64,000 bases of DNA, taken from assembly GCA_037447655.1 (NCBI GenBank), contig JBBHKE010002023.1, forward strand, positions 1 to 64,000, in the 5' to 3' direction. This DNA comes from Zygnema cylindricum. Taxonomy: Eukaryota; Streptophyta; Zygnematophyceae; Zygnematales; Zygnemataceae. Position numbers and translations under genes: made by a program. The notes below the pieces were generated by a model. The model was not told where the DNA came from. It made no database searches and saw nothing but the letters and a program-made list of their open reading frames with translations. Below are positions 1 to 64,000 of the stretch, piece by piece. Within the stretch, counting starts at the first letter, position 1. Every line of letters starts with the position of its first letter.

Positions 1-111
1 TTTCACATGGAGTGTTTGGTGCCACCTTTATTGGCAGTTCCGGACGGTCCCTGGTTTTGCCACGGATGTCGCGAGCTACCGGTCGTGTTGGCCAGCTCCT
101 CTGCCGGCTAA
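1..111 (+). CDS. C-terminal half of a PHD zinc finger (partial, 5' end outside window)
   Basis: Reading from base 1 in frame 1 gives FHMEC, then PPLL, then PDGPWFCHGC, and a TAA stop at 109-111. The pattern (F/W)HxxC-L-PPL-x4-PxGxWxCxxC is the second half of a PHD finger, a zinc-binding chromatin reader that often recognises histone H3 tails; the first zinc ligands must lie upstream of the window. The protein ends 14 residues after the last cysteine. The stop is followed at 112-130 by a purine stretch with nine or so G in a row, which resembles a retroelement polypurine tract, so this may be the C-terminus of a retrotransposon polyprotein rather than a host gene. I cannot tell which. Confidence 0.6.
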   Translation, partial: FHMECLVPPLLAVPDGPWFCHGCRELPVVLASSSAG

Positions 112-317
112 AGAGCTGGGGGGGGGGATAAACTGACCTAACCATAACCAGCTAAGTCGTTGACCTTTCTTTTCCTTCCACCTTGCCTGTTGTTGTATTT
201 ATCCATTTTTACTTTTGTGTTTTATTTTATTTACGATATCTCGCTATTATTTGAGTTTAAGTTGAGCGCAGCTGATGATATTGCATGCACCTTCATGTTA
301 TTTGACACATGCACGAC
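112..317. other. Unassigned spacer with G-run
   Basis: Between the PHD finger stop and the first base similar to the Copia family there is a G-rich run (about 115-130) and then AT-rich sequence. No gene is visible. Confidence 0.4.
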
Positions 318-2936
318 AAGTCTTGGATTTCTCCTCACTATCTCATCGGCTCCCTTGTCCACGGAAGCCGGTTCTGGTCCCATTTCTTCTATCTCCTCAA
401 AGTCCATAGGAGTATGAGAGATTTCCCGTGAGTATCTTGTATCTCGGATTTCCCTTGAGTCTGGAATCACGGTTTCACTCATGTCATCTTCGGGAAAGAC
501 CGAGTTCTCCTCACTTTCGGACTCAAATGTGATTCTTATTTTCTTTGTATATTTGAAGGGGTCAAAAATCCATGACAACTAGGTGTTTGACCAGAATGAT
601 ATCTTTCTTTCCTAAGTCATAGTCTCTATACCCCTTAACATCCTCAGTATATCCCACAAAGTATCCAAGTTTTCCCTTAGCATCTAGTATCCAGTTTTTC
701 CTATCTGTGTCAAGACTGTAAACTTAGCTACCGAACACTTTAAGTTGTGAGATATCTGGTTTCCTTCCAACCCATCTCTCATAAGGTGTCACTCCCTTTA
801 TAGGTGAGGTAAGGACTCTATTCTTAATGTAGTTGGCACAGTTCATTGCCTCTGACCAAATCTCTTTCCTATTTTCTTGTCGGCCAACATACTGCATGCA
901 CTATCTCCTAGTGTTTGATTCAGCCTCTCAGCTACCCCATTTTGTTCCGGGTTATATGGTGCAGTTTTCTAGTGCTGCACTCCCTCATCACTCAGATATT
1001 CCTCAAAATGGTTATAGGTATATTCCCCCCCATTATCACTCATTATTCTCTTAATGGGGGTTTCATGCAACTTCTCACTCCACGCTTTATATTTTTTGAA
1101 GTAAGTTGATGTATCAAACTTAGTTTTTAGGAAGTAAACTCTAGAGTATCTAGACCAGTCATCGGCTATTGTCAACATGAACCTCTTTCCTCCAACCGAA
1201 GTTACTTTTGCAGGTCCCCAAATATCTGTGTGGACCAAATCTAGTCCTTTCTCACCTCTAAATGTGGCGGTTTTGGGAAATGCAAGTTTGTGAGCCCTAC
1301 CTTGAGCACAGCCACTACAATCATCCATCATTACATTATCCCCAAACTAAATGCATTCAACTACTCTAAGATTTTTCATTTCCCTCAACCTATCAAAATG
1401 CACATGCCCCAACCGCTTATGCCAAATCATCAACTTAGGAACACCAAAATAGTAAGCATTCTTCTTTTCATTACTCAGGTTTAGCCTAAACATTTCTTGG
1501 CTACCCTTATCTGCCGTGAAGTAAACTTCATCCCCATACTTAGTTGTAAAGACTCCCTTTCTAGTGAAGGTATCAAAATCCTTGTCATCTAACAGAAACG
1601 CAAAGACAAGATTTTTACAAAGCTGAGGAATGTAGAGTACATCTAAGAATGTAAGTATATAAGTCTTACCCTCCACTAGGACTTTGAGATCTACTGACCC
1701 CACAAGATTATAGTAACCACTCTCCCATCCCCATACTCTATCTCTACAGTAGGGATCTTTGTTGGCTTAGTGAAGAGTTCCTTATCATGACATGTATGCA
1801 TGGATGCACGTGAGTCAATGATCCACCCTTCATGTGGAGCTCCCAAATTGCTCCAAGGGCACACTTTTGTCTCCAAGGGATCTCCTTCTCCTCCCGACTC
1901 TCGTCAAGAAGAAGCTCCCCATCCTCCTCCGAGGACTCGTCCTCCATTTCTCATGTCACTTTTGTAACCACAAGTGCCTTTTTCTTCCCTCCGAAAGAAC
2001 TCCCTCCACGGTTCTCTTGGAGCCTCTGCTCTGATATCTTGACACAATCTTTTATGAAGTGTCCCAACTATTTTTTAAAATGACAACGACCATTTGGGAG
2101 GCTTGGTCCTCTAGAATGATCTCTTTCCCCTTTGTACGGTTTCTTCGGTTCCTTCCCCTATCGACCCTCTCCTGCTGCTAGAGCATGAATGCTCTTTCCT
2201 CCTCTCCTAATCTCCATTGTGTTTTCCTGCACAAGTATCATCCGGACCAATTTGTTCCATTTCCATGAACTATCAGGCATTTGCTGTACTCGGTACACTA
2301 TGTTCTTGTACTCATCTGGTAACTTTATGATAAGAGTGTTAACTTTCATTTTTATTGTACCTGTCCACTCGGCACTTTCCATCTCCATATATAAACAAAA
2401 AAGTTCATTACGATTATCTAACATCTTTCCTCTTTTGTAAGTGTAACTCACTAGCTTTTGCTTATCCAATACGAGCTCCAGAATAGTACAACTTTATAGA
2501 TATCCACCAAACTCACCCACAACTCCTCCGCCTTGTAGGTGTGAAGATGAGGGGTGGCCATAGCTTGAGTGAGGTGCCTCAAAATGAAGTTCTTGGCAGC
2601 CATGTTTACATCCTCCAACATTTGAGTATCATTCTCCGCGGTCTTCACGGTTGGCGCTCCCGGTAGTGTGGCAATAGGAGTGAGGGGTGTCTCCTTCCCT
2701 TTCCGCTTTTCGGACACACTGCTGTCCCCATCATCTAGCTCCTCCTCTGAGGCAGCCGTTGCTGTAGGAAACCTTACTCCTCCAAATCTTGGTGGAGTTT
2801 CGAAGGTGGACGTTTCACTTGTTCACTGACGATACCCCAATATCGTTTTTCGCACAAAGCTCTCATTATCATGGTTTCCCAATAGATAAACTCAGATCCA
2901 TTGAAGGTGGGCACCGTAGATGGTAGGCTTATAACC
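318..2936 (-). pseudogene. Decayed Copia retrotransposon interior (gag to integrase)
   Basis: This stretch is a broken relative of the nearly intact Copia at 52085-58474, in the same orientation. Reading leftward from 2956 one finds the gag start (MEDTELQV), the gag body, the protease region (the active-site DSG now reads DSR near 1815), the pre-integrase WHKRLGH segment (near 1420) and integrase (HTDIWGP, near 1220). Similarity stops near 318, shortly after the region that lies between integrase and reverse transcriptase in the intact copy, so reverse transcriptase and RNase H are absent. Several frameshifts and stops split it into short frames. It cannot be active. Confidence 0.85.
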
Positions 2937-3941
2937 TGCAATTCCGTGTCCTCCATTAGACTACAGAATTTAGGAAGCCTCTAGATTTTATTTAACTAAC
3001 CCACTTCAAGCCACAACCACTGCTATCCAGGAAGGGAAACTGACAGTTTGACTTTAGCCCTATGCATCCTCAACTCCCTTGAGTCCATTGCAAAAATAAT
3101 CACTAAAAACGGCCAACCAGCCGATAAGTTATGAGCCGGCAAAAATGCCTATTTTATACAAAGCTCTCTTAGAGAGAGGTGACTACCAACCAAATTTTCT
3201 AAGTCCTAAACCCCTCTCACAGCCCTTATCTATTGAAGTACGAACCAATCATATAACTGTAAAGTATAGAAAGGTACTACGACCGATGTCCTTTCTGTAC
3301 AGCCTGTGTACGACAAGGCCACTGAGTGGACGTGTGTCACTTTTCCACTCGTCTGTACATTCTTCGGAATTCCCGCGACCGAATGTCATCCTTCCACGCG
3401 GCGCGAAGTCATGCCACATCTATAAAAGCCAAAGTGACCATTCCGCGATCTAGGCGATGATATGTGTTGTCGGATTAAAACCGACATTAAATGTCGACTT
3501 GTCGAAACAAATTTCCGATTCACTTGTTTCGTGCGAAATGACGTCCGCATTAAACTTTAACAAGTTTTATGTTCCTTCATTCAAATTCCATTTAATTGAT
3601 TTCAGTACCAGAAAATAGTTTAAATAAATATCAAACCCTATATCACCTAACAGACTTCTACGAGATACTGGTTAGAGCTACCGGTTACGCCGCGCTCTGC
3701 TGGTTAGAGGTTCGAGTCCTGCAGGACTCAACCTTTTTTTGAGATTGACTTCAGTCACTCTTAATTCCTTTCTATGGAGCTGAGGCAGCCATGGCTCTAT
3801 CGCTCTCTCTCTCTCCTAAAGTGAAAACAACAAGTATGAGGGCAAGAGAGTAGAGATGGAGGCAGGCTGTCTACATTTTCTTTATCTGTTTCCGCTAACA
3901 TTTTAGACCTAGATAATACCTAAAAACTAGTTATTTCAACA
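2937..3941 (-). repeat. 5' LTR of the decayed Copia relic
   Basis: It begins tgcaattccg and ends ttatttcaaca on the plus strand, and aligns along its length with the two LTRs at 52085-53086 and 57429-58474. The length (1005 bp) matches. The inner edge shows a decayed primer-binding site at about 2922-2936. On the outer side it abuts the methyltransferase relic at 3942, so this element inserted into, or was joined to, that older element. Confidence 0.85.
3661..3740 (+). other. tRNA-like segment inside Copia LTR
   Basis: Contains ctggttagagc (like a tRNA D-arm/A box), then a G+C-rich middle, then ggttcgagtcc (B-box consensus GGTTCGANNCC), and a run of seven T at 3734-3740 that would serve as a Pol III terminator. 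It is antisense to the Copia element. The same segment recurs in the LTRs at 52811-52885 and 58199-58273. It does not fold into a convincing complete cloverleaf by eye, so I call it tRNA-like and not a tRNA gene. Confidence 0.55.
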
Positions 3942-4847
3942 AAACCCCTGGGGCTGCTGTGGTCGTTTGTTGAAATCCCATTGCTCGTTCCTGTTCCTTA
4001 ATACTTGGTGCTCTCCACGTAGCGGCTCTACTGTCAAATATCATCCTTGGTGCCCCTTTTTGGTAAGCATGGCTGTTAGGGAATGATACCAGGGTTGGTA
4101 GGGCTCTCCGTGGATTTTTAGGATGATTGCAACAGAAGAACGGTGCTTAGTCAGCTCTGGTCACAGGGGTGGCCATTCGCCCTAGACCAAGAATCTACTG
4201 AACTGTGATGCTGGGATCCGGAACCTGTGTTTTCAATAGCTGTTGAAGGATGGGAATATAAACCAAGGTTGTCCAATAAGCTCGAACTCTGTGGGCTCGT
4301 GATCCCATCTGACCAGCATCAAAAACTATGGGGGTCCCTAAACTTTGGTCATATAAATCCAGTTGTTAACCACCTGTTCCCTTTTATCATCTGTGGGATG
4401 AACATTTTCCAAGACGTACCCCACTGGCGTGTCTTGGCGTTCGTGTATCTCTCTTATCAGTCGTGTCATCTAAAAGAATGTTGTGCTACAGACATCTTCG
4501 TGTCCCCTTCCCTGTCTGGCTAACGAATAACCCTGGCAAGTCCATCTAGCGACCACCGGATCTACTCTTCCAAGCTTCGCCAAATGTGAATTTGTGATGT
4601 TGTCCACATTCTGGGGGAGCGTGTGGTGAGAGTTAGATATGGCAGACATCGAGAGTTGTTGTGGGTAAAGTTGGTGCAGCTGTTGCAGTCCGTACTCACT
4701 GACTGCACGGGCGTCCGGGTCAATCTCGACTGCTGAGTATGTTTCTACTTTGTATCCAGCTTTCAGGTTGGCTTCCAGGTCGGAGTTGATGCTGGAAAAC
4801 AGTGATAGAATTGTGAGTCTTGAAGGAGGGATCTCCATTGACACCAC
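3942..4847 (-). pseudogene. Retroelement-borne C5 cytosine DNA methyltransferase relic
   Basis: On the minus strand the motifs of C5 DNA methyltransferases occur in order. Motif I is LTILSLFSSI (near 4812). An acidic motif II, AVEIDPDA, follows. The catalytic loop is WTCQGYSLARQGRG (near 4540), where the usual PCQ is TCQ but the catalytic Cys is kept. Then come YVLENV (motif VI ENV, near 4415), GSRAHRVRAYWTTL (near 4275) and finally KEQERAMGF with TTAAPG (near 3970). The order and the late motifs fit the Dnmt3/DRM-like or Dnmt1-like fold better than bacterial enzymes; the subfamily is not resolved. One in-frame TAG (4467-4469), a frameshift near 4345 and stops around 4100-4220 make it a pseudogene. 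It follows a retropepsin and gag on the same strand, so it belonged to a retrotransposon. The Copia LTR cuts it at 3941. Confidence 0.75.
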
Positions 4848-5608
4848 TTGTCAATTGAAGTCCTTACCTTTGTTAGGAACCGTTGGAAGTTTTGACCAAT
4901 GAACCTTTGTTGTTCCAGGTGATATTGCGGCAAAGCTCCTGTCCACATCCCGCTGAAGTGTGGCCATCTATACCAATCAGTTCTGATACTCCATTTCCCA
5001 CTGCTTAGAAATAGGGAATTGCTAGATGGAATCAGCGATATCGGTGGAGTCTTCGAACAACTCCAAAAGAGTTGTTGCGGAGTATACAGCATAGCATCCA
5101 AACACCGTAACAGTTATTTTCCCCCGGTTCCATAAGTCCAAGGGGACCACCACTTTAGTGCCCTCCGGATCTTCTAAGTCATAAACTTTAAATTGTTCCT
5201 TCCACACGCTCAACTCCATATTCAACCTTGTCCACGTAGCCATACCCAGCAAAATTTCGAATTGCTTACCTTCCACCACTAAGAAGGAGAGTTGAATTTG
5301 TACATGTTGGCCTGCGTCATCAGAAATTCGATTTCCATTGCCTTTATGATGCCATATACTGGTTGGCTCCCACAGTTGACCGTACTCACGCATATGTCAC
5401 TTAGACTAATTTTCGGTCGGAGTTCCTTTGGCATTTGTTGTAATGTTGTTGTGGTTATGAGATTAGGGAGAGCTCCGGTATCCACCACTGCATCTTCATA
5501 CCCGATGTATCCATTAAGTTTAAAATTTCCTGTCTTGATAATAATAAGAGCCACCGATAGGGCATTATAATCTGTATCCGCCATAGATGTTTTTGGTTCC
5601 GCCGACAT
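4848..5608 (-). pseudogene. Retropepsin-like aspartic protease region of the methyltransferase element
   Basis: The frame from 5608 reads an acidic start, then AVVDTGALPNLIT near 5490. This is the D(T/S)G active site of retroviral-type aspartic protease, followed by the hydrophobic-Gly segment expected of the fold. A second frame (5393-5022) continues with FEILLGMATWTRLNMEL, a typical retropepsin C-terminal ILG motif. At least one frameshift separates the two. The protease would process the gag-pol polyprotein. It lies about 640 bp upstream, in the element's sense, of the methyltransferase, with no reverse transcriptase between. Confidence 0.65.
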
Positions 5609-8600
5609 GAAGATTGTCTAAGGTGGTTCTACCAGCTCGACCCTTTCCCTCCTGGTGTGAATCTCTTCCCATAATGCTTGTATGAGTGTTTTTTCGGGCA
5701 AATTGTGTGAGGAGGCTAACGTTTTGATGTGAGTCACAACGTAGGGCATCGGGTGCCGTACTAGCATCAGTATTGGTTTGTAAGAAGAAAAGAGAGCTTT
5801 GGGCGATGAAATGGGTGGATCGTCGTCTTCTGATTTCACCTGTCTTCCCCCCTACTTCCTCATTCTCTGCATCAAAATTTTATGTTAGAGGTGTAATTGG
5901 CGGATCTGTTGGTGGTCTTTTAGCTAGGTATCGGTCGAACCCTTCCAGATCTGTCTCACTGGTTGAAAGACACTTTCCAGCTGTGGTTTCTTCTAATCTT
6001 TGAAACTGGGAGGAAGTTTTTTCGCAGTCAGAGGAGGTGGATGAGTCGTCTTTAGGCTTAGCCCAATGTATCTGTTCAGAAGGACCGCTCGCGGTGTGAA
6101 AGATAGAGGACCGAAGGCTTTGCGGTTGTGGTCTTTTTGTTCCCTCGCCAGTTTGTTCTTTCATTGAGAGGAAGTTGTAGAGCCCAATTGCCTTCGACTG
6201 TCCCCTACTTCAACGTTCCCGGCTCCAGACATAAATGTCTGAGCATGATGAGCCTTTGGAGGCTCCATATCCCAACCCATTTGGTCATCGTCATCTCCAC
6301 CCGTCGTGGTCTGCTGCTCTAGCTCTGCCAGCTTTTGTAGTTGTTTTTGTTTTTGTTTTCTGCAATTTTGGAGCCTGTTCCAGAGGTTGAGGTATGCGGG
6401 AATTTGATCTCAAGCGGAGAGCATCCATTTCTGCTGCCAAGGCGGCCAATTGAGTGCTCTGTTGTGGAATGATATGTTCCAGCGTCAGTCAGCTGGAAGT
6501 CGGTTCACTGGGAGATCGTCGTTCCCGGGAATATAGAATTTGCAGTGACAGTTGATTAACGGCTTCTTCCCCTTCGCCTGTGAACAAAGCATATTGCAAC
6601 ATTTTTTTTGAGACCCCATTCTTCCATGAAACATTGCCCTTATTTGTGCCCCATAAACCCAAAAGCCTCACATTTTGACCCCTTAGCTCATTAGAGATCA
6701 AAGCGTCATAAAATTTAGGAATTCTGATATGTCTTAACTAGGATTGAGACAGTTTAGCAGTTTTAGAGCGGGAAGTAGGTTTATAAGTGTCTTTGTTGAC
6801 CAGTGTTTGGTCTCCTCCTCTACCTTATTTCATGCGTTCTTGCTGCCTCTGGGTTCCTTCTGTACGTTCTTTCTCAAAATCTTTTTGCTTGAGAGCGAGT
6901 TCTAGTTTGAGCATCCTGGGGCACTGTTTCCACCCGTGACGGGTTTAGTTGCCAATTTTACAAAAAAACTTTTTCATCTGCACCTATTGCAGGTTCGGGT
7001 CTATCGGCATCCTATTTTCCTTTGAGCTTCAGCAAAGCTTGGAGTTTTGTTTGTACCTCTTAGCTTAGAGAGGATTCCCCCGCAAAACCTGCAAAGTTGG
7101 CTCTTGCTTTTCCAATAAGAGCCTTTTCCCTTGCCTCAATGTTTACAATATGATTACATAACTTCATGGCAGCCAATGAAATCTCATGCAACGTAGAATT
7201 CCTGTCGTCGATAGCCTAACTGGAACTCTAATTGTCGAGAGCTACTTGTCCTATTGGCCCGTACGAGTTCCGAATAGCGACATAGTATTTGGTGACCATA
7301 GCAGATGTATCAATGGTGGACAATTTGGTCTTCTGACAAAGGCTTGCGAGGCGGTTCAACATCGTTTGAGGAGTTTCATTCTTCAAACATCGGGAGTCTG
7401 TGAACTCCTTGATTGCATTTTTGTTCCTTTCTCTATAAAGGAGTCTCCAGGCATCAAGAAGAGTTGTGTAGGGAGTTGGGTTGGCAATCATCCGGGTGGC
7501 TGCCTCAGCGGCTTGTACGGCCTGTAGATGATTGACATAGGCCCTACCTTGGGCGTGCAACTTTTTGTCCATGGTAAAATTGGGGTGATAGGATCTGCTG
7601 CTACAGCTACCAGTTTGGTTACTCCATGAAAGACCTCAGCGTCTAGATCTAGATCTGATATCTTGATGTTGGGAGCCATCTACAAGGGTTGACGCTCTAT
7701 ATAATCGGCCAAGGCTCCTCCGGCTTAATAGTTGACCATCATCGAAAAAATATTTGTTTCAAAATCCGCTAGGATGACTCCCCCCCTATATTTGTTAATT
7801 TTGGACTAGGTGAAATATTTCCACAGAAGTTCGAAATTCGAAAAAGCAATTCTCGAGCTGTCCCCTGTGAAGATCCGGATGTCCCCCATTTTCATTTCCT
7901 CTTCGGTAAAACTGAAGAACCGTGGGGAAGCCTGTCTGGTGTGGCTAACAAACTGAGCCGGTGAAATTGCTCCGGGATCTAGGATCTCGAGATCTGAACC
8001 AGTCCCTCCTCGAATAGAAAGGGCGGTAGTAACAGCAATGTCTGAGGAAGGACTTGCTCTTGAAGAAGATGGTTGGTCGCCTGCTCCTCTATATTCACAA
8101 GAGGCTTGTTCTCCCTTTAGAACTGTCTCCACCAATGGGATGTGGAGACAAGGTCGAGGTCCTCGAGGAATGGATGTCGGCGGATATGGTGAAGACTGGA
8201 AGCTTCGAAGAGAAGGTGTCCCTCTCCTGAAGGTTGTCTGTCTCCTGGGCCGTCTATGGGAATCCTCGGAAGGAGGAGTTTCGGGAATGGAGGGGGATCA
8301 TCGGTGAGGAGGTGAGTAAGCGGTGAATTTGTAAGCTAGAACAGGTGGATCAAGTGACCCCTAAACTGCTGCAGCTGGAGACAAGGATGGCAAAAGAGAG
8401 GAGACGTGAGATGGTGATGGTGAAGGAGTGGTTAGTCTGAGGGAAATGTGTAATCTCCGGTCGGGTTGTAGTTGCACCACTGCTTCCACTATAGAAGATC
8501 TGCCACCGAGACAAAGGTAGGAAGCGGCTACCAGATTACACGGTAGATTTGCACCCAACCCCTTTTTGTTACCTCTTGTTGTGTCCTCCCCTCACCGCTG

Positions 8601-9832
8601 GAGAGGAGATTTGGTCGCGGTTCCGGTGAAGCCCTGGGAGCTCGTGTCGCAACAAGAGTTTTCCTAATCTGGAGGTTTTCCTTCCACCAAGGGACCTGTC
8701 TTAAGAGGAGGAGCTACCTGTCCACTAAGGATCCCCCCTGATCTTTGTCTAGCCTCTTGTATAAGTAGTAGCTCCTATTCCAATGATTTTTTCCTTTCCT
8801 CTTCTACAGCATCCCTGTCTATTATGACTGAGCCGGTCCCCGCCGTAGCCTTTCCCTGAGATCGTAGGATTTCCACCAATATCTGGGTGCTGCTCACCAC
8901 ACCCGAGAGATCCAGAATCCCCAACCCGGGTGCTTCAAGTTCCGTAGGTCTCCAACGCCAAAACCCTTCGGAAGGTCGAACCATTGGTGCAGAGGGAGAC
9001 AAGGAACTTAGAGAAACTGAGGCGGAAGAAAAGAATGACTTCTCTTTAACTAGGGGAGAAAATTCGCCTTTACTCTCTTGATGGTTGAACCCGAAATCTC
9101 TCTTGGGTTCTAGTGTCTTCCGTTTGCCTATCCCTTCCCCTTTTCGGTTTCAAGAAGTCGCCCGGCCTCTAGGCTCACTACTGGTGGCAATGTCCTAAGA
9201 TGGGGTGTGCTGCTGACGAGAAGTCGATGACCTCACCTTGTTGCTCCTTGACAGAGGTTGAAGAACCGCTCTCTGACAAACTCATTAGGATTTCCACTGC
9301 CCCTCCCACTGGGTGTATTATCCGTGCTCGGTCGCTTCTGGCAACCCGCTTCACCAGCTCCTTCTTTACCCTCAACTCATGGATAGAGTGAAGGGCTAAA
9401 ATCTCCTTGCGACCTGGCCGGTTAGGATCCGCCAAGATTTTAGGATCCATGTACGTCTCAACTGTTGGAGCTTTAGATCTAGTATAACGTCCCACTTTGA
9501 GAAGGTGACCAGGGACCGTTTCCTTATAGGCCAAAGTTTTCCTTCGGGACTAAGGAACAAAAGACTATCTTTCAAACTTTTCCGTAGCCCTAGCCCTGAC
9601 GGCTTCGGACAACGTAGGGAAGTTCTCAGGAGAAAAGACCGGCAAAGGTGGAGGAGAGGGTTGCTTCTAGCAGTTTTGGAGGAGTCCCAACTATGACAGG
9701 CTCAAGCATCATTCCCTGGAGAAACTGCTCTATGTTTAAAGTTGAAAGGAAAGGGAACTGCTTCCTCGGGCACATGTGACTCTTCCTCCTGTGCCATTGC
9801 TTCTTGCCCCTCCCGCTCTTCCTGACTGGCAC
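5609..9832 (-). pseudogene. Decayed gag region of the methyltransferase-bearing retroelement
   Basis: Several overlapping minus-strand frames make up a broken gag. A capsid-like helical segment lies at 7228-7679 (frames from 7679 and 7572, joined by a frameshift; it includes YTTLLDAWRLLYRER). A decayed zinc knuckle lies near 6930-6975: spacing fits CX2CX4HX4C, but the second Cys is Gly and there is a stop inside. A charged, low-complexity N-terminal part covers 7806-9832. A serine/threonine-rich stretch (5880-6164) links to the protease. Assignment rests on position upstream of a retropepsin and on the knuckle spacing; no single segment is strongly diagnostic. Confidence 0.5.
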
Positions 9833-11639
9833 CTAGAAGGTCCTTATCCTGAGCATTTCCTCCGCCCTTGACTGACCAAAACAGATGAGCTCTTTCTCTT
9901 TCTAAAAGTACACCACCCCAAGCGGCTGTCCTCTTTCCCTAAAGGGGACAAGTGGCTTTTCAGTACTGTGCTTAACCATCGGAAGCCCATTTAAATGCTA
10001 CACCCCCGACCACTCTCCAAAGAATAGAAAGGGAAGTGGAGTTGTCCGATCTGGCCCACAAGAACTCCGAAAAGGAACAAAAGACGACCACAATAGTACG
10101 CAAATAAATCCCACTTAGAAATATAGAAACAATAAAAATCGGCTCTTTCAGATTTAACAATATCACCTTGCCCCTGAGAATAGAAATAAAGATATAAATC
10201 AATGACAATGGTGAAACGAGCTAACATACCCCTGAGTGCAACGATGACCAAACTCAGAAGAAGAGAACTCTCCCAATGGCCCTGAAGACCGCTATGAGTC
10301 TCCCTCACCCCTCGGTTCCGTCGTACCGATCCCACTAGACTCTTCTCAATTTCAAACAGCGAAAGTCCAAACCGACCAAAGAGAGGATAGTGTTAACTAC
10401 CCACCCAAGCTACGATCTCCACAAAAGACAATCCAAAACAAAGATGGCAATAGAATCCACGACACAATGCAACAGTTCTCCAACAGAAAGATTGATTTAA
10501 TTCTTTGAGGTTTTCTCAGGAGACAGTACTGAAAAGGAACTTGTCTCCTTCAGCCCCAAGTGCCTTATACAACCAAAGTTTTTCCTACTGCTGGTGCGAA
10601 AGTCAATGCAATGCCCCAAAAGCCAATCAGCGGCCACCAATTGTTATCGTCATGACATAAGACGAAACAGAGTGTATTACACTCAGGGCAAAGAGTTAGA
10701 CAACTGGCTCTGGCTGGATTCGCCGTCAAAGGTTCTCCTATTGTACACTAGTAGGCAACAAAGTTCTGAATTGACGTGAAACGCCTAACTTTGACCTTAC
10801 GCCATAAATCCTTTGCCTGTCCTTTGGATGTGAACTAAAATCCTACTGACATCTAACAGCAAGGTCTACGGGAAAATCCCAAAGGTTGCGTGCAGTTTCA
10901 CAATGTACCCCTCGGCTATAGCTACATAGAACGGATGTTATCTAATGGAGCCGACACCTTTGCCCCAGACTAACTCCGCCGTTCGACCTCCGTTTAAGGT
11001 GAACTAAAGTGCGTAGTGCTCCAAGATGAAAATACAAAGAATTGATCCGGCTGGTTGTCTTTCCCTTCTCAGTACCCTTGAGTCCGTACAATACGGGATG
11101 GATGGATGGGATGGATGAGGCCTTCGATCTCTTGGGAGTGCAAGTTTGCCAAAGATGCACACGGACTTGACAAACCGTACAAAAATCGATAAATAACGTC
11201 ATAATTTGGAGTAAGGAAATCGTACACGCGGATTTCTCTCGTACTTTTTAAATTTTGAATATAACATAACTTCTCCTCTTTCAAAATACATTCTTCTCCT
11301 TTCAAAATAATCGTTCAATAATGAGTGTAGAATATTTTTGACCTCTCCGTGTAGGATCCTTATTTCACTTAGCGTACTAAAAAAAAATCTCCGAGGCGAC
11401 AATATAACTGTACTTTTTTTGCTTTATTTTTAATGTCATATTTGAAGTGTTCTCACATGGCGCGCAGCTCAGTTGTTCGACGGATTAAATGGTAGTGCTT
11501 AAAGTGTGAACGCTACTTAAAATACGTAGATATTTTGAGACAATCGCGATTTATATATTCTCATGTGACACGCATGACGATATTAGTAGCAAATGCTCTT
11601 TATATGAACGCTTTAAGTAAGATTTTTTTTTTGTCCATC
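9833..11639. other. No gene recognised; possible LTR/primer-site edge near 10642
   Basis: No coding region is convincing. On the minus strand the sequence ataacaattggtgg at about 10632-10646 resembles an LTR end (…ACA) followed by a primer-binding site starting TGGTGG, which would place the 5' LTR of the methyltransferase element above 10642. This is weak. A short GGAT-repeat lies at 11098-11120 and AT-rich sequence at 11180-11640. Confidence 0.25.
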
Positions 11640-11644
11640 TAACC

Positions 11645-12749
11645 TGTTGTTTTGAAAGTTTGTTTCGTGCGTACGCGACAGTTGGAGCGCTATGGAATTT
11701 AATGTGGAGGTTCGAATGGATTCATGGATTGGGGGAGCGAACGAACGGATATAATTTGAGTGATGTAAAAGACTCACTGAGTGGCGGGTACAAGCATTGA
11801 CAAATGGACGGCGAATCGCGAAACGATCCGGATCGCGAAGCGATCCGATGTGGAATAAACGAAATGTTGAAACAGGCACCGCCGGTACGGCGCAGTTACG
11901 ACGCAAACAGGACAATGCAACTGCGGTTATTTTGGATGAATATGCGCCGCCGGTACGGAGCAGCTGCTACGCAGACGAGTCAACGCAGCTGCGGTTACCT
12001 TGATACGATCCGCACGGACAAAGCAGCTGACGCAGCTGCGGATAACATAACTAGTATAGATTGTGAGTAATGATATTTACTTAGTGGTAGCTTGGCTTTT
12101 GACGTACGAAGATTGTGGAGATGTCGGTGTAAATATTATGTACAACATAGGTTTGTCTTTTTGCTAATTAATTATTAATGTAGATTTGTTCGGTCTTACA
12201 TACCTCGAACTATTAGGTATACTTACAATAGTTTAGGTAGATGGTAGATACCGTACGGCTGGTATGCCTCCGTACATTCAGTAGTGAACTCTATGAGTAT
12301 AACTTTTAGGACTTAGAATATTTTGAGTATCACAGTCAAGTTTAATCAAAGCAATGACACATTGTTTTCTGCATCTTTGACCTGTTAGTGTGATCACCCT
12401 GTTTGGTGCTTTCATGTGAAACTTTGTGAAGTTATTCTATGATATAGAATATATATGTGTGTGCAATTTCATTCTATTCTGTTATCTCTGTAATATTCTG
12501 TGTGAGGTCTAAGTGGTTAGTTTGTGAAGCTGTCCGCTGTTTTTGTGAAACTCTGGAGCTTATATCTTCTAGATTCCTTGGTGGATTTGGCTGTAACTTT
12601 GGGAGCTTACATTTTCTATAGTATACTGCCTTGTGGTGTAGTTTGAGGGTACTTTTTTTTTTGTGGAGTCATCTGTGATGTCTGAAATACAGTTGTTTGA
12701 GGGGTAGTCTGTTGTGCTTCCGAGGGTAATCCATGGCTGAAATAGGCTA
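11645..12749 (+). repeat. 5' LTR of family B element
   Basis: Begins tgttgttttgaaag, and parallels the 3' LTR throughout. The other family members end tggacaaca; here the LTR breaks off at ggcta, so the last nine bases are missing just where the primer site begins. Confidence 0.85.
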
Positions 12750-12762
12750 GTTATGGGCCCAC
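12750..12762 (+). promoter_or_regulatory. Primer-binding site matching the anticodon arm of initiator tRNA-Met
   Basis: gttatgggcccac is complementary to the initiator tRNA-Met anticodon region (gtgggcccataac), the site used by Drosophila copia, which primes from a 5' half of that tRNA. The ATG of gag (12753) lies inside it. Confidence 0.6.
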
Positions 12763-13588
12763 ACCCATGGCTACCCATATTTGATGGATCAAAATATCAC
12801 TACTGGAAGGATGAACTCGAGAGCTACTTCGAGATGATGGAGCTAATGGATGTGGTGGACGGTACCTTGGCCGAAACATCTAATAGATGGAAAAGGAAAA
12901 ATCATGAGTGTCTAAGGGTTATCAAGAACTCCTTGACTGAGGATTTGGTAATGTCATACTTAAGTTTTAAAGAGGCATCCGAATTATGGAAGTGCTTAGA
13001 ATGTATGTATGCAAAGACTTTTTTATATCATAGGCTTAGCAATTTTACCGAAATAGTTCAATTCAAGTATGTAGGAGGTAGTATGGAGAAACACTGTATT
13101 GACTTAAAGTATTATTTGCAGAAAATGATTTGGCAGGAGGAAACTTTACAGATGCCCAACAAGCTATATTATTAATGAGAAGTCTACCTAAAAAATATAA
13201 GAGTGCTTTAGATCAATTAAATTTAATTGATAAAAGGGATTGGAGCTTAATTATAGCAAGACGTGCTGTTCTAGATGAAGAGGCTAATAGAAAGGTTTTA
13301 TCAAATAAGAGGAATATAAAGGAATCTAAGTCTCAATTTCAGAAAATTAAAAAGAATAGCGAGTTCGGAGATCTGCAAAAGAATTGTTTTTATTGTAATG
13401 ATTTGGGACATACCTTCAAGGTATGTCCGTCATATAAAAGTGCACGTGTTACAGGGAATTTCAGAGATGGATGGGACAACAACCTAGTTCGACCATCAAC
13501 AAGAAGAGAATCAAGTTCTTTCGTGAGTGAGAGACAAGACTCAACCGATGACAAAAGGCATACACTGTGTGTTGAAAAATTTATTTAA
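12753..13588 (+). pseudogene. Copia-type gag with zinc knuckle (frameshifted)
   Basis: The frame from 12753 starts MGPHPWLPIFDGSKYHYW, a typical Copia gag opening, and includes SEASELWK-like helices. A frameshift near 13128-13140 moves reading to the frame that runs to 13588. That second part has DAQQAILLMRSLPKKY and ends with CFYCNDLGHTFKVC, an intact CX2CX4HX4C knuckle (13386-13427) for RNA binding. Gag forms the virus-like particle. With the frameshift repaired only gag would be made, since no pol follows. Confidence 0.8.
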
Positions 13589-15561
13589 CTACGACCTTCT
13601 ATGTTGTTCGGAATGACGAGAAGGAGGTGACAGAAAAGGATTTGGTGTCTGTCCCTTTTCCCGACGACAGATTGGTGAGTACAAAAGAGTTACAAGAGAA
13701 AGAGTTTATTGAAGTAAGGAAAAATGATGAAAGAGAGAAGGACACAATTTTTGTGACCTTATCAGATTACAAATTGGTGAGTGAAAATTGCTTACAAGAA
13801 AGTTTGTTAACTGAAGCAAAAGGAGTTGAAGGAAGATATGGACACTTAGAAGCAAAAACTAGAAATAAGGTGGATGTGGAAATTGGTGAACTAGGAGAAG
13901 AATAAAGAAAAACTGTTCAGAAAATTGGATCGAGAAAAGAAGTTTGTGGGAGTGAAAAATGTAATACAAATGCAAACGTTAGAAATATAGGAAAAGAAAA
14001 TAGGAAGAAAAGAGTGCAAATGAAAAGAAGAAGAATCAAAATTAAAATTTCTCAAATGAATGAAGTTAATGGGAATAGAAAATCTACGAAGAAAAACATA
14101 GAGGTAAAATAGAAAATTAATATTTTTGACATTAAAAGAGTAGAAAACTGTGACAGAAATGAAAATTTTCAGAAAAGACAAAAGATAATGAAGAAAACAA
14201 AGAGAAGATACAATATTCATCGGATCAAGGGCAGAAGAAAGCATGCTCGCAAAAAAAGTGATTAAGAGAAGAGAGCGTGAGAAATGATTTTGTGGAGAAC
14301 GTGAATTTAGAGAAATCTTAATTTTGGAAAAACTTATATTACAGCCATGTGTTAGCTCCTTTTGACATTCAATATTTTTGGTAGGATTTTAGATTTAATG
14401 TTATTTCTTGTTGAGTTAGTTGAAAAGAATCAAAAAGTGTTATTTATGTATTTTTGAAAAACGAAGGAGGTAGCGGAAGCAGTGGTGAATCATTGGAAGC
14501 AGTTCACGTCGCGAAGCAGTGACGCACCATAGCAGCGCAGCGGATGACGTGGAAGTATTTGATAGGGGGAAGGTACAACAATTGTTTGATGAAAGTGGGT
14601 AGAAGATAGATATTTTTGACAAATACTGATCATATGAGTAAGTGACGATTACGGGTGGAATTCAGAGTTACTAGAGAGGTGTTATATCATTTTTGAAAGG
14701 ACAATTTGACGTTTATGGCATAGGGGGAGCTGTTACGGGACGATATTCAAATTTGTTAGTCTATAAAATTCATAGAAATTAAGAAAATGGTTGATAAAGT
14801 TATTCGTGGAAGACAAAGAGTGTTTGAATATTAAAAGATTAACTCGGCAAAGAGGCAGTTGTGAAGACGGGGAAGTTTGGAAGACATGGCAGGAACACAG
14901 CAGAGGCAGTGGAGAATTAGCGGAAGCAGTTCGCTTCGCAACGCAGCAACGAATGAAGCAACGCAGGGGAAGAAGTGGGGTTATAACGTTGGTGAAAGTG
15001 ACAATTTCACATTTATGACTTACGGGGAGTTGTTACAGGACAAATTCTGCAAGGTGGTGGTTTTCAGCAAGACAAATGGGACGTGGCAACGTCAGCAAAA
15101 AAATGGTGATGTATTGTTTTGGCTAATATTTTTCAATCATTAGTAATGGAGGTTGATAGAGAATTTTTAATCTCTAAATATTCTACATTCTTCATTTTGT
15201 TTGTATTTCCAATAGGGTAGAAATATCTGCATGGACTACTGAGTCTAAAGCTTTAGGGGAGTGTTGAAATTGAAAGCTTTAGTTCTCAGTAGATGAGGCT
15301 ATGAGGAGGAAGTTAAATGTGAAAGGAGCAGCTGCTAGAGCTGCAATGTCAAAATAGTGCAGCATGGCAACATAGCAGTATACGCTGCATATTATATTCG
15401 TATTGGGTTGCGATGTCGAACTAGCGCAGCGTAGCAGTAGAGCAGTACACGTTGCATAATGTATTCATACTGTGCTGCGATGTCGAACTAGCGCAGCGTA
15501 GCAACATAGAATTACATGATGCATATTTTTATAGGTGCACGAAACTAAATTTTCGGGGGAG
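13589..15561 (+). other. Interior of family B element: short ORF, diverged direct repeats, 68-bp tandem repeats, purine tract
   Basis: A frame at 13627-13905 encodes a charged 92-residue peptide of unknown kind. Two diverged direct copies lie at about 14460-14760 and 14880-15045, each ending in a gggggagctgttac-like purine-rich motif. At 15342-15530 three copies of a roughly 68-bp unit carry cgatgtcgaactagcgcagc. The purine tract cgggggag at 15554-15561 abuts the 3' LTR. No pol domains are visible. Confidence 0.55.
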
Positions 15562-16660
15562 TGTTGTTTTGAAAAGTTTATTTCGTGCGTACGCGACAGT
15601 TCGTGCGCTATGGAATTTAATGTGGAGGTTCGCATGGATTCATGGATTGGGGGAGCGAACGAACGGATACAATTTAAGTGATGTAATAGACTCACTGAGT
15701 GGCGGGTACAAGCATTGACAAATGGACGGAGGATCGCGAAGCGATCCGATGTAGAACAAACGAAATGTTGAAACAGGCACCGCTGGTACGGCGCAGTTGC
15801 GACGCAAACAGGACAACGCAACTGCGGTTATTTTGGATGAATATGCGCCGTCGGTACGGAGTAGCTGCGATGCAGACGAGTCAACGCAGCTGCGGTTACC
15901 TTGATACGATCCGCACGGACAAAGCAGCTGACGCAGTTGCGGATAATATGACTAGTATAGATTGTGAGTAATGATATTTACTTAGTGGTAGCTTGGTTTT
16001 TGACGTACAAAGATTGTGGAGATGTCGGTGTAAATCTTATGTACAACATATGTTTGTCTTTTTGCTAATTAATTGTTAGTGTAGATTTGTTCGGTCTGAC
16101 ATACCTCGAACTATTCGGGTATACTTACAATTGTTTAGGTAGATGGTAGATACCATACAGCTGTTATGCCTCCGTACATTCAGAAGTGAACTCTATGAGT
16201 ATAACCTTTAGGACTTAGAATATTTTGAGTATCACAGTCAAGTTTAATCAAAGCAATGGTAAAGTGTTTTCTGCATCTTTGACCTGTTGGTGTGAGCACC
16301 CTCTTTGGTGCTTTCATGTGAAACTTTGTGAAGTTATTTTATAATATAGAAAATATATGTGTGAGCAGTTTCATTCTATTCTGTTATCTCTGTAGTATTC
16401 TGTGTGAGTTCTAAGTGGTTAGTTTGTGAGGTTGTCAACTGTTTTTGTGAAACTCTGGAGCTTATATCTTCTAGATTCCTTAGTAGATTTGGCTCTAACT
16501 TTGGGAGCTTACATTGTCTATAGTATACTTCCTATTGGTGCAGTTTGATGGTATTTTATTTTTTGTGGAGTAATCTGTGCTGTCTGAAATACAGTTGTTT
16601 GAGGGGTAGTCTGTTGTGCTTCCGAGGGTAATCCATGGCTGAAATAGGCTATGGACAACA
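15562..16660 (+). repeat. 3' LTR of family B element
   Basis: 1099 bp, begins tgttgttttgaaaag and ends ctatggacaaca (inverted ends TGTTGT/ACAACA). Parallel to 11645-12749 with scattered substitutions. Confidence 0.85.
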
Positions 16661-16665
16661 TGACC

Positions 16666-17069
16666 TTATCTGCTAGGAGACTCCTAAAGAAAAATTATTT
16701 GCCCTTCGCGCGATAATTTTTTGTCCTTATCAATACCTAGGAGGGATTTACACTGCTAGGGCAAATCCTCCTTGAAGGTCTTTGTCGCCCGCCAAATAAG
16801 ACCTCCCCCCAATGTCTAATACCACTAGGGATGTTATGTGTGAGAAGGGGCGACAAAATCGTGAGTTACGCTTTCCGTGATCCTCACGGTAAAAAGAAAA
16901 AGAAAAAAACTTACAAAATTTGTGTACAGCTAAATTGAACGTTAGAGTGTTGCAGTTTTTTGTCCGGATTGATATTCAATATAGTACTTTTGTACAGTGA
17001 CATGTTTAAGAGGGTGCGGCTGGAATTTGTGTCGTACAATTCCACCGCTTCTCCCTATATGAGGGGGAT
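16666..17069. other. No gene recognised
   Basis: Unique sequence without a supported coding region. It ends with a purine stretch, gaggggga (17061-17068), just before an LTR-like start, so its last part may be the 3' interior of a truncated LTR element. Confidence 0.3.
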
Positions 17070-17751
17070 TGTTAGGGTAATTGGGAGAGTCGGCGCATCA
17101 ACCGAAATCATGTTTTGGTTCGATGTGGAGAATCGGTCGTACGCGGATTTGTTGACGTTTTGGTTCGCGTGGCGCTATTTTTTTTTAAGCATGGTTTCAC
17201 GATTTGCATCGAAGTACCTTTGGTTTGTTCAATGTAAGCGGTCTTGTACCAGCCGATACATAGATTATTTTTGTATGATCCTTTAGTTTGGTTTCCTTAC
17301 TTGCGACTATAATATTTAGCGCGTTGTACGTGTCTAGTTCGTTTTAGTGCGAGTCACTTTGTGTCGGCGCTTGAATGTCTTGTTAGGCGCATGTACGCAT
17401 GTGGCCTTTGGCGCTCTCGTCTATTTTCAGTTAGTGGAGTAAGTGGTTATTAGCTGTCGATGTTAGCAAGGTATATTAGTGAATGTTACTATCAGTCTGG
17501 TGAGATGCATCATGTGTCTTAAGGAGTGACACATTAAGATGTAGAGAGAGGAGGAGACTTAAAGGAGGAAAGAACTATGAAGGAGAGAGATTGTATTGAA
17601 AAGCTTCGGCTTAGTATATTGATATTGGGACTACATGATTTCTTGTGAGCTGTGAGTATTATTAGGAGAATGTTTATTTAAAGCTTCCGCTGTGTTATTG
17701 AGTTTTTTACTTGTGAGCATCTTTATCGGAGCACTTTATTGATTCTTAACA
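17070..17751 (+). repeat. Probable Gypsy-type 3' LTR (lone)
   Basis: Starts tgttagggtaattggg directly after a polypurine tract and ends gattcttaaca, giving inverted ends TGTTA/TAACA. The composition and the aagcttc-rich 3' part resemble plant Gypsy LTRs. Flanking pentamers (gggat, aaacc) do not match, as expected for the 3' LTR of a truncated element. Confidence 0.45.
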
Positions 17752-18054
17752 AAACCGGCATGATAAACGGGCATGAAAAAACAGGACATGCCCGTGTAAT
17801 GGGCTTTGATTTACTCTTAGAAAAAAAACGAAAAGAAAAATGTAAAAATGTTTACCGACTAAAAAAAAAATGGTACGCCACTGAACCGATAATTTTTCCC
17901 GCTACCAACAAACGGTGGGAGCAATGAGAGTAAGCGGTGCACGCGTCCACGTCGCCCCCCTTTCATTCCGTTTTACGACGCTCCGCTCCGCTCCGCTCAG
18001 ACGTTGTGTGTATAAATATATTTAGGGTTTTTTTCTCTTTCATGTTTTTTTTTA

Positions 18055-18288
18055 GGGAATTGATCATGACAGTGAATGTTTTGGTTGCTTATAGTGACTT
18101 ACATCATTTTGTCAAAAAATGTACGTTTGAAGTACATATCAGTACAAATAAATGTACCATTTCATTTTCAAATTTATACTCAACGGTACTTTATTTGTAC
18201 CGATATGTACTTCAAACATACATTTTTTTGACAAAATGACGTAAGTGACTGTGCGCAACCAAAACAGTCACTGTCATGATCAATTCCC
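18055..18288. mobile_element. MITE: 234-bp near-perfect hairpin
   Basis: The left arm, starting gggaattgatcatgacagtg, is repeated in reverse complement at the right end, finishing cactgtcatgatcaattccc. The pairing continues inward for about 100 bp per arm with few mismatches (both arms share ttttgtcaaaaaa and gtacatatc). It lies between T-rich flanks. It has no coding capacity and is a foldback or MITE of unknown superfamily. Confidence 0.8.
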
Positions 18289-19479
18289 TTTTTTTATTAA
18301 AAAAAAAACACAACTACTCAAAAACCTTACGTTAGATTGTAAGGTACCTAGGCGGTGTCTTACAAAATGTGACGGTAACGCCATTTTTGGGTGTAAAATA
18401 CGAATCTCACCACTCCCACCAGCCGGGCCAACTCGTAAGAAACTTACTGTTCAAAAAAGTACGGCCTAAACAGTACGGCCTTCGCCGTACACATATAAAA
18501 AGAAAAATTGGGCGCGATGTATCGTGTTGATCTTATTCGGGTGTGATGTATCGCAATGATCTTAGGGTGTGTCCCCATGTGCATAAGTAAAGGTTTTTTT
18601 TTGTCGTTTTGTAGTAAAACTTAGCGCCGTGCTACCTAAGTTGCAACCATACGATAGAATTGCAAATTTGTAGAGTACAATTTGCGTCGTCCTTGAACTT
18701 AGGATGTACGAAAATTTGTCGTCTTGTGCTTTTTGACCCACTTCTACGACAAAAAACGTCATTTTCAAACCTTTGTTTAAAACACATGCGCGATGTGATT
18801 TAAAATTAGGTTTTATCGATTGACAAATAGGAACTTTTTTTTACACGTGCCTTAAATTTTGAAAAAAATCATACAATTTCCATGGACAAAGAAATGTACA
18901 TAGTTCACTATTTTCTGTCTGTTTGCGTTATAATAAGACAAAAAGAAGTACACAATTTGTTTGATTTTGTCCGATTTTGTCCGATTTCGTCCAGTACAGA
19001 TTTTTTATTTGCAGGGGTCTTCAAATTCCGATGCCATTTCACCTTGAGCGGACAGGCGACGCGAGGGGCAAAGCGCATCTTCTTTTCTCATTACTTTCAC
19101 ATGGAAAAGAAATACACGAGTTTGAATACAACTTTTCATTTTGTTGTTAGAATTTGAACTTTTTGGATTTATTTATTTTGGGATTGGATCCCACTTAACT
19201 TTTTGTGATTCTGAGCATTTTCTTGCTATTTTTTTTAGCCACATTTTGAAAAAAATGTGAATTTCTACATTACCTGATACAAAAACTAAAACTTAAGTCG
19301 AAAAAAAATTAACGCCAGCTTCAAATGTGGTCAAAAAAATAAATAAACTCGTACTTGTCAACTAAACCTTAACAGATAACCAAATTTAAAACTTATGTTC
19401 CATTATTTAAACTTATTTTAATTTTGATTAGAAGGTTTAAATTCGATCCCTATTGCTCACATGGCAGTCCATTCATCCA
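18289..19479. other. AT-rich intergenic sequence, no gene recognised
   Basis: Contains homopolymer runs and several short palindromic stretches. No coding exon is supported. Confidence 0.4.
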
Positions 19480-20051
19480 ATTGCTGGTGTCTAGAATCCT
19501 CTCCCTCTACCCCTCCCTCCTCCTTCTTCCCTCTCTGCCTTCCTCGTGGCTTCTTACGCCCTCCCTTCCCATGTCCTCCCATTGCTTTAAATCCACCTTA
19601 ATTCATGTTCTGGATTCTATCTGCCATTTTTCCCTCCTCCCTCTCCCTCTCCTCCCTCCTCCACGCTCTACCTTCTCTTCTCTCTCTTTTCCTTCTTCTC
19701 TCTCCCTCTCTCGACCTTTTGTTTTCCTCACTTTCTCTCTCCTCTTCCTTCACTCTCTCTCCCCCTCTCTATCTTTCTTCCTTCCCTCTCTCGTCTCTCT
19801 CTTTAATCTCTCCTCTATCTCCTCTCTCTTTTGTTTCCTGTCTCTCTCTCCTTACTTCTCTCCTCTTTCACTCCCTTCTCTCTTCTCTCTCGCCCACTAT
19901 CCCTTCGCCCCTCTCTTACATTTACCAAATCTCCTTTTTTTTTCCCCCTTTCCGTCTCCCTCTCTCACCGCAAAAATCAGTAATTCGTACCTCCTCTCTC
20001 TCCCTTCACTTACCTCTCTCTATCTCTCTCTCTCTCTCCCTCTCTCTCTTT

Positions 20052-20098
<47 letters not shown>

Positions 20099-20155
20099 CC
20101 TCTCACTCTCTCCCTCACTGACTCCCTCGCCCTCTCACTCTCTCTCCCTCTTTTG
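19480..20155. repeat. CT-rich low-complexity tract
   Basis: About 680 bp of C/T on the plus strand with (CT)n and (CCCTCT)n runs, purest at 20020-20120. Long apparent reading frames across it encode only Ser, Leu and Pro and are artefacts of composition. Confidence 0.9.
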
Positions 20156-21713
20156 GACTGCCGGTACTCCAACCAAAATTTTCAATTCAAAAGTCAACCT
20201 ACCTTACGGAAATACGTACGAATCAAAAATATTTAAATAATGTCAAGAAAATTCGAAATCGATTAAAAAACGAGCTTTTCAGCTGCTCGTTCGTCGCGGT
20301 TCGTTTTCGATTTGAGGGATTTGACCAGGTTCAATGTTTCTAGTTGGAACGTTTATACGGTTTATGACTTTTGTTTCTATGGTACGACTCTACGAGCAAA
20401 AGTTCACCGTCTGTACGGATGCTAACAATAGAATGCTGCTAGGTAGACACCTGTATTTATGCTTCCTGTACTTTTTCGAGAAGGTTACGACCGTCGATTA
20501 GATTCTATGTGATAAAATCTTATTGTTACGATTGGTTTAGAAATAATAAGGACAGAGGTAAACAGTTAAACACATATGTGTTTTTGATGATGTTGCCATG
20601 TAACGGTAAAAGCTACAAAGGCTTAAACATCAGGGAGACCATTTGAGCCGTCCGATTGTGACTCCGTTTCCGCACGGCCACCGATGAACTACAGTACTGT
20701 AACAAGCAGCTGGCAGTCCAGCTGGATGCCGTACGTTCTGCTTCTGTGCGGAGTTGAAAATTTGAAATACACGCAGATCTGTCACATGGATCCTTTGCAC
20801 AGAGCTCTAAGTACGGAGATCGAAAATCGTAGCTTTAAACCGTCCGATCAGGACACCAGGTTGACAATCTTTTCTGAATTCTGAAAACAAGGCTTCCGTG
20901 TGATGACGTACTTTTTTTTCGAGTTTTGGACTGATTTTACTAATTCCCACACCAGATAAAGCCCGCAAAAGCACAGTCAGCTCTCACGCTCGTCCTCTAC
21001 CGCTAAATCGGACGATCGATGTTCCTTTCACAATCAAGCATTCCCTATCGTCCATTAAGAATATATTCCATTTTGGAGATGATTAAGCTCATTGGCGTAG
21101 ATGAATTATTCAACGGCCAGGATGTCATTTTAATGTGTTCCTGTGATGTTTTTATGCTGCCTGAGACGTTTTTTGCAGCCCTGTATAAGCGACGCGTGGA
21201 AATGACTAACCACCAAACACCTTTTTTGGCTTTTTCTAGATTGAAAAGCAAAAAGTGTGAAGTCTGACGTGGCAAAGGTTGCAGCAAGAAAAGACTCCGT
21301 GACAAGAATCGGCGTTCTTCACACTATTTTCTATAGTATTAAAGAACTTTTGAGGAACTTTTTTGTACAGTTCTGTACTACTGTACTTTACCGTACGGTA
21401 GACTGATTGCTGTTCTGTACTGTAGTTTATTACAACTCAACAAGCAAAACAGATTCCCTTCAAAAAATGCAAACAGCAGATCAAAAAGTGTATATTGCTA
21501 TTAATCTGTGGCAACAACAAAACTCAAAGTTTTTCATCTGATATTTTTTCTTGTTATTTGTATGTTTTTTTATCTTCTTGAAACTGGTGGAAAACCTACA
21601 ATGCCTCAAAATATTGTAAACTTAGGGTGATTGTCAGTGTAAGTTTACCGTATTGTTTTTTTTATTTTAAAAAAGGGCCGTTTCAGAAACTAATAAAACA
21701 GTAGAATACAGAA
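20156..21713 (+). other. Upstream region of ISA1
   Basis: About 1.5 kb without a supported exon. It has repeated gtccgat motifs (about 20650, 20837 and, inverted, 21009) and several gtac-rich stretches (21360-21430). A promoter presumably lies here, but I see no decisive TATA element. Confidence 0.35.
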
Positions 21714-24700
21714 ATGGCATTTTCTGTTTCCCAGCAGCAGCTCTGTAATCTCACAAACGTTCAAAACATTGATGTTTCTTTGTCCTTTTCCTCTTTGACT
21801 GTATGCTCTGTTACTACCGACAGCCATTCAGTTACCAGCAACAGCCTTCAGTTTCAGAAAGAGTTTCTCCCCAAGCTGCTCACAAGTAACCTAAATCTAC
21901 CATACAGAAGAGACAAAACAGACGGAAGAGACAGAGTAAGTGACAGAAAAGACAAAAAAAGAGGCAGAAGAACCTTTTTGCTCTCAGAAAATGCTGCTCC
22001 TTACCTTCACACAAAAGCTGTTTTGTCAGAGTCTCCCGATATTTACGTTCGTGATTCAAATACACTGAATCGTATGGCTGTAAGAGATTTCGGTACGGGT
22101 CTTGATTCTCTCTATAGTACTCCTCAAAGGGGCCGTCCGACGCCTGCCGGAGCAGTCTTTTGTGACGATGGAGTAAACTTTGCAGTCTATTCCTCAGGAG
22201 CAACATCTGTCACACTTTGTCTTTTCACCGAAGACGACATTCAAAATGTAAGCATTTATGGATGATTGTCCGGATCATGGTATCGGTGGTGGTAGAGAGG
22301 ATGGTATGGATGATAGTACGGGTGATAGTACGGATATGATATCAGGTCGCAACAGAGTAATAACTAAGAAAATGCAAGTAAGAATATACACAAAGGAATG
22401 TATTACGTAAAGAGGTAAGCTTGTCATTCCATGAATAAAGATACGCAAAAAATACTTTCAATGTATAGTAGCATTACATTGCAATACATTGCTCTATGTT
22501 GTAATACAAAACAATTACAGTGTTACAATACAATAAATCCATTTATTTTATGACAAAACATAGCATATATACATTGAATGCATTTATACATTGAATGCAT
22601 TTATTGTCTAACCGAACATAATAAAAAACACATTTTTTGTATAACAAAACATAATAAGAACATGGTTACAATACAATAAATGCATTTAGTGTGTGACATA
22701 ACATAACAGCACTCTGTTGCAATATAATACCATACAAAACAATAAATGCATCTACTGTATGACATAACATAACATATGACAAAACATAACATGTAAACAT
22801 TTTATTGCACCAAATGGCATTATGTTGTATCAATGGATTCACATTCAATCTCTTCTAAGAGACAGCCCTCGATGGCATGTCAAAAAAACTGTGCAAAAGT
22901 TTGCCTTGTTTTATAATAATATAGGACTAGGATTTTATAAAACATCAAAATCTTATAAGGAGCTTTGTTTGGATCTATTTAGGGATTTATATGCACACTT
23001 ATGATAATCATTTCCTTTCCTTGTGATTGTGAATATGGTTTCATGACCTAAACTTGGGATAATCAAGAAAATAATTAACACTAATTTTAGCTGTAAATCT
23101 CTTCAAGGATCAACTTCATTACTTTGATAAAAAATGGTTTGTTTCATAATTTCAGGAAAAAAATCATGATCTGCAGGTGCTCAAGCTAAAAAAATATTAT
23201 TGAAGAACTTTCTGAAAAATTGCTGAATTTTTTTTCAAATAACTTTTTGAAGAACTTTTGAAAACCTTTCGATTAATTTTTTGAAAACGTTTTGAAAAAC
23301 TTTTGAAGAACTTTTTAAAAACTAACTTTTTGAAAAGAAAGCATTTGCATTAGTTTCTAAACTGTGGATTGTTTGTTTCTGTTCAATGAAAAAGTGCATT
23401 CCCTGTCCATTAATGTAATGCATCTATTCTAATATTGGTGCAGGGCAAAATCACCGCGGAAGTTCCTCTTCACCCCATACTCAACCGAACCGGCCATATG
23501 TGGCACATTTTCCTCCCATCGTTATCCCCCAGTCTTCTTTATGGGTACCGCATTGGAGGCAAATTTGTACCTGAGGAAGGTCAAAGATATGACCCCACAA
23601 AAATCGTGGTTGACCCTTATGCTAAGGTATTAAGTAATCAGCGGCAAAAATCCTTTTGAGAGCTACACAGTGAATCGTTATTGGTTTTTTTGCCCTCTGA
23701 AGACAACAAAGGGTGTTGATTATACTGTGTTCCTGAACGTTAACCCTTTTTGCAGTTCACAATCTTCCTCGTCATGCGGATCGGAAAGAGAATTATTAAC
23801 ACTAAAACAGTTCTCGCGTTAGTTGTTTTTTAACATCAATAGTGATTCAGGGTGTACTTTTCATTTCAGCAAATGGGCCATTCTGGAGTTTTGAGTTTTC
23901 GAACAGGATCTATTTGGTTATTAAACTGACATTTTTGCAACCCCAAATATCTGTATTGTGACCCAGAGAAGGTTTGAAAGCACATTATAGAAGTTTGTGT
24001 GAATTGGAGTCGGGGTTTTACCCTAGAGTACAGAAGAAGCTATAATCCTTCAGGGGGCGAAGATTTTTTGTTGTTTAGATGATTAAGTTGGTTCTTAATT
24101 TCGTGTGTATTCCACAGGTGTTTAATCCACCTCAATATGTCAATTGGCTATGTGATACGAAATTAATCAGCTTGAGGGGAACTGGAACTTTGACTTGTTG
24201 ATTTTTTTTTCAATTTTAACTTCGAAGGTTGACCTTTTCTGGGCCTCGCCTTGTCACAGGCTGTAGTGGGAAGGCCAAGTTATGGAGTTCCTGGTTTCAA
24301 TGGAGATTGTTGGCCACAGTTGGCAGGAATGGTACCCGGAGAGGGAGACGATGATGTGAGTGTTATGTCTCTTCGTGCATTCTAAAACTTGAAAGGTCTT
24401 GCTATCTGAAAATAAGCATTATTAGGATCCATGTAGAGCTAGTAGATGAAGAGAACTTGATTAATTTTGCGGTTCCGGTCCTTCAAGTTGAGGACATAGG
24501 AGGATAAATGAATGCCAGCATAATGACATGTTCATGAGAATTAATTCCAGGTTTACTGTTTGAAAATAATGTCCCTACCTTGTAAAAAGTCAAAGCAAAT
24601 CAATATGGAAAGTCATATGCAAAGATAAGCAGTGTAAATGCCGCACACATTGTTATGGGGTGTAAACCCAAAGCTGGAGAAAAGTATGTTGCTCTTATTG

Positions 24701-27700
24701 GCGTTCAAACATGTGCAGTTTGACTGGGAAGGAGATGCCCCACCAAACATCAAACAAAAAGACTTGGTCATTTATGAAATGCATGTCCGAGGCTTCACTC
24801 AACACCCGTCAAGTAATGTAAAAAATCCAGGAACATATTTGGGCCTCACTGAAAAACTTTCTCACTTGAAGGTATATTTTGCTTTTCCCTTTCTCTCTTT
24901 TTTTTTTTTACCTCATGTTTGTTATGAAACCACATAAAATTGAAATAGACAGGTGTTGTTTGGGTAACTCAAGTTAGTCAACACGTTGAATTTACTCACC
25001 ATTTGATACGTAGAAAGATTTTAGCATCGATGAATTAATCTGGTATTTCGATTAAAACTCATGCTATTGCTTATACGCTATTTGCAAGATATCAAGATTT
25101 CAGTATATGGTAATTAAAGCCTTTTTGCTTTCTTGTTGTTTTCATATATCTAAATCAGTATCTTAATTCATTATCTTGCAGGAATTGGGCGTGAATGCCA
25201 TCGAACTGATGCCTGTTCATGAATTTAATGAGCTAGAACATTATGCGTACAATCCGGCAACTGGAGGATACAAGTAAGTCATGAGTAAAACATTTTAATG
25301 TGGTGAGAGAAAAGCTCACTAAAAATAGAATTCTGGAATGAGGCATCTCAGCATTTTGGGAAATGTCAAGGTTAATTTTCAAGGTTAGAAATCTCTGGTT
25401 TGTCCTCTAATTTCTTGGTTAGTTAACGTTTATCTGTTCACCCCACATTACATTGCAATGTAATGCTGGATTAATAGCTTCAGGGACAATAATGTGTAGA
25501 TGAAAATGATGACATCCATGATTGTAGTTTTGATTGACTGTTTTCATGTACAGAGTTAACTTTTGGGGCTACTCCACAATCAACTTTTTTTCGCCTATGG
25601 CTCGATATGCAGCAGCGGGTGTTACAGATTGTGGGCGGGGAGCCATAAGAGAGTTCAAAACTCTTGTTAAGGAAGCACACAAATGTGGGATGGAGGTAAT
25701 TTCTTTTGTTTTCATAATCTACTTCCGTCAACGTCATTCCCCCAACGATGTTTATTTTCCTTTCCTCCGTGTTGTTGAGTAAATAGTGTGGGGGGGCAGA
25801 CTTTTTGGACGATAGGCATATTCTCGCGTACAATGTTTTTATCATGCTTTGGTCATCTTTTGGTCATGTAACCCAATTTTTAGTCAAGTATTGGGTAACA
25901 TGACCAAAAGATGACCAAATATCGGGTAACCTGACCAAAGGATGACCAAAACATGACCGAAAAAATGTCAGTGAAAATATGTTTAATGCCTCATGTACTT
26001 TTTCTAAAATCTCAAGCCAGTATCTAATTCAAATTTAATTGTTCATTGTTCAATTTGATAATCTTGCATGTCACTTGGACACAAGGTGTCGGTGGGACAA
26101 ATTTAACCCTCTCAAAAGATAATATCATTAAAACAATTAGAGTCATTTTGCTTGAAGAGAAATTACAATTCAGCCATGTTTTGAGACCTCCATCTGATTA
26201 TTTTTCTCTCTCTCTGTCGTTGGGTGATATAATTCTTTCTTGTTTTCTATCTACCAGAGAAAACGACCAAGTAGTTTGAAACATCACTTAACACCTGGCG
26301 GGATGAATCAATTTGTAAACAATATGTTTTGAGAGTTAACTTAAAAAGACAGTGTGTCTTTGCCAGATTATTATGGATGTGGTTTTTAACCACAGTGCAG
26401 AAGGAAATGAGATGGGGCCCACACTTTCCTTCCGAGGGTTGGATAATCGTGTCTATTACATGGTTGCTCCTAAAGTAAGTTGTCACTTATTTATCACTAT
26501 TTACTTGAATATTGATCGTCGCAGATTTAAACATAGAAGTTTGTAGTGTGTTCAAACTCAGATCTAATTCCTGTGTGAGCGACGAACATTTGGGCTTTCT
26601 AGCTCCTGATGTAAGGATAAAAAAGGTCCTGGGTGGGTCAAAAAAAGTCTCTAAGAAGTCAAATTGGAAGCAAGGTGGCCATTCATTTTTTTAACGGTTT
26701 AAAAAGACGGCAAATATATCGAGAATCCATCTGACTGAGGATTTGTGGATTGTTTACTTCTGAATTTATATATCAAATTGAGAATCCCAAAATAATCCTC
26801 GCAGGAATTGAATGTTGGACGCTGTGAGGTGCTGTGTAAGGCATCTGTTTTTTTTTTTAGTTTTTTCATAAGGCAGTCTTTACAGTCTCTATATTTAGGC
26901 ACACATATTTGTTGTGGAGGCTTCTGCTGTTTTTTCTTCAAGGACTCTAAGAGAACTGTAGTGCTGTACTGATTTTTTTAGTATATCTTACAGGGGGAGT
27001 TTTACAACTATTCCGGCTGTGGCAATACACTAAATTGTAACCATCCTGTGGTGAGGCGCTTCATTGTCGATTGTTTGAGGTGGGTTTTTTCTTCCATTTT
27101 TTTTCCTTTCCTTTCTTTTTTTAACCATGCATTGACACCAAGGAAATAAATTATGTGTTGCAGATTCTACTTTATGAGCCGAGATCGTCCAAAAGTAAAG
27201 AACTAGTTGTCATATTGTCAAGGATCTCTCTCAAGGCTCTTAACTAAAGGAGCTCTCCCATTGCCTCCTTCTCTCCGCCTTGTGTGGCCTGAGTTAAAAC
27301 CTAAGAAGTTGCTGAGTGGATGGAGCTGTTAGACAATTCAAACTAATTAATTTCCTCTTTACTGTCCTTACCAGCAGGACACTTGACCTGGTTGCAATGA
27401 CGTAAAGGTCTTACGCTTTCCTGTTCATCTTGAGCTCACTCAATTTACCTGCCTTTTTCATCCATCTAGTGGATTAGTTTTACTTTTTAACATCTAAATG
27501 CACTCGTTTCCTTCTTTTTGACTTGCTTGGTGCACTCCTTGTCTTTACTTTGTGATTGCAGGTATTGGGTTTTAGAAATGCATGTGGACGGTTTCCGCTT
27601 TGACCTTGCGGCAATTTTAACAAGGGCAAGCAGGTAAGTTCTATTTCTGCAATCCTATATCCCTCATGAAATATTTGTTCATTTTACTGTCCTGATAGAA

Positions 27701-30700
27701 TCATATATGATTCAGAATCTTAATCAGCTGCAGATTATGTAAAACTCCAATTTGAGTGGGTGAATAGCACTCTTATGCGCTATCTTTGTGTCGTGTGAAG
27801 CTTAGATATTTACCGAAAAAATTTGACGATGATGACGATGATTTATAATTGCCCGTGTTTGGTTCAATTGCATAAAATTTATCTCTCATTAGATTTTGCA
27901 TAATTTTCTTGGAACAGCACATGCGAAGAGTTTAGTTCCAGTAGTAATACTCATTTTTCAGCGAGAAGATAATTGCACACCCTTAGTCCAAGAAATGCTT
28001 TTTTTTTGGTGGGAAGTTTTTTTTTTTTATCTTTTGATAATGTTCAACTTCCCATCCACTCGAGATATTGCTTGAGACTCTTTCATTAACGATAATCAGA
28101 TTTAATTGTACCCATGGTTTCCATCATGTTCAAGACCTGTCCTCCCTCTGCTTCTCCCTCCTAAGTTGCAAAAACATGACTATGGAGATATTTACCCCAT
28201 TCAAAATGTTCCTCTTTAGCAGGAACTAGATCAGAATATATCCCAATCTGAATGGTTTCACTGTAACTGATGTAAATAAATTCTGGGCTTTTTTTTAACT
28301 GCCATTATTGACCCGTCATCCATCGGTATAAGGTGCATTTTCTCCTAGTACCAAATGATTCAAGATTAAATGAAGCTTCTAGAAGTGGGTGGATATCATG
28401 CTTGGGACAGTCTTTGGGACAAAAATAATGTTTTTGGGACTCCGGATGTTCTCGAAGGCGATACAGTTACTACTGGTACTCCTCTTAGTGAGCCACCTTT
28501 GGTGGATATGATCAGCAACGACCCTGTTCTCCGTAATGTAAAGGTATACGTTGTAAAAATGTGCGCCATAGAAAAAGTAAATTGAATTGTGTCTATTCTC
28601 CATTATTTAAACACCATATTGTATTGTTTTGCAAGAAACATTTCTGCATGTTAATTGTTCTATTTCTATAGCTATGTTTGATGAGAAAACCACTTCAAAC
28701 TTCCAATGTTTAGCTGGCTCACATCCTATCTTCTTTGTTCTGTTAGTTTAGTTCAAAAAAACTGCTTTTGCAAATCTTTAGAAACCTCTGCAAAAGTTTC
28801 AGAGACTTTTGTGACAAAAAAGAACATAAGAATATACTCAATATCTTTAGGACAAGAAACCGACGGCTTCATTTGATTGTCGGTGGGATGGTTTTCAGCT
28901 TATTGCCGAGGCGTGGGATGCGGGAGGTCTTTACCAAGTTGGGACATTTCCCCACTGGGGCCTTTGGTCTGAATGGAATGGCAAGGTGAGATTGCATCCC
29001 ATCATATGTGACAATTTATCCTTTATTTTTATAATTTGTATGATAGTGTTGTCTCGTTATGTATGGAGAAGTCTTTAGCATCCTAGAGCTCCTGATAGGG
29101 ATTTCGTGGAATACATAAAAAATTATGACGATGATGAGGGCGAGGAGGAAGAGGAGGCCAAATTTGTACTCTTTGCGGTAAAATGGGGTGAATGTTCTTC
29201 CTTCATTTGACATAAGGGATTACTGGACTTCATGACGCAGCACGAAGATTCTGAGTCACTTTCGAACATTCTTTTGCTTTGTTCAGAAAATAGGAGGTCT
29301 AAGGTTTTTGTCCTCAGGGGATAGTGGAGTTTTTTTCATGTTATCAGTAGAAATTTACAGCCGAATAATTGGAGAGGCAAATGATGGAAAAAGTTATTTG
29401 GTATGCAAAATCGGGGTCAGAGACTTCCGCTCTTGTGGCGACAAAACCTGCTTAATTGAGGTTTGTTGCATCAAGAATTTACAATGTCTTAACTAAGCTT
29501 GTACAAATTTTTTAACTAAGCTTTGTTTTTTGTTGGATTGGGAGGAGTGCAGTTTCGTGATACGGTGAGACAGTTCATTAAGGGGACAGATAATATGGTT
29601 GGAGCATTTGCGGAGATATTGTGTGGTTCACCACACATTTACCAGGTTTGTCATTTTCTTTTGTTCTCGCCTCTTGTTTTTCTACAGGTTAGTAGAAATC
29701 ATGGAGTTGTTAACTACTGAGGTCCATGGGAAATGAGAGATGTTTTAGTAAAAAATTTATCCATCTGCGCCCAAGCGAAGGCAGCTCACGTGAATTACTA
29801 TTTCATAACTAAAAACATAATTGAACATGTTTGATAATGTTTGTTAAGTTAATGTTGATGTTATGCGAAGGCTAATGCTACTACCAATGCCAATGCCCAA
29901 TGCTATTGTTAAGTTAATGTCATGTTCTTAGAAATAAAAGATGTCTTGGACTAAGGCTGTATGGAGGAATTTGTAACTGTGATACTTTGTAAAGTGTTCT
30001 TCGATTAAGGAAGAAAATGCAGTAAAACAAGGAAGGAAAAGATCAGTAAACTTTCGATGCGAAAATTGTGAAATGAAGAATTTATTGTTCTAAAACTCAG
30101 GAAAAGCCCTAAAATTAGAAAGGGTTGGGTGTTTTAGGAAGGTGGACGAAAACCATGGCACAGCATCAACTTCGTCACAGCCCACGATGGTTTCAGTCTC
30201 GCAGATGTCGTTTCTTACAATGAAAAACATAATGTAGCAAATGGAGAGGATAACAACGACGGAGAGAATCACAATTATAGTTGGAATTGTGGGGATGTAA
30301 GTGAAAAGAACCAATTCTTACTCCGTCTGTTGGTTTTTCCCCTTTGTGCCACATCCACTCCTTATCCACAACCCTTTTTCCTTAGGTTTTTTTAGAAATA
30401 TATGGATAAATTTGTTTTGATCGTCTTCATATTGTTATCTTTCTACTTCTTGTTCTTTACAGGAAGGAGAACTTGTAGGTAGAGGAGTACAAAGGCTTCG
30501 ACAAAGGCAGATGCGAAATCTCATGTTGGCTCTTTTTGTGTCTCAGGTAAGCTCCTACGTGATAGTTTTCGTGAACAAAACGCCATGTTTCACCTTCCAT
30601 TTCTGAAGGTTAAAATTGTGTTTAAACTTTTGTGGTATATTTTTATCTCTCGGTAAAATATCGGGTTTACCAGGAATATGTGCTTCGCATGCATAACGTG

Positions 30701-31513
30701 ACTGTCTATCCAGTCATCATAATCATTTCATGTATTTGTGTAGTCCGTATCTGAGTATGTTACTTAGAATTCTCGTTAATTAGCAATGAAAACAAATCGC
30801 ATCAAGACAGCCTAGCTCAGATATAGTGTGGTTTTACATCGCGGATAAATAGTGCACCACGGAAGCTCTTGCAGTTGAAGAACTTGTCTAACAATCTGAT
30901 TTTATTGTCTCCAGGGAGTTCCTATGGTGTGTATGGGAGATGAATATGGGCACACCAAAGGAGGGAATAACAACACCTACTGCCATGACTCAGAGGTGTG
31001 ACAATCCGTCACTATATCCCTATCCACCACCATTTGTGTGGCTTCATTTTGTGTGGGTAATAATTGTATGTGTCCAACGCTAATGGTGGTGAGAATGTGA
31101 GTAGGTGGGAAAAACCTAGTCTAGTGTGAGTCAATTAGAGTGGGTTACACTATATTTTGAGGTCGTCAACATTTTAGATATCTAAATTACTGTGGTCTAC
31201 ACTAACAGTTGCCTGATGAATGCCTAAGTGTTTCTTCCTCTCCTTTTCTTTTTCTTTTTTTGGAGTCTTGAAAAGCTATTTTTTGTTGAGTTTTGGCTTA
31301 AACATCTCCAACAATGTCACTCCATTTAAAATTGTAAAACAACAAGAATAATCAACGAAAAAGAAAAAGAATCACGTTGCTCCTTTTTTAGAGGAAAAAA
31401 AATAAATCATCTGTTTGGGTGTGAATGCAGGTCAATTACTTCCGCTGGGACAAGGTCGGGGCGGATCCTTATGGTTTCAAACGTTTTTACCGTCTACTTA
31501 TCCAGTTTAGGAG
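21714..31513 (+). CDS. ISA1: Isoamylase-type starch debranching enzyme, ISA1 (3' exons missing)
   Basis: Sixteen exons with GT-AG borders join in phase: 21714-22247, 23444-23626, 24260-24355, 24719-24871, 25182-25273, 25554-25695, 26367-26474, 26994-27079, 27562-27633, 28411-28543, 28899-28985, 29553-29645, 30138-30296, 30463-30546, 30915-30995, 31431-31513 (728 codons plus 2 nt). Isoamylases hydrolyse alpha-1,6 branches of amylopectin precursors in the plastid. Residues 1 to about 70 are Ser/Thr/Gln-rich like a transit peptide; a CBM48 domain covers about 140-235 and the GH13 barrel follows. The four GH13 motifs are intact: MDVVFNH (403-409), GFRFDLA with nucleophile D479, AEAWD with acid/base E537, and TAHDGF with H609/D610. 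The [18 protein letters not shown] segment is ISA1-like rather than ISA3-like, and intact catalytic residues argue against ISA2. About 100 or more C-terminal residues were not found downstream. Confidence 0.9.
22440..22830. repeat. Degenerate tandem repeat in ISA1 intron 1
   Basis: Repeats of an approximately 60-bp unit built from caataaatgcattta and gacataacataaca. The copies are diverged and AT-rich. Confidence 0.6.
23195..23340. repeat. Degenerate gaa(a/g)aacttttt repeat in ISA1 intron 1
   Basis: Ten or so imperfect copies of an 11-13 bp unit around ttttgaagaactttt, upstream of exon 2. Simple tandem expansion. Confidence 0.55.
25849..25959. repeat. Hairpin plus extra arm copy in ISA1 intron 6
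   Basis: 25849-25877 and 25890-25918 are inverted copies (29 bp, one mismatch) around a 12-bp loop. A third, diverged copy of the right arm follows at 25919-25959. The stem carries gaccaaaagatgacca. Confidence 0.8.
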
Positions 31514-33239
31514 GTACATATTGAATGAGACGTCATGGTAACAGACAGAAATACAGAAAGAACAGACAGAGAATGGCAAATGAAAAATAATTGCAAATTA
31601 TATTAAAAACTGGTAACTTTTACAATGAAAACAAAAGACTAAAATAGTAACTAATGGTGTCAGACAGTACAAGTCTGACAGACAAATCTACAGCCTGTAG
31701 TGATCCCGAAGGGTCACTTGGCTCTTCCAAATGTGACGAAAGGGCAAGGTGACCTTTCGTAAGAGAAAGAGAAAAGATCTAGATCTAAGATATCTAAAAC
31801 TGAATCTAAATAAATCCAGGACAAAGGTACAGAGAGTAAATGACGAGAATCAGAATACTAGACTGCGTTATCTAGTATTAAGTCATTTAGAACTAAGTTT
31901 GTAGCAAAGGAGAATTAGGAAGAAGTCAGAATTCCAACATCTCCCTCTCTCCCTCACTCCCTCTCCCCCTTCTTCTCCCTCTAACTCTAGAAGTCTCCTT
32001 CTTCCTCTACGGTAACAACCAAGTATTTGAACTGGCAACGGTTGTCTAAAATTGTTTACTTTTTCTTAAAGAATTTGAACTTATTATATGTATATATCTA
32101 TATATATAATCTGAACCACAATTTCTTACATGGTTGCTTTGTATAAGGTCATTATTTCATGCAATATACATAAAAAAATGTATTTTCAATACAAACATAT
32201 GACTACAATTTTTATTTTTTTGAGCATATCGTCAATGTTTTTCAACGAACAATCCCTAACATTGACAACGATAAAATAAATTACCAATAGGTAATAATCT
32301 GGTTGAAATAATGTTTTAGTAGTGATCCTAAAACTAGTAGCGGAACTACAAATAATATAAACTAGTATTGCGTAGCGATCGAAATTGAAGCTGTTATATC
32401 TTGATATCGGTATATTTGTGATACGGAGAAGTTCAAAACTCGATATTTATCAGCTTTGTTTATCAGCGAAGCCGATAAATATCAATATCGCAATAATTGC
32501 CAATAACTCTCTTTGCTCAATGAACCATTCGATGGTTACATTGCAAAAAACCGGATGAAAAATTTGGAATACAAACAAGCATAAAAAAAAGAAAAAATAG
32601 GGGAAGAAAAACTATTTGTTCCTGCTTAAGTTTAATTTTTCTTTTTGTGTTAATAAAGTTATTAAAGGCGGCCAAAAAATGAGCCGACCATAATTTATGA
32701 ACTACTACTACTAATGTTTTAAAGCTAATAATCCAAAACACTAATAGCAATAATGAAAGCTTTGCTTAACATGAAAAACATAACTCATGATAACTACGTA
32801 ATATAATAAATGTCCATAATAATTTATTATATAAATGTGCCATAATGTCCACCACCTCGGACCGAAAATAATACAGGTTTAGCCCAGTTAATGTTGTTTC
32901 TGGGTTCAAATGTTGTTAAGGTTCATATCTAGTAATAAAAACATAGAGAAGTTCAAATAAACGAAACGTTTTAGTACATCTCATTAACAGTCAAAATGTA
33001 ATCTACCTGTCGACAAAAACTACCACTCCTTTTCACAACGAGTTCAATTTCCCGTAAAAAATATACTTATACATGTTAAAACTCTATAAATGATTCCTTC
33101 TCGATATTTTTCTTATTCATTTCCGACTCGTTCCCGATTCATTCTCGCCTCTCCCTCGCTCCCTCTCTCCCTCCCTCTTTCCCTCTCTCCCACTCTCCCT
33201 CTCTCCCTCTCTCCCTCTCTCCCTTTCCTTCTCTCGCAG
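31514..33239. other. Gap between ISA1 and the SGNH-like gene; contains an LTR-like piece
   Basis: 31540-31951 starts tggtaacag and ends gaattccaaca, which on the minus strand would be a classic LTR start (tgttggaattc); no matching target duplication was found. The rest is AT-rich, with a short inverted repeat of cgatatttatc (about 32435-32490) and a CT tract at 33145-33236. The last exons expected for ISA1 and the first exons expected for the next gene are both missing here. Confidence 0.4.
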
Positions 33240-34267
33240 AATTGCAAACACCCGGAAACCGCCTACCTCCGATATCTTCCCTGGTTTTTGGACACTTTTG
33301 ATTGGTGGCTCGGAAGCAGTAAAACGGTGGCACATGTGTTCTGGAGAACGGCGCCTCCGTTTCCGGTTCCGGAATTAGGGTGTGGGAGAGCGAGAAATAG
33401 AGCCATTAGGAAGGCAAATAACTATGCTCGGTGAGTAAGGGAGAGAAAGGGAGGGAGAGGGAGAGAGTGGGGGAGGGAGAGAGTGGGGGGGGAAGAGTGG
33501 GGGAGAGGGGGAGAGGGTGGTGGGGACGGTGAGGAAAGAGAGAAATAGAGAGCTCCTTTGTTTCCCGTTCCGGAATTAGGGTGTGGGAGGGCGAGAAATA
33601 GAGCCATTAAGAAGGCAAATAACTATGCTCGGTGAGTGAGAGAGAGAGAGGGACGGAGGGAGAGGGGGAGAGAGAGAGGGGGAGGGAGGTGCAGAGAGAG
33701 CAGAGGGGGTGGTGGGGACAAAGGAATGAGAGAAATAGAGTGGGAGAGAGAGAGAGAGACATGGGGAGGAAGGAAAAAGAAAAATAGAGGGTAATTACAA
33801 AGGCAAATAATTGCGAGTGCCTTGATGGTTTCATGAGAGACAGAGAGAGGGAGAGGGAGAGAGAGAGAGAGGGGCGGTGAGCTAGAGAAGATTAAGAAGG
33901 CAAACTGCACCATCAAGGCACTCAACACGCGTAATTATTTTCCTTTTTAGTCTCTCTCTCTCCCCCTCCCTCCCCCTCCCTCCCCCTCCCTCTCCCTCTC
34001 CTAATCCCTTTCGTATTTTTCTCCAGCAGATCCTTCCTTGGTCGCTACGGATATACTTATTTAGATTTTTGGTCCATCGAATCTCCCTTTTATTATTTAA
34101 ATTGTTTAACTTTAAGCGAGGGTTCTTCATGGGAAACCAGTCCTCTGACGTCACACTATTCTTGTGTGACCAAGGACAACCGTACCGTCGAGGGAGAGAT
34201 CGGGGATGCAGTCGCGAGAGTACTTTTGCATCAGATTTCGTCTTATTCGACACCTGTCGATTGGTAG
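33240..34267 (+). CDS. SGNH-hydrolase / PC-esterase-like protein, last two exons only
   Basis: Exon 33240-33430 follows ctctcgcag and ends at a GTGAGT donor. Exon 34030-34267 follows ctccagcag and ends with TAG. They join in phase (2+1). The first encodes RYLPWFLDTFDWWLG and FWRTAPPFPVP, then GRARNRAIRKANNYAR. The second encodes GYTYLDFWSIESPF, a TSHYSC motif and EIGDAVARVLLHQI. The order WRT-PP…RN…N…D…H(Y)…terminal helix resembles the C-terminal half of SGNH-fold esterases of the PC-esterase type, in which a late Asp/His pair completes the active site. This family call is by pattern only. The intron is a purine tract followed by a pyrimidine tract. Upstream exons, including any GDS motif, are not visible. 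Confidence 0.55.
33431..33880. repeat. GA-rich microsatellite at the start of the SGNH-like intron
   Basis: Purine tract (gagaggga, gggagaga units) starting directly at the donor and interrupted by the duplicated exon end. A complementary CT tract (33950-34020) precedes the next acceptor. Confidence 0.85.
33552..33633 (+). pseudogene. Duplicated donor-side copy of the SGNH-like exon
   Basis: An 80-bp copy of the 3' end of exon 33240-33430, offset by 201 bp, including the GTGAGT donor and the (GA)n that follows. It encodes PELGCGRARNRAIKKANNYAR-type residues with one Arg-to-Lys change and a few silent changes. It sits inside the intron. Confidence 0.85.
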
Positions 34268-34268
34268 T

Positions 34269-34407
34269 TGACTACCGTTGACTTTTCTTGACCGGTCTTT
34301 GTTTTCGAAGGTTTAAACCGGGTTTGACCAGATTTTACCAGGTTTGACCATCTTTGACCGGCTTTGACCATCTTTGACCAGCGTTGACCAGCGTTGACCC
34401 GGGTTGA
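34269..34407. repeat. ttgacc tandem array
   Basis: About ten imperfect 11-12 bp units around tttgacca(t/g)ctttgacc, just after the SGNH-like stop. The core TTGACC resembles WRKY W-boxes; whether that is meaningful is unknown. Confidence 0.7.
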
Positions 34408-35650
34408 TGAGCTTATATTAGACTTAATTTTAATCTTTTGACGGGCTTTAAGGAGGTAAGTTAAGATATAGTGTTGAGGAAATAAAAATGTCGTTTTAAT
34501 TTATTAATATGTGGCAAGTAATTCAACTTACGGGTGTCGATAGTTTTTATTTGTATTGTACTTTAATTTATTTTACAATATTTGAACTCCTAGGAAGTTT
34601 TCTAGCGGATTCTGTTGTTCTTTAAATGGAAATAAAATTATTGTTACCGAAATTAGTGTTGATTCGTGGTGTTTTCTACCTCAAATGTGTACAGTGCTTT
34701 ATTGTTTTTGATAAGAGTCGAATTGCATTTTTCCTTCCCAAATTGTAAATAAATTATGATTTTTCAGTTTTTCAAGTTATTGTTGTTTGTATATCCTATT
34801 TTATCTTCTTGTGGTTGACATTTTAACATTTTTAACATCTTAACATTTTTGATGAAGTCATTGATGGAAAGTAGGGATTTAATAAAATATAATTGTAAAT
34901 ATTAATAGGAATTGTAAAGAAAACCGTACCATTAATAGTAATAATTACGGTTTTGGTATTGGGAACTAAGTTTGGAGATGAGAAGATTTTTATGCCCCAT
35001 GAAGCTAAATGGAAACTACATCAAATAAAATAATCTATCGATAAACACTAATAGCGATACATGGTGTTAACACTTATATTTAAAAAACTTGTACCATTAT
35101 GTTATTTGTGAAAACATAATTTAGTGTTGAGTTTCTTACAGATATTTGTAGTAAGAATTGGAAAGATGTTTACGTTATCCTCATGGATGTTCATAAATAC
35201 AAATATAAATAGGACTATATTTGGCTTTTAATAAAGTATAATTAGTTTTTTTAATTTTAAAATCTCGTTGTGGTAAACTGTTTCAGTTACATAGAAACAA
35301 AAGAAAGGAAAAGTCGAAAAGGAACCGAAAAAAAATCACAGAAATATACAAACATTACCGAACTTCAAAATTCTTCTTAACCTAATAAATACAGCAATAA
35401 ATGTGCAAAAAATAATTAGTGCGGAATCAAGTAATGGGGCAGTGGGAACATTATGGAAACCATGATTTCATTTTTTTTTTTTTATTTTATAGAATCTTCA
35501 GAATTTTAACATTTTTAAACCATAAAATGATGTCCGTTTGTTTTAAAAAGAAAAAGGAAAGGAAGAAGAAGAAGAAGAACAAAAAGAAAAAGAAGTTTGG
35601 TTACGGATGTCTTATGTGGTTTATATGTTTCGTCCTCTTTTTTCGTCCTT
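34408..35650. other. AT-rich intergenic sequence
   Basis: No supported gene. It separates the convergent SGNH-like gene and GPI8. Confidence 0.45.
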
Positions 35651-35651
35651 T

Positions 35652-36016
35652 TCCCTGTCTTTCATTGACACTCTCTCTCCCACTCTTTCTCTCTCTCGTT
35701 CTCCCTCTGCCAATCTCTCTCACACTCCTCCCTCCCCCTCTCCCTCTACCTCTCCTTCCCCCTCCCACTCTCTCTCTACCTCTCCCTCCCCATCCCCCTT
35801 CCCTCTCCCTCTCCCTCCCCATCCCCCTTCCCTCTCCCTCTCCCTCCCCCTCCCCCTCCATTTTCCTCTCCCTTTCCCTCTCCCTCTCCTCTCCCTTTCC
35901 ATCTCCCTCTCCCTTTCCATCTCCCTCTCCCTTTCCATCTCCCTCTCGCTTTCCCTCTCCCACACTCTCCCCCTCTCCTTTTCCCTCTCCCTCTCCCTCT
36001 CTCTCCCCTCCCTCTC
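35652..36016. repeat. CT-rich low-complexity tract downstream of GPI8
   Basis: (CCCTCT)n-type pyrimidine tract on the plus strand, about 365 bp. Long frames across it code only Ser, Leu and Pro and are not genes. Confidence 0.9.
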
Positions 36017-36132
36017 AGTCAAATGCCTTCGTGCAACACCGAAAAAAAAAAAAAACTACATACAAAGAAAAAACAACTAAAAAAAATACTTTGAAACCTC
36101 TCAAGAATAAAAAGAAAAAATCAATGGTTTTT

Positions 36133-36659
36133 TTAACCTTCGTTTTTTCCAGTCCTCGAAGAAATAAAAAGAAAAAAACAAATTCCTAAAACAGACAGAA
36201 AAAAAGTCAAGTCGATCGATTCACCGGTTTTAAAAAAAAACTTTCCGAAGGAGAAAAAGTTTTTTTTGTCCAAAAAAGCATTTTTTTCTTTCAAACTTTT
36301 TCCGAACTTCTCCTCGCGAATTTCAAAACCGTTTTTTTTCGCGGTTTCTTTGAAAAAATCATTTTTTGTGACTTCCTTATTATTATCATTGTAATTTTGT
36401 TCCTCATTATCCTCAGATGGAGTCTTTAAAAAACGTAAAAACGTTTTTACATCGGTTTTACTTCCAGATATTTTCTCGTATTCATTGTCAGTCTTTATGC
36501 CGTTTTCATTTTCAGTTTTTTTGTCGTTTTCATTTGTCTTTTTGTCATTTTCCTTCCCCACAAACCCTAAAGCGGCCCCTCTCGTGTGACGGACTCGCAT
36601 TACGGAACCCAAAAATTCCGTTACCGGGACCTGTTTATACATATGTACATATAAATACA

Positions 36660-36692
<33 letters not shown>

Positions 36693-36748
36693 GTACATAT
36701 ATAAAGACAGGGGGGGGAGAGAGAGAGAGAGAAAGAGAGACAGAGGGG

Positions 36749-36779
<31 letters not shown>

Positions 36780-37108
36780 GGAGAGAGAGAGCGAGGGAGA
36801 GAGGAGAGATTGAGGGAGAGAGGAAGGAGAGAGAGGGAGGAGAGCGAGAGGGGGAGGAGAGACAGGGAGGAGAGAGAGGGAGGAGAGAGAAAGAGGAGAG
36901 AGAGATTTAGGGGGAGAGAGAGAGAGAGGAGAGAGGGAGGAGAGAGCGAGGGAGGAGAGAGAGAGAGGGAGGAGAGAGAGAGTGAAAGAGAGAGCGAGAG
37001 AGAGAGCAAGAGGAGAGAGAGAGGAGAGAGGGAGGAGAGAGCGAGGGAGGAGAGAGAGAGGGAGGAGAGAGAGAGTGAAAGAGAGAGCGAGAGAGAGAGC
37101 AAGAGAGA

Positions 37109-37157
<49 letters not shown>

Positions 37158-38893
37158 GAAAAGAAAAAGAAAAAAAAAACTTCTTAGTTTTTCCATCTTT
37201 TCTCTCCTAATTACCATTCTACCTTCGCTTCTCACTTGTAATAAATAAGATATTAGTTTCAACTTCAGTTACCAAAATTAAAACATAAATTAAAACACTT
37301 TTTTTTCTTTCTTTATTTTTTCTTTTTTTTCTTTTTTTCTTTTCTTCTTTTCTTTCTCTCAGGAGTGGGTCCTGCAACCACCATCATTCTAATATCACCC
37401 TATTTCCTGTGTAGAAATTCCCAATGAGGGAAAAAAAAAAAAAGGGAAACAAACATTTTCGAGAGAGCGCGACTTCTAAAAATAAAAGTAATGGAAAAAA
37501 AAAAAACGAGAAAAGAAAAGAAAATAAAATAAAACAAAAAACGAACCTTTTCGAGAGGGCGAGGAAAAAGGTCGTCTCGATAGTTTGGAGTCGACAAGAG
37601 GAGAGATTTGTCCAAAGACTCGAACAAACTGAAATAAAAAATATATATAAATAAATAAAAATAGTAAAAATAAAGTTCAGAAATCAAAACAAAAAAAAAT
37701 GGAAAGAGGGAAAAAAGAAAAAAAAAAGGAAAGGAAAAACAAAAACAGAAAAAAGTAAGGGAAAGGGAAAAAAAATGCAAATTTCTTGATGCTTTTTTTG
37801 AGAGGAAGAAAAAAAAAATGTCTCTTGCGTTTGTCGATTTTAATTTTTTTTATTGGGTAGATTTAAGTACTCATTTAGCACGGATTTAATGAAGTTTTTT
37901 AAACTTATTCCGCTTTTCAGTTTTTTTTTTTCCTTTCTTTCTCTTAAATCTCAGTCAATTTTTTTTGCTTAAGTTTTTAAGAAATGGATAATGATTCCTC
38001 CGAAATTTGAAAAAAAAAAAAAAATGAAACCCAGAAAAACTTTACTCTAAAATGAGAACCAATATATAAACAAATAAATAAAGTCCCATACCGAAAAAAT
38101 CAATAAAAAGAAACGTACGTTTACCTTCCATTTAGAGGAAAATAATTATAACAATAATAACGATAATCATAAAACAAAAATGAAAACAAATAAACAAACA
38201 AATTAACTACATAATCAAGCAAACAAATTAGTTATTTAATTATTTAATTCATTAATTCATTGATTTATTAATCTATTAATTCCTTAATTCATTAATTCGT
38301 TAATTCATTAATGTATTATTTTTTACCTTTTTAGAGAGGAATTGCTTTGGGTTTCAAAAGTTTCCAAAAATTGTAAACTGTAATATGTGAACCGGTCCAA
38401 AATGAAAAGACCCACCTGGGAGGAAAAGGAGAAAACATGAAAAAGACAAAAAAAAGTGATGTATTATCCAGGATTATTTCTCGATACTCGATAATGGGAA
38501 AAAAAAAAACATACATATTTATAAGTACATGTTTGTCCCTCGATACCCGATATTTTATCGATTTACAAATCGAGAGTGATATTCGATACAACAGCCATCG
38601 TAAAAATATATATAAAAAAAAAACACAAAAAATGAGATCAAATTATGGATCTCCACGATTCGTCGTATTGTCAACCGTCTGAAAACAAATGGTCATTAAA
38701 AGTACAAAAAGTTCAAAAAAACAAAAAAAAAACAAAAAAAAATTACAAAAAGTAAATAGTTATTGACTATCTAAAAGTCAAATGTGTCAAAATAATTGGA
38801 AACGCCATATACGGTACCCCGATACTGTACCCTTATTATTATTGAAAAAGCAATATAATATGCGTTTAATACGTGGTATCTATATATATATAG

Positions 38894-38964
<71 letters not shown>

Positions 38965-41900
38965 ACCACATATTAAACGCGTATTATATTGCTTTTCCGG
39001 TAATAATATGGGTATAGTATTGGGGTACCTTATATAGTATTTATAATGTACATATGATAATAGAAGTTCGTCCCAACATCAACGCATCCAAAAAAGTGGT
39101 TGTACGGAAAAAAAGGGGGAAAAAAAACGACAACAGAAAGGGCAAAGTAAAGTAGAGTAAAAAAAATAAACAAAAAGGTCAGAAGAGTCAAAAAAAGTCA
39201 ACGCAAGTCAACCCTCCGTACCTTCATATCGGTTTGGTGGGCGTAGGAATTCTCTCCTTTTTGGCTGCTGGTAATGGCCAGGATATTGGGGGAGTACAGC
39301 TGGAAATAGCCATAATATAGATAATTTAAATGGGTTTAAAAAAATGAGTTTAAAATGGGTTTAAATCAAATGGATTTAAAATGGGCTTTAAATGAACATA
39401 AGACGAGTGATATGGGTTTTACAATTGGGTAAAAAATGAGGGTGAAAAGGACAAAAACAGAAAAAAAAAACAAAAAAAAATAATAAAATAACAAAAAAGA
39501 AAAAACAGAAAAGACATAAACAAAACATAGACAAAAAAAAGAAAAAAAAAAAAAAAAACTCAAACAAAAGGCGACCTGAGAGTAGAGAGTGGCTGCCTGA
39601 CACGTGTCCACCATGAGAAGGAGATTTCCGTACCTGCACTTACCCCCACCCCCTCCCTCCTCTCCCTCCCTTTCCTCCTCAATAACTGCCTATCTCTCCT
39701 ATGAGAAAGAAGAGATTGAAAAAATAAGGAAAAAGAAAGAGGAAAAGAAAGGGAGAGAGAGTGAGAGAGGGATGAACAAGAAGAGACAAAGGAAGTTATT
39801 TATAAGATATATATATATGTACATATATATATCAAAAATAAAAAGGAAAGTTTACCTTTTCTTTTGATGCATTTCATGGAAAGTGGAAGCAAAATCTTGA
39901 CTTTGAATTTCCTCCACATCCTGAAAACCCAAAGTCGGAAAAAACTTAAAAAAAAGAGAACATTTTTTGCTTAAAAAATGCTCCTTTTCACACGAAATGG
40001 GGTCGCTTTTAAGAAATGATTTTTTCCACTAAATTTGAAGGATCCATTTACTTAATTTGATTTCTTCATTTGTTATTTCCTTCGCCTGAGGTACAAAGAT
40101 AATGACAATAGTGATGACAATTGGACATTGGACATGAAATGGAAGAAACTGAATATTGAAGAAAATTGTACATCATCAGAAATTTGAGCATCATAGTAAA
40201 AAAAAAAAAATCCGCATGAAAACATCAGAAATTGTACCTTAAGTAATTAATTCATATGAAACTCGAGACATTGCAGATGGAAGAACATTGTACACATCAG
40301 AAATTTGAGCATCATAAAAAGAAAATCAAAGACGGCACATAGAAACATTAAAAATTGTACATTGAATAGTTAATTTATATGGGACTTGGGACATTGGAAA
40401 AGGCGCATCTCACATCAATTAATGTTAATCACACATCAAAAAAGGCATTAAGCATACAACATCCGATATGCACATAAACAATTGCATATCACATCAACAT
40501 TCCGCATCAAACATTTCATATTCCATTCAACATTAAATATAGAATATTGGACATTGGACATAGTACAATGAGATTCACATTTGAAAATTGAACAATTCCA
40601 CATCGAACATTGAACACTGCACCCACATCGCATTAACATTGCACATGGCACATTGAACTTTACGGATTGACCATTGTCCACCGCATATTATTGAACATGA
40701 ACACTGAGCATGGAGCATTGAACATTGAATATTGAACAACAAAAATTGCACGTCAAACATCAACATTGAACAATGAACAATGAAAACTGATCATTGAATA
40801 TTGAACATTGAACAATGAAAAACGAAAATTGATTGAAGAATGAACATTCAACATTCAACATTGACGATTGAATATTGAACCACACAAGTTGCACAATTAA
40901 CATTGAATACGGGCATTGGCCATCCTGACGATGTCGATTAGGAAATTGCGTATCATACCCAAAGCCCAATAAATACCGTAATACTATATTGTTTTGAAAA
41001 GACAGAAGCACATCCCACAGCAAACCTCGCACAGTACACAACATGTAAACAAAAAGAAAAAAACGAAACATCGCACACTTCATATCACATCGCACGTCAA
41101 ACATCAAAACATAAACATTGCACATCAAACATAAACTATTGTGATTTATATTGAAAGTTGCACATTCCACATCTGAGGGCCCACATCACAGTTAGCACAT
41201 CCCACATATCACCACACATTTAGACATTGCACATCAAATCAAATATTAACCATCTCCCCCTCCCCTCCTCCCTCTCTCCCTCCCTCTCCCTCTCCCACGA
41301 ACTTGAGGAAACCGTCTCCCCCGTGGCCGGCTAAGTACACGAGGGCGGAACTCGAGGCGTCACTCATGAGTCTTTTCGCCCTCTCCCTCCCTCTCCCTCT
41401 CCTTCTCCCCCTACCTGGACCTTGAGAAAATCATCTCCCCCTCCCCAACCCTCTCTCTCTCTCTCTCCCTCCCTCTCCCCCTACCTGGAACTTGAGGAAA
41501 CCGTCTCCCCCATGACCCGATAAGTAGACGAGGACAGAACTCGAGGCGTCACTCATGAGTCTTTTTGACCTCGGGACGGAGGGATCGTGACGTCCCGTCA
41601 ACACTCGCAAAAAAATTTCCACCGTCACTTCGGCTCCTCGGTAATCGACCTGTTTTATGTTCGATTTAGTTTGGTTCAATATATTTTTGTTTGGTTTGAT
41701 TTTTTTGATTCAATTTTTTTTCGTTCGATGTTTTAAGTTCGATTTTCTTGGTTTTGGTTCGAATTTTTGGTTTGCGACAAACTAACTCAGTTTATATATA
41801 ACATATAATACATATAACATATAATGTATAATATATAATAATAACATATAATATATATTATATATATGATATATATACCTAAGCAATAATTTGCATTGCC

Positions 41901-42230
41901 AAAATAATTAAATGAAAACATGAATATCGATTAAACAAACAAACATAAAAATAATGAACCAAAGGAGACCAATTGAACGAAAAAAGAAGCAACAAATTAA
42001 ACTAAAGGGCAAAGTGAATCAAAACGAAATCAATTAAATGAAAACAAGAAGAAAGACCGATTAAACAAAAATCTCAAATAATTTGAATCAAACTAGAACA
42101 ATAAACCAAAACCGGCAACATCGATTCAAAAAACTTCCAATTGAATCCAAAACCACGATGTTATGGATTATATATTATATATATTCTATATTATACATTA
42201 ACATATTAAAATAATTTTTATTTCATTGAT

Positions 42231-42304
<74 letters not shown>

Positions 42305-43232
42305 ATCTATCTATTATGTAATACATGATATATTTGGTAAAGTATCCATGATGAGCGAAAGCTGTTTTCCAAATCTCAAGAAAACAAAAAAAAGAACCAT
42401 TCTTTTTATAAGTTACACAATTCTAAAATTTCTCTCACGATCAAACATGCCCTTCCAAAAAAAAAAAAACAAAAAAAAAACCCAAAAAAAACAAAAAAAG
42501 GGAAAAAATTCCATCAATTCCTTCAACCTGAAACTGAACCAATTAAACCCCAAAAAACCAAAAAAAACCCAAAAAAATCCAAAAAAAAACCCAAAAAAAA
42601 ACCACGAAAAAAACCCTGAGGACCGCCAACTGACTCTGTTGCAGGTAACGGATCCACGTACCTCGACCGTATCTCCGTACAAATTTAGTTTATGATCCAA
42701 ACTGTTAAAAACTTGCGACGGAAACGGATTCCGTGGGTTACATGCGATGTCGTCGGGAAGCATTAAAATAATGTGGTCGTCGGGAACTCCAAAACGTCGA
42801 ACAGTTCTAAAAAATAACCCAATATTTTTACAAGTTTAGTCCACATTCTATGTAGTTTCATATTTTGTGACATACTTTTACATATATTTCCATGTACTCT
42901 TACATGATTTTACATATTTCTACATTTTCTCTTACATGTTTTTATATGGTTTTGCATGTTTAAACATGTTTGATATGATATTTACATGTTGTTACGTGGT
43001 TTTTTGCATGTTTTTACATGATTTGACATATATTTACATGTTTTTTCGTATTACTACAGGTTGTTTTACATTTCCGCATTCTTTTTTAGATATTTTTCAG
43101 CTATTTTTCAATAATTTTTCGAGTTTTTGTCAGATTTTGTAAGTTTTCTGTCAATTTTTTTTTCAATGTTCCTCTAATTTTTTTTTCAATTTGTTTTCAA
43201 AAAAAATAAAAAATGTTTATATATATACACAC

Positions 43233-43291
<59 letters not shown>

Positions 43292-45245
43292 TGCATATAC
43301 ATATAGATATACATATACAAATACATACAAACACATAAATATATATATTTATATATATAATTATATAATTTAAGTTTTATAAAGTTTCTAATGGTTAAAA
43401 TTTTTGCAGGTTTTTTTGAGGTGGATTTTTGGTTCAAGTATTTTTTTTACATAAAGTATTTTTAATTTTTGGAACAAAGTTATAAGCTCTTAAAAAAAAA
43501 TACAACACTGTTTTTATTCCTTCTTTTTTCAGTGTGACTGAAAGAATAGGTAAAAATAGACTGAGGGAGAGGGAGAGGGAGAGGGAGGAGAGAGAGGGAG
43601 ACGGAGAGGGAAAGGGAGAGGGAAAGGGAGGGAGAGAGAGGGAGACGGAAACGAAGAGAGAGAGGGAGACGGAAAGGGAGAGAGAGGGAGACAGAAAGGG
43701 AGAGAGAGGGAGACAGAGAGGGAGAGAGAGGGAGACGGAAAGGGAAGGAGAGGTAGACGGAAAGGGAGAGAGAAAAGTATAATAGAAGATATCACAAAAC
43801 CTTTGACAAAAGCTAAAACACAAAGGAATATTCCACAAAAAAAATAAAAAATATAAGAAATAAAAAAATAAGAAATACCGGTAAATCGAAAGAGTGTTCG
43901 CGATATGGCGGTAGTTGAACCTGCCCGAAGAAAAAAAAAAAGGGGGGGGAGGGGAGGGAAAGGAGAGGGAGAGGGGGAGGGGGAGGGAGAGGAAAGGGAG
44001 GGGAGAGGGAGAGGGAGAGGGAGAGGAAAGGGAGAGGGAGAGGGAGAGGAAAGGGAGAGGAGAGGGGAGAAGGAGGAGAGGGGGGAGGAGGAGAGGAGAG
44101 GGCAGTTTAAACAAAACATTGTAGGACAACAAGGATTAAAAAAAAACCTGAAACTGTAAAAATAAGGGTTGTCAAATTATGATAAAAAAAAAATTTATGT
44201 TTGATATAAAAAAGACAAAAAACTAAAAAACTGACATTAAAAAATAAATATTTATAATCGTATTCCTCCCCTCTCTCTCTCTCACATTCCCTCTCCCTCC
44301 TCTCGACTCTCCCACCCAGCTCCTTTGCCCCCATTCCTTTTCCCACCTCTCTCTTCCTCTCTACTCCCCCTGTCTACCTCCCCTCTCCCTCCCCTCCAAT
44401 TCATCTCCTCTCTCCATTCCCCTCACCCCCATCCCATTCTCTCGCCCTCCCCTCTCCCTCTCCCTCTCCTTCTCCCCTCTCCCCTCTCCCCTCTCCCCTC
44501 TCCCCCTCTCCCCTCTCCCCACTCCCTCTCCCTCTCCTTCTACCCTCTCCCCTCTCCCCACTCCCTCTCCCTCTCCCTCTCCCTCTCCCTCTCCCTCTCC
44601 CTCTCCTCTCCCTCTCCCCTCCCCTCCCCTCCCCTCTCCCTCCGCTCTCCCTCTCCCTTTCCTCTCCCTCTCCCTCTCCTCTCCCTCTCCCTCCCCCCCC
44701 TCTCCCTCTCCCTCCCCCCCCTCTCCCCTCCCCCCCCCCTCCTTCCCCTCCTCTCCCATCCCCTCCCCTCCCCTCTTCCTCCCCCCCCATTCCCTTCCCC
44801 TCCTCTTTCCCTTTCCTCCCTCCTCTCCCTCCCCCTTTCCTCTCCCTCCTCCCTTTCCTCTCCCTCTCCCTCTCCCCCTCCCTCCTCTCCCCTCTCCCCT
44901 CCCTCCTCTCCCTCTCCCCCTCCCCTCCTCTCCCTCTCCCCTCCCTCCCTCTCCCTCTCCCCTCCCTCCTCTCCCTCTCCCCTCCCTCCTCTCCCTCTCC
45001 CCTCCCTCCTCTCCCTCTCCCCCTCCCTCCCCCCCCCCCCCCCACCATGTCCTAGAAGTGGCCGCCAGAACCGCCCAAGTGCTCCCCCCTGGAGAGGCGG
45101 AAGGGGGGGGAGAGAGACTCTCTCCCTCTCTCCCTCCCCCCCCCCCATCCCTCCCTCTCCCTCCCCCCTTGGTGGCAATGGCAGGGAGGGGGAGAGGGAG
45201 GAGGAGAGGGAGGAGGAGGAGAGGGAGAAGGGAAAGGCGGATCAT
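36133..45245 (-). CDS. GPI8: GPI-anchor transamidase catalytic subunit (GPI8 / PIG-K)
   Basis: Ten minus-strand exons join in phase to 473 codons: 45245-45046, 43920-43879, 42806-42662, 41649-41485, 39920-39856, 39633-39576, 39299-39222, 38415-38327, 37628-37547, 36630-36133. GPI8 is the C13-family cysteine protease of the ER transamidase that cleaves proproteins and attaches the GPI anchor. Conserved blocks appear in order: [18 protein letters not shown], then [13 protein letters not shown], then [27 protein letters not shown] (catalytic His175), [13 protein letters not shown] (catalytic Cys217), [31 protein letters not shown] and [11 protein letters not shown]. An N-terminal Leu/Pro-rich signal peptide and a C-terminal membrane segment ([16 protein letters not shown]) fit the known topology. 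About 110 Lys/Asn/Glu-rich residues between the protease core and the membrane segment are unusual. Every intron obeys GT-AG. Confidence 0.93.
36655..37160. repeat. (AT)n-(GA)n composite microsatellite, GPI8 intron 9
   Basis: tatata run (36657-36702) followed by about 450 bp of gagaga/gggaga. In GPI8 sense this is a pyrimidine tract upstream of the exon 10 acceptor. Long frames across it are not genes. Confidence 0.9.
38813..39029. repeat. Inverted repeat with a (TA)n(GA)n core, GPI8 intron 7
   Basis: Arms 38813-38878 and 38964-39029 are reverse complements with few mismatches (both carry ggtacc at the outer end, gcaatataata internally and a taccac/gtggta inner end). The core between them is a microsatellite. 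It looks like a MITE or foldback element whose loop has become a microsatellite. Confidence 0.8.
40100..41230. repeat. acattgaac minisatellite, GPI8 intron 4
   Basis: Dozens of imperfect copies of attgaacattg / cacatcaaacat units, densest at 40440-40900. No coding content. Confidence 0.8.
41299..41442 (-). pseudogene. Two partial duplicates of GPI8 exon 4 inside intron 4
   Basis: The copy at about 41380-41299 encodes [20 protein letters not shown], the catalytic-His block, with several silent changes and Ser/Val-to-Ala replacements, but lacks the donor GT. A shorter copy at 41442-41413 encodes GGDDFLKVQ and keeps a GTAGGGGG donor. Both are embedded in CT/GA microsatellite. Confidence 0.85.
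42236..42312. repeat. (AT)n microsatellite, GPI8 intron 3
   Basis: About 33 uninterrupted AT units, then a short (ATCT)n run. Confidence 0.95.
42860..43080. repeat. tttttacatg minisatellite, GPI8 intron 2
   Basis: Around fifteen imperfect copies of a 10-14 bp unit, ttttacatg(t/a)t, just upstream (plus coordinates above) of exon 3. Confidence 0.75.
43217..43290. repeat. (AT)n-(GA)n composite microsatellite, GPI8 intron 2
   Basis: atatat run followed directly by about 18 GA units, like the composites at 36657-37160 and 38880-38963. Confidence 0.9.
43558..43775. repeat. GA-rich microsatellite, GPI8 intron 2
   Basis: gggaga/gacgga units on the plus strand, about 220 bp. Confidence 0.9.
43930..44102. 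repeat. Purine tract adjoining the GPI8 exon 2 acceptor
   Basis: gagggag units on the plus strand. In GPI8 sense this is a very long polypyrimidine tract ending at the exon 2 acceptor (43921). Confidence 0.9.
44268..45043. repeat. CT/C-rich tract following the GPI8 exon 1 donor
   Basis: About 775 bp of ccctct, ctcccc and C runs. In GPI8 sense it is a purine tract beginning at the exon 1 donor (GTGGGGG). Frames of 200-330 codons across it, on both strands, are composition artefacts. Confidence 0.9.
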
Positions 45246-45249
45246 CTCT

Positions 45250-45277
45250 TTTTCTTTTTTTTTCTTTTATCTTTTGT

Positions 45278-45312
<35 letters not shown>

Positions 45313-45440
45313 GTTTGGCGTTTTCTCTTCTTCTTTCTTTTTTTTTTTTTCCTTTGTTTTTTTTTTTCTGGTTACTTTTTTTTTTTGCTTGTTCGTTTTT
45401 TAGTTTTATTTTTTTTTCTTTTAAATCTGTTGGTTTTTTC
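45250..45440. repeat. T-rich homopolymer stretch upstream of GPI8
   Basis: Several T runs of 9 to about 35 bases directly 5' of the GPI8 start (A-rich in gene sense). Confidence 0.85.
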
Positions 45441-45582
45441 TTTTAACCCTAGGAGGTAAAAAAAATAAAAAAATGCTGCCACAAATAGATTTAGGGTTCG
45501 GAAATAGTGTGGATTCTTCCCCGAGTCCGTGACGGACAGTTTGACGTGCCATAGCAATTGAAAATTTAGCGTGCATAGTTTT

Positions 45583-45742
45583 TTAGTGCGCACTGAATTA
45601 ATTTAGTGCGCACTGTTTAATTTTAGTGCGATATGTAGTGCGGTTCTAATCAACAACAGGATAGGTTCAGACCGACGGACGCACGCTCAGCATATATTTT
45701 TTAGTGCGCACTAGAATGGTTTAGTGCGATTTTCAGTGCGAA
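45583..45742. repeat. tttagtgcgcact repeat cluster
   Basis: Six or so copies of ttagtgcg(cact), three with the full palindrome agtgcgcact, within 160 bp upstream of GPI8. Confidence 0.75.
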
Positions 45743-45863
45743 ACATAAACCTTTCTTTTTTTTTTGAAGGGTACAAAAAGAATGACAAACTGTAATAAGT
45801 CCCACAGAACGGGTAACTACAGAACTGATAGCGACAGAACTATAAAGATCCAACGGTCAGATG

Positions 45864-45900
45864 TGACGTCATCAGGTGAATCAGGTGAATGACGTCATCA
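45864..45900 (-). promoter_or_regulatory. Pair of TGACGTCA (bZIP-type) sites upstream of GPI8
   Basis: tgacgtcatca occurs at 45864-45874 and again at 45890-45900. TGACGTCA is the palindromic site bound by TGA/CREB-class bZIP factors. They lie about 620 bp from the GPI8 start. A regulatory role is inference. Confidence 0.4.
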
Positions 45901-45978
45901 TTACAGCTAATTTCAAACTAGGATGGAAAACCCTTCGCTCACAACTTGCTCACAAACTCAACACAGAGCTGACCTGAC

Positions 45979-46150
45979 GCCTAGGATACTAATGCCTCAA
46001 AAGATTCATAATTTAATTTTTGCCTAGGATACTAATGCCTCAAAAGATTCATAATTTAATTTTTGCCTAGGATACTAATGCCTCAAAAGATTCATAATTT
46101 AATTTTTGCCTAGGATACTAATGCCTCATAAGTTTTATGATTGAATTTCT
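45979..46150. repeat. 43-bp tandem repeat, four copies
   Basis: Units start gcctaggatactaatgcctc at 45979, 46022, 46065 and 46108. The first three are identical; the fourth is diverged in its second half. Confidence 0.95.
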
Positions 46151-47582
46151 AACAGTGGAGTTTGATCCAACTTTTTCCACTAAGAACGAGTTTATTGCAC
46201 GATCATTTCAAGAGGGGCATCAGTCGATAGTGATCTTAGTATCTCCAAAAAACCTGTTGTAGTGCTTTTTTCAGTCACATTATTGTCGAAGGTTTGTTCA
46301 CTTGTTGCAATACAACATGCTTAAGCAATTCAACAATATCTCAAGTATTCCCTCCCCTATAATCTTTGCGTATTTTCTTTGTAAGTTGAACTTTCGTACA
46401 ACTCAATCTTCTTGTTGTGACATTGCCCAATCGTACGAATACAGGCTATTACAAATACACACTAGTTGAATAATTTATTGCGTGAAGAGAGACGAAAACT
46501 CTATATGTGGTGACGACCCACTAGATGGGTGGACTTATGTATATACAAAGGGCGGCGCGGCTTCCAATCAGCTAATACCATTATAATAAGCCTCGTAACC
46601 GTTATTACAAAGTGAACTATGACATAAAAGCCCATGGATTGTTTCATGTGGTAAATGTTCCTACATAAAATGTTGTGTGGCGCCTTTTCTTATGTTTAAA
46701 AACTTTGTTGCATAAGATATAGTTAGAGGCCAACGGCTCTTCTATAACTTGGATGGGTAACCGACGCCCAAAACATCATAGGTTCGGCAACTTGTAACAT
46801 TTGTCATATCACTCGCAGTATACCGGGCATCGGTGGCATTAACCAATTGTACATCACACATAGGACCGTTTTTATACACCAACCATCAACTATTTTACAA
46901 CCTTAACTATCAGAGCTAGTAATGAGGGGTTTAATTTAATTATATACTTTATTGATGCATATCATATGAGATTGATTGACGCTCGATATGGCGATGGACA
47001 ATTGAAACATATACACAAAGTTTGCGATTTGTACATTTACCTGAGTCTAGGCGCATAGGTTAACACTAGTATCGCCCACTTAACATTTAACAACTAACGC
47101 CAAAGTAGTTAGTATTGTTAACAATCCGTTGAAATTAGCCACATCATATTATGTATTTTCACAAGGGTCACTATAGGCCATCAAGTTTTAATACTAATAT
47201 TAACATTAATCGCCATGCATTTGAATTACTATTGTTGTTCATTTGTAGCCAAAAGACGATAGTCGATTCTTTGTTTTTCTTGACATACTGATAACCAATA
47301 TATATTGGTCCGCTATATCGATAACACAATTATTGGGATGAAAATCGGTATATCACGATAAAAAACCGATAAACATCGGGCCCGATAATTATCAACCATA
47401 ATTGAACGATTATGAGAGTATGTTTTGAATGTTTTGTATGGAAGTACGTAACACATAGTCATAAGTGGCATACCGCACTATAAAATATATAAAATACAAT
47501 ACATAACAATATAAAGTACTATGATATATTATTCTATATTTTGTACACTTATCGGCGATTTGTTGATTTTGTCACTATTTAC
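46151..47582. other. No gene recognised
   Basis: Unique AT-rich sequence with short palindromes around 47280-47400 (gataatcgg/ccgataaa types). No coding exon is supported. Confidence 0.4.
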
Positions 47583-49178
47583 TGTAACAGGGTTACAAGG
47601 TTGAGTACTTAGTGGCTAGAAACTAGGCTGCTATAATTGCGGTTGCAGAGCAGCGCAGCTGCGATTATAGATCAGCGCAACATAGCAGCATAACAACTTA
47701 GTAGAATAGCGTAGCGCAGCATAGCACGCACCGTGGCAGTATAGCAACGCCGCACAATGTAGATTTACCTGTATAGTTCTAGAAATATGTTTGGATAGAT
47801 CTCGGTTGACCGTGAAGGTCCACGTGTACACTTGTACATGTTGTCCATTGCCTATTCCAGCCATGGAATACTCACGGAAACACCCACAGACTACCTCAAA
47901 ACCAGTTGTGTTACAGACAGCACAGTTTACTCCACAATACACAGAATCACCTCAAACTGCACCAATATGCAGTATACCATATACACTGTAAACTCCCAAA
48001 GTTACAGACAAATCCACCAAGGCATATAGAAGATATAAGGTCCAGAGTTTTCCAAAAATAGGTGACAGCTTCACAAACTAACCACTTAGACTGTTCACAG
48101 AATCTTACAGAGATACTGGATTAAAATGAAACTTCACACACATATAGATTCTATATCATAGAACAACTCCACAAAGTTTCACATGAAAGAACCAAACAGA
48201 GTGATCACACCAACAGGTCAAAGATGTAGAAAACAGTTTGCCATTGCTTTGATAAACTTGACTGCGATACTCAAAATATTCTAAGTCCTACAAGTTATAC
48301 TCAGAGAGTTCACTACTGAATGTACGGAGGCATACCAGCCGTACGGTATCTACCATCTACTTAAACTATTGTAAGTATACCCGAATAGTACGAGGTATGT
48401 CAGACCGAACAAGTCTACACTAATAATTAATTAGCAAAAAGACAAACCTATGTTGTACATAATATTTACACCGACATCTCCACAATCTTCGTACGTCAAA
48501 AACCAAGATACCACTAAGTAAATATCAGTACTCACAATCTATACTAGTCATATTATTCGCAGCTGCGTCAGCTGCTTTATCCGTGCGGATCATATCAGGG
48601 TAACCGCAGCTGCGTTGACTCGTCTGCGTCGCAGCTGCTCCGTACCGGCGGCGCATATTCATCCAAAATAACTGCAGTAGCATTGTCCTGTTTGCGTCGC
48701 AACTGCGATGTACCGGCGGTGCCTGTTTCAACATTTCGTTTATTCCACATCGGATCGCTTCGCGATCCGCCGTCTTTTTGTCAATGCTTGTACCCGCCAC
48801 TCAGTGAGTCTTTTACATCACTTAAATTATATTCGTTTGTTCGCTCCCCCACTCGATGAATCCATTTGAATCTCCACATTAAATTCCATAGCGCACGAAC
48901 TGTCGCGTACGCACGAAACAAACTTTTGAAAACAACAGTACAGTGTTAGGTTCACTAGCAGCTAGTTAGTTTAAATAGTGGAGCAGACGTAGCAAAAAGA
49001 AAGACTCTTTGAGTAGACCTTTGGAGTTAGCTGCCAACTTGTAATCTTCCTCCCGATTAATAAAGCTTGACATTCATTTGTGAGTGCTGTGTACTCTTGT
49101 TGTTGCTACAGGGAGATCCTTGGAGTCTTTCCGCTGTGCATTATAGTCTGTTGTGGGTTATTATCCTTGTGTGTTACA
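47583..49178 (+). repeat. 5' LTR of the Gypsy element (split by a solo LTR)
   Basis: Begins tgtaacaggg and ends gtgttaca (inverted ends TGTAAC/GTTACA) one base before the primer site. Without the 1104-bp nested insertion it is about 490 bp. The start is inferred from the inverted ends because no second copy is available. Confidence 0.55.
47839..48937 (-). repeat. Solo LTR of family B, minus orientation
   Basis: 1099 bp, reverse complement of the LTRs at 11645 and 15562. It begins tgttgtcc and ends aaaacaaca, with a perfect target duplication gtaca at 47834-47838 and 48938-48942. Produced by recombination between the two LTRs of a former element. Confidence 0.93.
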
Positions 49179-49179
49179 T

Positions 49180-49191
49180 TGGTATCGGAGC
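49180..49191 (+). promoter_or_regulatory. Gypsy primer-binding site (tRNA-Met 3' end)
   Basis: tggtatcggagc matches the usual plant initiator tRNA-Met site tggtatcagagc with one mismatch. Confidence 0.75.
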
Positions 49192-49242
49192 TTTCCCTCG
49201 TGACTTGACAGCTTAGGAGAACACGGCGTATCTACCACGGAA

Positions 49243-49989
49243 ATGTTAGCGCAAGTTCTTCGGGAGTTGGAAAACGTCAGATTACAGAATGCTCAATTGA
49301 GTAACACCGTCGCAACTTTGGAATCTCGTCTTGGTGAACGACCTCATGGAGGCATGGAGAGAGACTTAAGAAGACCGAAGTTAAGACTTCCCGATGAGTT
49401 TGACCCGGCCATACATAGGAACCTTCGTGCGTGGCTATTCTCCATTGCGAATTACCTTGAGAATTTTCGTAGCCTATCGGATCGTGAGAAGATTCATTAT
49501 GCGGGTGGTCTTATAAAAGGGGCAGCGGGAGCATGGTTGACGACAATGGTGGAAAACGATGAAATACCGGCTGACTGGACCCTTTTCATTCAGCTCCTCC
49601 ATGACTCTTGGCAACCCGTCAATACGGTTAAGGCTGTAATGGATAAAATCGCAGTTTTGAAACAACTTACCTCGGTGTTGGAGTACACGCATCGGTTCTT
49701 GGAGTGCAAGGTTCAAATACCCTCGATGACAGAGGACGAAGCCGTGAATCGTTACGTTAAGGGGCTTAAGGCCTCCATTCGTAGGGATGTGGAACAATGG
49801 CTCGCTAGGGAAAGTATGACTCCTAGCCTCTCGGCGATTATCGAGTTTGCGGAATGGGCCGATTCAGTGGACTTCACCTTCTGTAGATCCTACCACTTTG
49901 GGTCGAGTAGCAGTGGGGGAGGTCGACGTGATGATGGTCCACCCCCCATGGAGCTCGGAGCAATTAATGAGGATAAGGAGGTGGTCTAG
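49243..49989 (+). CDS. Gypsy gag (capsid)
   Basis: The 248-codon frame starts with a coiled-coil-like segment (LAQVLRELENVRLQNAQLSN), then has the Gypsy gag core (LRAWLFSIANYLENF, DWTLFIQLLHDSW, YVKGLKASIRRDVEQW). It forms the particle shell. The frame stops at 49987-49989 before any zinc knuckle, and a different frame then carries the protease, so gag and pol are separated by frameshift or decay. Confidence 0.8.
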   Translation: MLAQVLRELENVRLQNAQLSNTVATLESRLGERPHGGMERDLRRPKLRLPDEFDPAIHRNLRAWLFSIANYLENFRSLSDREKIHYAGGLIKGAAGAWLTTMVENDEIPADWTLFIQLLHDSWQPVNTVKAVMDKIAVLKQLTSVLEYTHRFLECKVQIPSMTEDEAVNRYVKGLKASIRRDVEQWLARESMTPSLSAIIEFAEWADSVDFTFCRSYHFGSSSSGGGRRDDGPPPMELGAINEDKEVV

Positions 49990-50084
49990 ATGGAAGGGTG
50001 GGTTGGGAAATCCTGCCAGCTTGATGCGGTTCCCGAATCATATGCCAGGAATGCCCAAAAGGAGGTCCTAAGAAGAAAAACGTT

Positions 50085-50488
50085 ATGAGGTTAGCTGGCG
50101 AAGGGGGAGATCCTTTAATATTTCAGGGTCGAATCGAAGTGAGCGCAGCTAGCGTCATGGTGGACTCCGGCGCATCGTGGAACTTCATCAACGGCGACGG
50201 TGAAAAAGTTGAAACTTCCTCTCGTGGTGCTAACGGATCCTCGGTCAATGCAACTGGCCGGCGGAAGTTCCTTATCCATTACTCATCGTACTCCGAGGTT
50301 ACGCGTTGGAAATTGGGAAATTCTATTGGTTTGACACTCTTCATGTATTACCGCTTGGAGACCATGAAGTAATTTTGGGGAAACCGTGGCTGCAAAAGTG
50401 GAATTCGACATTCGATTGGAGAAGTGGCGACATGAGAGTGCGAAAAGGTGAAAAAGAGTTTGAGGTAAAGGTGGGAGCGGCTGGTTAG
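50085..50488 (+). pseudogene. Gypsy aspartic protease region
   Basis: VMVDSGASWNFIN (near 50155-50195) is the retropepsin active site. After a frameshift near 50300 the frame to 50488 has LGDHEVILGKPWL, the conserved ILG element. Confidence 0.75.
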
Positions 50489-50560
50489 GGATCGGAAGAG
50501 GGACGCCTACTTTCGACCTTACAGCTTAAGAGGGCACTCAATTAGGGGGAGACAATTGAT

Positions 50561-51326
50561 ATGGTTGTCGTCCAACCTATGGAGGAAAGGAAGGAGGGGA
50601 TTCCGGAAGAATGGAGTAAGAAGGACCCCGACTTAGACTCGAAAGAGAGTGACGACACCGGAAAGACTTCCGTAGAGGCCCTGAAAGTCGTGACAAAACT
50701 TCTCGAGGAGTATGTTGATATCTTTCCCCCGAAGCTCCTAAAAGGCTTACCTCCGAATCGCGAAGTAGACCACAAGATCGAGCTTGTTCCCGGAGCAGTA
50801 CCCCCGACAAATCGGATGTACAAGATGAGCTACACCGAATTGGATGAACTCAAAAAGCAACTTGCGGAGTTGGTCGAAGCCGGAGCAATCGAACCGAGCA
50901 AGTCACCGTATGGAGCCCCCGTCCCTCTTCGTGAATAAGAAGGATGGAGGTTTTTGGATGTGTGTGGATTATGGAGCGTTAAACAAGTTAACGGTGAAAA
51001 ATGCGTACCCTCTACCGAGGATAGACAAACTGTTGGATCGACTACGAGGTGCTAAATATATTTTGAAGATAGACCTGCGAAGTGGCTATCACCAAATCAG
51101 AATTGCCGAGGAAGATGTGGAAAAGACGTCGTTTAGAACTCGGTACGGTCATTTCCAATTTTGGGTTATGCCGTTTGGATTGACCAACGCACCGGCAACC
51201 TTTATGCATTTGATGAATTCCATCTTTCGGCAATATTAAGACGCCTTCGTCATTGTCTTCTTGGACGACATCTTGGTGTATAGTAAGACATTGGAGGATC
51301 ACGTGGAGCATCTGCGAACGGTCTTT
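50561..51326 (+). pseudogene. Gypsy reverse transcriptase (truncated)
   Basis: The sequence runs over LPPNREVDHKIELVPGA, a frameshift near 50930, then [34 protein letters not shown] and [16 protein letters not shown] at 51237-51239 follows. The active-site motif FLDDILVYS lies at about 51258-51284. The domain is cut at 51326 by an LTR fragment, and about 70 residues to the thumb are missing. Confidence 0.85.
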
Positions 51327-51567
51327 TGCAATTCTGTGTCCTCCATCGTACCACAAAATACAGGAAGCCTCTAGATAGTATTTAACTAACCCACTTTAAG
51401 CCACAACCACTGCTGTCCAAGAAGGCAAACTGACAATTTGACTGCACCCCTGTGTAGCCTGGACTCCCTTGAGTCCGTAGAAAAAATAATCACTGAAAAA
51501 GGCCAACCAGGCAATAAGTTATAGGGTGGCAAAGATGCCAAATTTATACAAACTCTCATGGAGCGTT
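51327..51567 (-). repeat. Copia LTR fragment inside the Gypsy RT
   Basis: About 240 bp matching the first part (plus-strand sense) of the LTRs at 52085 and 57429, with more divergence than those two show from each other. It replaces part of the RT coding sequence, so an insertion was followed by deletion. Confidence 0.85.
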
Positions 51568-52079
51568 CTTGGATTATGCTCCTACTATCGCCGTTTGTCG
51601 AAGGTTTTGCAAAAATTGTTGCACCACTCACATAATTACTTAAGAATGACATGCCCTATGAGTGGAAAACGGCGCAAAGGGCAGCCTTTGACACGCTAAA
51701 GGAGCGGTTGGTTACCGCCTTTGTGTTAGCTATCCCCAACCCGGAATTACCTTGGACGATAATCACCGACGCTAGCGATACGGCTATTGGAGCGATCCTT
51801 ATGTATGATCAAGGAAAAGGCCTTCAACCCATTGCCTACGACAGTCGAAAACTAAAGGCAGCGGAGCTTAACTGGGCAACCCATGAAAAAGAGACAATCG
51901 CCATTATTAATGCGTTGGAGGTTTGGAAATGTTACGTTTAAGGGAAGCTGATCACGATCATCACCGATCACCACGCCCTACAATATCTTCAGACCTAGCC
52001 AAAGTTGTCAAAGAAACAAGTGCGATTGATGACGTTTCTTCATACCTTCGGGCCGGAACTAGCTATTGAGTATTACGAA
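51568..52079 (+). pseudogene. Gypsy RT thumb and RNase H
   Basis: CSYYRRF and KTAQRAAFDTLKERL lead into ITDASDTAIGAILMYDQ, DSRKLKAAELNWATHEKETIAI and ITDHHALQYLQT, the standard Gypsy RNase H block. Stops occur at 51632-51640, 51939-51941 and near 51998. Reading reaches IEYYEPG, where the Copia interrupts it. Confidence 0.85.
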
Positions 52080-52084
52080 CCCGG

Positions 52085-53086
52085 TGCAATTCTGTGTCCT
52101 CCATTGGACTACAGAATACAGGAAGCCTCTAGATAGTATTTAACTAACCCACTTTAAGCCACGACCACTTCTGCCCAAGAAGGCAAACTGAGAATTTGAC
52201 TGCACCCCTGTGTAGCGTGGACTCCCTTGAGTCCGTAGCAAAAAGAATCACTGAAAACGGCCAACCAGGCGATAAGTTATGAGCCGGCAAAAATGCAAAT
52301 TTTTACAAAGCTCTCTTAGAGAGAGGTGTCTGTCTACCAAATATTTCCTAAGTCCTAAATCCCTCTCACAACCCCTATCTACTAAAGTACGAACCAATAG
52401 TATTACTGTAAAGTACAGAAAGGAACTATGGCCGATGTACTTTCTGTACGGCCGGTGTACGACAAGGCTCTTGAGTGGACGCGTGTCATTTTTCCACTTG
52501 TCCGTATTTCCTCCGGAATTCCCGCGACCGAATGTCATCCTTCCACGCGGCGCCACGTCATGCCACGTCCATAAAATCCAAAGTGACCATTCCGCGATCT
52601 CGGCGACGATGTGCGCCGTCGGATTAAATCCGACATTAAATGTCGACCGTTTAAAGTGTCTGTTTCATTTGTTTCGTGCGAAATGACGTTTCGCACTAAA
52701 CTTTAACAAGTTCTATGTTCGTTTCGTTTTATATTCCAGTTAGATCATTTCGGTACTATACAACAGTTTATATATGAATGAAACCCTATATAATCTAACG
52801 GACTTCTACGACAGACTGATTAGAGCTAACGGCTACGCCGCGCTCTACCGGTCGGGGGTTCGAGTCCTGTCGGACTCAACCTTTTGTTGAGAATGACTTA
52901 AGTCACTCTTTAGTCCTTCCTATGGAGCTGAGGCAGCCATGGCTCCATCGCTCTCTCTCTCTTTCAATGACTACAACAAGTATGGGGGAGAGAGAGAAGA
53001 GATGGAGGCAGGCTGCCATCATTTCTTATATATGTTTCCGCTAATTTATTTTAAACTAGAAAATACAAAAACTACTTATTTCAACA
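52085..53086 (-). repeat. 3' LTR of Copia family A
   Basis: 1002 bp, tgcaattctg…ttatttcaaca on the plus strand. The purine tract (ctccccttattttctag, plus-strand sense) abuts it at 53087. Contains the tRNA-like segment at 52811-52885. Confidence 0.95.
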
Positions 53087-53099
53087 CTCCCCTTATTTT

Positions 53100-56000
53100 C
53101 TAGTCTATTTTTAATTTTTCTTTTAATCCACATTTTTCCCTGCAGTATTTTAATTTCGGCGAGGGTACAGGTTTGGTCATCATGTCCGCTACCATTTCCT
53201 CATCAGATCTATATACAAGATTCACTATTTTATTCTCAACTTTTTCTCTTACAAAACTTAATCTTATGTCCATATGTTTAGCCTTAAAATGATGTTTTGG
53301 ATTTGCTGCAATTGCTATGGCCGCTTGATTATCACAAAACACTTCATGCACTCCCTCCTTCATATACCCAAGTTCTTGCAGCAAGGACTTGACCCACATC
53401 AACTCTTTCACAGCAGAACAAGAGGCCATGTACTCAGCCTCCATGGTGGACTGTGCAACCACCTTTTGTTGCTTACTGCTCCAACAGCATGCACCTTCCC
53501 CAACATACAACACATACCCAGAAGTGCATCGTCTCATAGGTGCGTCCCCATAACTGGCATCACTCCAAGTAGTGATGTCAGTGTGCTCCCCTCCCAAATG
53601 CAACCATAACTCTCTGGTTCCAACCAGATATCTCATGACTCTCTTGGCTGCCTCCCAATCCCTCTTCCTAGGATCATTCAGACTCCTACTGAGTACTCCA
53701 ACTGCTGCCGCTATGTCCGGCCTGGTACAATTCATAAAATAGATTAAACTTCCTACGACCTGTCTATAAGGGATAGTCTTCATAAACTCTCTCTCTTCAA
53801 TACTCATTTGATCATCTAAGATAATTACTCCTCCTTCTACACTCCCATCACTTACTTTTTTCAAGTCCATGGGAGTGGTACAACTGTTAGCATTTTCCAC
53901 TGGAATTTCTCAAGCATATTACCTATTGCTTCTTTCTGAGTAAGTCTGATAATCTTCTTCCCCCTATCTCTCTCCATCTGAATCCCCAAGATATATTTTG
54001 CCTCCCCTAAATCCTTCATATCAAATCTGCTTCTAAGTTCTGTTTTTAACTTATTGATCTTTTCCAAGGATTTACTCAACACAAGCAGATCATCCACATA
54101 AATTGCAATAAAAATGACACCATTCTCATCTTCAAACATATAGATAGAATGGTCAGAGCTTATACGGATATATCCCAGACTGGTAAGAAACTCATCTAGT
54201 TTCTTGTTCCACTGTCGGGGAGCCTGCTTTAGTCCATATAAGGACTTTATGAGCCTGCAGACTTTGCTCTCTTCTCCTTCCTCCACGAACCCCTCGGGTT
54301 GTCTCATGAAAATTTCTTCCTCTAACTCACCATTAAGAAACGCAGTCTTAATGTCCATCTGATGGATTTCCATGTCTTCCGCTGCTGCTAGGCTGAGGAG
54401 AATCCTTACTGATGGGAACCGAACAACTTGAGCAAAGGTCTCCTCATAGTCAATCCCTTCCTTTTGGGTGAACCCCTTCGCTACCAATCGAGCCTTATAT
54501 CTTTCAATGGTATTATCTGGGTTCAGTTTTAGTTTAAATACCCATTTACACCCAATAGGTTTTCTGTCTGGAGGACAATCTGCTAATTCCCATGTATTTG
54601 CTTCCATGATAGAAGCCATCTCATCATTTATAGCTCTAATCCATCTTTCTTTCTCTGGACTATTCACTACCTCCGAGTAAGACTGAGGCTCATCAGGGTG
54701 AGATAGCTTAGTTACCTTATGAGCGACTTGTTTTTCCTGTAATCTTTTGCTGCTCCTTCTTCCTCCCTCAAACTCTGAAGCAAGAATGGATGGAAGTCTT
54801 GGATTTCTTCTCACTGTTTCATCTGCTCCCCTATCCATGGAAACCGGTTCTTGTCCCGCTTCTTCTATCTCCTCGAAGTCCATAGGAGTATGTGAGGTTT
54901 CCGGTGAGTCTCCTGTATCTTGGATCTCCCTTGAATCTGTAATCACGGTGTCACCCATATCCCTTTCGGGAACGACCGAGTTCTCCTCACTTTCAGACTC
55001 AAATCTGATCCTAATCTTCTTTGTATATTTGAAGGGGTCAAATGACTTCCCTTCATCCATGACAACTAAGTGTTTGACCAGAATGATATCTTTCTTTGCC
55101 AAGTCATATACTCTATATCCCTTAACATCCTCATCATATCCCACAAAGTATCCAGGTTTTCCCTTAGCATCTAGTTTCCAGTTTTTCCTATCTGTGTCAA
55201 GACTGTAAACTTGGCTACCAAATACTTTAAGGTGTGAGATATCTGGTTTCCTTCCAACCCATCTCTCATAAGGTGTGACTCCCTTTACAGCTGAGGTGAG
55301 GACTCTATTCTTAATATAGTTGGCACAGTTCATTGCCTCTGCCCAAAATCTCTTTCCTATTTTCTTGTCTGCCAACATACTGCATGCACTATCTCCTAGT
55401 GTTCTATTCAACCTCTCAGCTACCCCATTTTGTTCCGGGTTATATGGTATAGTTTTCTGGTGTTGCACTCCCTCATCTCTCAGATATTCCTCAAACTGGT
55501 TAGAGGTATATTCCCCCCCATTATCACTCCTTATCCTCTTAATAGGGGTTTCATGCAACTTCTCACTCCAAGCTTTATATTCTTTGAAGTAAGTGGATGC
55601 TTCAGACTTATTTTTCAGAAAGTAGACTCTAGAGTATCTAGACCAATCATCAGTTATTGTCATCATAAACCTCTTTCCTCCAACCGAAGGTACTTTTGCA
55701 GGTCCCCAAATATCTGTGTGGACCAAATCTAACACTTTCTCACCTCTATATGTGGCGGCTTTGGGAAAGGGAAGTCTGTGAGCCTTACCTTGAGCACAAC
55801 CACTACAATCATCCATTATTTCATTATCCCCAAACTGAATGCCATCTACTACCCCAAGCTTTTTCATTTCCCTTAACCTATCAAAATGCACATGCCCCAA
55901 ACGCTTATGCCAAATCATCACCTTAGGAACACCAACATAGTAAGCATTCTTCTTTTCATTACTCAAGTTAAGCCTAAACATTCCTTGGCTACCCTTTTCT

Positions 56001-57448
56001 GCTGTGAAGTAAACTTCATTCCCATACTTAGCTGTAAAGACTCCCTTTCTGGTGAAGGTATCAAACTCTTTGTCATCTAACACAGACGTAGAGACAAGAT
56101 TTTTACTCAGCTGAGGAATGTAAAGTACATCTGAGAATGTAAGTATAGAGGTCTTACCCTCCACTAAGACTTTCAGATCTACTGATCCCTCTAGATCTGT
56201 AGTAACCACTCTCCCATCCCCATACTCTATCTCTACAGTAGGAATCTTTCGTAGCTTAGTGAAGAGTTCTTTATCACGGCACATATGCATGGATGCACCT
56301 GAGTCAATGATCCATCCTTCCTGTGGAGCTTCCCGAATTGCTCCAAGGGCACACTTCAGTCTCCGAGGGATCTCCTTCTCCTCCAGACTCTCGTCAAGAA
56401 GAAGCTCCCCATCCTCCTCAAATGACTCATCCTCGATTTCTGCTGACACTTTTGTAACCACAAGTGCCTTTTTCTTCCCTCCGGAAGAACCCCCTCCACG
56501 GTTTTCTTGGAGCCTCAGCTCTGACAACTTGACACAATCTGCAATAAAGTGTCCCGGCTTTTTGCAATAATGACAAAGACCCTTTGGGGGCCTCTGTCCC
56601 CCAGAATTATCTCTTTCCCCTCTATAAGGTTTCTTCGGATCCTTCCCCCATCGGTCCCCTCCTGCTGCTAGAGCTTGAATGCTCTTTCCTCCTCTCCTAA
56701 TCTCCATTGTGTTTTCCTGCACAAGTATCATCCTGACTACTGTGTTCCATTTCCATGAACTATCAAGCATTTCCTGTACTCGGTACACTATGTTTTCGAA
56801 CTCATCTGGTAATTTCATGATTAGGGTGTTAACTTTCATTTTCATTGTACCTGTCCACCCGGCACTTTCCATTTCCATATACAAACAAGAAAGATCATTA
56901 CAGTAATCTACCATCTTTCCTCCTTTGTAAGTGTAACTCAATAGCTTTTGCTCAGCCAACTGGAGCTCGTGAATAGTTCCAGCTCTATAAATCTCCACCA
57001 AACTCTCCCACAATTCCTCTGCCTTGTAAATGTGAAGATGAGGAGTGGCCAAACCTTGAGTGAGGTGCCTCAAAATGAAGTTCTTGGCAGCCATGTTTAC
57101 ATCCTCCCACATTTGAGTATCGTTCTCCACGGTCTTCACGGTCGCCGTTCCCGATACTGTGGCAATAGGAGTGAGGGGTGTCTCCTTCCCTTTCTCCTTT
57201 TCAGACACACTGCTGTCCCCATCATCTGCCTCCTCCGCTGAGGCAGCCGTTGTTGCAGAAAACCTTACTCCCCCAAATCCTGGTGGAGTTCCCGAAGGTG
57301 GACGTTTCACTTGTCCACTGACGATACCCCAGTATCGTTTTTCACACAAAGCTCCCATCATCATGGCTTCCGAATAGATGAACCCAGATCCATTGAAGGT
57401 GGGCACCTTAGAGGGTGGGCCCATAACCTGCAATTCTGTGTCCTCCAT
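53100..57448 (-). CDS. Copia gag-pol polyprotein (one frameshift)
   Basis: One frame runs from 57448 to 53861 (1195 codons), and the C-terminal part continues in the next frame (53900-53100) after a one-base shift near 53880-53890. In order: gag; zinc knuckle CHYCKKPGHFIADC (about residue 290); protease DSGAS (about 380); WHKRLGH pre-integrase; integrase with HTDIWGP and SDNGGEY (about 643); reverse transcriptase with YKARLVAKGFTQ, MDIKTAFLNGELEEE, LYGLKQAPRQW and YVDD (about 1118); RNase H with WSDASYGD and TMEAEYMAS. The gag-PR-INT-RT-RH order is diagnostic of Copia. An ATG in the primer site (57424) is an alternative start, nine codons in; MGP there is shared with family B gag. Confidence 0.95.
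57414..57428 (-). promoter_or_regulatory. Copia primer-binding site: half of initiator tRNA-Met
   Basis: On the minus strand ggttatgggcccacc directly follows the LTR. It is complementary over 15 nt to the anticodon stem-loop of plant initiator tRNA-Met (ggtgggcccataacc), not to its 3' end. This is the priming arrangement known for Drosophila copia. Confidence 0.8.
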
Positions 57449-58474
57449 TGGACTACAGAATACAGGAAGCCTCTAGATAGTATTTAACTAACCCACTTTA
57501 AGCCACGACCACTTCTGCCCAAGAAGGCAAACTGAGAATTTGACTGCACCCCTGTGTAGCCTGGACTCCCTTGAGTCCGTAGCAAAAAGAATCACTGAAA
57601 ACGCCTGGACTCCCTTGAGTCCGTAGCAAAAAGAATCACTGAAAACGGCCAACCAGGCGATAAGTTATGAGCCGGCAAAAATGCCAATTTATACAAAGCT
57701 CTCTTAGAGAGAGGTGTCTGTCTACCAAATATTTCCTAAGTCCTAAATCCCTCTCACAACCCCTATCTACTAAAGTACGAACCAATCGTATTACTGTAAA
57801 GTACAGAACGGTACTATGGCCGATGTACTTTCTGTACGGCCGGTGTACGACAAGGCTCTTGAGTGGACGCGTGTCATTTTTCCACTTGTACGTATTTCCT
57901 CCGGAATTCCCGCGACCGAATGTCATCCTTCCACGCGGCGCCACGTCATGCCACGTCCATAAAATCCAAAGTGACCATTCCGCGATCTCGGCGACGATGT
58001 GCGCCGTCGGATTAAATCCGACATTAAATGTCGACCGTTTAAAGTGTCTGTTTCATTTGTTTCTTGCGAAATGACGTTTCGCACTAAAATTTAACAAGTT
58101 CTATGTTCGTTTCGTTTTATATTCCAGTTAGATCATTTCGGTACTATACAACAGTTTATATATGAATGAAACCCTATATAATCTAACGAACTTCTACGAC
58201 AGACTGATTAGAGCTAACGGCTACGCCGCGCTCTACCGGTCGGGGGTTCGAGTCCTGTCGGACTCAACCTTTTGTTGAGAATGACTTAAGTCACTCTTTA
58301 GTCCTTCCTATGGAGCTGAGGCAGCCATGGCTCCATCGCTCTCTCTCTCTTTCAGTGACTACAACAAGTATGGGGGAGAGAGAGAAGAGATGGAGGCAGG
58401 CTGCCATCATTTCTTATATATGTTTCCGCTAATTTATTTTAAACTAGAAAATACAAAAACTACTTATTTCAACA
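57429..58474 (-). repeat. 5' LTR of Copia family A
   Basis: 1046 bp. A 44-bp unit (cctggactcccttgagtccg…) is tandemly duplicated at about 57560-57647; otherwise collinear with 52085-53086. Contains the tRNA-like segment at 58199-58273. Confidence 0.95.
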
Positions 58475-58479
58475 CCCGG

Positions 58480-59904
58480 CGGATGCGCTATCAAGAAGAC
58501 CCGGAGAAGCTACGCCAGTGACGGAGCAACAATCACAAGCATCGCAGGATGGAAACGTAGGGGCTACGAAAGAGAACACCGCAGCGTCGGACAAAGCGCA
58601 GGATCCGGAACTCAGCGCAGTGACCAAAACGGTACAAGTGGACGACCAGTGGTTAAGTAAGATTAAGGCCGCATACGACGAAGACAAGACATTAAAGGAA
58701 CAGGTAAAACGGAAGGTATTAGTTCGAACCGCCAATGGTATGTGGCGATACAGACCCAGTCAAACAACTAGACTTTACGTCCCGACAAACCAGGAGTTAC
58801 GTCATTCGGTACTTAAAATGAGTCATGATGAGCCGCTCAGTGGACATTTCGGACGGGATAAAACAACTGCACGTGTCGCTGAGGCGTATTATTGGCCGAA
58901 CATGACTCGGGACATTGCGGAGTATGTCCGGACATGTGACTCCTGTAACAAAAATAAATTGGAATCGGGTCACCAAGGTCTGTCACAACCCCTTCCGATA
59001 CCATCGGTTCCTTGGGAGGCGATTTTTATGGACTTCATCGTTGCTCTTCTGTTAACTCGAAAGGCTATGACTCCATCTTTGTTGTCGTGGATTATTTGAC
59101 GAAAAATGGCCCATTTTCTACCCACGAAAACCACAGCCACAACGCAGGATGTGGCAGACTTATTCTTCCGGGAGATATTCCGCCATCACGGACTCCCGAA
59201 GAGATCGTCAGCGACCGTGACCGAAAATTTGTGAGTCACTTTTGGAAAAGTGTGTTCGAGCTGTGTGGAACGCAGTTGGCCATGTCTACAGCTTATCACC
59301 CTCAAAGCGACAGTCAGACGAAAAGGGTGAATCGGAATTTGGAGAAGGCTTTGTGGGCTTGTGTATCGGTGCACCAAACGGATTGGGTGAACCATTTGAC
59401 GGCAATTGAGGTGGCGTACAAGAGTGCGATGCACTCGTGGACAAATACTACGCCATTTTCCCTAAATTGACGACAACCCACCCTTCCCCAAAATTTATTA
59501 GCGGTGGATTGCCTTAGACTCGCAGCTATTGATTTTACCAAAACACTGCAAGGGAATCTGGAAAAGGCGGCGAGGGCGCTCCAGCTTGCAGAAGACCGTC
59601 AAAAGTCGTAGGCCGATACTCACCAGAAGAACATTGTGTTTAATGTGGGTGATAAAGTTCGCCTTAATATGGCAAACATGTCATTACCGGGTGCCCTCTC
59701 CAAGAAATAAGCACCGAGATTTACACGTCCGTTCACTGTTCTCTCAAAAGTGGGAGAGGTGGCCTATAAGTTGAATATACCGAGGGACTGGCATATTCAC
59801 AATGTTTTCCATGTTTCCCTCCTCAAACCGTTTCGAGACCTCGATTTGATTTTTCCTAATCGACCGCAAAGTACACCTTTACCGCCCATTCAGGGTACAT
59901 CAGA
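58480..59904 (+). pseudogene. Gypsy integrase
   Basis: The frame resumes with ADALSRRPGEATPV, then the integrase H2C2 zinc finger (HDEPLSGHFGRDKT … CDSCNKNK, near 58825-58950), then the core with WEAIFMDFIV, a frameshift near 59035, VVVDYLTK and VSDRDRKF…W, and YHPQSDSQTKRVNR. A later frame has FHVSLLKPFRDL (near 59805-59840). Stops at 59097 and 59468 and further frameshifts disable it. Confidence 0.85.
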
Positions 59905-60343
59905 AGAGTACGAGGTGGAGGAGATCCTTCAGTCGCGTCGCTCTCGAACTTCTAACTCCACCCAATATTAGGTGTGTTGGAAGGGCTACGAAGTTGAGGA
60001 TGATTCTTGGGTAGACGAGGTGGATCTGCATTCACCAAATTTGATGCGACGGTTTACGCAGAGTGCGGACACTCAGCTTCACCAGAGGGGCAATCGCAAT
60101 GGACGCGATAAAGGAACGAATCGCAATGTCGCAACCAATCGCAATCATCTTAGGGACTCGGGGAAGGAACGCAGCGGCGATAGAATGGACCGCAACGCTG
60201 TGGTAGCGCAGCCACCAAAGCAAAGCATAGTTGCGGTGCCGTCAGAGAATCGCAGCGCTATCGCTGCGCTGACAGGAAATCGCAACGGCGCAGTTGTGCA
60301 TCACAACATTGGTGACGAAGAACCCGCGATTTCGGTGCAGTAG
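59905..60343 (+). pseudogene. Chromodomain and Asn-Arg-Asn-rich tail of the Gypsy polyprotein
   Basis: EEYEVEEILQSRR, a TAG at 59969-59971, then CWKGYEVEDDSWVDEVDL is a chromodomain (EYEVE…WKGY…SWV), the histone-reading module of chromoviruses that targets integration. After it the frame continues with NRNGRDKGTNRN-like repeats to TAG at 60341-60343. Confidence 0.85.
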
Positions 60344-60575
60344 CGCAATTTAAGAAATGTTCGACGCTGCGATATCGTCGCTCACTGCGACGTTTGGAAA
60401 ATTCCAACAGTGAAACCCTCAACCCTCGCAGATAAAGTCGCCATTAGCCTTTGCGACCAACCTAGTCGAAGTAGTTTGGAGAGTATCTCGCTCTGCACAT
60501 CCAGTTTACCTTCCCTTCTTGAACTACCGGAATTATCCGACGTCACAAAATCCATGGCGTCGTTGTCCTCCCCAC
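60344..60575 (+). other. Open frame after the Gypsy stop, cut by a solo LTR
   Basis: The same frame is open from 60344 to 60575 (ADKVAISLCDQ, SLPSLLELPELSDV). If the solo LTR and one cccac copy are removed it continues SSPPPKKRRLVRLG, meets a TGA (61909 region) and stays open to 62475. See the next coding entry. Confidence 0.45.
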
Positions 60576-61888
60576 TGTTGTTTTTGAAAAGTTGGTTTCG
60601 TGCGTACTCGACATTTTGTGCGCACGCGACGTTTCGCGTGCGTAATATATTATCGAAAGTAATGTGGTGGTTCGAATGGATTTGCGGATTGGGGGAGTAA
60701 ATGTACGAGTAATATTAAAGAGACGTGAGGTAGTAATTGAGTGTTGCGGAATGCGTTAAGAAATGGACGGCGGATCGCGACCCGATCCGATGTGAAGTTT
60801 ACGAAATGTACGTCGCCGGTACGGAACATATAATTTGAACAAATGTAATTTATATGCGACAAGCGACGTTTATGAAAAATGACGTGTACTTTATTTGCCG
60901 CATTTATTGCAAAGGACGCGGCTGCGGTACGGAAATGATTTTGGTTGTACGATTATTATTTTTAACAAGTGGACGTGAATGACTAAATTCTCTTCGCGAC
61001 GTCGTGGGATATTTGACGACTCGCGTGGATTTCGTTTGGATTTTAATGACCACGTGGCGCGACATCAAGGGTGCCGAATAAGATCGACGGACGGCGGATA
61101 TAGGCCGTCGATATTTTTCATGTAGTAGAGACGCGAAATCGCGTCAATCACACGATGTTTATTTTGGACGTCCCGGATTGTTTGACAAAATTGGAGGAGT
61201 TCCATTGAGTGACTCAGCATGATTGAGCATACGATTTTGTAAGATTGTGTGTACTTTGTAAATATTTACAACAATGGTTTGTCTTTATGTGTATTAGTTC
61301 TTAGTGTAGATTTACTCTTTTTGACATACCTCGAAGTATTCGGGTTTATTAACATTAATAGAGGTAGCTAGTAGATTGCGTACGGCTGGTATGCCTACGT
61401 ACACTCAGTAATGAGCTCGTGTATATTTGTAGGACTTAGTCATTTTTAGTCATAGGAACTTTTGGACCAAAAACTGTTTATGGTGTTTTTTGGTAATTTT
61501 TATCTGAGGATTACTCTCAGATCTGTTGGCAGAATTATCTGAAATTCTGCATGTGTTTTCCTCTTTATATTTTTATTATTGTCACAGATTTTCAGGCCTA
61601 TTGTGTGCCTGGTCTGTGTTTTACTTCATTGTGAAGTTAGTCTGTTTTATCAAAGTTCTGGCAGACTGTTTTTCTGCAACTTTGACTAGATGATGTGATC
61701 GCTCTGTTTATTATATTTGTCTGAAACTTTGTGAGGTTATTCCAAATCCTAGATAATATCTGTTGATGTATTTTCAGCTTGTTTTGTTATTTTTGTAGAA
61801 TTCTGTGTTGATTCAAAGTAGGCTGTTTTTGGGTAGTCTGTGGTGCTTCCGAAGGTGAATCCATGGCTAGAAATGGCTATGGACAACA
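60576..61888 (+). repeat. Solo LTR, diverged member of family B, plus orientation
   Basis: 1313 bp, starts tgttgtttttgaaaag and ends ggctatggacaaca, like the other family B LTRs, though the middle is diverged. Perfect target duplication cccac at 60571-60575 and 61889-61893. Confidence 0.92.
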
Positions 61889-61893
61889 CCCAC

Positions 61894-62475
61894 CACCAAA
61901 AAAGAGGAGACTTGTACGGCTAGGGTGAGAAGATGAACCCCGCCCGAATAGATTGTTAGCGGCGGCGGAGGCCATGGTAGAGGCAGACAGGAGGAGGGAG
62001 GTAGAGGCAGTTCGTGAACCAGAAGAATCACCTAGTAGCGGGGTAGGAACAGCGGAGACCAGCGGAGGAGAGGGGTCAGGTAATTCACAAGACCTCAAGT
62101 ACATCCCACTCAAGGAAGGGGATCAGGAGGATGAGGAAGATCAGGAGATTTCGGATGCGGAGGAGCCGGAACGTGAACCAACACCCCAGCCAATTGAGGA
62201 GCGTGCCTCCGATCTGGAGGTGATGAGGGACCCTAATAAAGATAGCACCGCAGACGAGAAGTCCTTGGAAAGCTCGGAAAAGAAGGCCGAAGCACAATAC
62301 CCTGGCGGAGACGATGTATTTCTCCTCGGAAGGGAAAGAGGGGACACGAACGGCGAAAGTGAGAAGGAAAAAGAAATTCCCAATTACCTCTTCCCACCCC
62401 CTATGGACATCTGGCATCCGGACCCTACCTTCAGCGTCGCCAAACACTTTTATTGGGATCCTTCAGAGTGGCATG
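61894..62475 (+). pseudogene. Acidic ORF interrupted by a solo LTR and a Copia
   Basis: It encodes PPPKKRRLVRL (basic, NLS-like), one TGA, then a Glu/Asp-rich region (EGDQEDEEDQEISDAEEPE) and a C-terminal IPNYLFPPPMDIWHPDP / YWDPSEWHV motif of unknown family. The Copia LTR at 62476 truncates it. It is collinear and in frame with 60344-60575, so it may be an extra C-terminal ORF of the Gypsy element or a gag of another one. I do not recognise it. Confidence 0.5.
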
Positions 62476-63366
62476 TGAAATTGTGTGGTCTCCATTGACC
62501 CACAGAATGAGCAGCCTATGTAAAGCCTCTAGGATAATATTTGCCCCTTCTACTTTCCCGCTGAATAAGCGCCGCCCAGGCACACAAATATTCTGACCAC
62601 TCTCACCCCTGTGAGGACAAGACTCCCCAGAGTCAAACGCAAAAAGAATCACTGAATTTGCTCACCTGAGCAATAAGTTATGGCTGGTCAAAGATGACCT
62701 TTATAGTTACAAGCTCTCTTAGAGAGAGAGGTACCTAAATATTACTAAGTCTCGGTCTGCTTACTCACGACAACCTACTATTAAACCCTAGTCCAATAGG
62801 AACACTATAAAGTACAAGAAGGTATAATGGGCGATGTACTTATTGTACGACCATTGTACGACAAGGTCTACAAGGTGACACCTGTCATATCGGAAGCCAT
62901 GGTTCCTCCTCCCATCTTCTCCGGTATCAAATAATGTGGCGCCACGTGGCACCGCGTGACTCTATATCCGTATGCCGCCAAAAAACTCACTTCGCGTGGC
63001 GGCTATAATGTCGGCCGTCCGATCAAAACATATTTTACACGGTTCAAATTCGCGTACATGCAGAAATTGCTCCTTTTGGTTAGTCTGCTGTTAATTAGCT
63101 GTTTCGTTAATGTTTATATATTTATAAAACCCGTCACGTGTATCGTTTCGTAACACCTTAATGGTTAAGACGTTAGGCTATAAAGAATGTAGAGGTCACA
63201 GATTCAAATCTAGACCTAGGCATCATTTTAGCCAGAATACCCTTAACTGCAAAAACTGCCACTTTCTAAATATGGCGGCAGCCATGGCGCGCCTTTGATC
63301 CTTACTCTCTTTCTTTAAAACAAAACTAAACTAGGGAAGTGAACTATTAATTACCTCTTTTCAACA
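62476..63366 (-). repeat. 3' LTR of a second Copia (family A2)
   Basis: Begins tgaaattgtgtggtctcc and ends ttttcaaca, alignable with family A LTRs but clearly diverged. The purine tract ctccccttaattcctag (plus-strand sense) follows at 63367. Contains a tRNA-like segment at 63151-63231 (taatggttaagacg, agattcaaatct). Confidence 0.85.
63151..63238 (+). other. tRNA-like segment inside the second Copia LTR
   Basis: ttaatggttaagacg resembles a tRNA D-arm/A box, and agattcaaatc resembles a B box 45 bp further on; a T4 run follows. It occupies the same place in the LTR as the tRNA-like block of family A, but the sequence is different. Confidence 0.45.
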
Positions 63367-63379
63367 CTCCCCTTAATTC

Positions 63380-64000
63380 CTAGTCACTTTTCAATTTTAA
63401 TCCACAGTTTTCTCTGCAATAAATCAACTTAGGGGAAGGCACTGCTTTTGTCATCATGTCTGCAATCATTTCTCTATCAGTTTTATGAACCAGTTTAATA
63501 ATTTTATTTTCTACCTTCTCTCTGACAAAGCATAGTCTAATATCCATATGCTTAGCTTTGAAGTGATGTTTCGGATTAGTTGCAATTGAGATAGCAGCTT
63601 GATTATCACAAAAAACATTTTGAGTTCCAGACTTCATGAACCCAAGTTCTTCAAGAAGAGATTTAACCCACATTAATTCTTTGGTTGCAGCACAGGAAGC
63701 CATGTATTCAGCCTCCATAGTGGACTGAGCAACTACTTTTTGTTGTTTGCTACTCCAACAACATGCACCGGATCCAATTTGCAACACATATCTAGTCGTA
63801 CACCTCCTTAAAGGCACATCTCCATAACTGGCATCACTCCATGTGGTGATGTCAGTGTGCTCCCCTCCCAAATGCAACCATAATTCCCTTGTCCCCACCA
63901 GATACCTCATCACCCTTTTGGCAGCCTCCCAATCTCTCTTTCTTGTTTCATTTAGATTTCTACTAAGGACACCTACAGCTGCAGCTATATCCAGACAGGT
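63380..64000 (-). CDS. Copia RNase H, C-terminal end of pol (partial, runs off the window)
   Basis: Open from 64000 down to a stop at 63380, 206 codons. It starts at DIAAAVGVLSRNLNETRKRD, then WSDASYGDVPLRR, GACCWSSKQQKVV, TMEAEYMAS and MTKAVPSPKLIYCRENCG, all Copia RNase H blocks. It matches family A over its length with conservative changes and no frameshift, so this element may be young. Confidence 0.92.
   Translation of the reverse strand, partial: TCLDIAAAVGVLSRNLNETRKRDWEAAKRVMRYLVGTRELWLHLGGEHTDITTWSDASYGDVPLRRCTTRYVLQIGSGACCWSSKQQKVVAQSTMEAEYMASCAATKELMWVKSLLEELGFMKSGTQNVFCDNQAAISIATNPKHHFKAKHMDIRLCFVREKVENKIIKLVHKTDREMIADMMTKAVPSPKLIYCRENCGLKLKSD

Follow-up and report, generated by a model that had tools for sequence, protein, structure and literature searches.

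Cytosine DNA methyltransferases (MTases) carried by retrotransposons have been described previously. The accessible text of de Mendoza et al. (2018; PMC5890265) reports retrotransposon DNMTs including KnitGypsy-Dnmt3 of Klebsormidium nitens, in which the Pol polyprotein of a Gypsy LTR element with a DIRS-like repeat layout includes a DNMT3-class MTase whose domain is not rearranged. It also describes SymbioDIRS-Dnmt3 and SymbioLINE-Dnmt of Symbiodinium, likewise retrotransposons carrying cytosine methyltransferases, and the SymbioDIRS enzymes methylated CG sites in yeast. In the portions available, a 2019 opinion records methylase-bearing elements of the Ty3/Gypsy and DIRS types from algae and charophytes, not from tracheophytes (PMC6338049), and a 2025 paper reports that some retrotransposons of both streptophytes and dinoflagellates, with LTR Copia and DIRS elements named, carry DNMT3 (PMC12344493). 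The precedents in Klebsormidium and dinoflagellates that an earlier note on the present locus had named are real according to the accessible text of PMC5890265; capture of a DNMT by a retroelement is a real phenomenon, and one of a kind already known from KnitGypsy-Dnmt3.

The window analyzed here is a stretch of 64,000 nucleotides from Zygnema cylindricum, which begins at base 1 of its contig. A gag and a retropepsin followed by an ordered set of C5-methyltransferase motifs had been claimed on its minus strand. All of the named motifs were located (Table 1), in four frame pieces running from 4850 down to 3942, and their order is conventional, with the motifs that we take to be I, IV, VI (ENV), VIII and IX all present, indicating that the enzyme is not a rearranged DRM. 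Motif X is absent and was lost with the cut made by a Copia element. The residue before the catalytic Cys of motif IV is T in the window alone, and P, E or D in the other rows of the family alignment A3 that cover the site. Among the 25 rows of this alignment, one of which is the window, PF00145 was matched in 22, RVT_1 in 2 and gag-asp_proteas in 1 (E <= 0.1).

Table 1. Positions of the methyltransferase remnant and associated features in the window.
Feature	Position	Strand	Remark
PHD-finger ORF tail with stop	1-111	+	E 0.002 to L033 PHD finger; PF00628 6.7e-4, under cut-off
G-rich polypurine-like tract after PHD tail	about 112-130	+	by eye
Nested, truncated Copia element	318-3941	-	5' LTR about 3073-3941
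DNMT3-like C5-cytosine MTase remnant	3942-4850	-	motifs I to IX; C-terminal end missing
Motif KEQERAMGF	3973-3999	-	
Motif ALPTLVSF	4081-4104	-	
In-frame stop within MTase	4147-4149	-	
In-frame stop within MTase	4195-4197	-	
Motif GSRAHRVRAYWTT	4267-4305	-	
Frame-change zone within MTase	4341-4365	-	
Motif LENVHP	4395-4412	-	
In-frame stop within MTase	4470-4472	-	
Motif IV TCQGYS	4524-4541	-	with catalytic Cys
Motif AVEIDPDA	4710-4733	-	
Motif ILSLFSSI	4788-4811	-	
Retropepsin remnant, two frames	5025-5617	-	upstream of MTase
Gag-like remnant (weak)	7228-7635	-	probably same element

Profile searches bore out the assignment to the C5-methyltransferases. Profile A4, built from 15 relatives (3 of them Closterium proteins) without the window row, though its members were gathered by searches with the window sequence among the queries, matched the four pieces separately at 110.8, 77.7, 52.4 and 25.2 bits (4 of 1613 stop-to-stop frames), against a top score of 13.5 bits in 30 windows shuffled in blocks of two bases. 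Pfam PF00145 matched the X-joined read-through of the remnant at 4e-5 and 23.6 bits (cut-off 22) and gave no match with the piece 4473-4850 taken alone; the best match of the read-through among solved structures was DNMT3A (9e-6). The feature is a remnant of a DNMT3-like C5-cytosine methyltransferase.

A gag-like part, a probable retropepsin remnant and the MTase follow one another in the claimed order and in the same orientation. Two retropepsin motifs, VVDTGALPN (5462-5488) and FEILLGM (5241-5261), were recognized on the minus strand just upstream of the MTase, and the C-terminal half of the retropepsin remnant and the first half of the MTase are in one frame, with intervening stops. Pfam gag-asp_proteas matched this remnant at 0.0012, under the curated cut-off, and its pieces taken separately gave no Pfam match. 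A gag is weakly suggested by 26% identity to the gag-like part of the contig L033 described below (E 0.023), and no Pfam gag family was matched in the gag-like remnant.

As the earlier note had held, this copy is dead: it has three in-frame stops and a frame change, and is cut at 3942. The 5' LTR of the nested Copia element ends at 3941, so that the first base beyond it is the edge of the MTase. The LTR bounds were taken from a second Copia copy (about 52215-58474, minus strand), whose two LTRs are 98.7% alike over 873 columns; this second copy has a 1203-aa open frame and sits inside a Ty3 element. The RT, integrase and LTRs of the MTase element are absent from the window. No RT follows the MTase because the nested Copia LTR cut the gene at 3941/3942, and the RT side is not visible because the Copia element is itself truncated and the window is the start of the contig. 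Similarly, no LTR pair was seen around 3942-9150 among the direct-repeat families listed (20 of 21), and none could be expected because the element is cut on one side. The Copia cut also explains why the MTase seems to occupy the expected place of RT: the enzyme does lie right after the protease, but relatives place it before RT and not instead of it. In the rest of the contig (189,105 bases), no second MTase was found, and the only match was an integrase-like one (L066, E 1e-6).

The first search retrieved 2 protein relatives and the profile search 33, with P0001 in both, giving 34 distinct proteins, of which 24 were examined in detail. Four of the 33 are Closterium-named (P0013, P0014, P0016, P0018), and no named Klebsormidium sequence was among the search results. 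The nearest relative, P0002, carries the MTase and a Ty3 RT in one ORF, and Pfam placed RT after the MTase, with no stop between them, in both P0002 and P0029. On the other side of the enzyme, P0018 has a weak retropepsin before the MTase in one ORF (Pfam, below cut-off). By eye, a protease tail precedes the MTase in P0009, and an RT N-terminus follows it in P0011, P0014 and P0015. In the other 17 examined relatives, many of them short, no retroelement domain was recognized.

The contig L033 (CADCWO010000201.1), which is 9285 bases long and is assigned to an uncultured Synechococcales bin, has an apparently complete layout: gag-like part, protease, MTase, one TAG, RT, RNase H, integrase and PHD finger. 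In ORF1 (1346 codons), a CCHC box lies at 403, the DSGA site of the protease is at 706 (Asp_protease_2 7.8e-4, under cut-off) and the MTase starts at about 934 (PF00145 7e-12), while ORF2 (1047 codons) matched RVT_1 (4e-31), RT_RNaseH (2e-38), Integrase_H2C2 (1e-17), rve (1e-13) and a PHD finger (4e-10). No Pfam gag family was matched in L033, whose gag assignment relies on its position and on the CCHC box. ORF1 aligned to the window from the protease through the linker to the MTase in one stretch (E 1.3e-47). The first and last 127 bases of the contig are identical, and thus the contig is probably an element that was assembled as a closed molecule with a single LTR copy. Its domain set is that of eukaryotic Ty3 elements, and we infer that its cyanobacterial label reflects contamination; a search of the Synechococcales bin matched the L033 contig alone, in two pieces.

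Taken together, the window element is very probably what is left of a dead Ty3/gypsy LTR retrotransposon belonging to a clade that carries DNMT3. The claim that a retrotransposon captured the MTase is supported by the position of the enzyme between protease and RT in relatives, that is, protease and MTase in one ORF in L033 and P0018 (and P0009 by eye), and MTase and RT in one ORF in P0002 and P0029. The polyprotein order of the clade would be gag-PR-MTase-RT-RH-IN, with a PHD finger at the end in L033, and a later Copia insertion severed the MTase near its C-terminus, parting it from RT. KnitGypsy-Dnmt3 has its DNMT3 in the Pol ORF (accessible text of PMC5890265), whereas the window shows the protease-MTase half only, and L033 has a stop between MTase and RT. 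The Symbiodinium elements also differ: they are of the DIRS (tyrosine recombinase) and LINE (endonuclease) types, whereas Ty3 elements have a retropepsin and a DDE integrase, and they represent independent captures (PMC5890265, in part). The accessible text of that paper does not mention a leaky stop or a PHD finger, nor where the MTase of KnitGypsy-Dnmt3 lies relative to protease and RT, and within the scope of literature titles and abstract openings, no PHD-tailed or readthrough DNMT-Ty3 element was reported; the layout of L033 may already be present in the figure of the 2018 paper.

Between the MTase and RT frames of L033 (3489-3617), the TAG is followed by CAATCA and a stable hairpin. The context of the leaky stop of the TMV replicase in plants is UAG CAR YYA (PMC2754532, in part), and the TAG-CAA-TCA at the sole stop between the two frames of L033 fits it. 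This context occurs at 1 of the 101 plus-strand TAGs of L033, namely the inter-ORF stop, and at 1 of its 89 minus-strand TAGs, and TAG-CARYYA occurs at 1 of the 766 plus-strand TAGs of the window. The 120 bases after the L033 TAG fold at -54.6 kcal/mol (z -3.76), with none of 200 shuffles as good. These results suggest that the TAG and hairpin are a candidate readthrough signal. However, the L033 stop sits in a retroelement with the hairpin downstream, readthrough is predicted from sequence, and the leaky stop is not a general feature, as P0002 and P0029 run from MTase into RT without a stop; it is known from one contig.

Chromoviruses are Ty3/gypsy elements with a C-terminal chromodomain. L033 resembles them in carrying a chromatin-reader module after the integrase, but its module is a PHD finger. 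The PHD tail and the polypurine-like tract at the start of the window probably mark where another Ty3 element with a PHD finger has its 3' end; the tail was also considered as the far end of the MTase element and rejected, since it lies on the opposite strand.

In intact relatives, the MTase would be made within a Gag-PR precursor and packaged in the particle, where it could methylate cytosines in the cDNA of its own element, either before integration or during it, and the benefit would be that new copies arrive silenced, are less harmful and persist. We tentatively regard such self-methylation of cDNA as the most likely working of intact relatives, at somewhat less than even confidence. CpG depletion was considered as a sign of it and rejected: the observed/expected ratio of the MTase element (0.60; whole window, 0.74) is no lower than that of the Copia copies (0.56 and 0.60) or a gene region (0.59), so it is not specific and does not show self-methylation. 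A fuller version, which we consider rather unlikely, is that a Ty3 clade across streptophyte algae packages DNMT3 at Gag-like amounts, with gag-PR-MTase as the main product and RT-IN-PHD made only via TMV-type readthrough of a leaky UAG, and that the particle pre-methylates the cDNA while the PHD finger steers it to a chosen chromatin state. If true, this would be an element writing and reading epigenetic marks for itself. It is unlikely that the MTase of intact elements targets host chromatin, rival elements or DNA viruses and not its own cDNA: an antiviral role of transposon methylases has been proposed (PMC6338049, in part), but in L033 the MTase shares the frame of Gag and PR, which points to the particle. 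Apart from the exact function, the occurrence of the same MTase family in Closterium proteins, public contigs and the genome of the window suggests that Ty3 elements with a DNMT are not peculiar to Klebsormidium, and the layout of L033 offers a tangible case in which to ask why transposons would carry a transposon-silencing type of enzyme.

The MTase is likely to descend from DNMT3. Against the PDB, profile A4 scored DNMT3A at 93 bits, chain 4onj (presumably a plant DRM) at 45, HhaI at 41, DRM2 at 38 and DNMT2 at 29. Compared with DRM, DNMT2 and the bacterial enzymes, DNMT3 is the closest to the family, although with the family profile the margin over the fetched bacterial loci is small (DNMT3A pieces, 90 bits; best bacterial, 76; best viral, 66). 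An acquisition from a bacterium, phage or giant virus is quite improbable, but several results lean toward it. P0001 matched the phage profile phrog_116 at 7.5e-20 and, when used alone, ranked HaeIII and HhaI (31 bits) slightly over DNMT3A (27.6). A search of phage records with P0001 gave 14 records, at 30-39% identity over 32-50% of the query. Among genome contigs, A4 matched 16 loci of 167, namely the L033 retroelement and 15 filed under bacteria (36-76 bits), and among viral contigs 32 loci of 71; with the family profile these viral loci scored 41-66 bits, whereas L033 scored 436. None of the 42 pattern matches of profile A1 in viral contigs was a relative, and a whole-polyprotein search with the MTase part of the window gave 174 candidates, none at E <= 0.01 with the length set by the 1421-residue carrier. 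Structure prediction argues for DNMT3. In the P0018 model (mean pLDDT 67.5), residues 1-170 were below 50, and 22 of the last 34 ten-residue blocks reached at least 85. Foldseek matches of this model in the PDB were all DNMT3 entries among the 50 listed of 850 (TM 0.80 to 6w89_A by target length), with DNMT3A at E 9e-17; the best viral model, a phage MTase, reached E 4e-15 with poor superposition. Consistent with this, in a tree of 57 rows, from which P0003, P0006, any row shorter than 150 residues and all but the best 22 bacterial/viral rows were excluded, the window joined P0002 at 99/91 within a retroelement MTase clade of 34 rows (99/98), and 21 of the 22 bacterial/viral rows split off at 100/100. 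The remaining viral row, L006, paired with DNMT3A at 89/38 on long branches flagged as possibly false. This tree holds one DNMT3 sequence, in pieces, and bacterial/viral rows picked by motif patterns, and its root is for drawing only.

A hitchhiking MTase domain of little function in the element is very unlikely. Ty3 elements without an MTase do exist, and one lies within the window: a neighboring element (49204-60300, plus strand), split by the second Copia copy, has a gag at 49204 (Ty3_capsid 4e-11), a PR-like frame (by eye), RT frames and an integrase at 58443 (+), with no MTase match between the PR-like and RT frames. This control indicates that the MTase module belongs to the other element and not to every Ty3 element in the window. 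However, all 15 rows of A4 keep the catalytic Cys and the two Arg of the motif VIII region, and purifying selection is reported for KnitGypsy-Dnmt3 (PMC5890265, in part). Finally, a host DNMT3 or DRM pseudogene adjoining a decayed gag and protease by chance is hardly credible: such an origin would fit a broken copy that has no RT or LTRs of its own in the window, but relatives link the MTase with protease or RT, L033 aligns in a single stretch through the linker, P0002 is fused to RT, the motif order is conventional whereas that of DRM is rearranged (PMC5890265, in part), and DRM2 scored far below DNMT3A, although its rearrangement itself lowers such a score.

Other repeats and frames were also observed in the window. 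In a third LTR element (11650-16614, plus strand), the LTRs are about 93-95% alike and one frame looks gag-like by eye; an inverted copy at 47886-48937 (minus strand) resembles a solo LTR. A frame at 21705-22265 (plus strand) resembles, by eye, the N-terminal portion of a gene for isoamylase, a starch debranching enzyme, and suggests an algal or plant host that makes starch. A tandem array of nearly identical 43-base units lies at 45936-46148.
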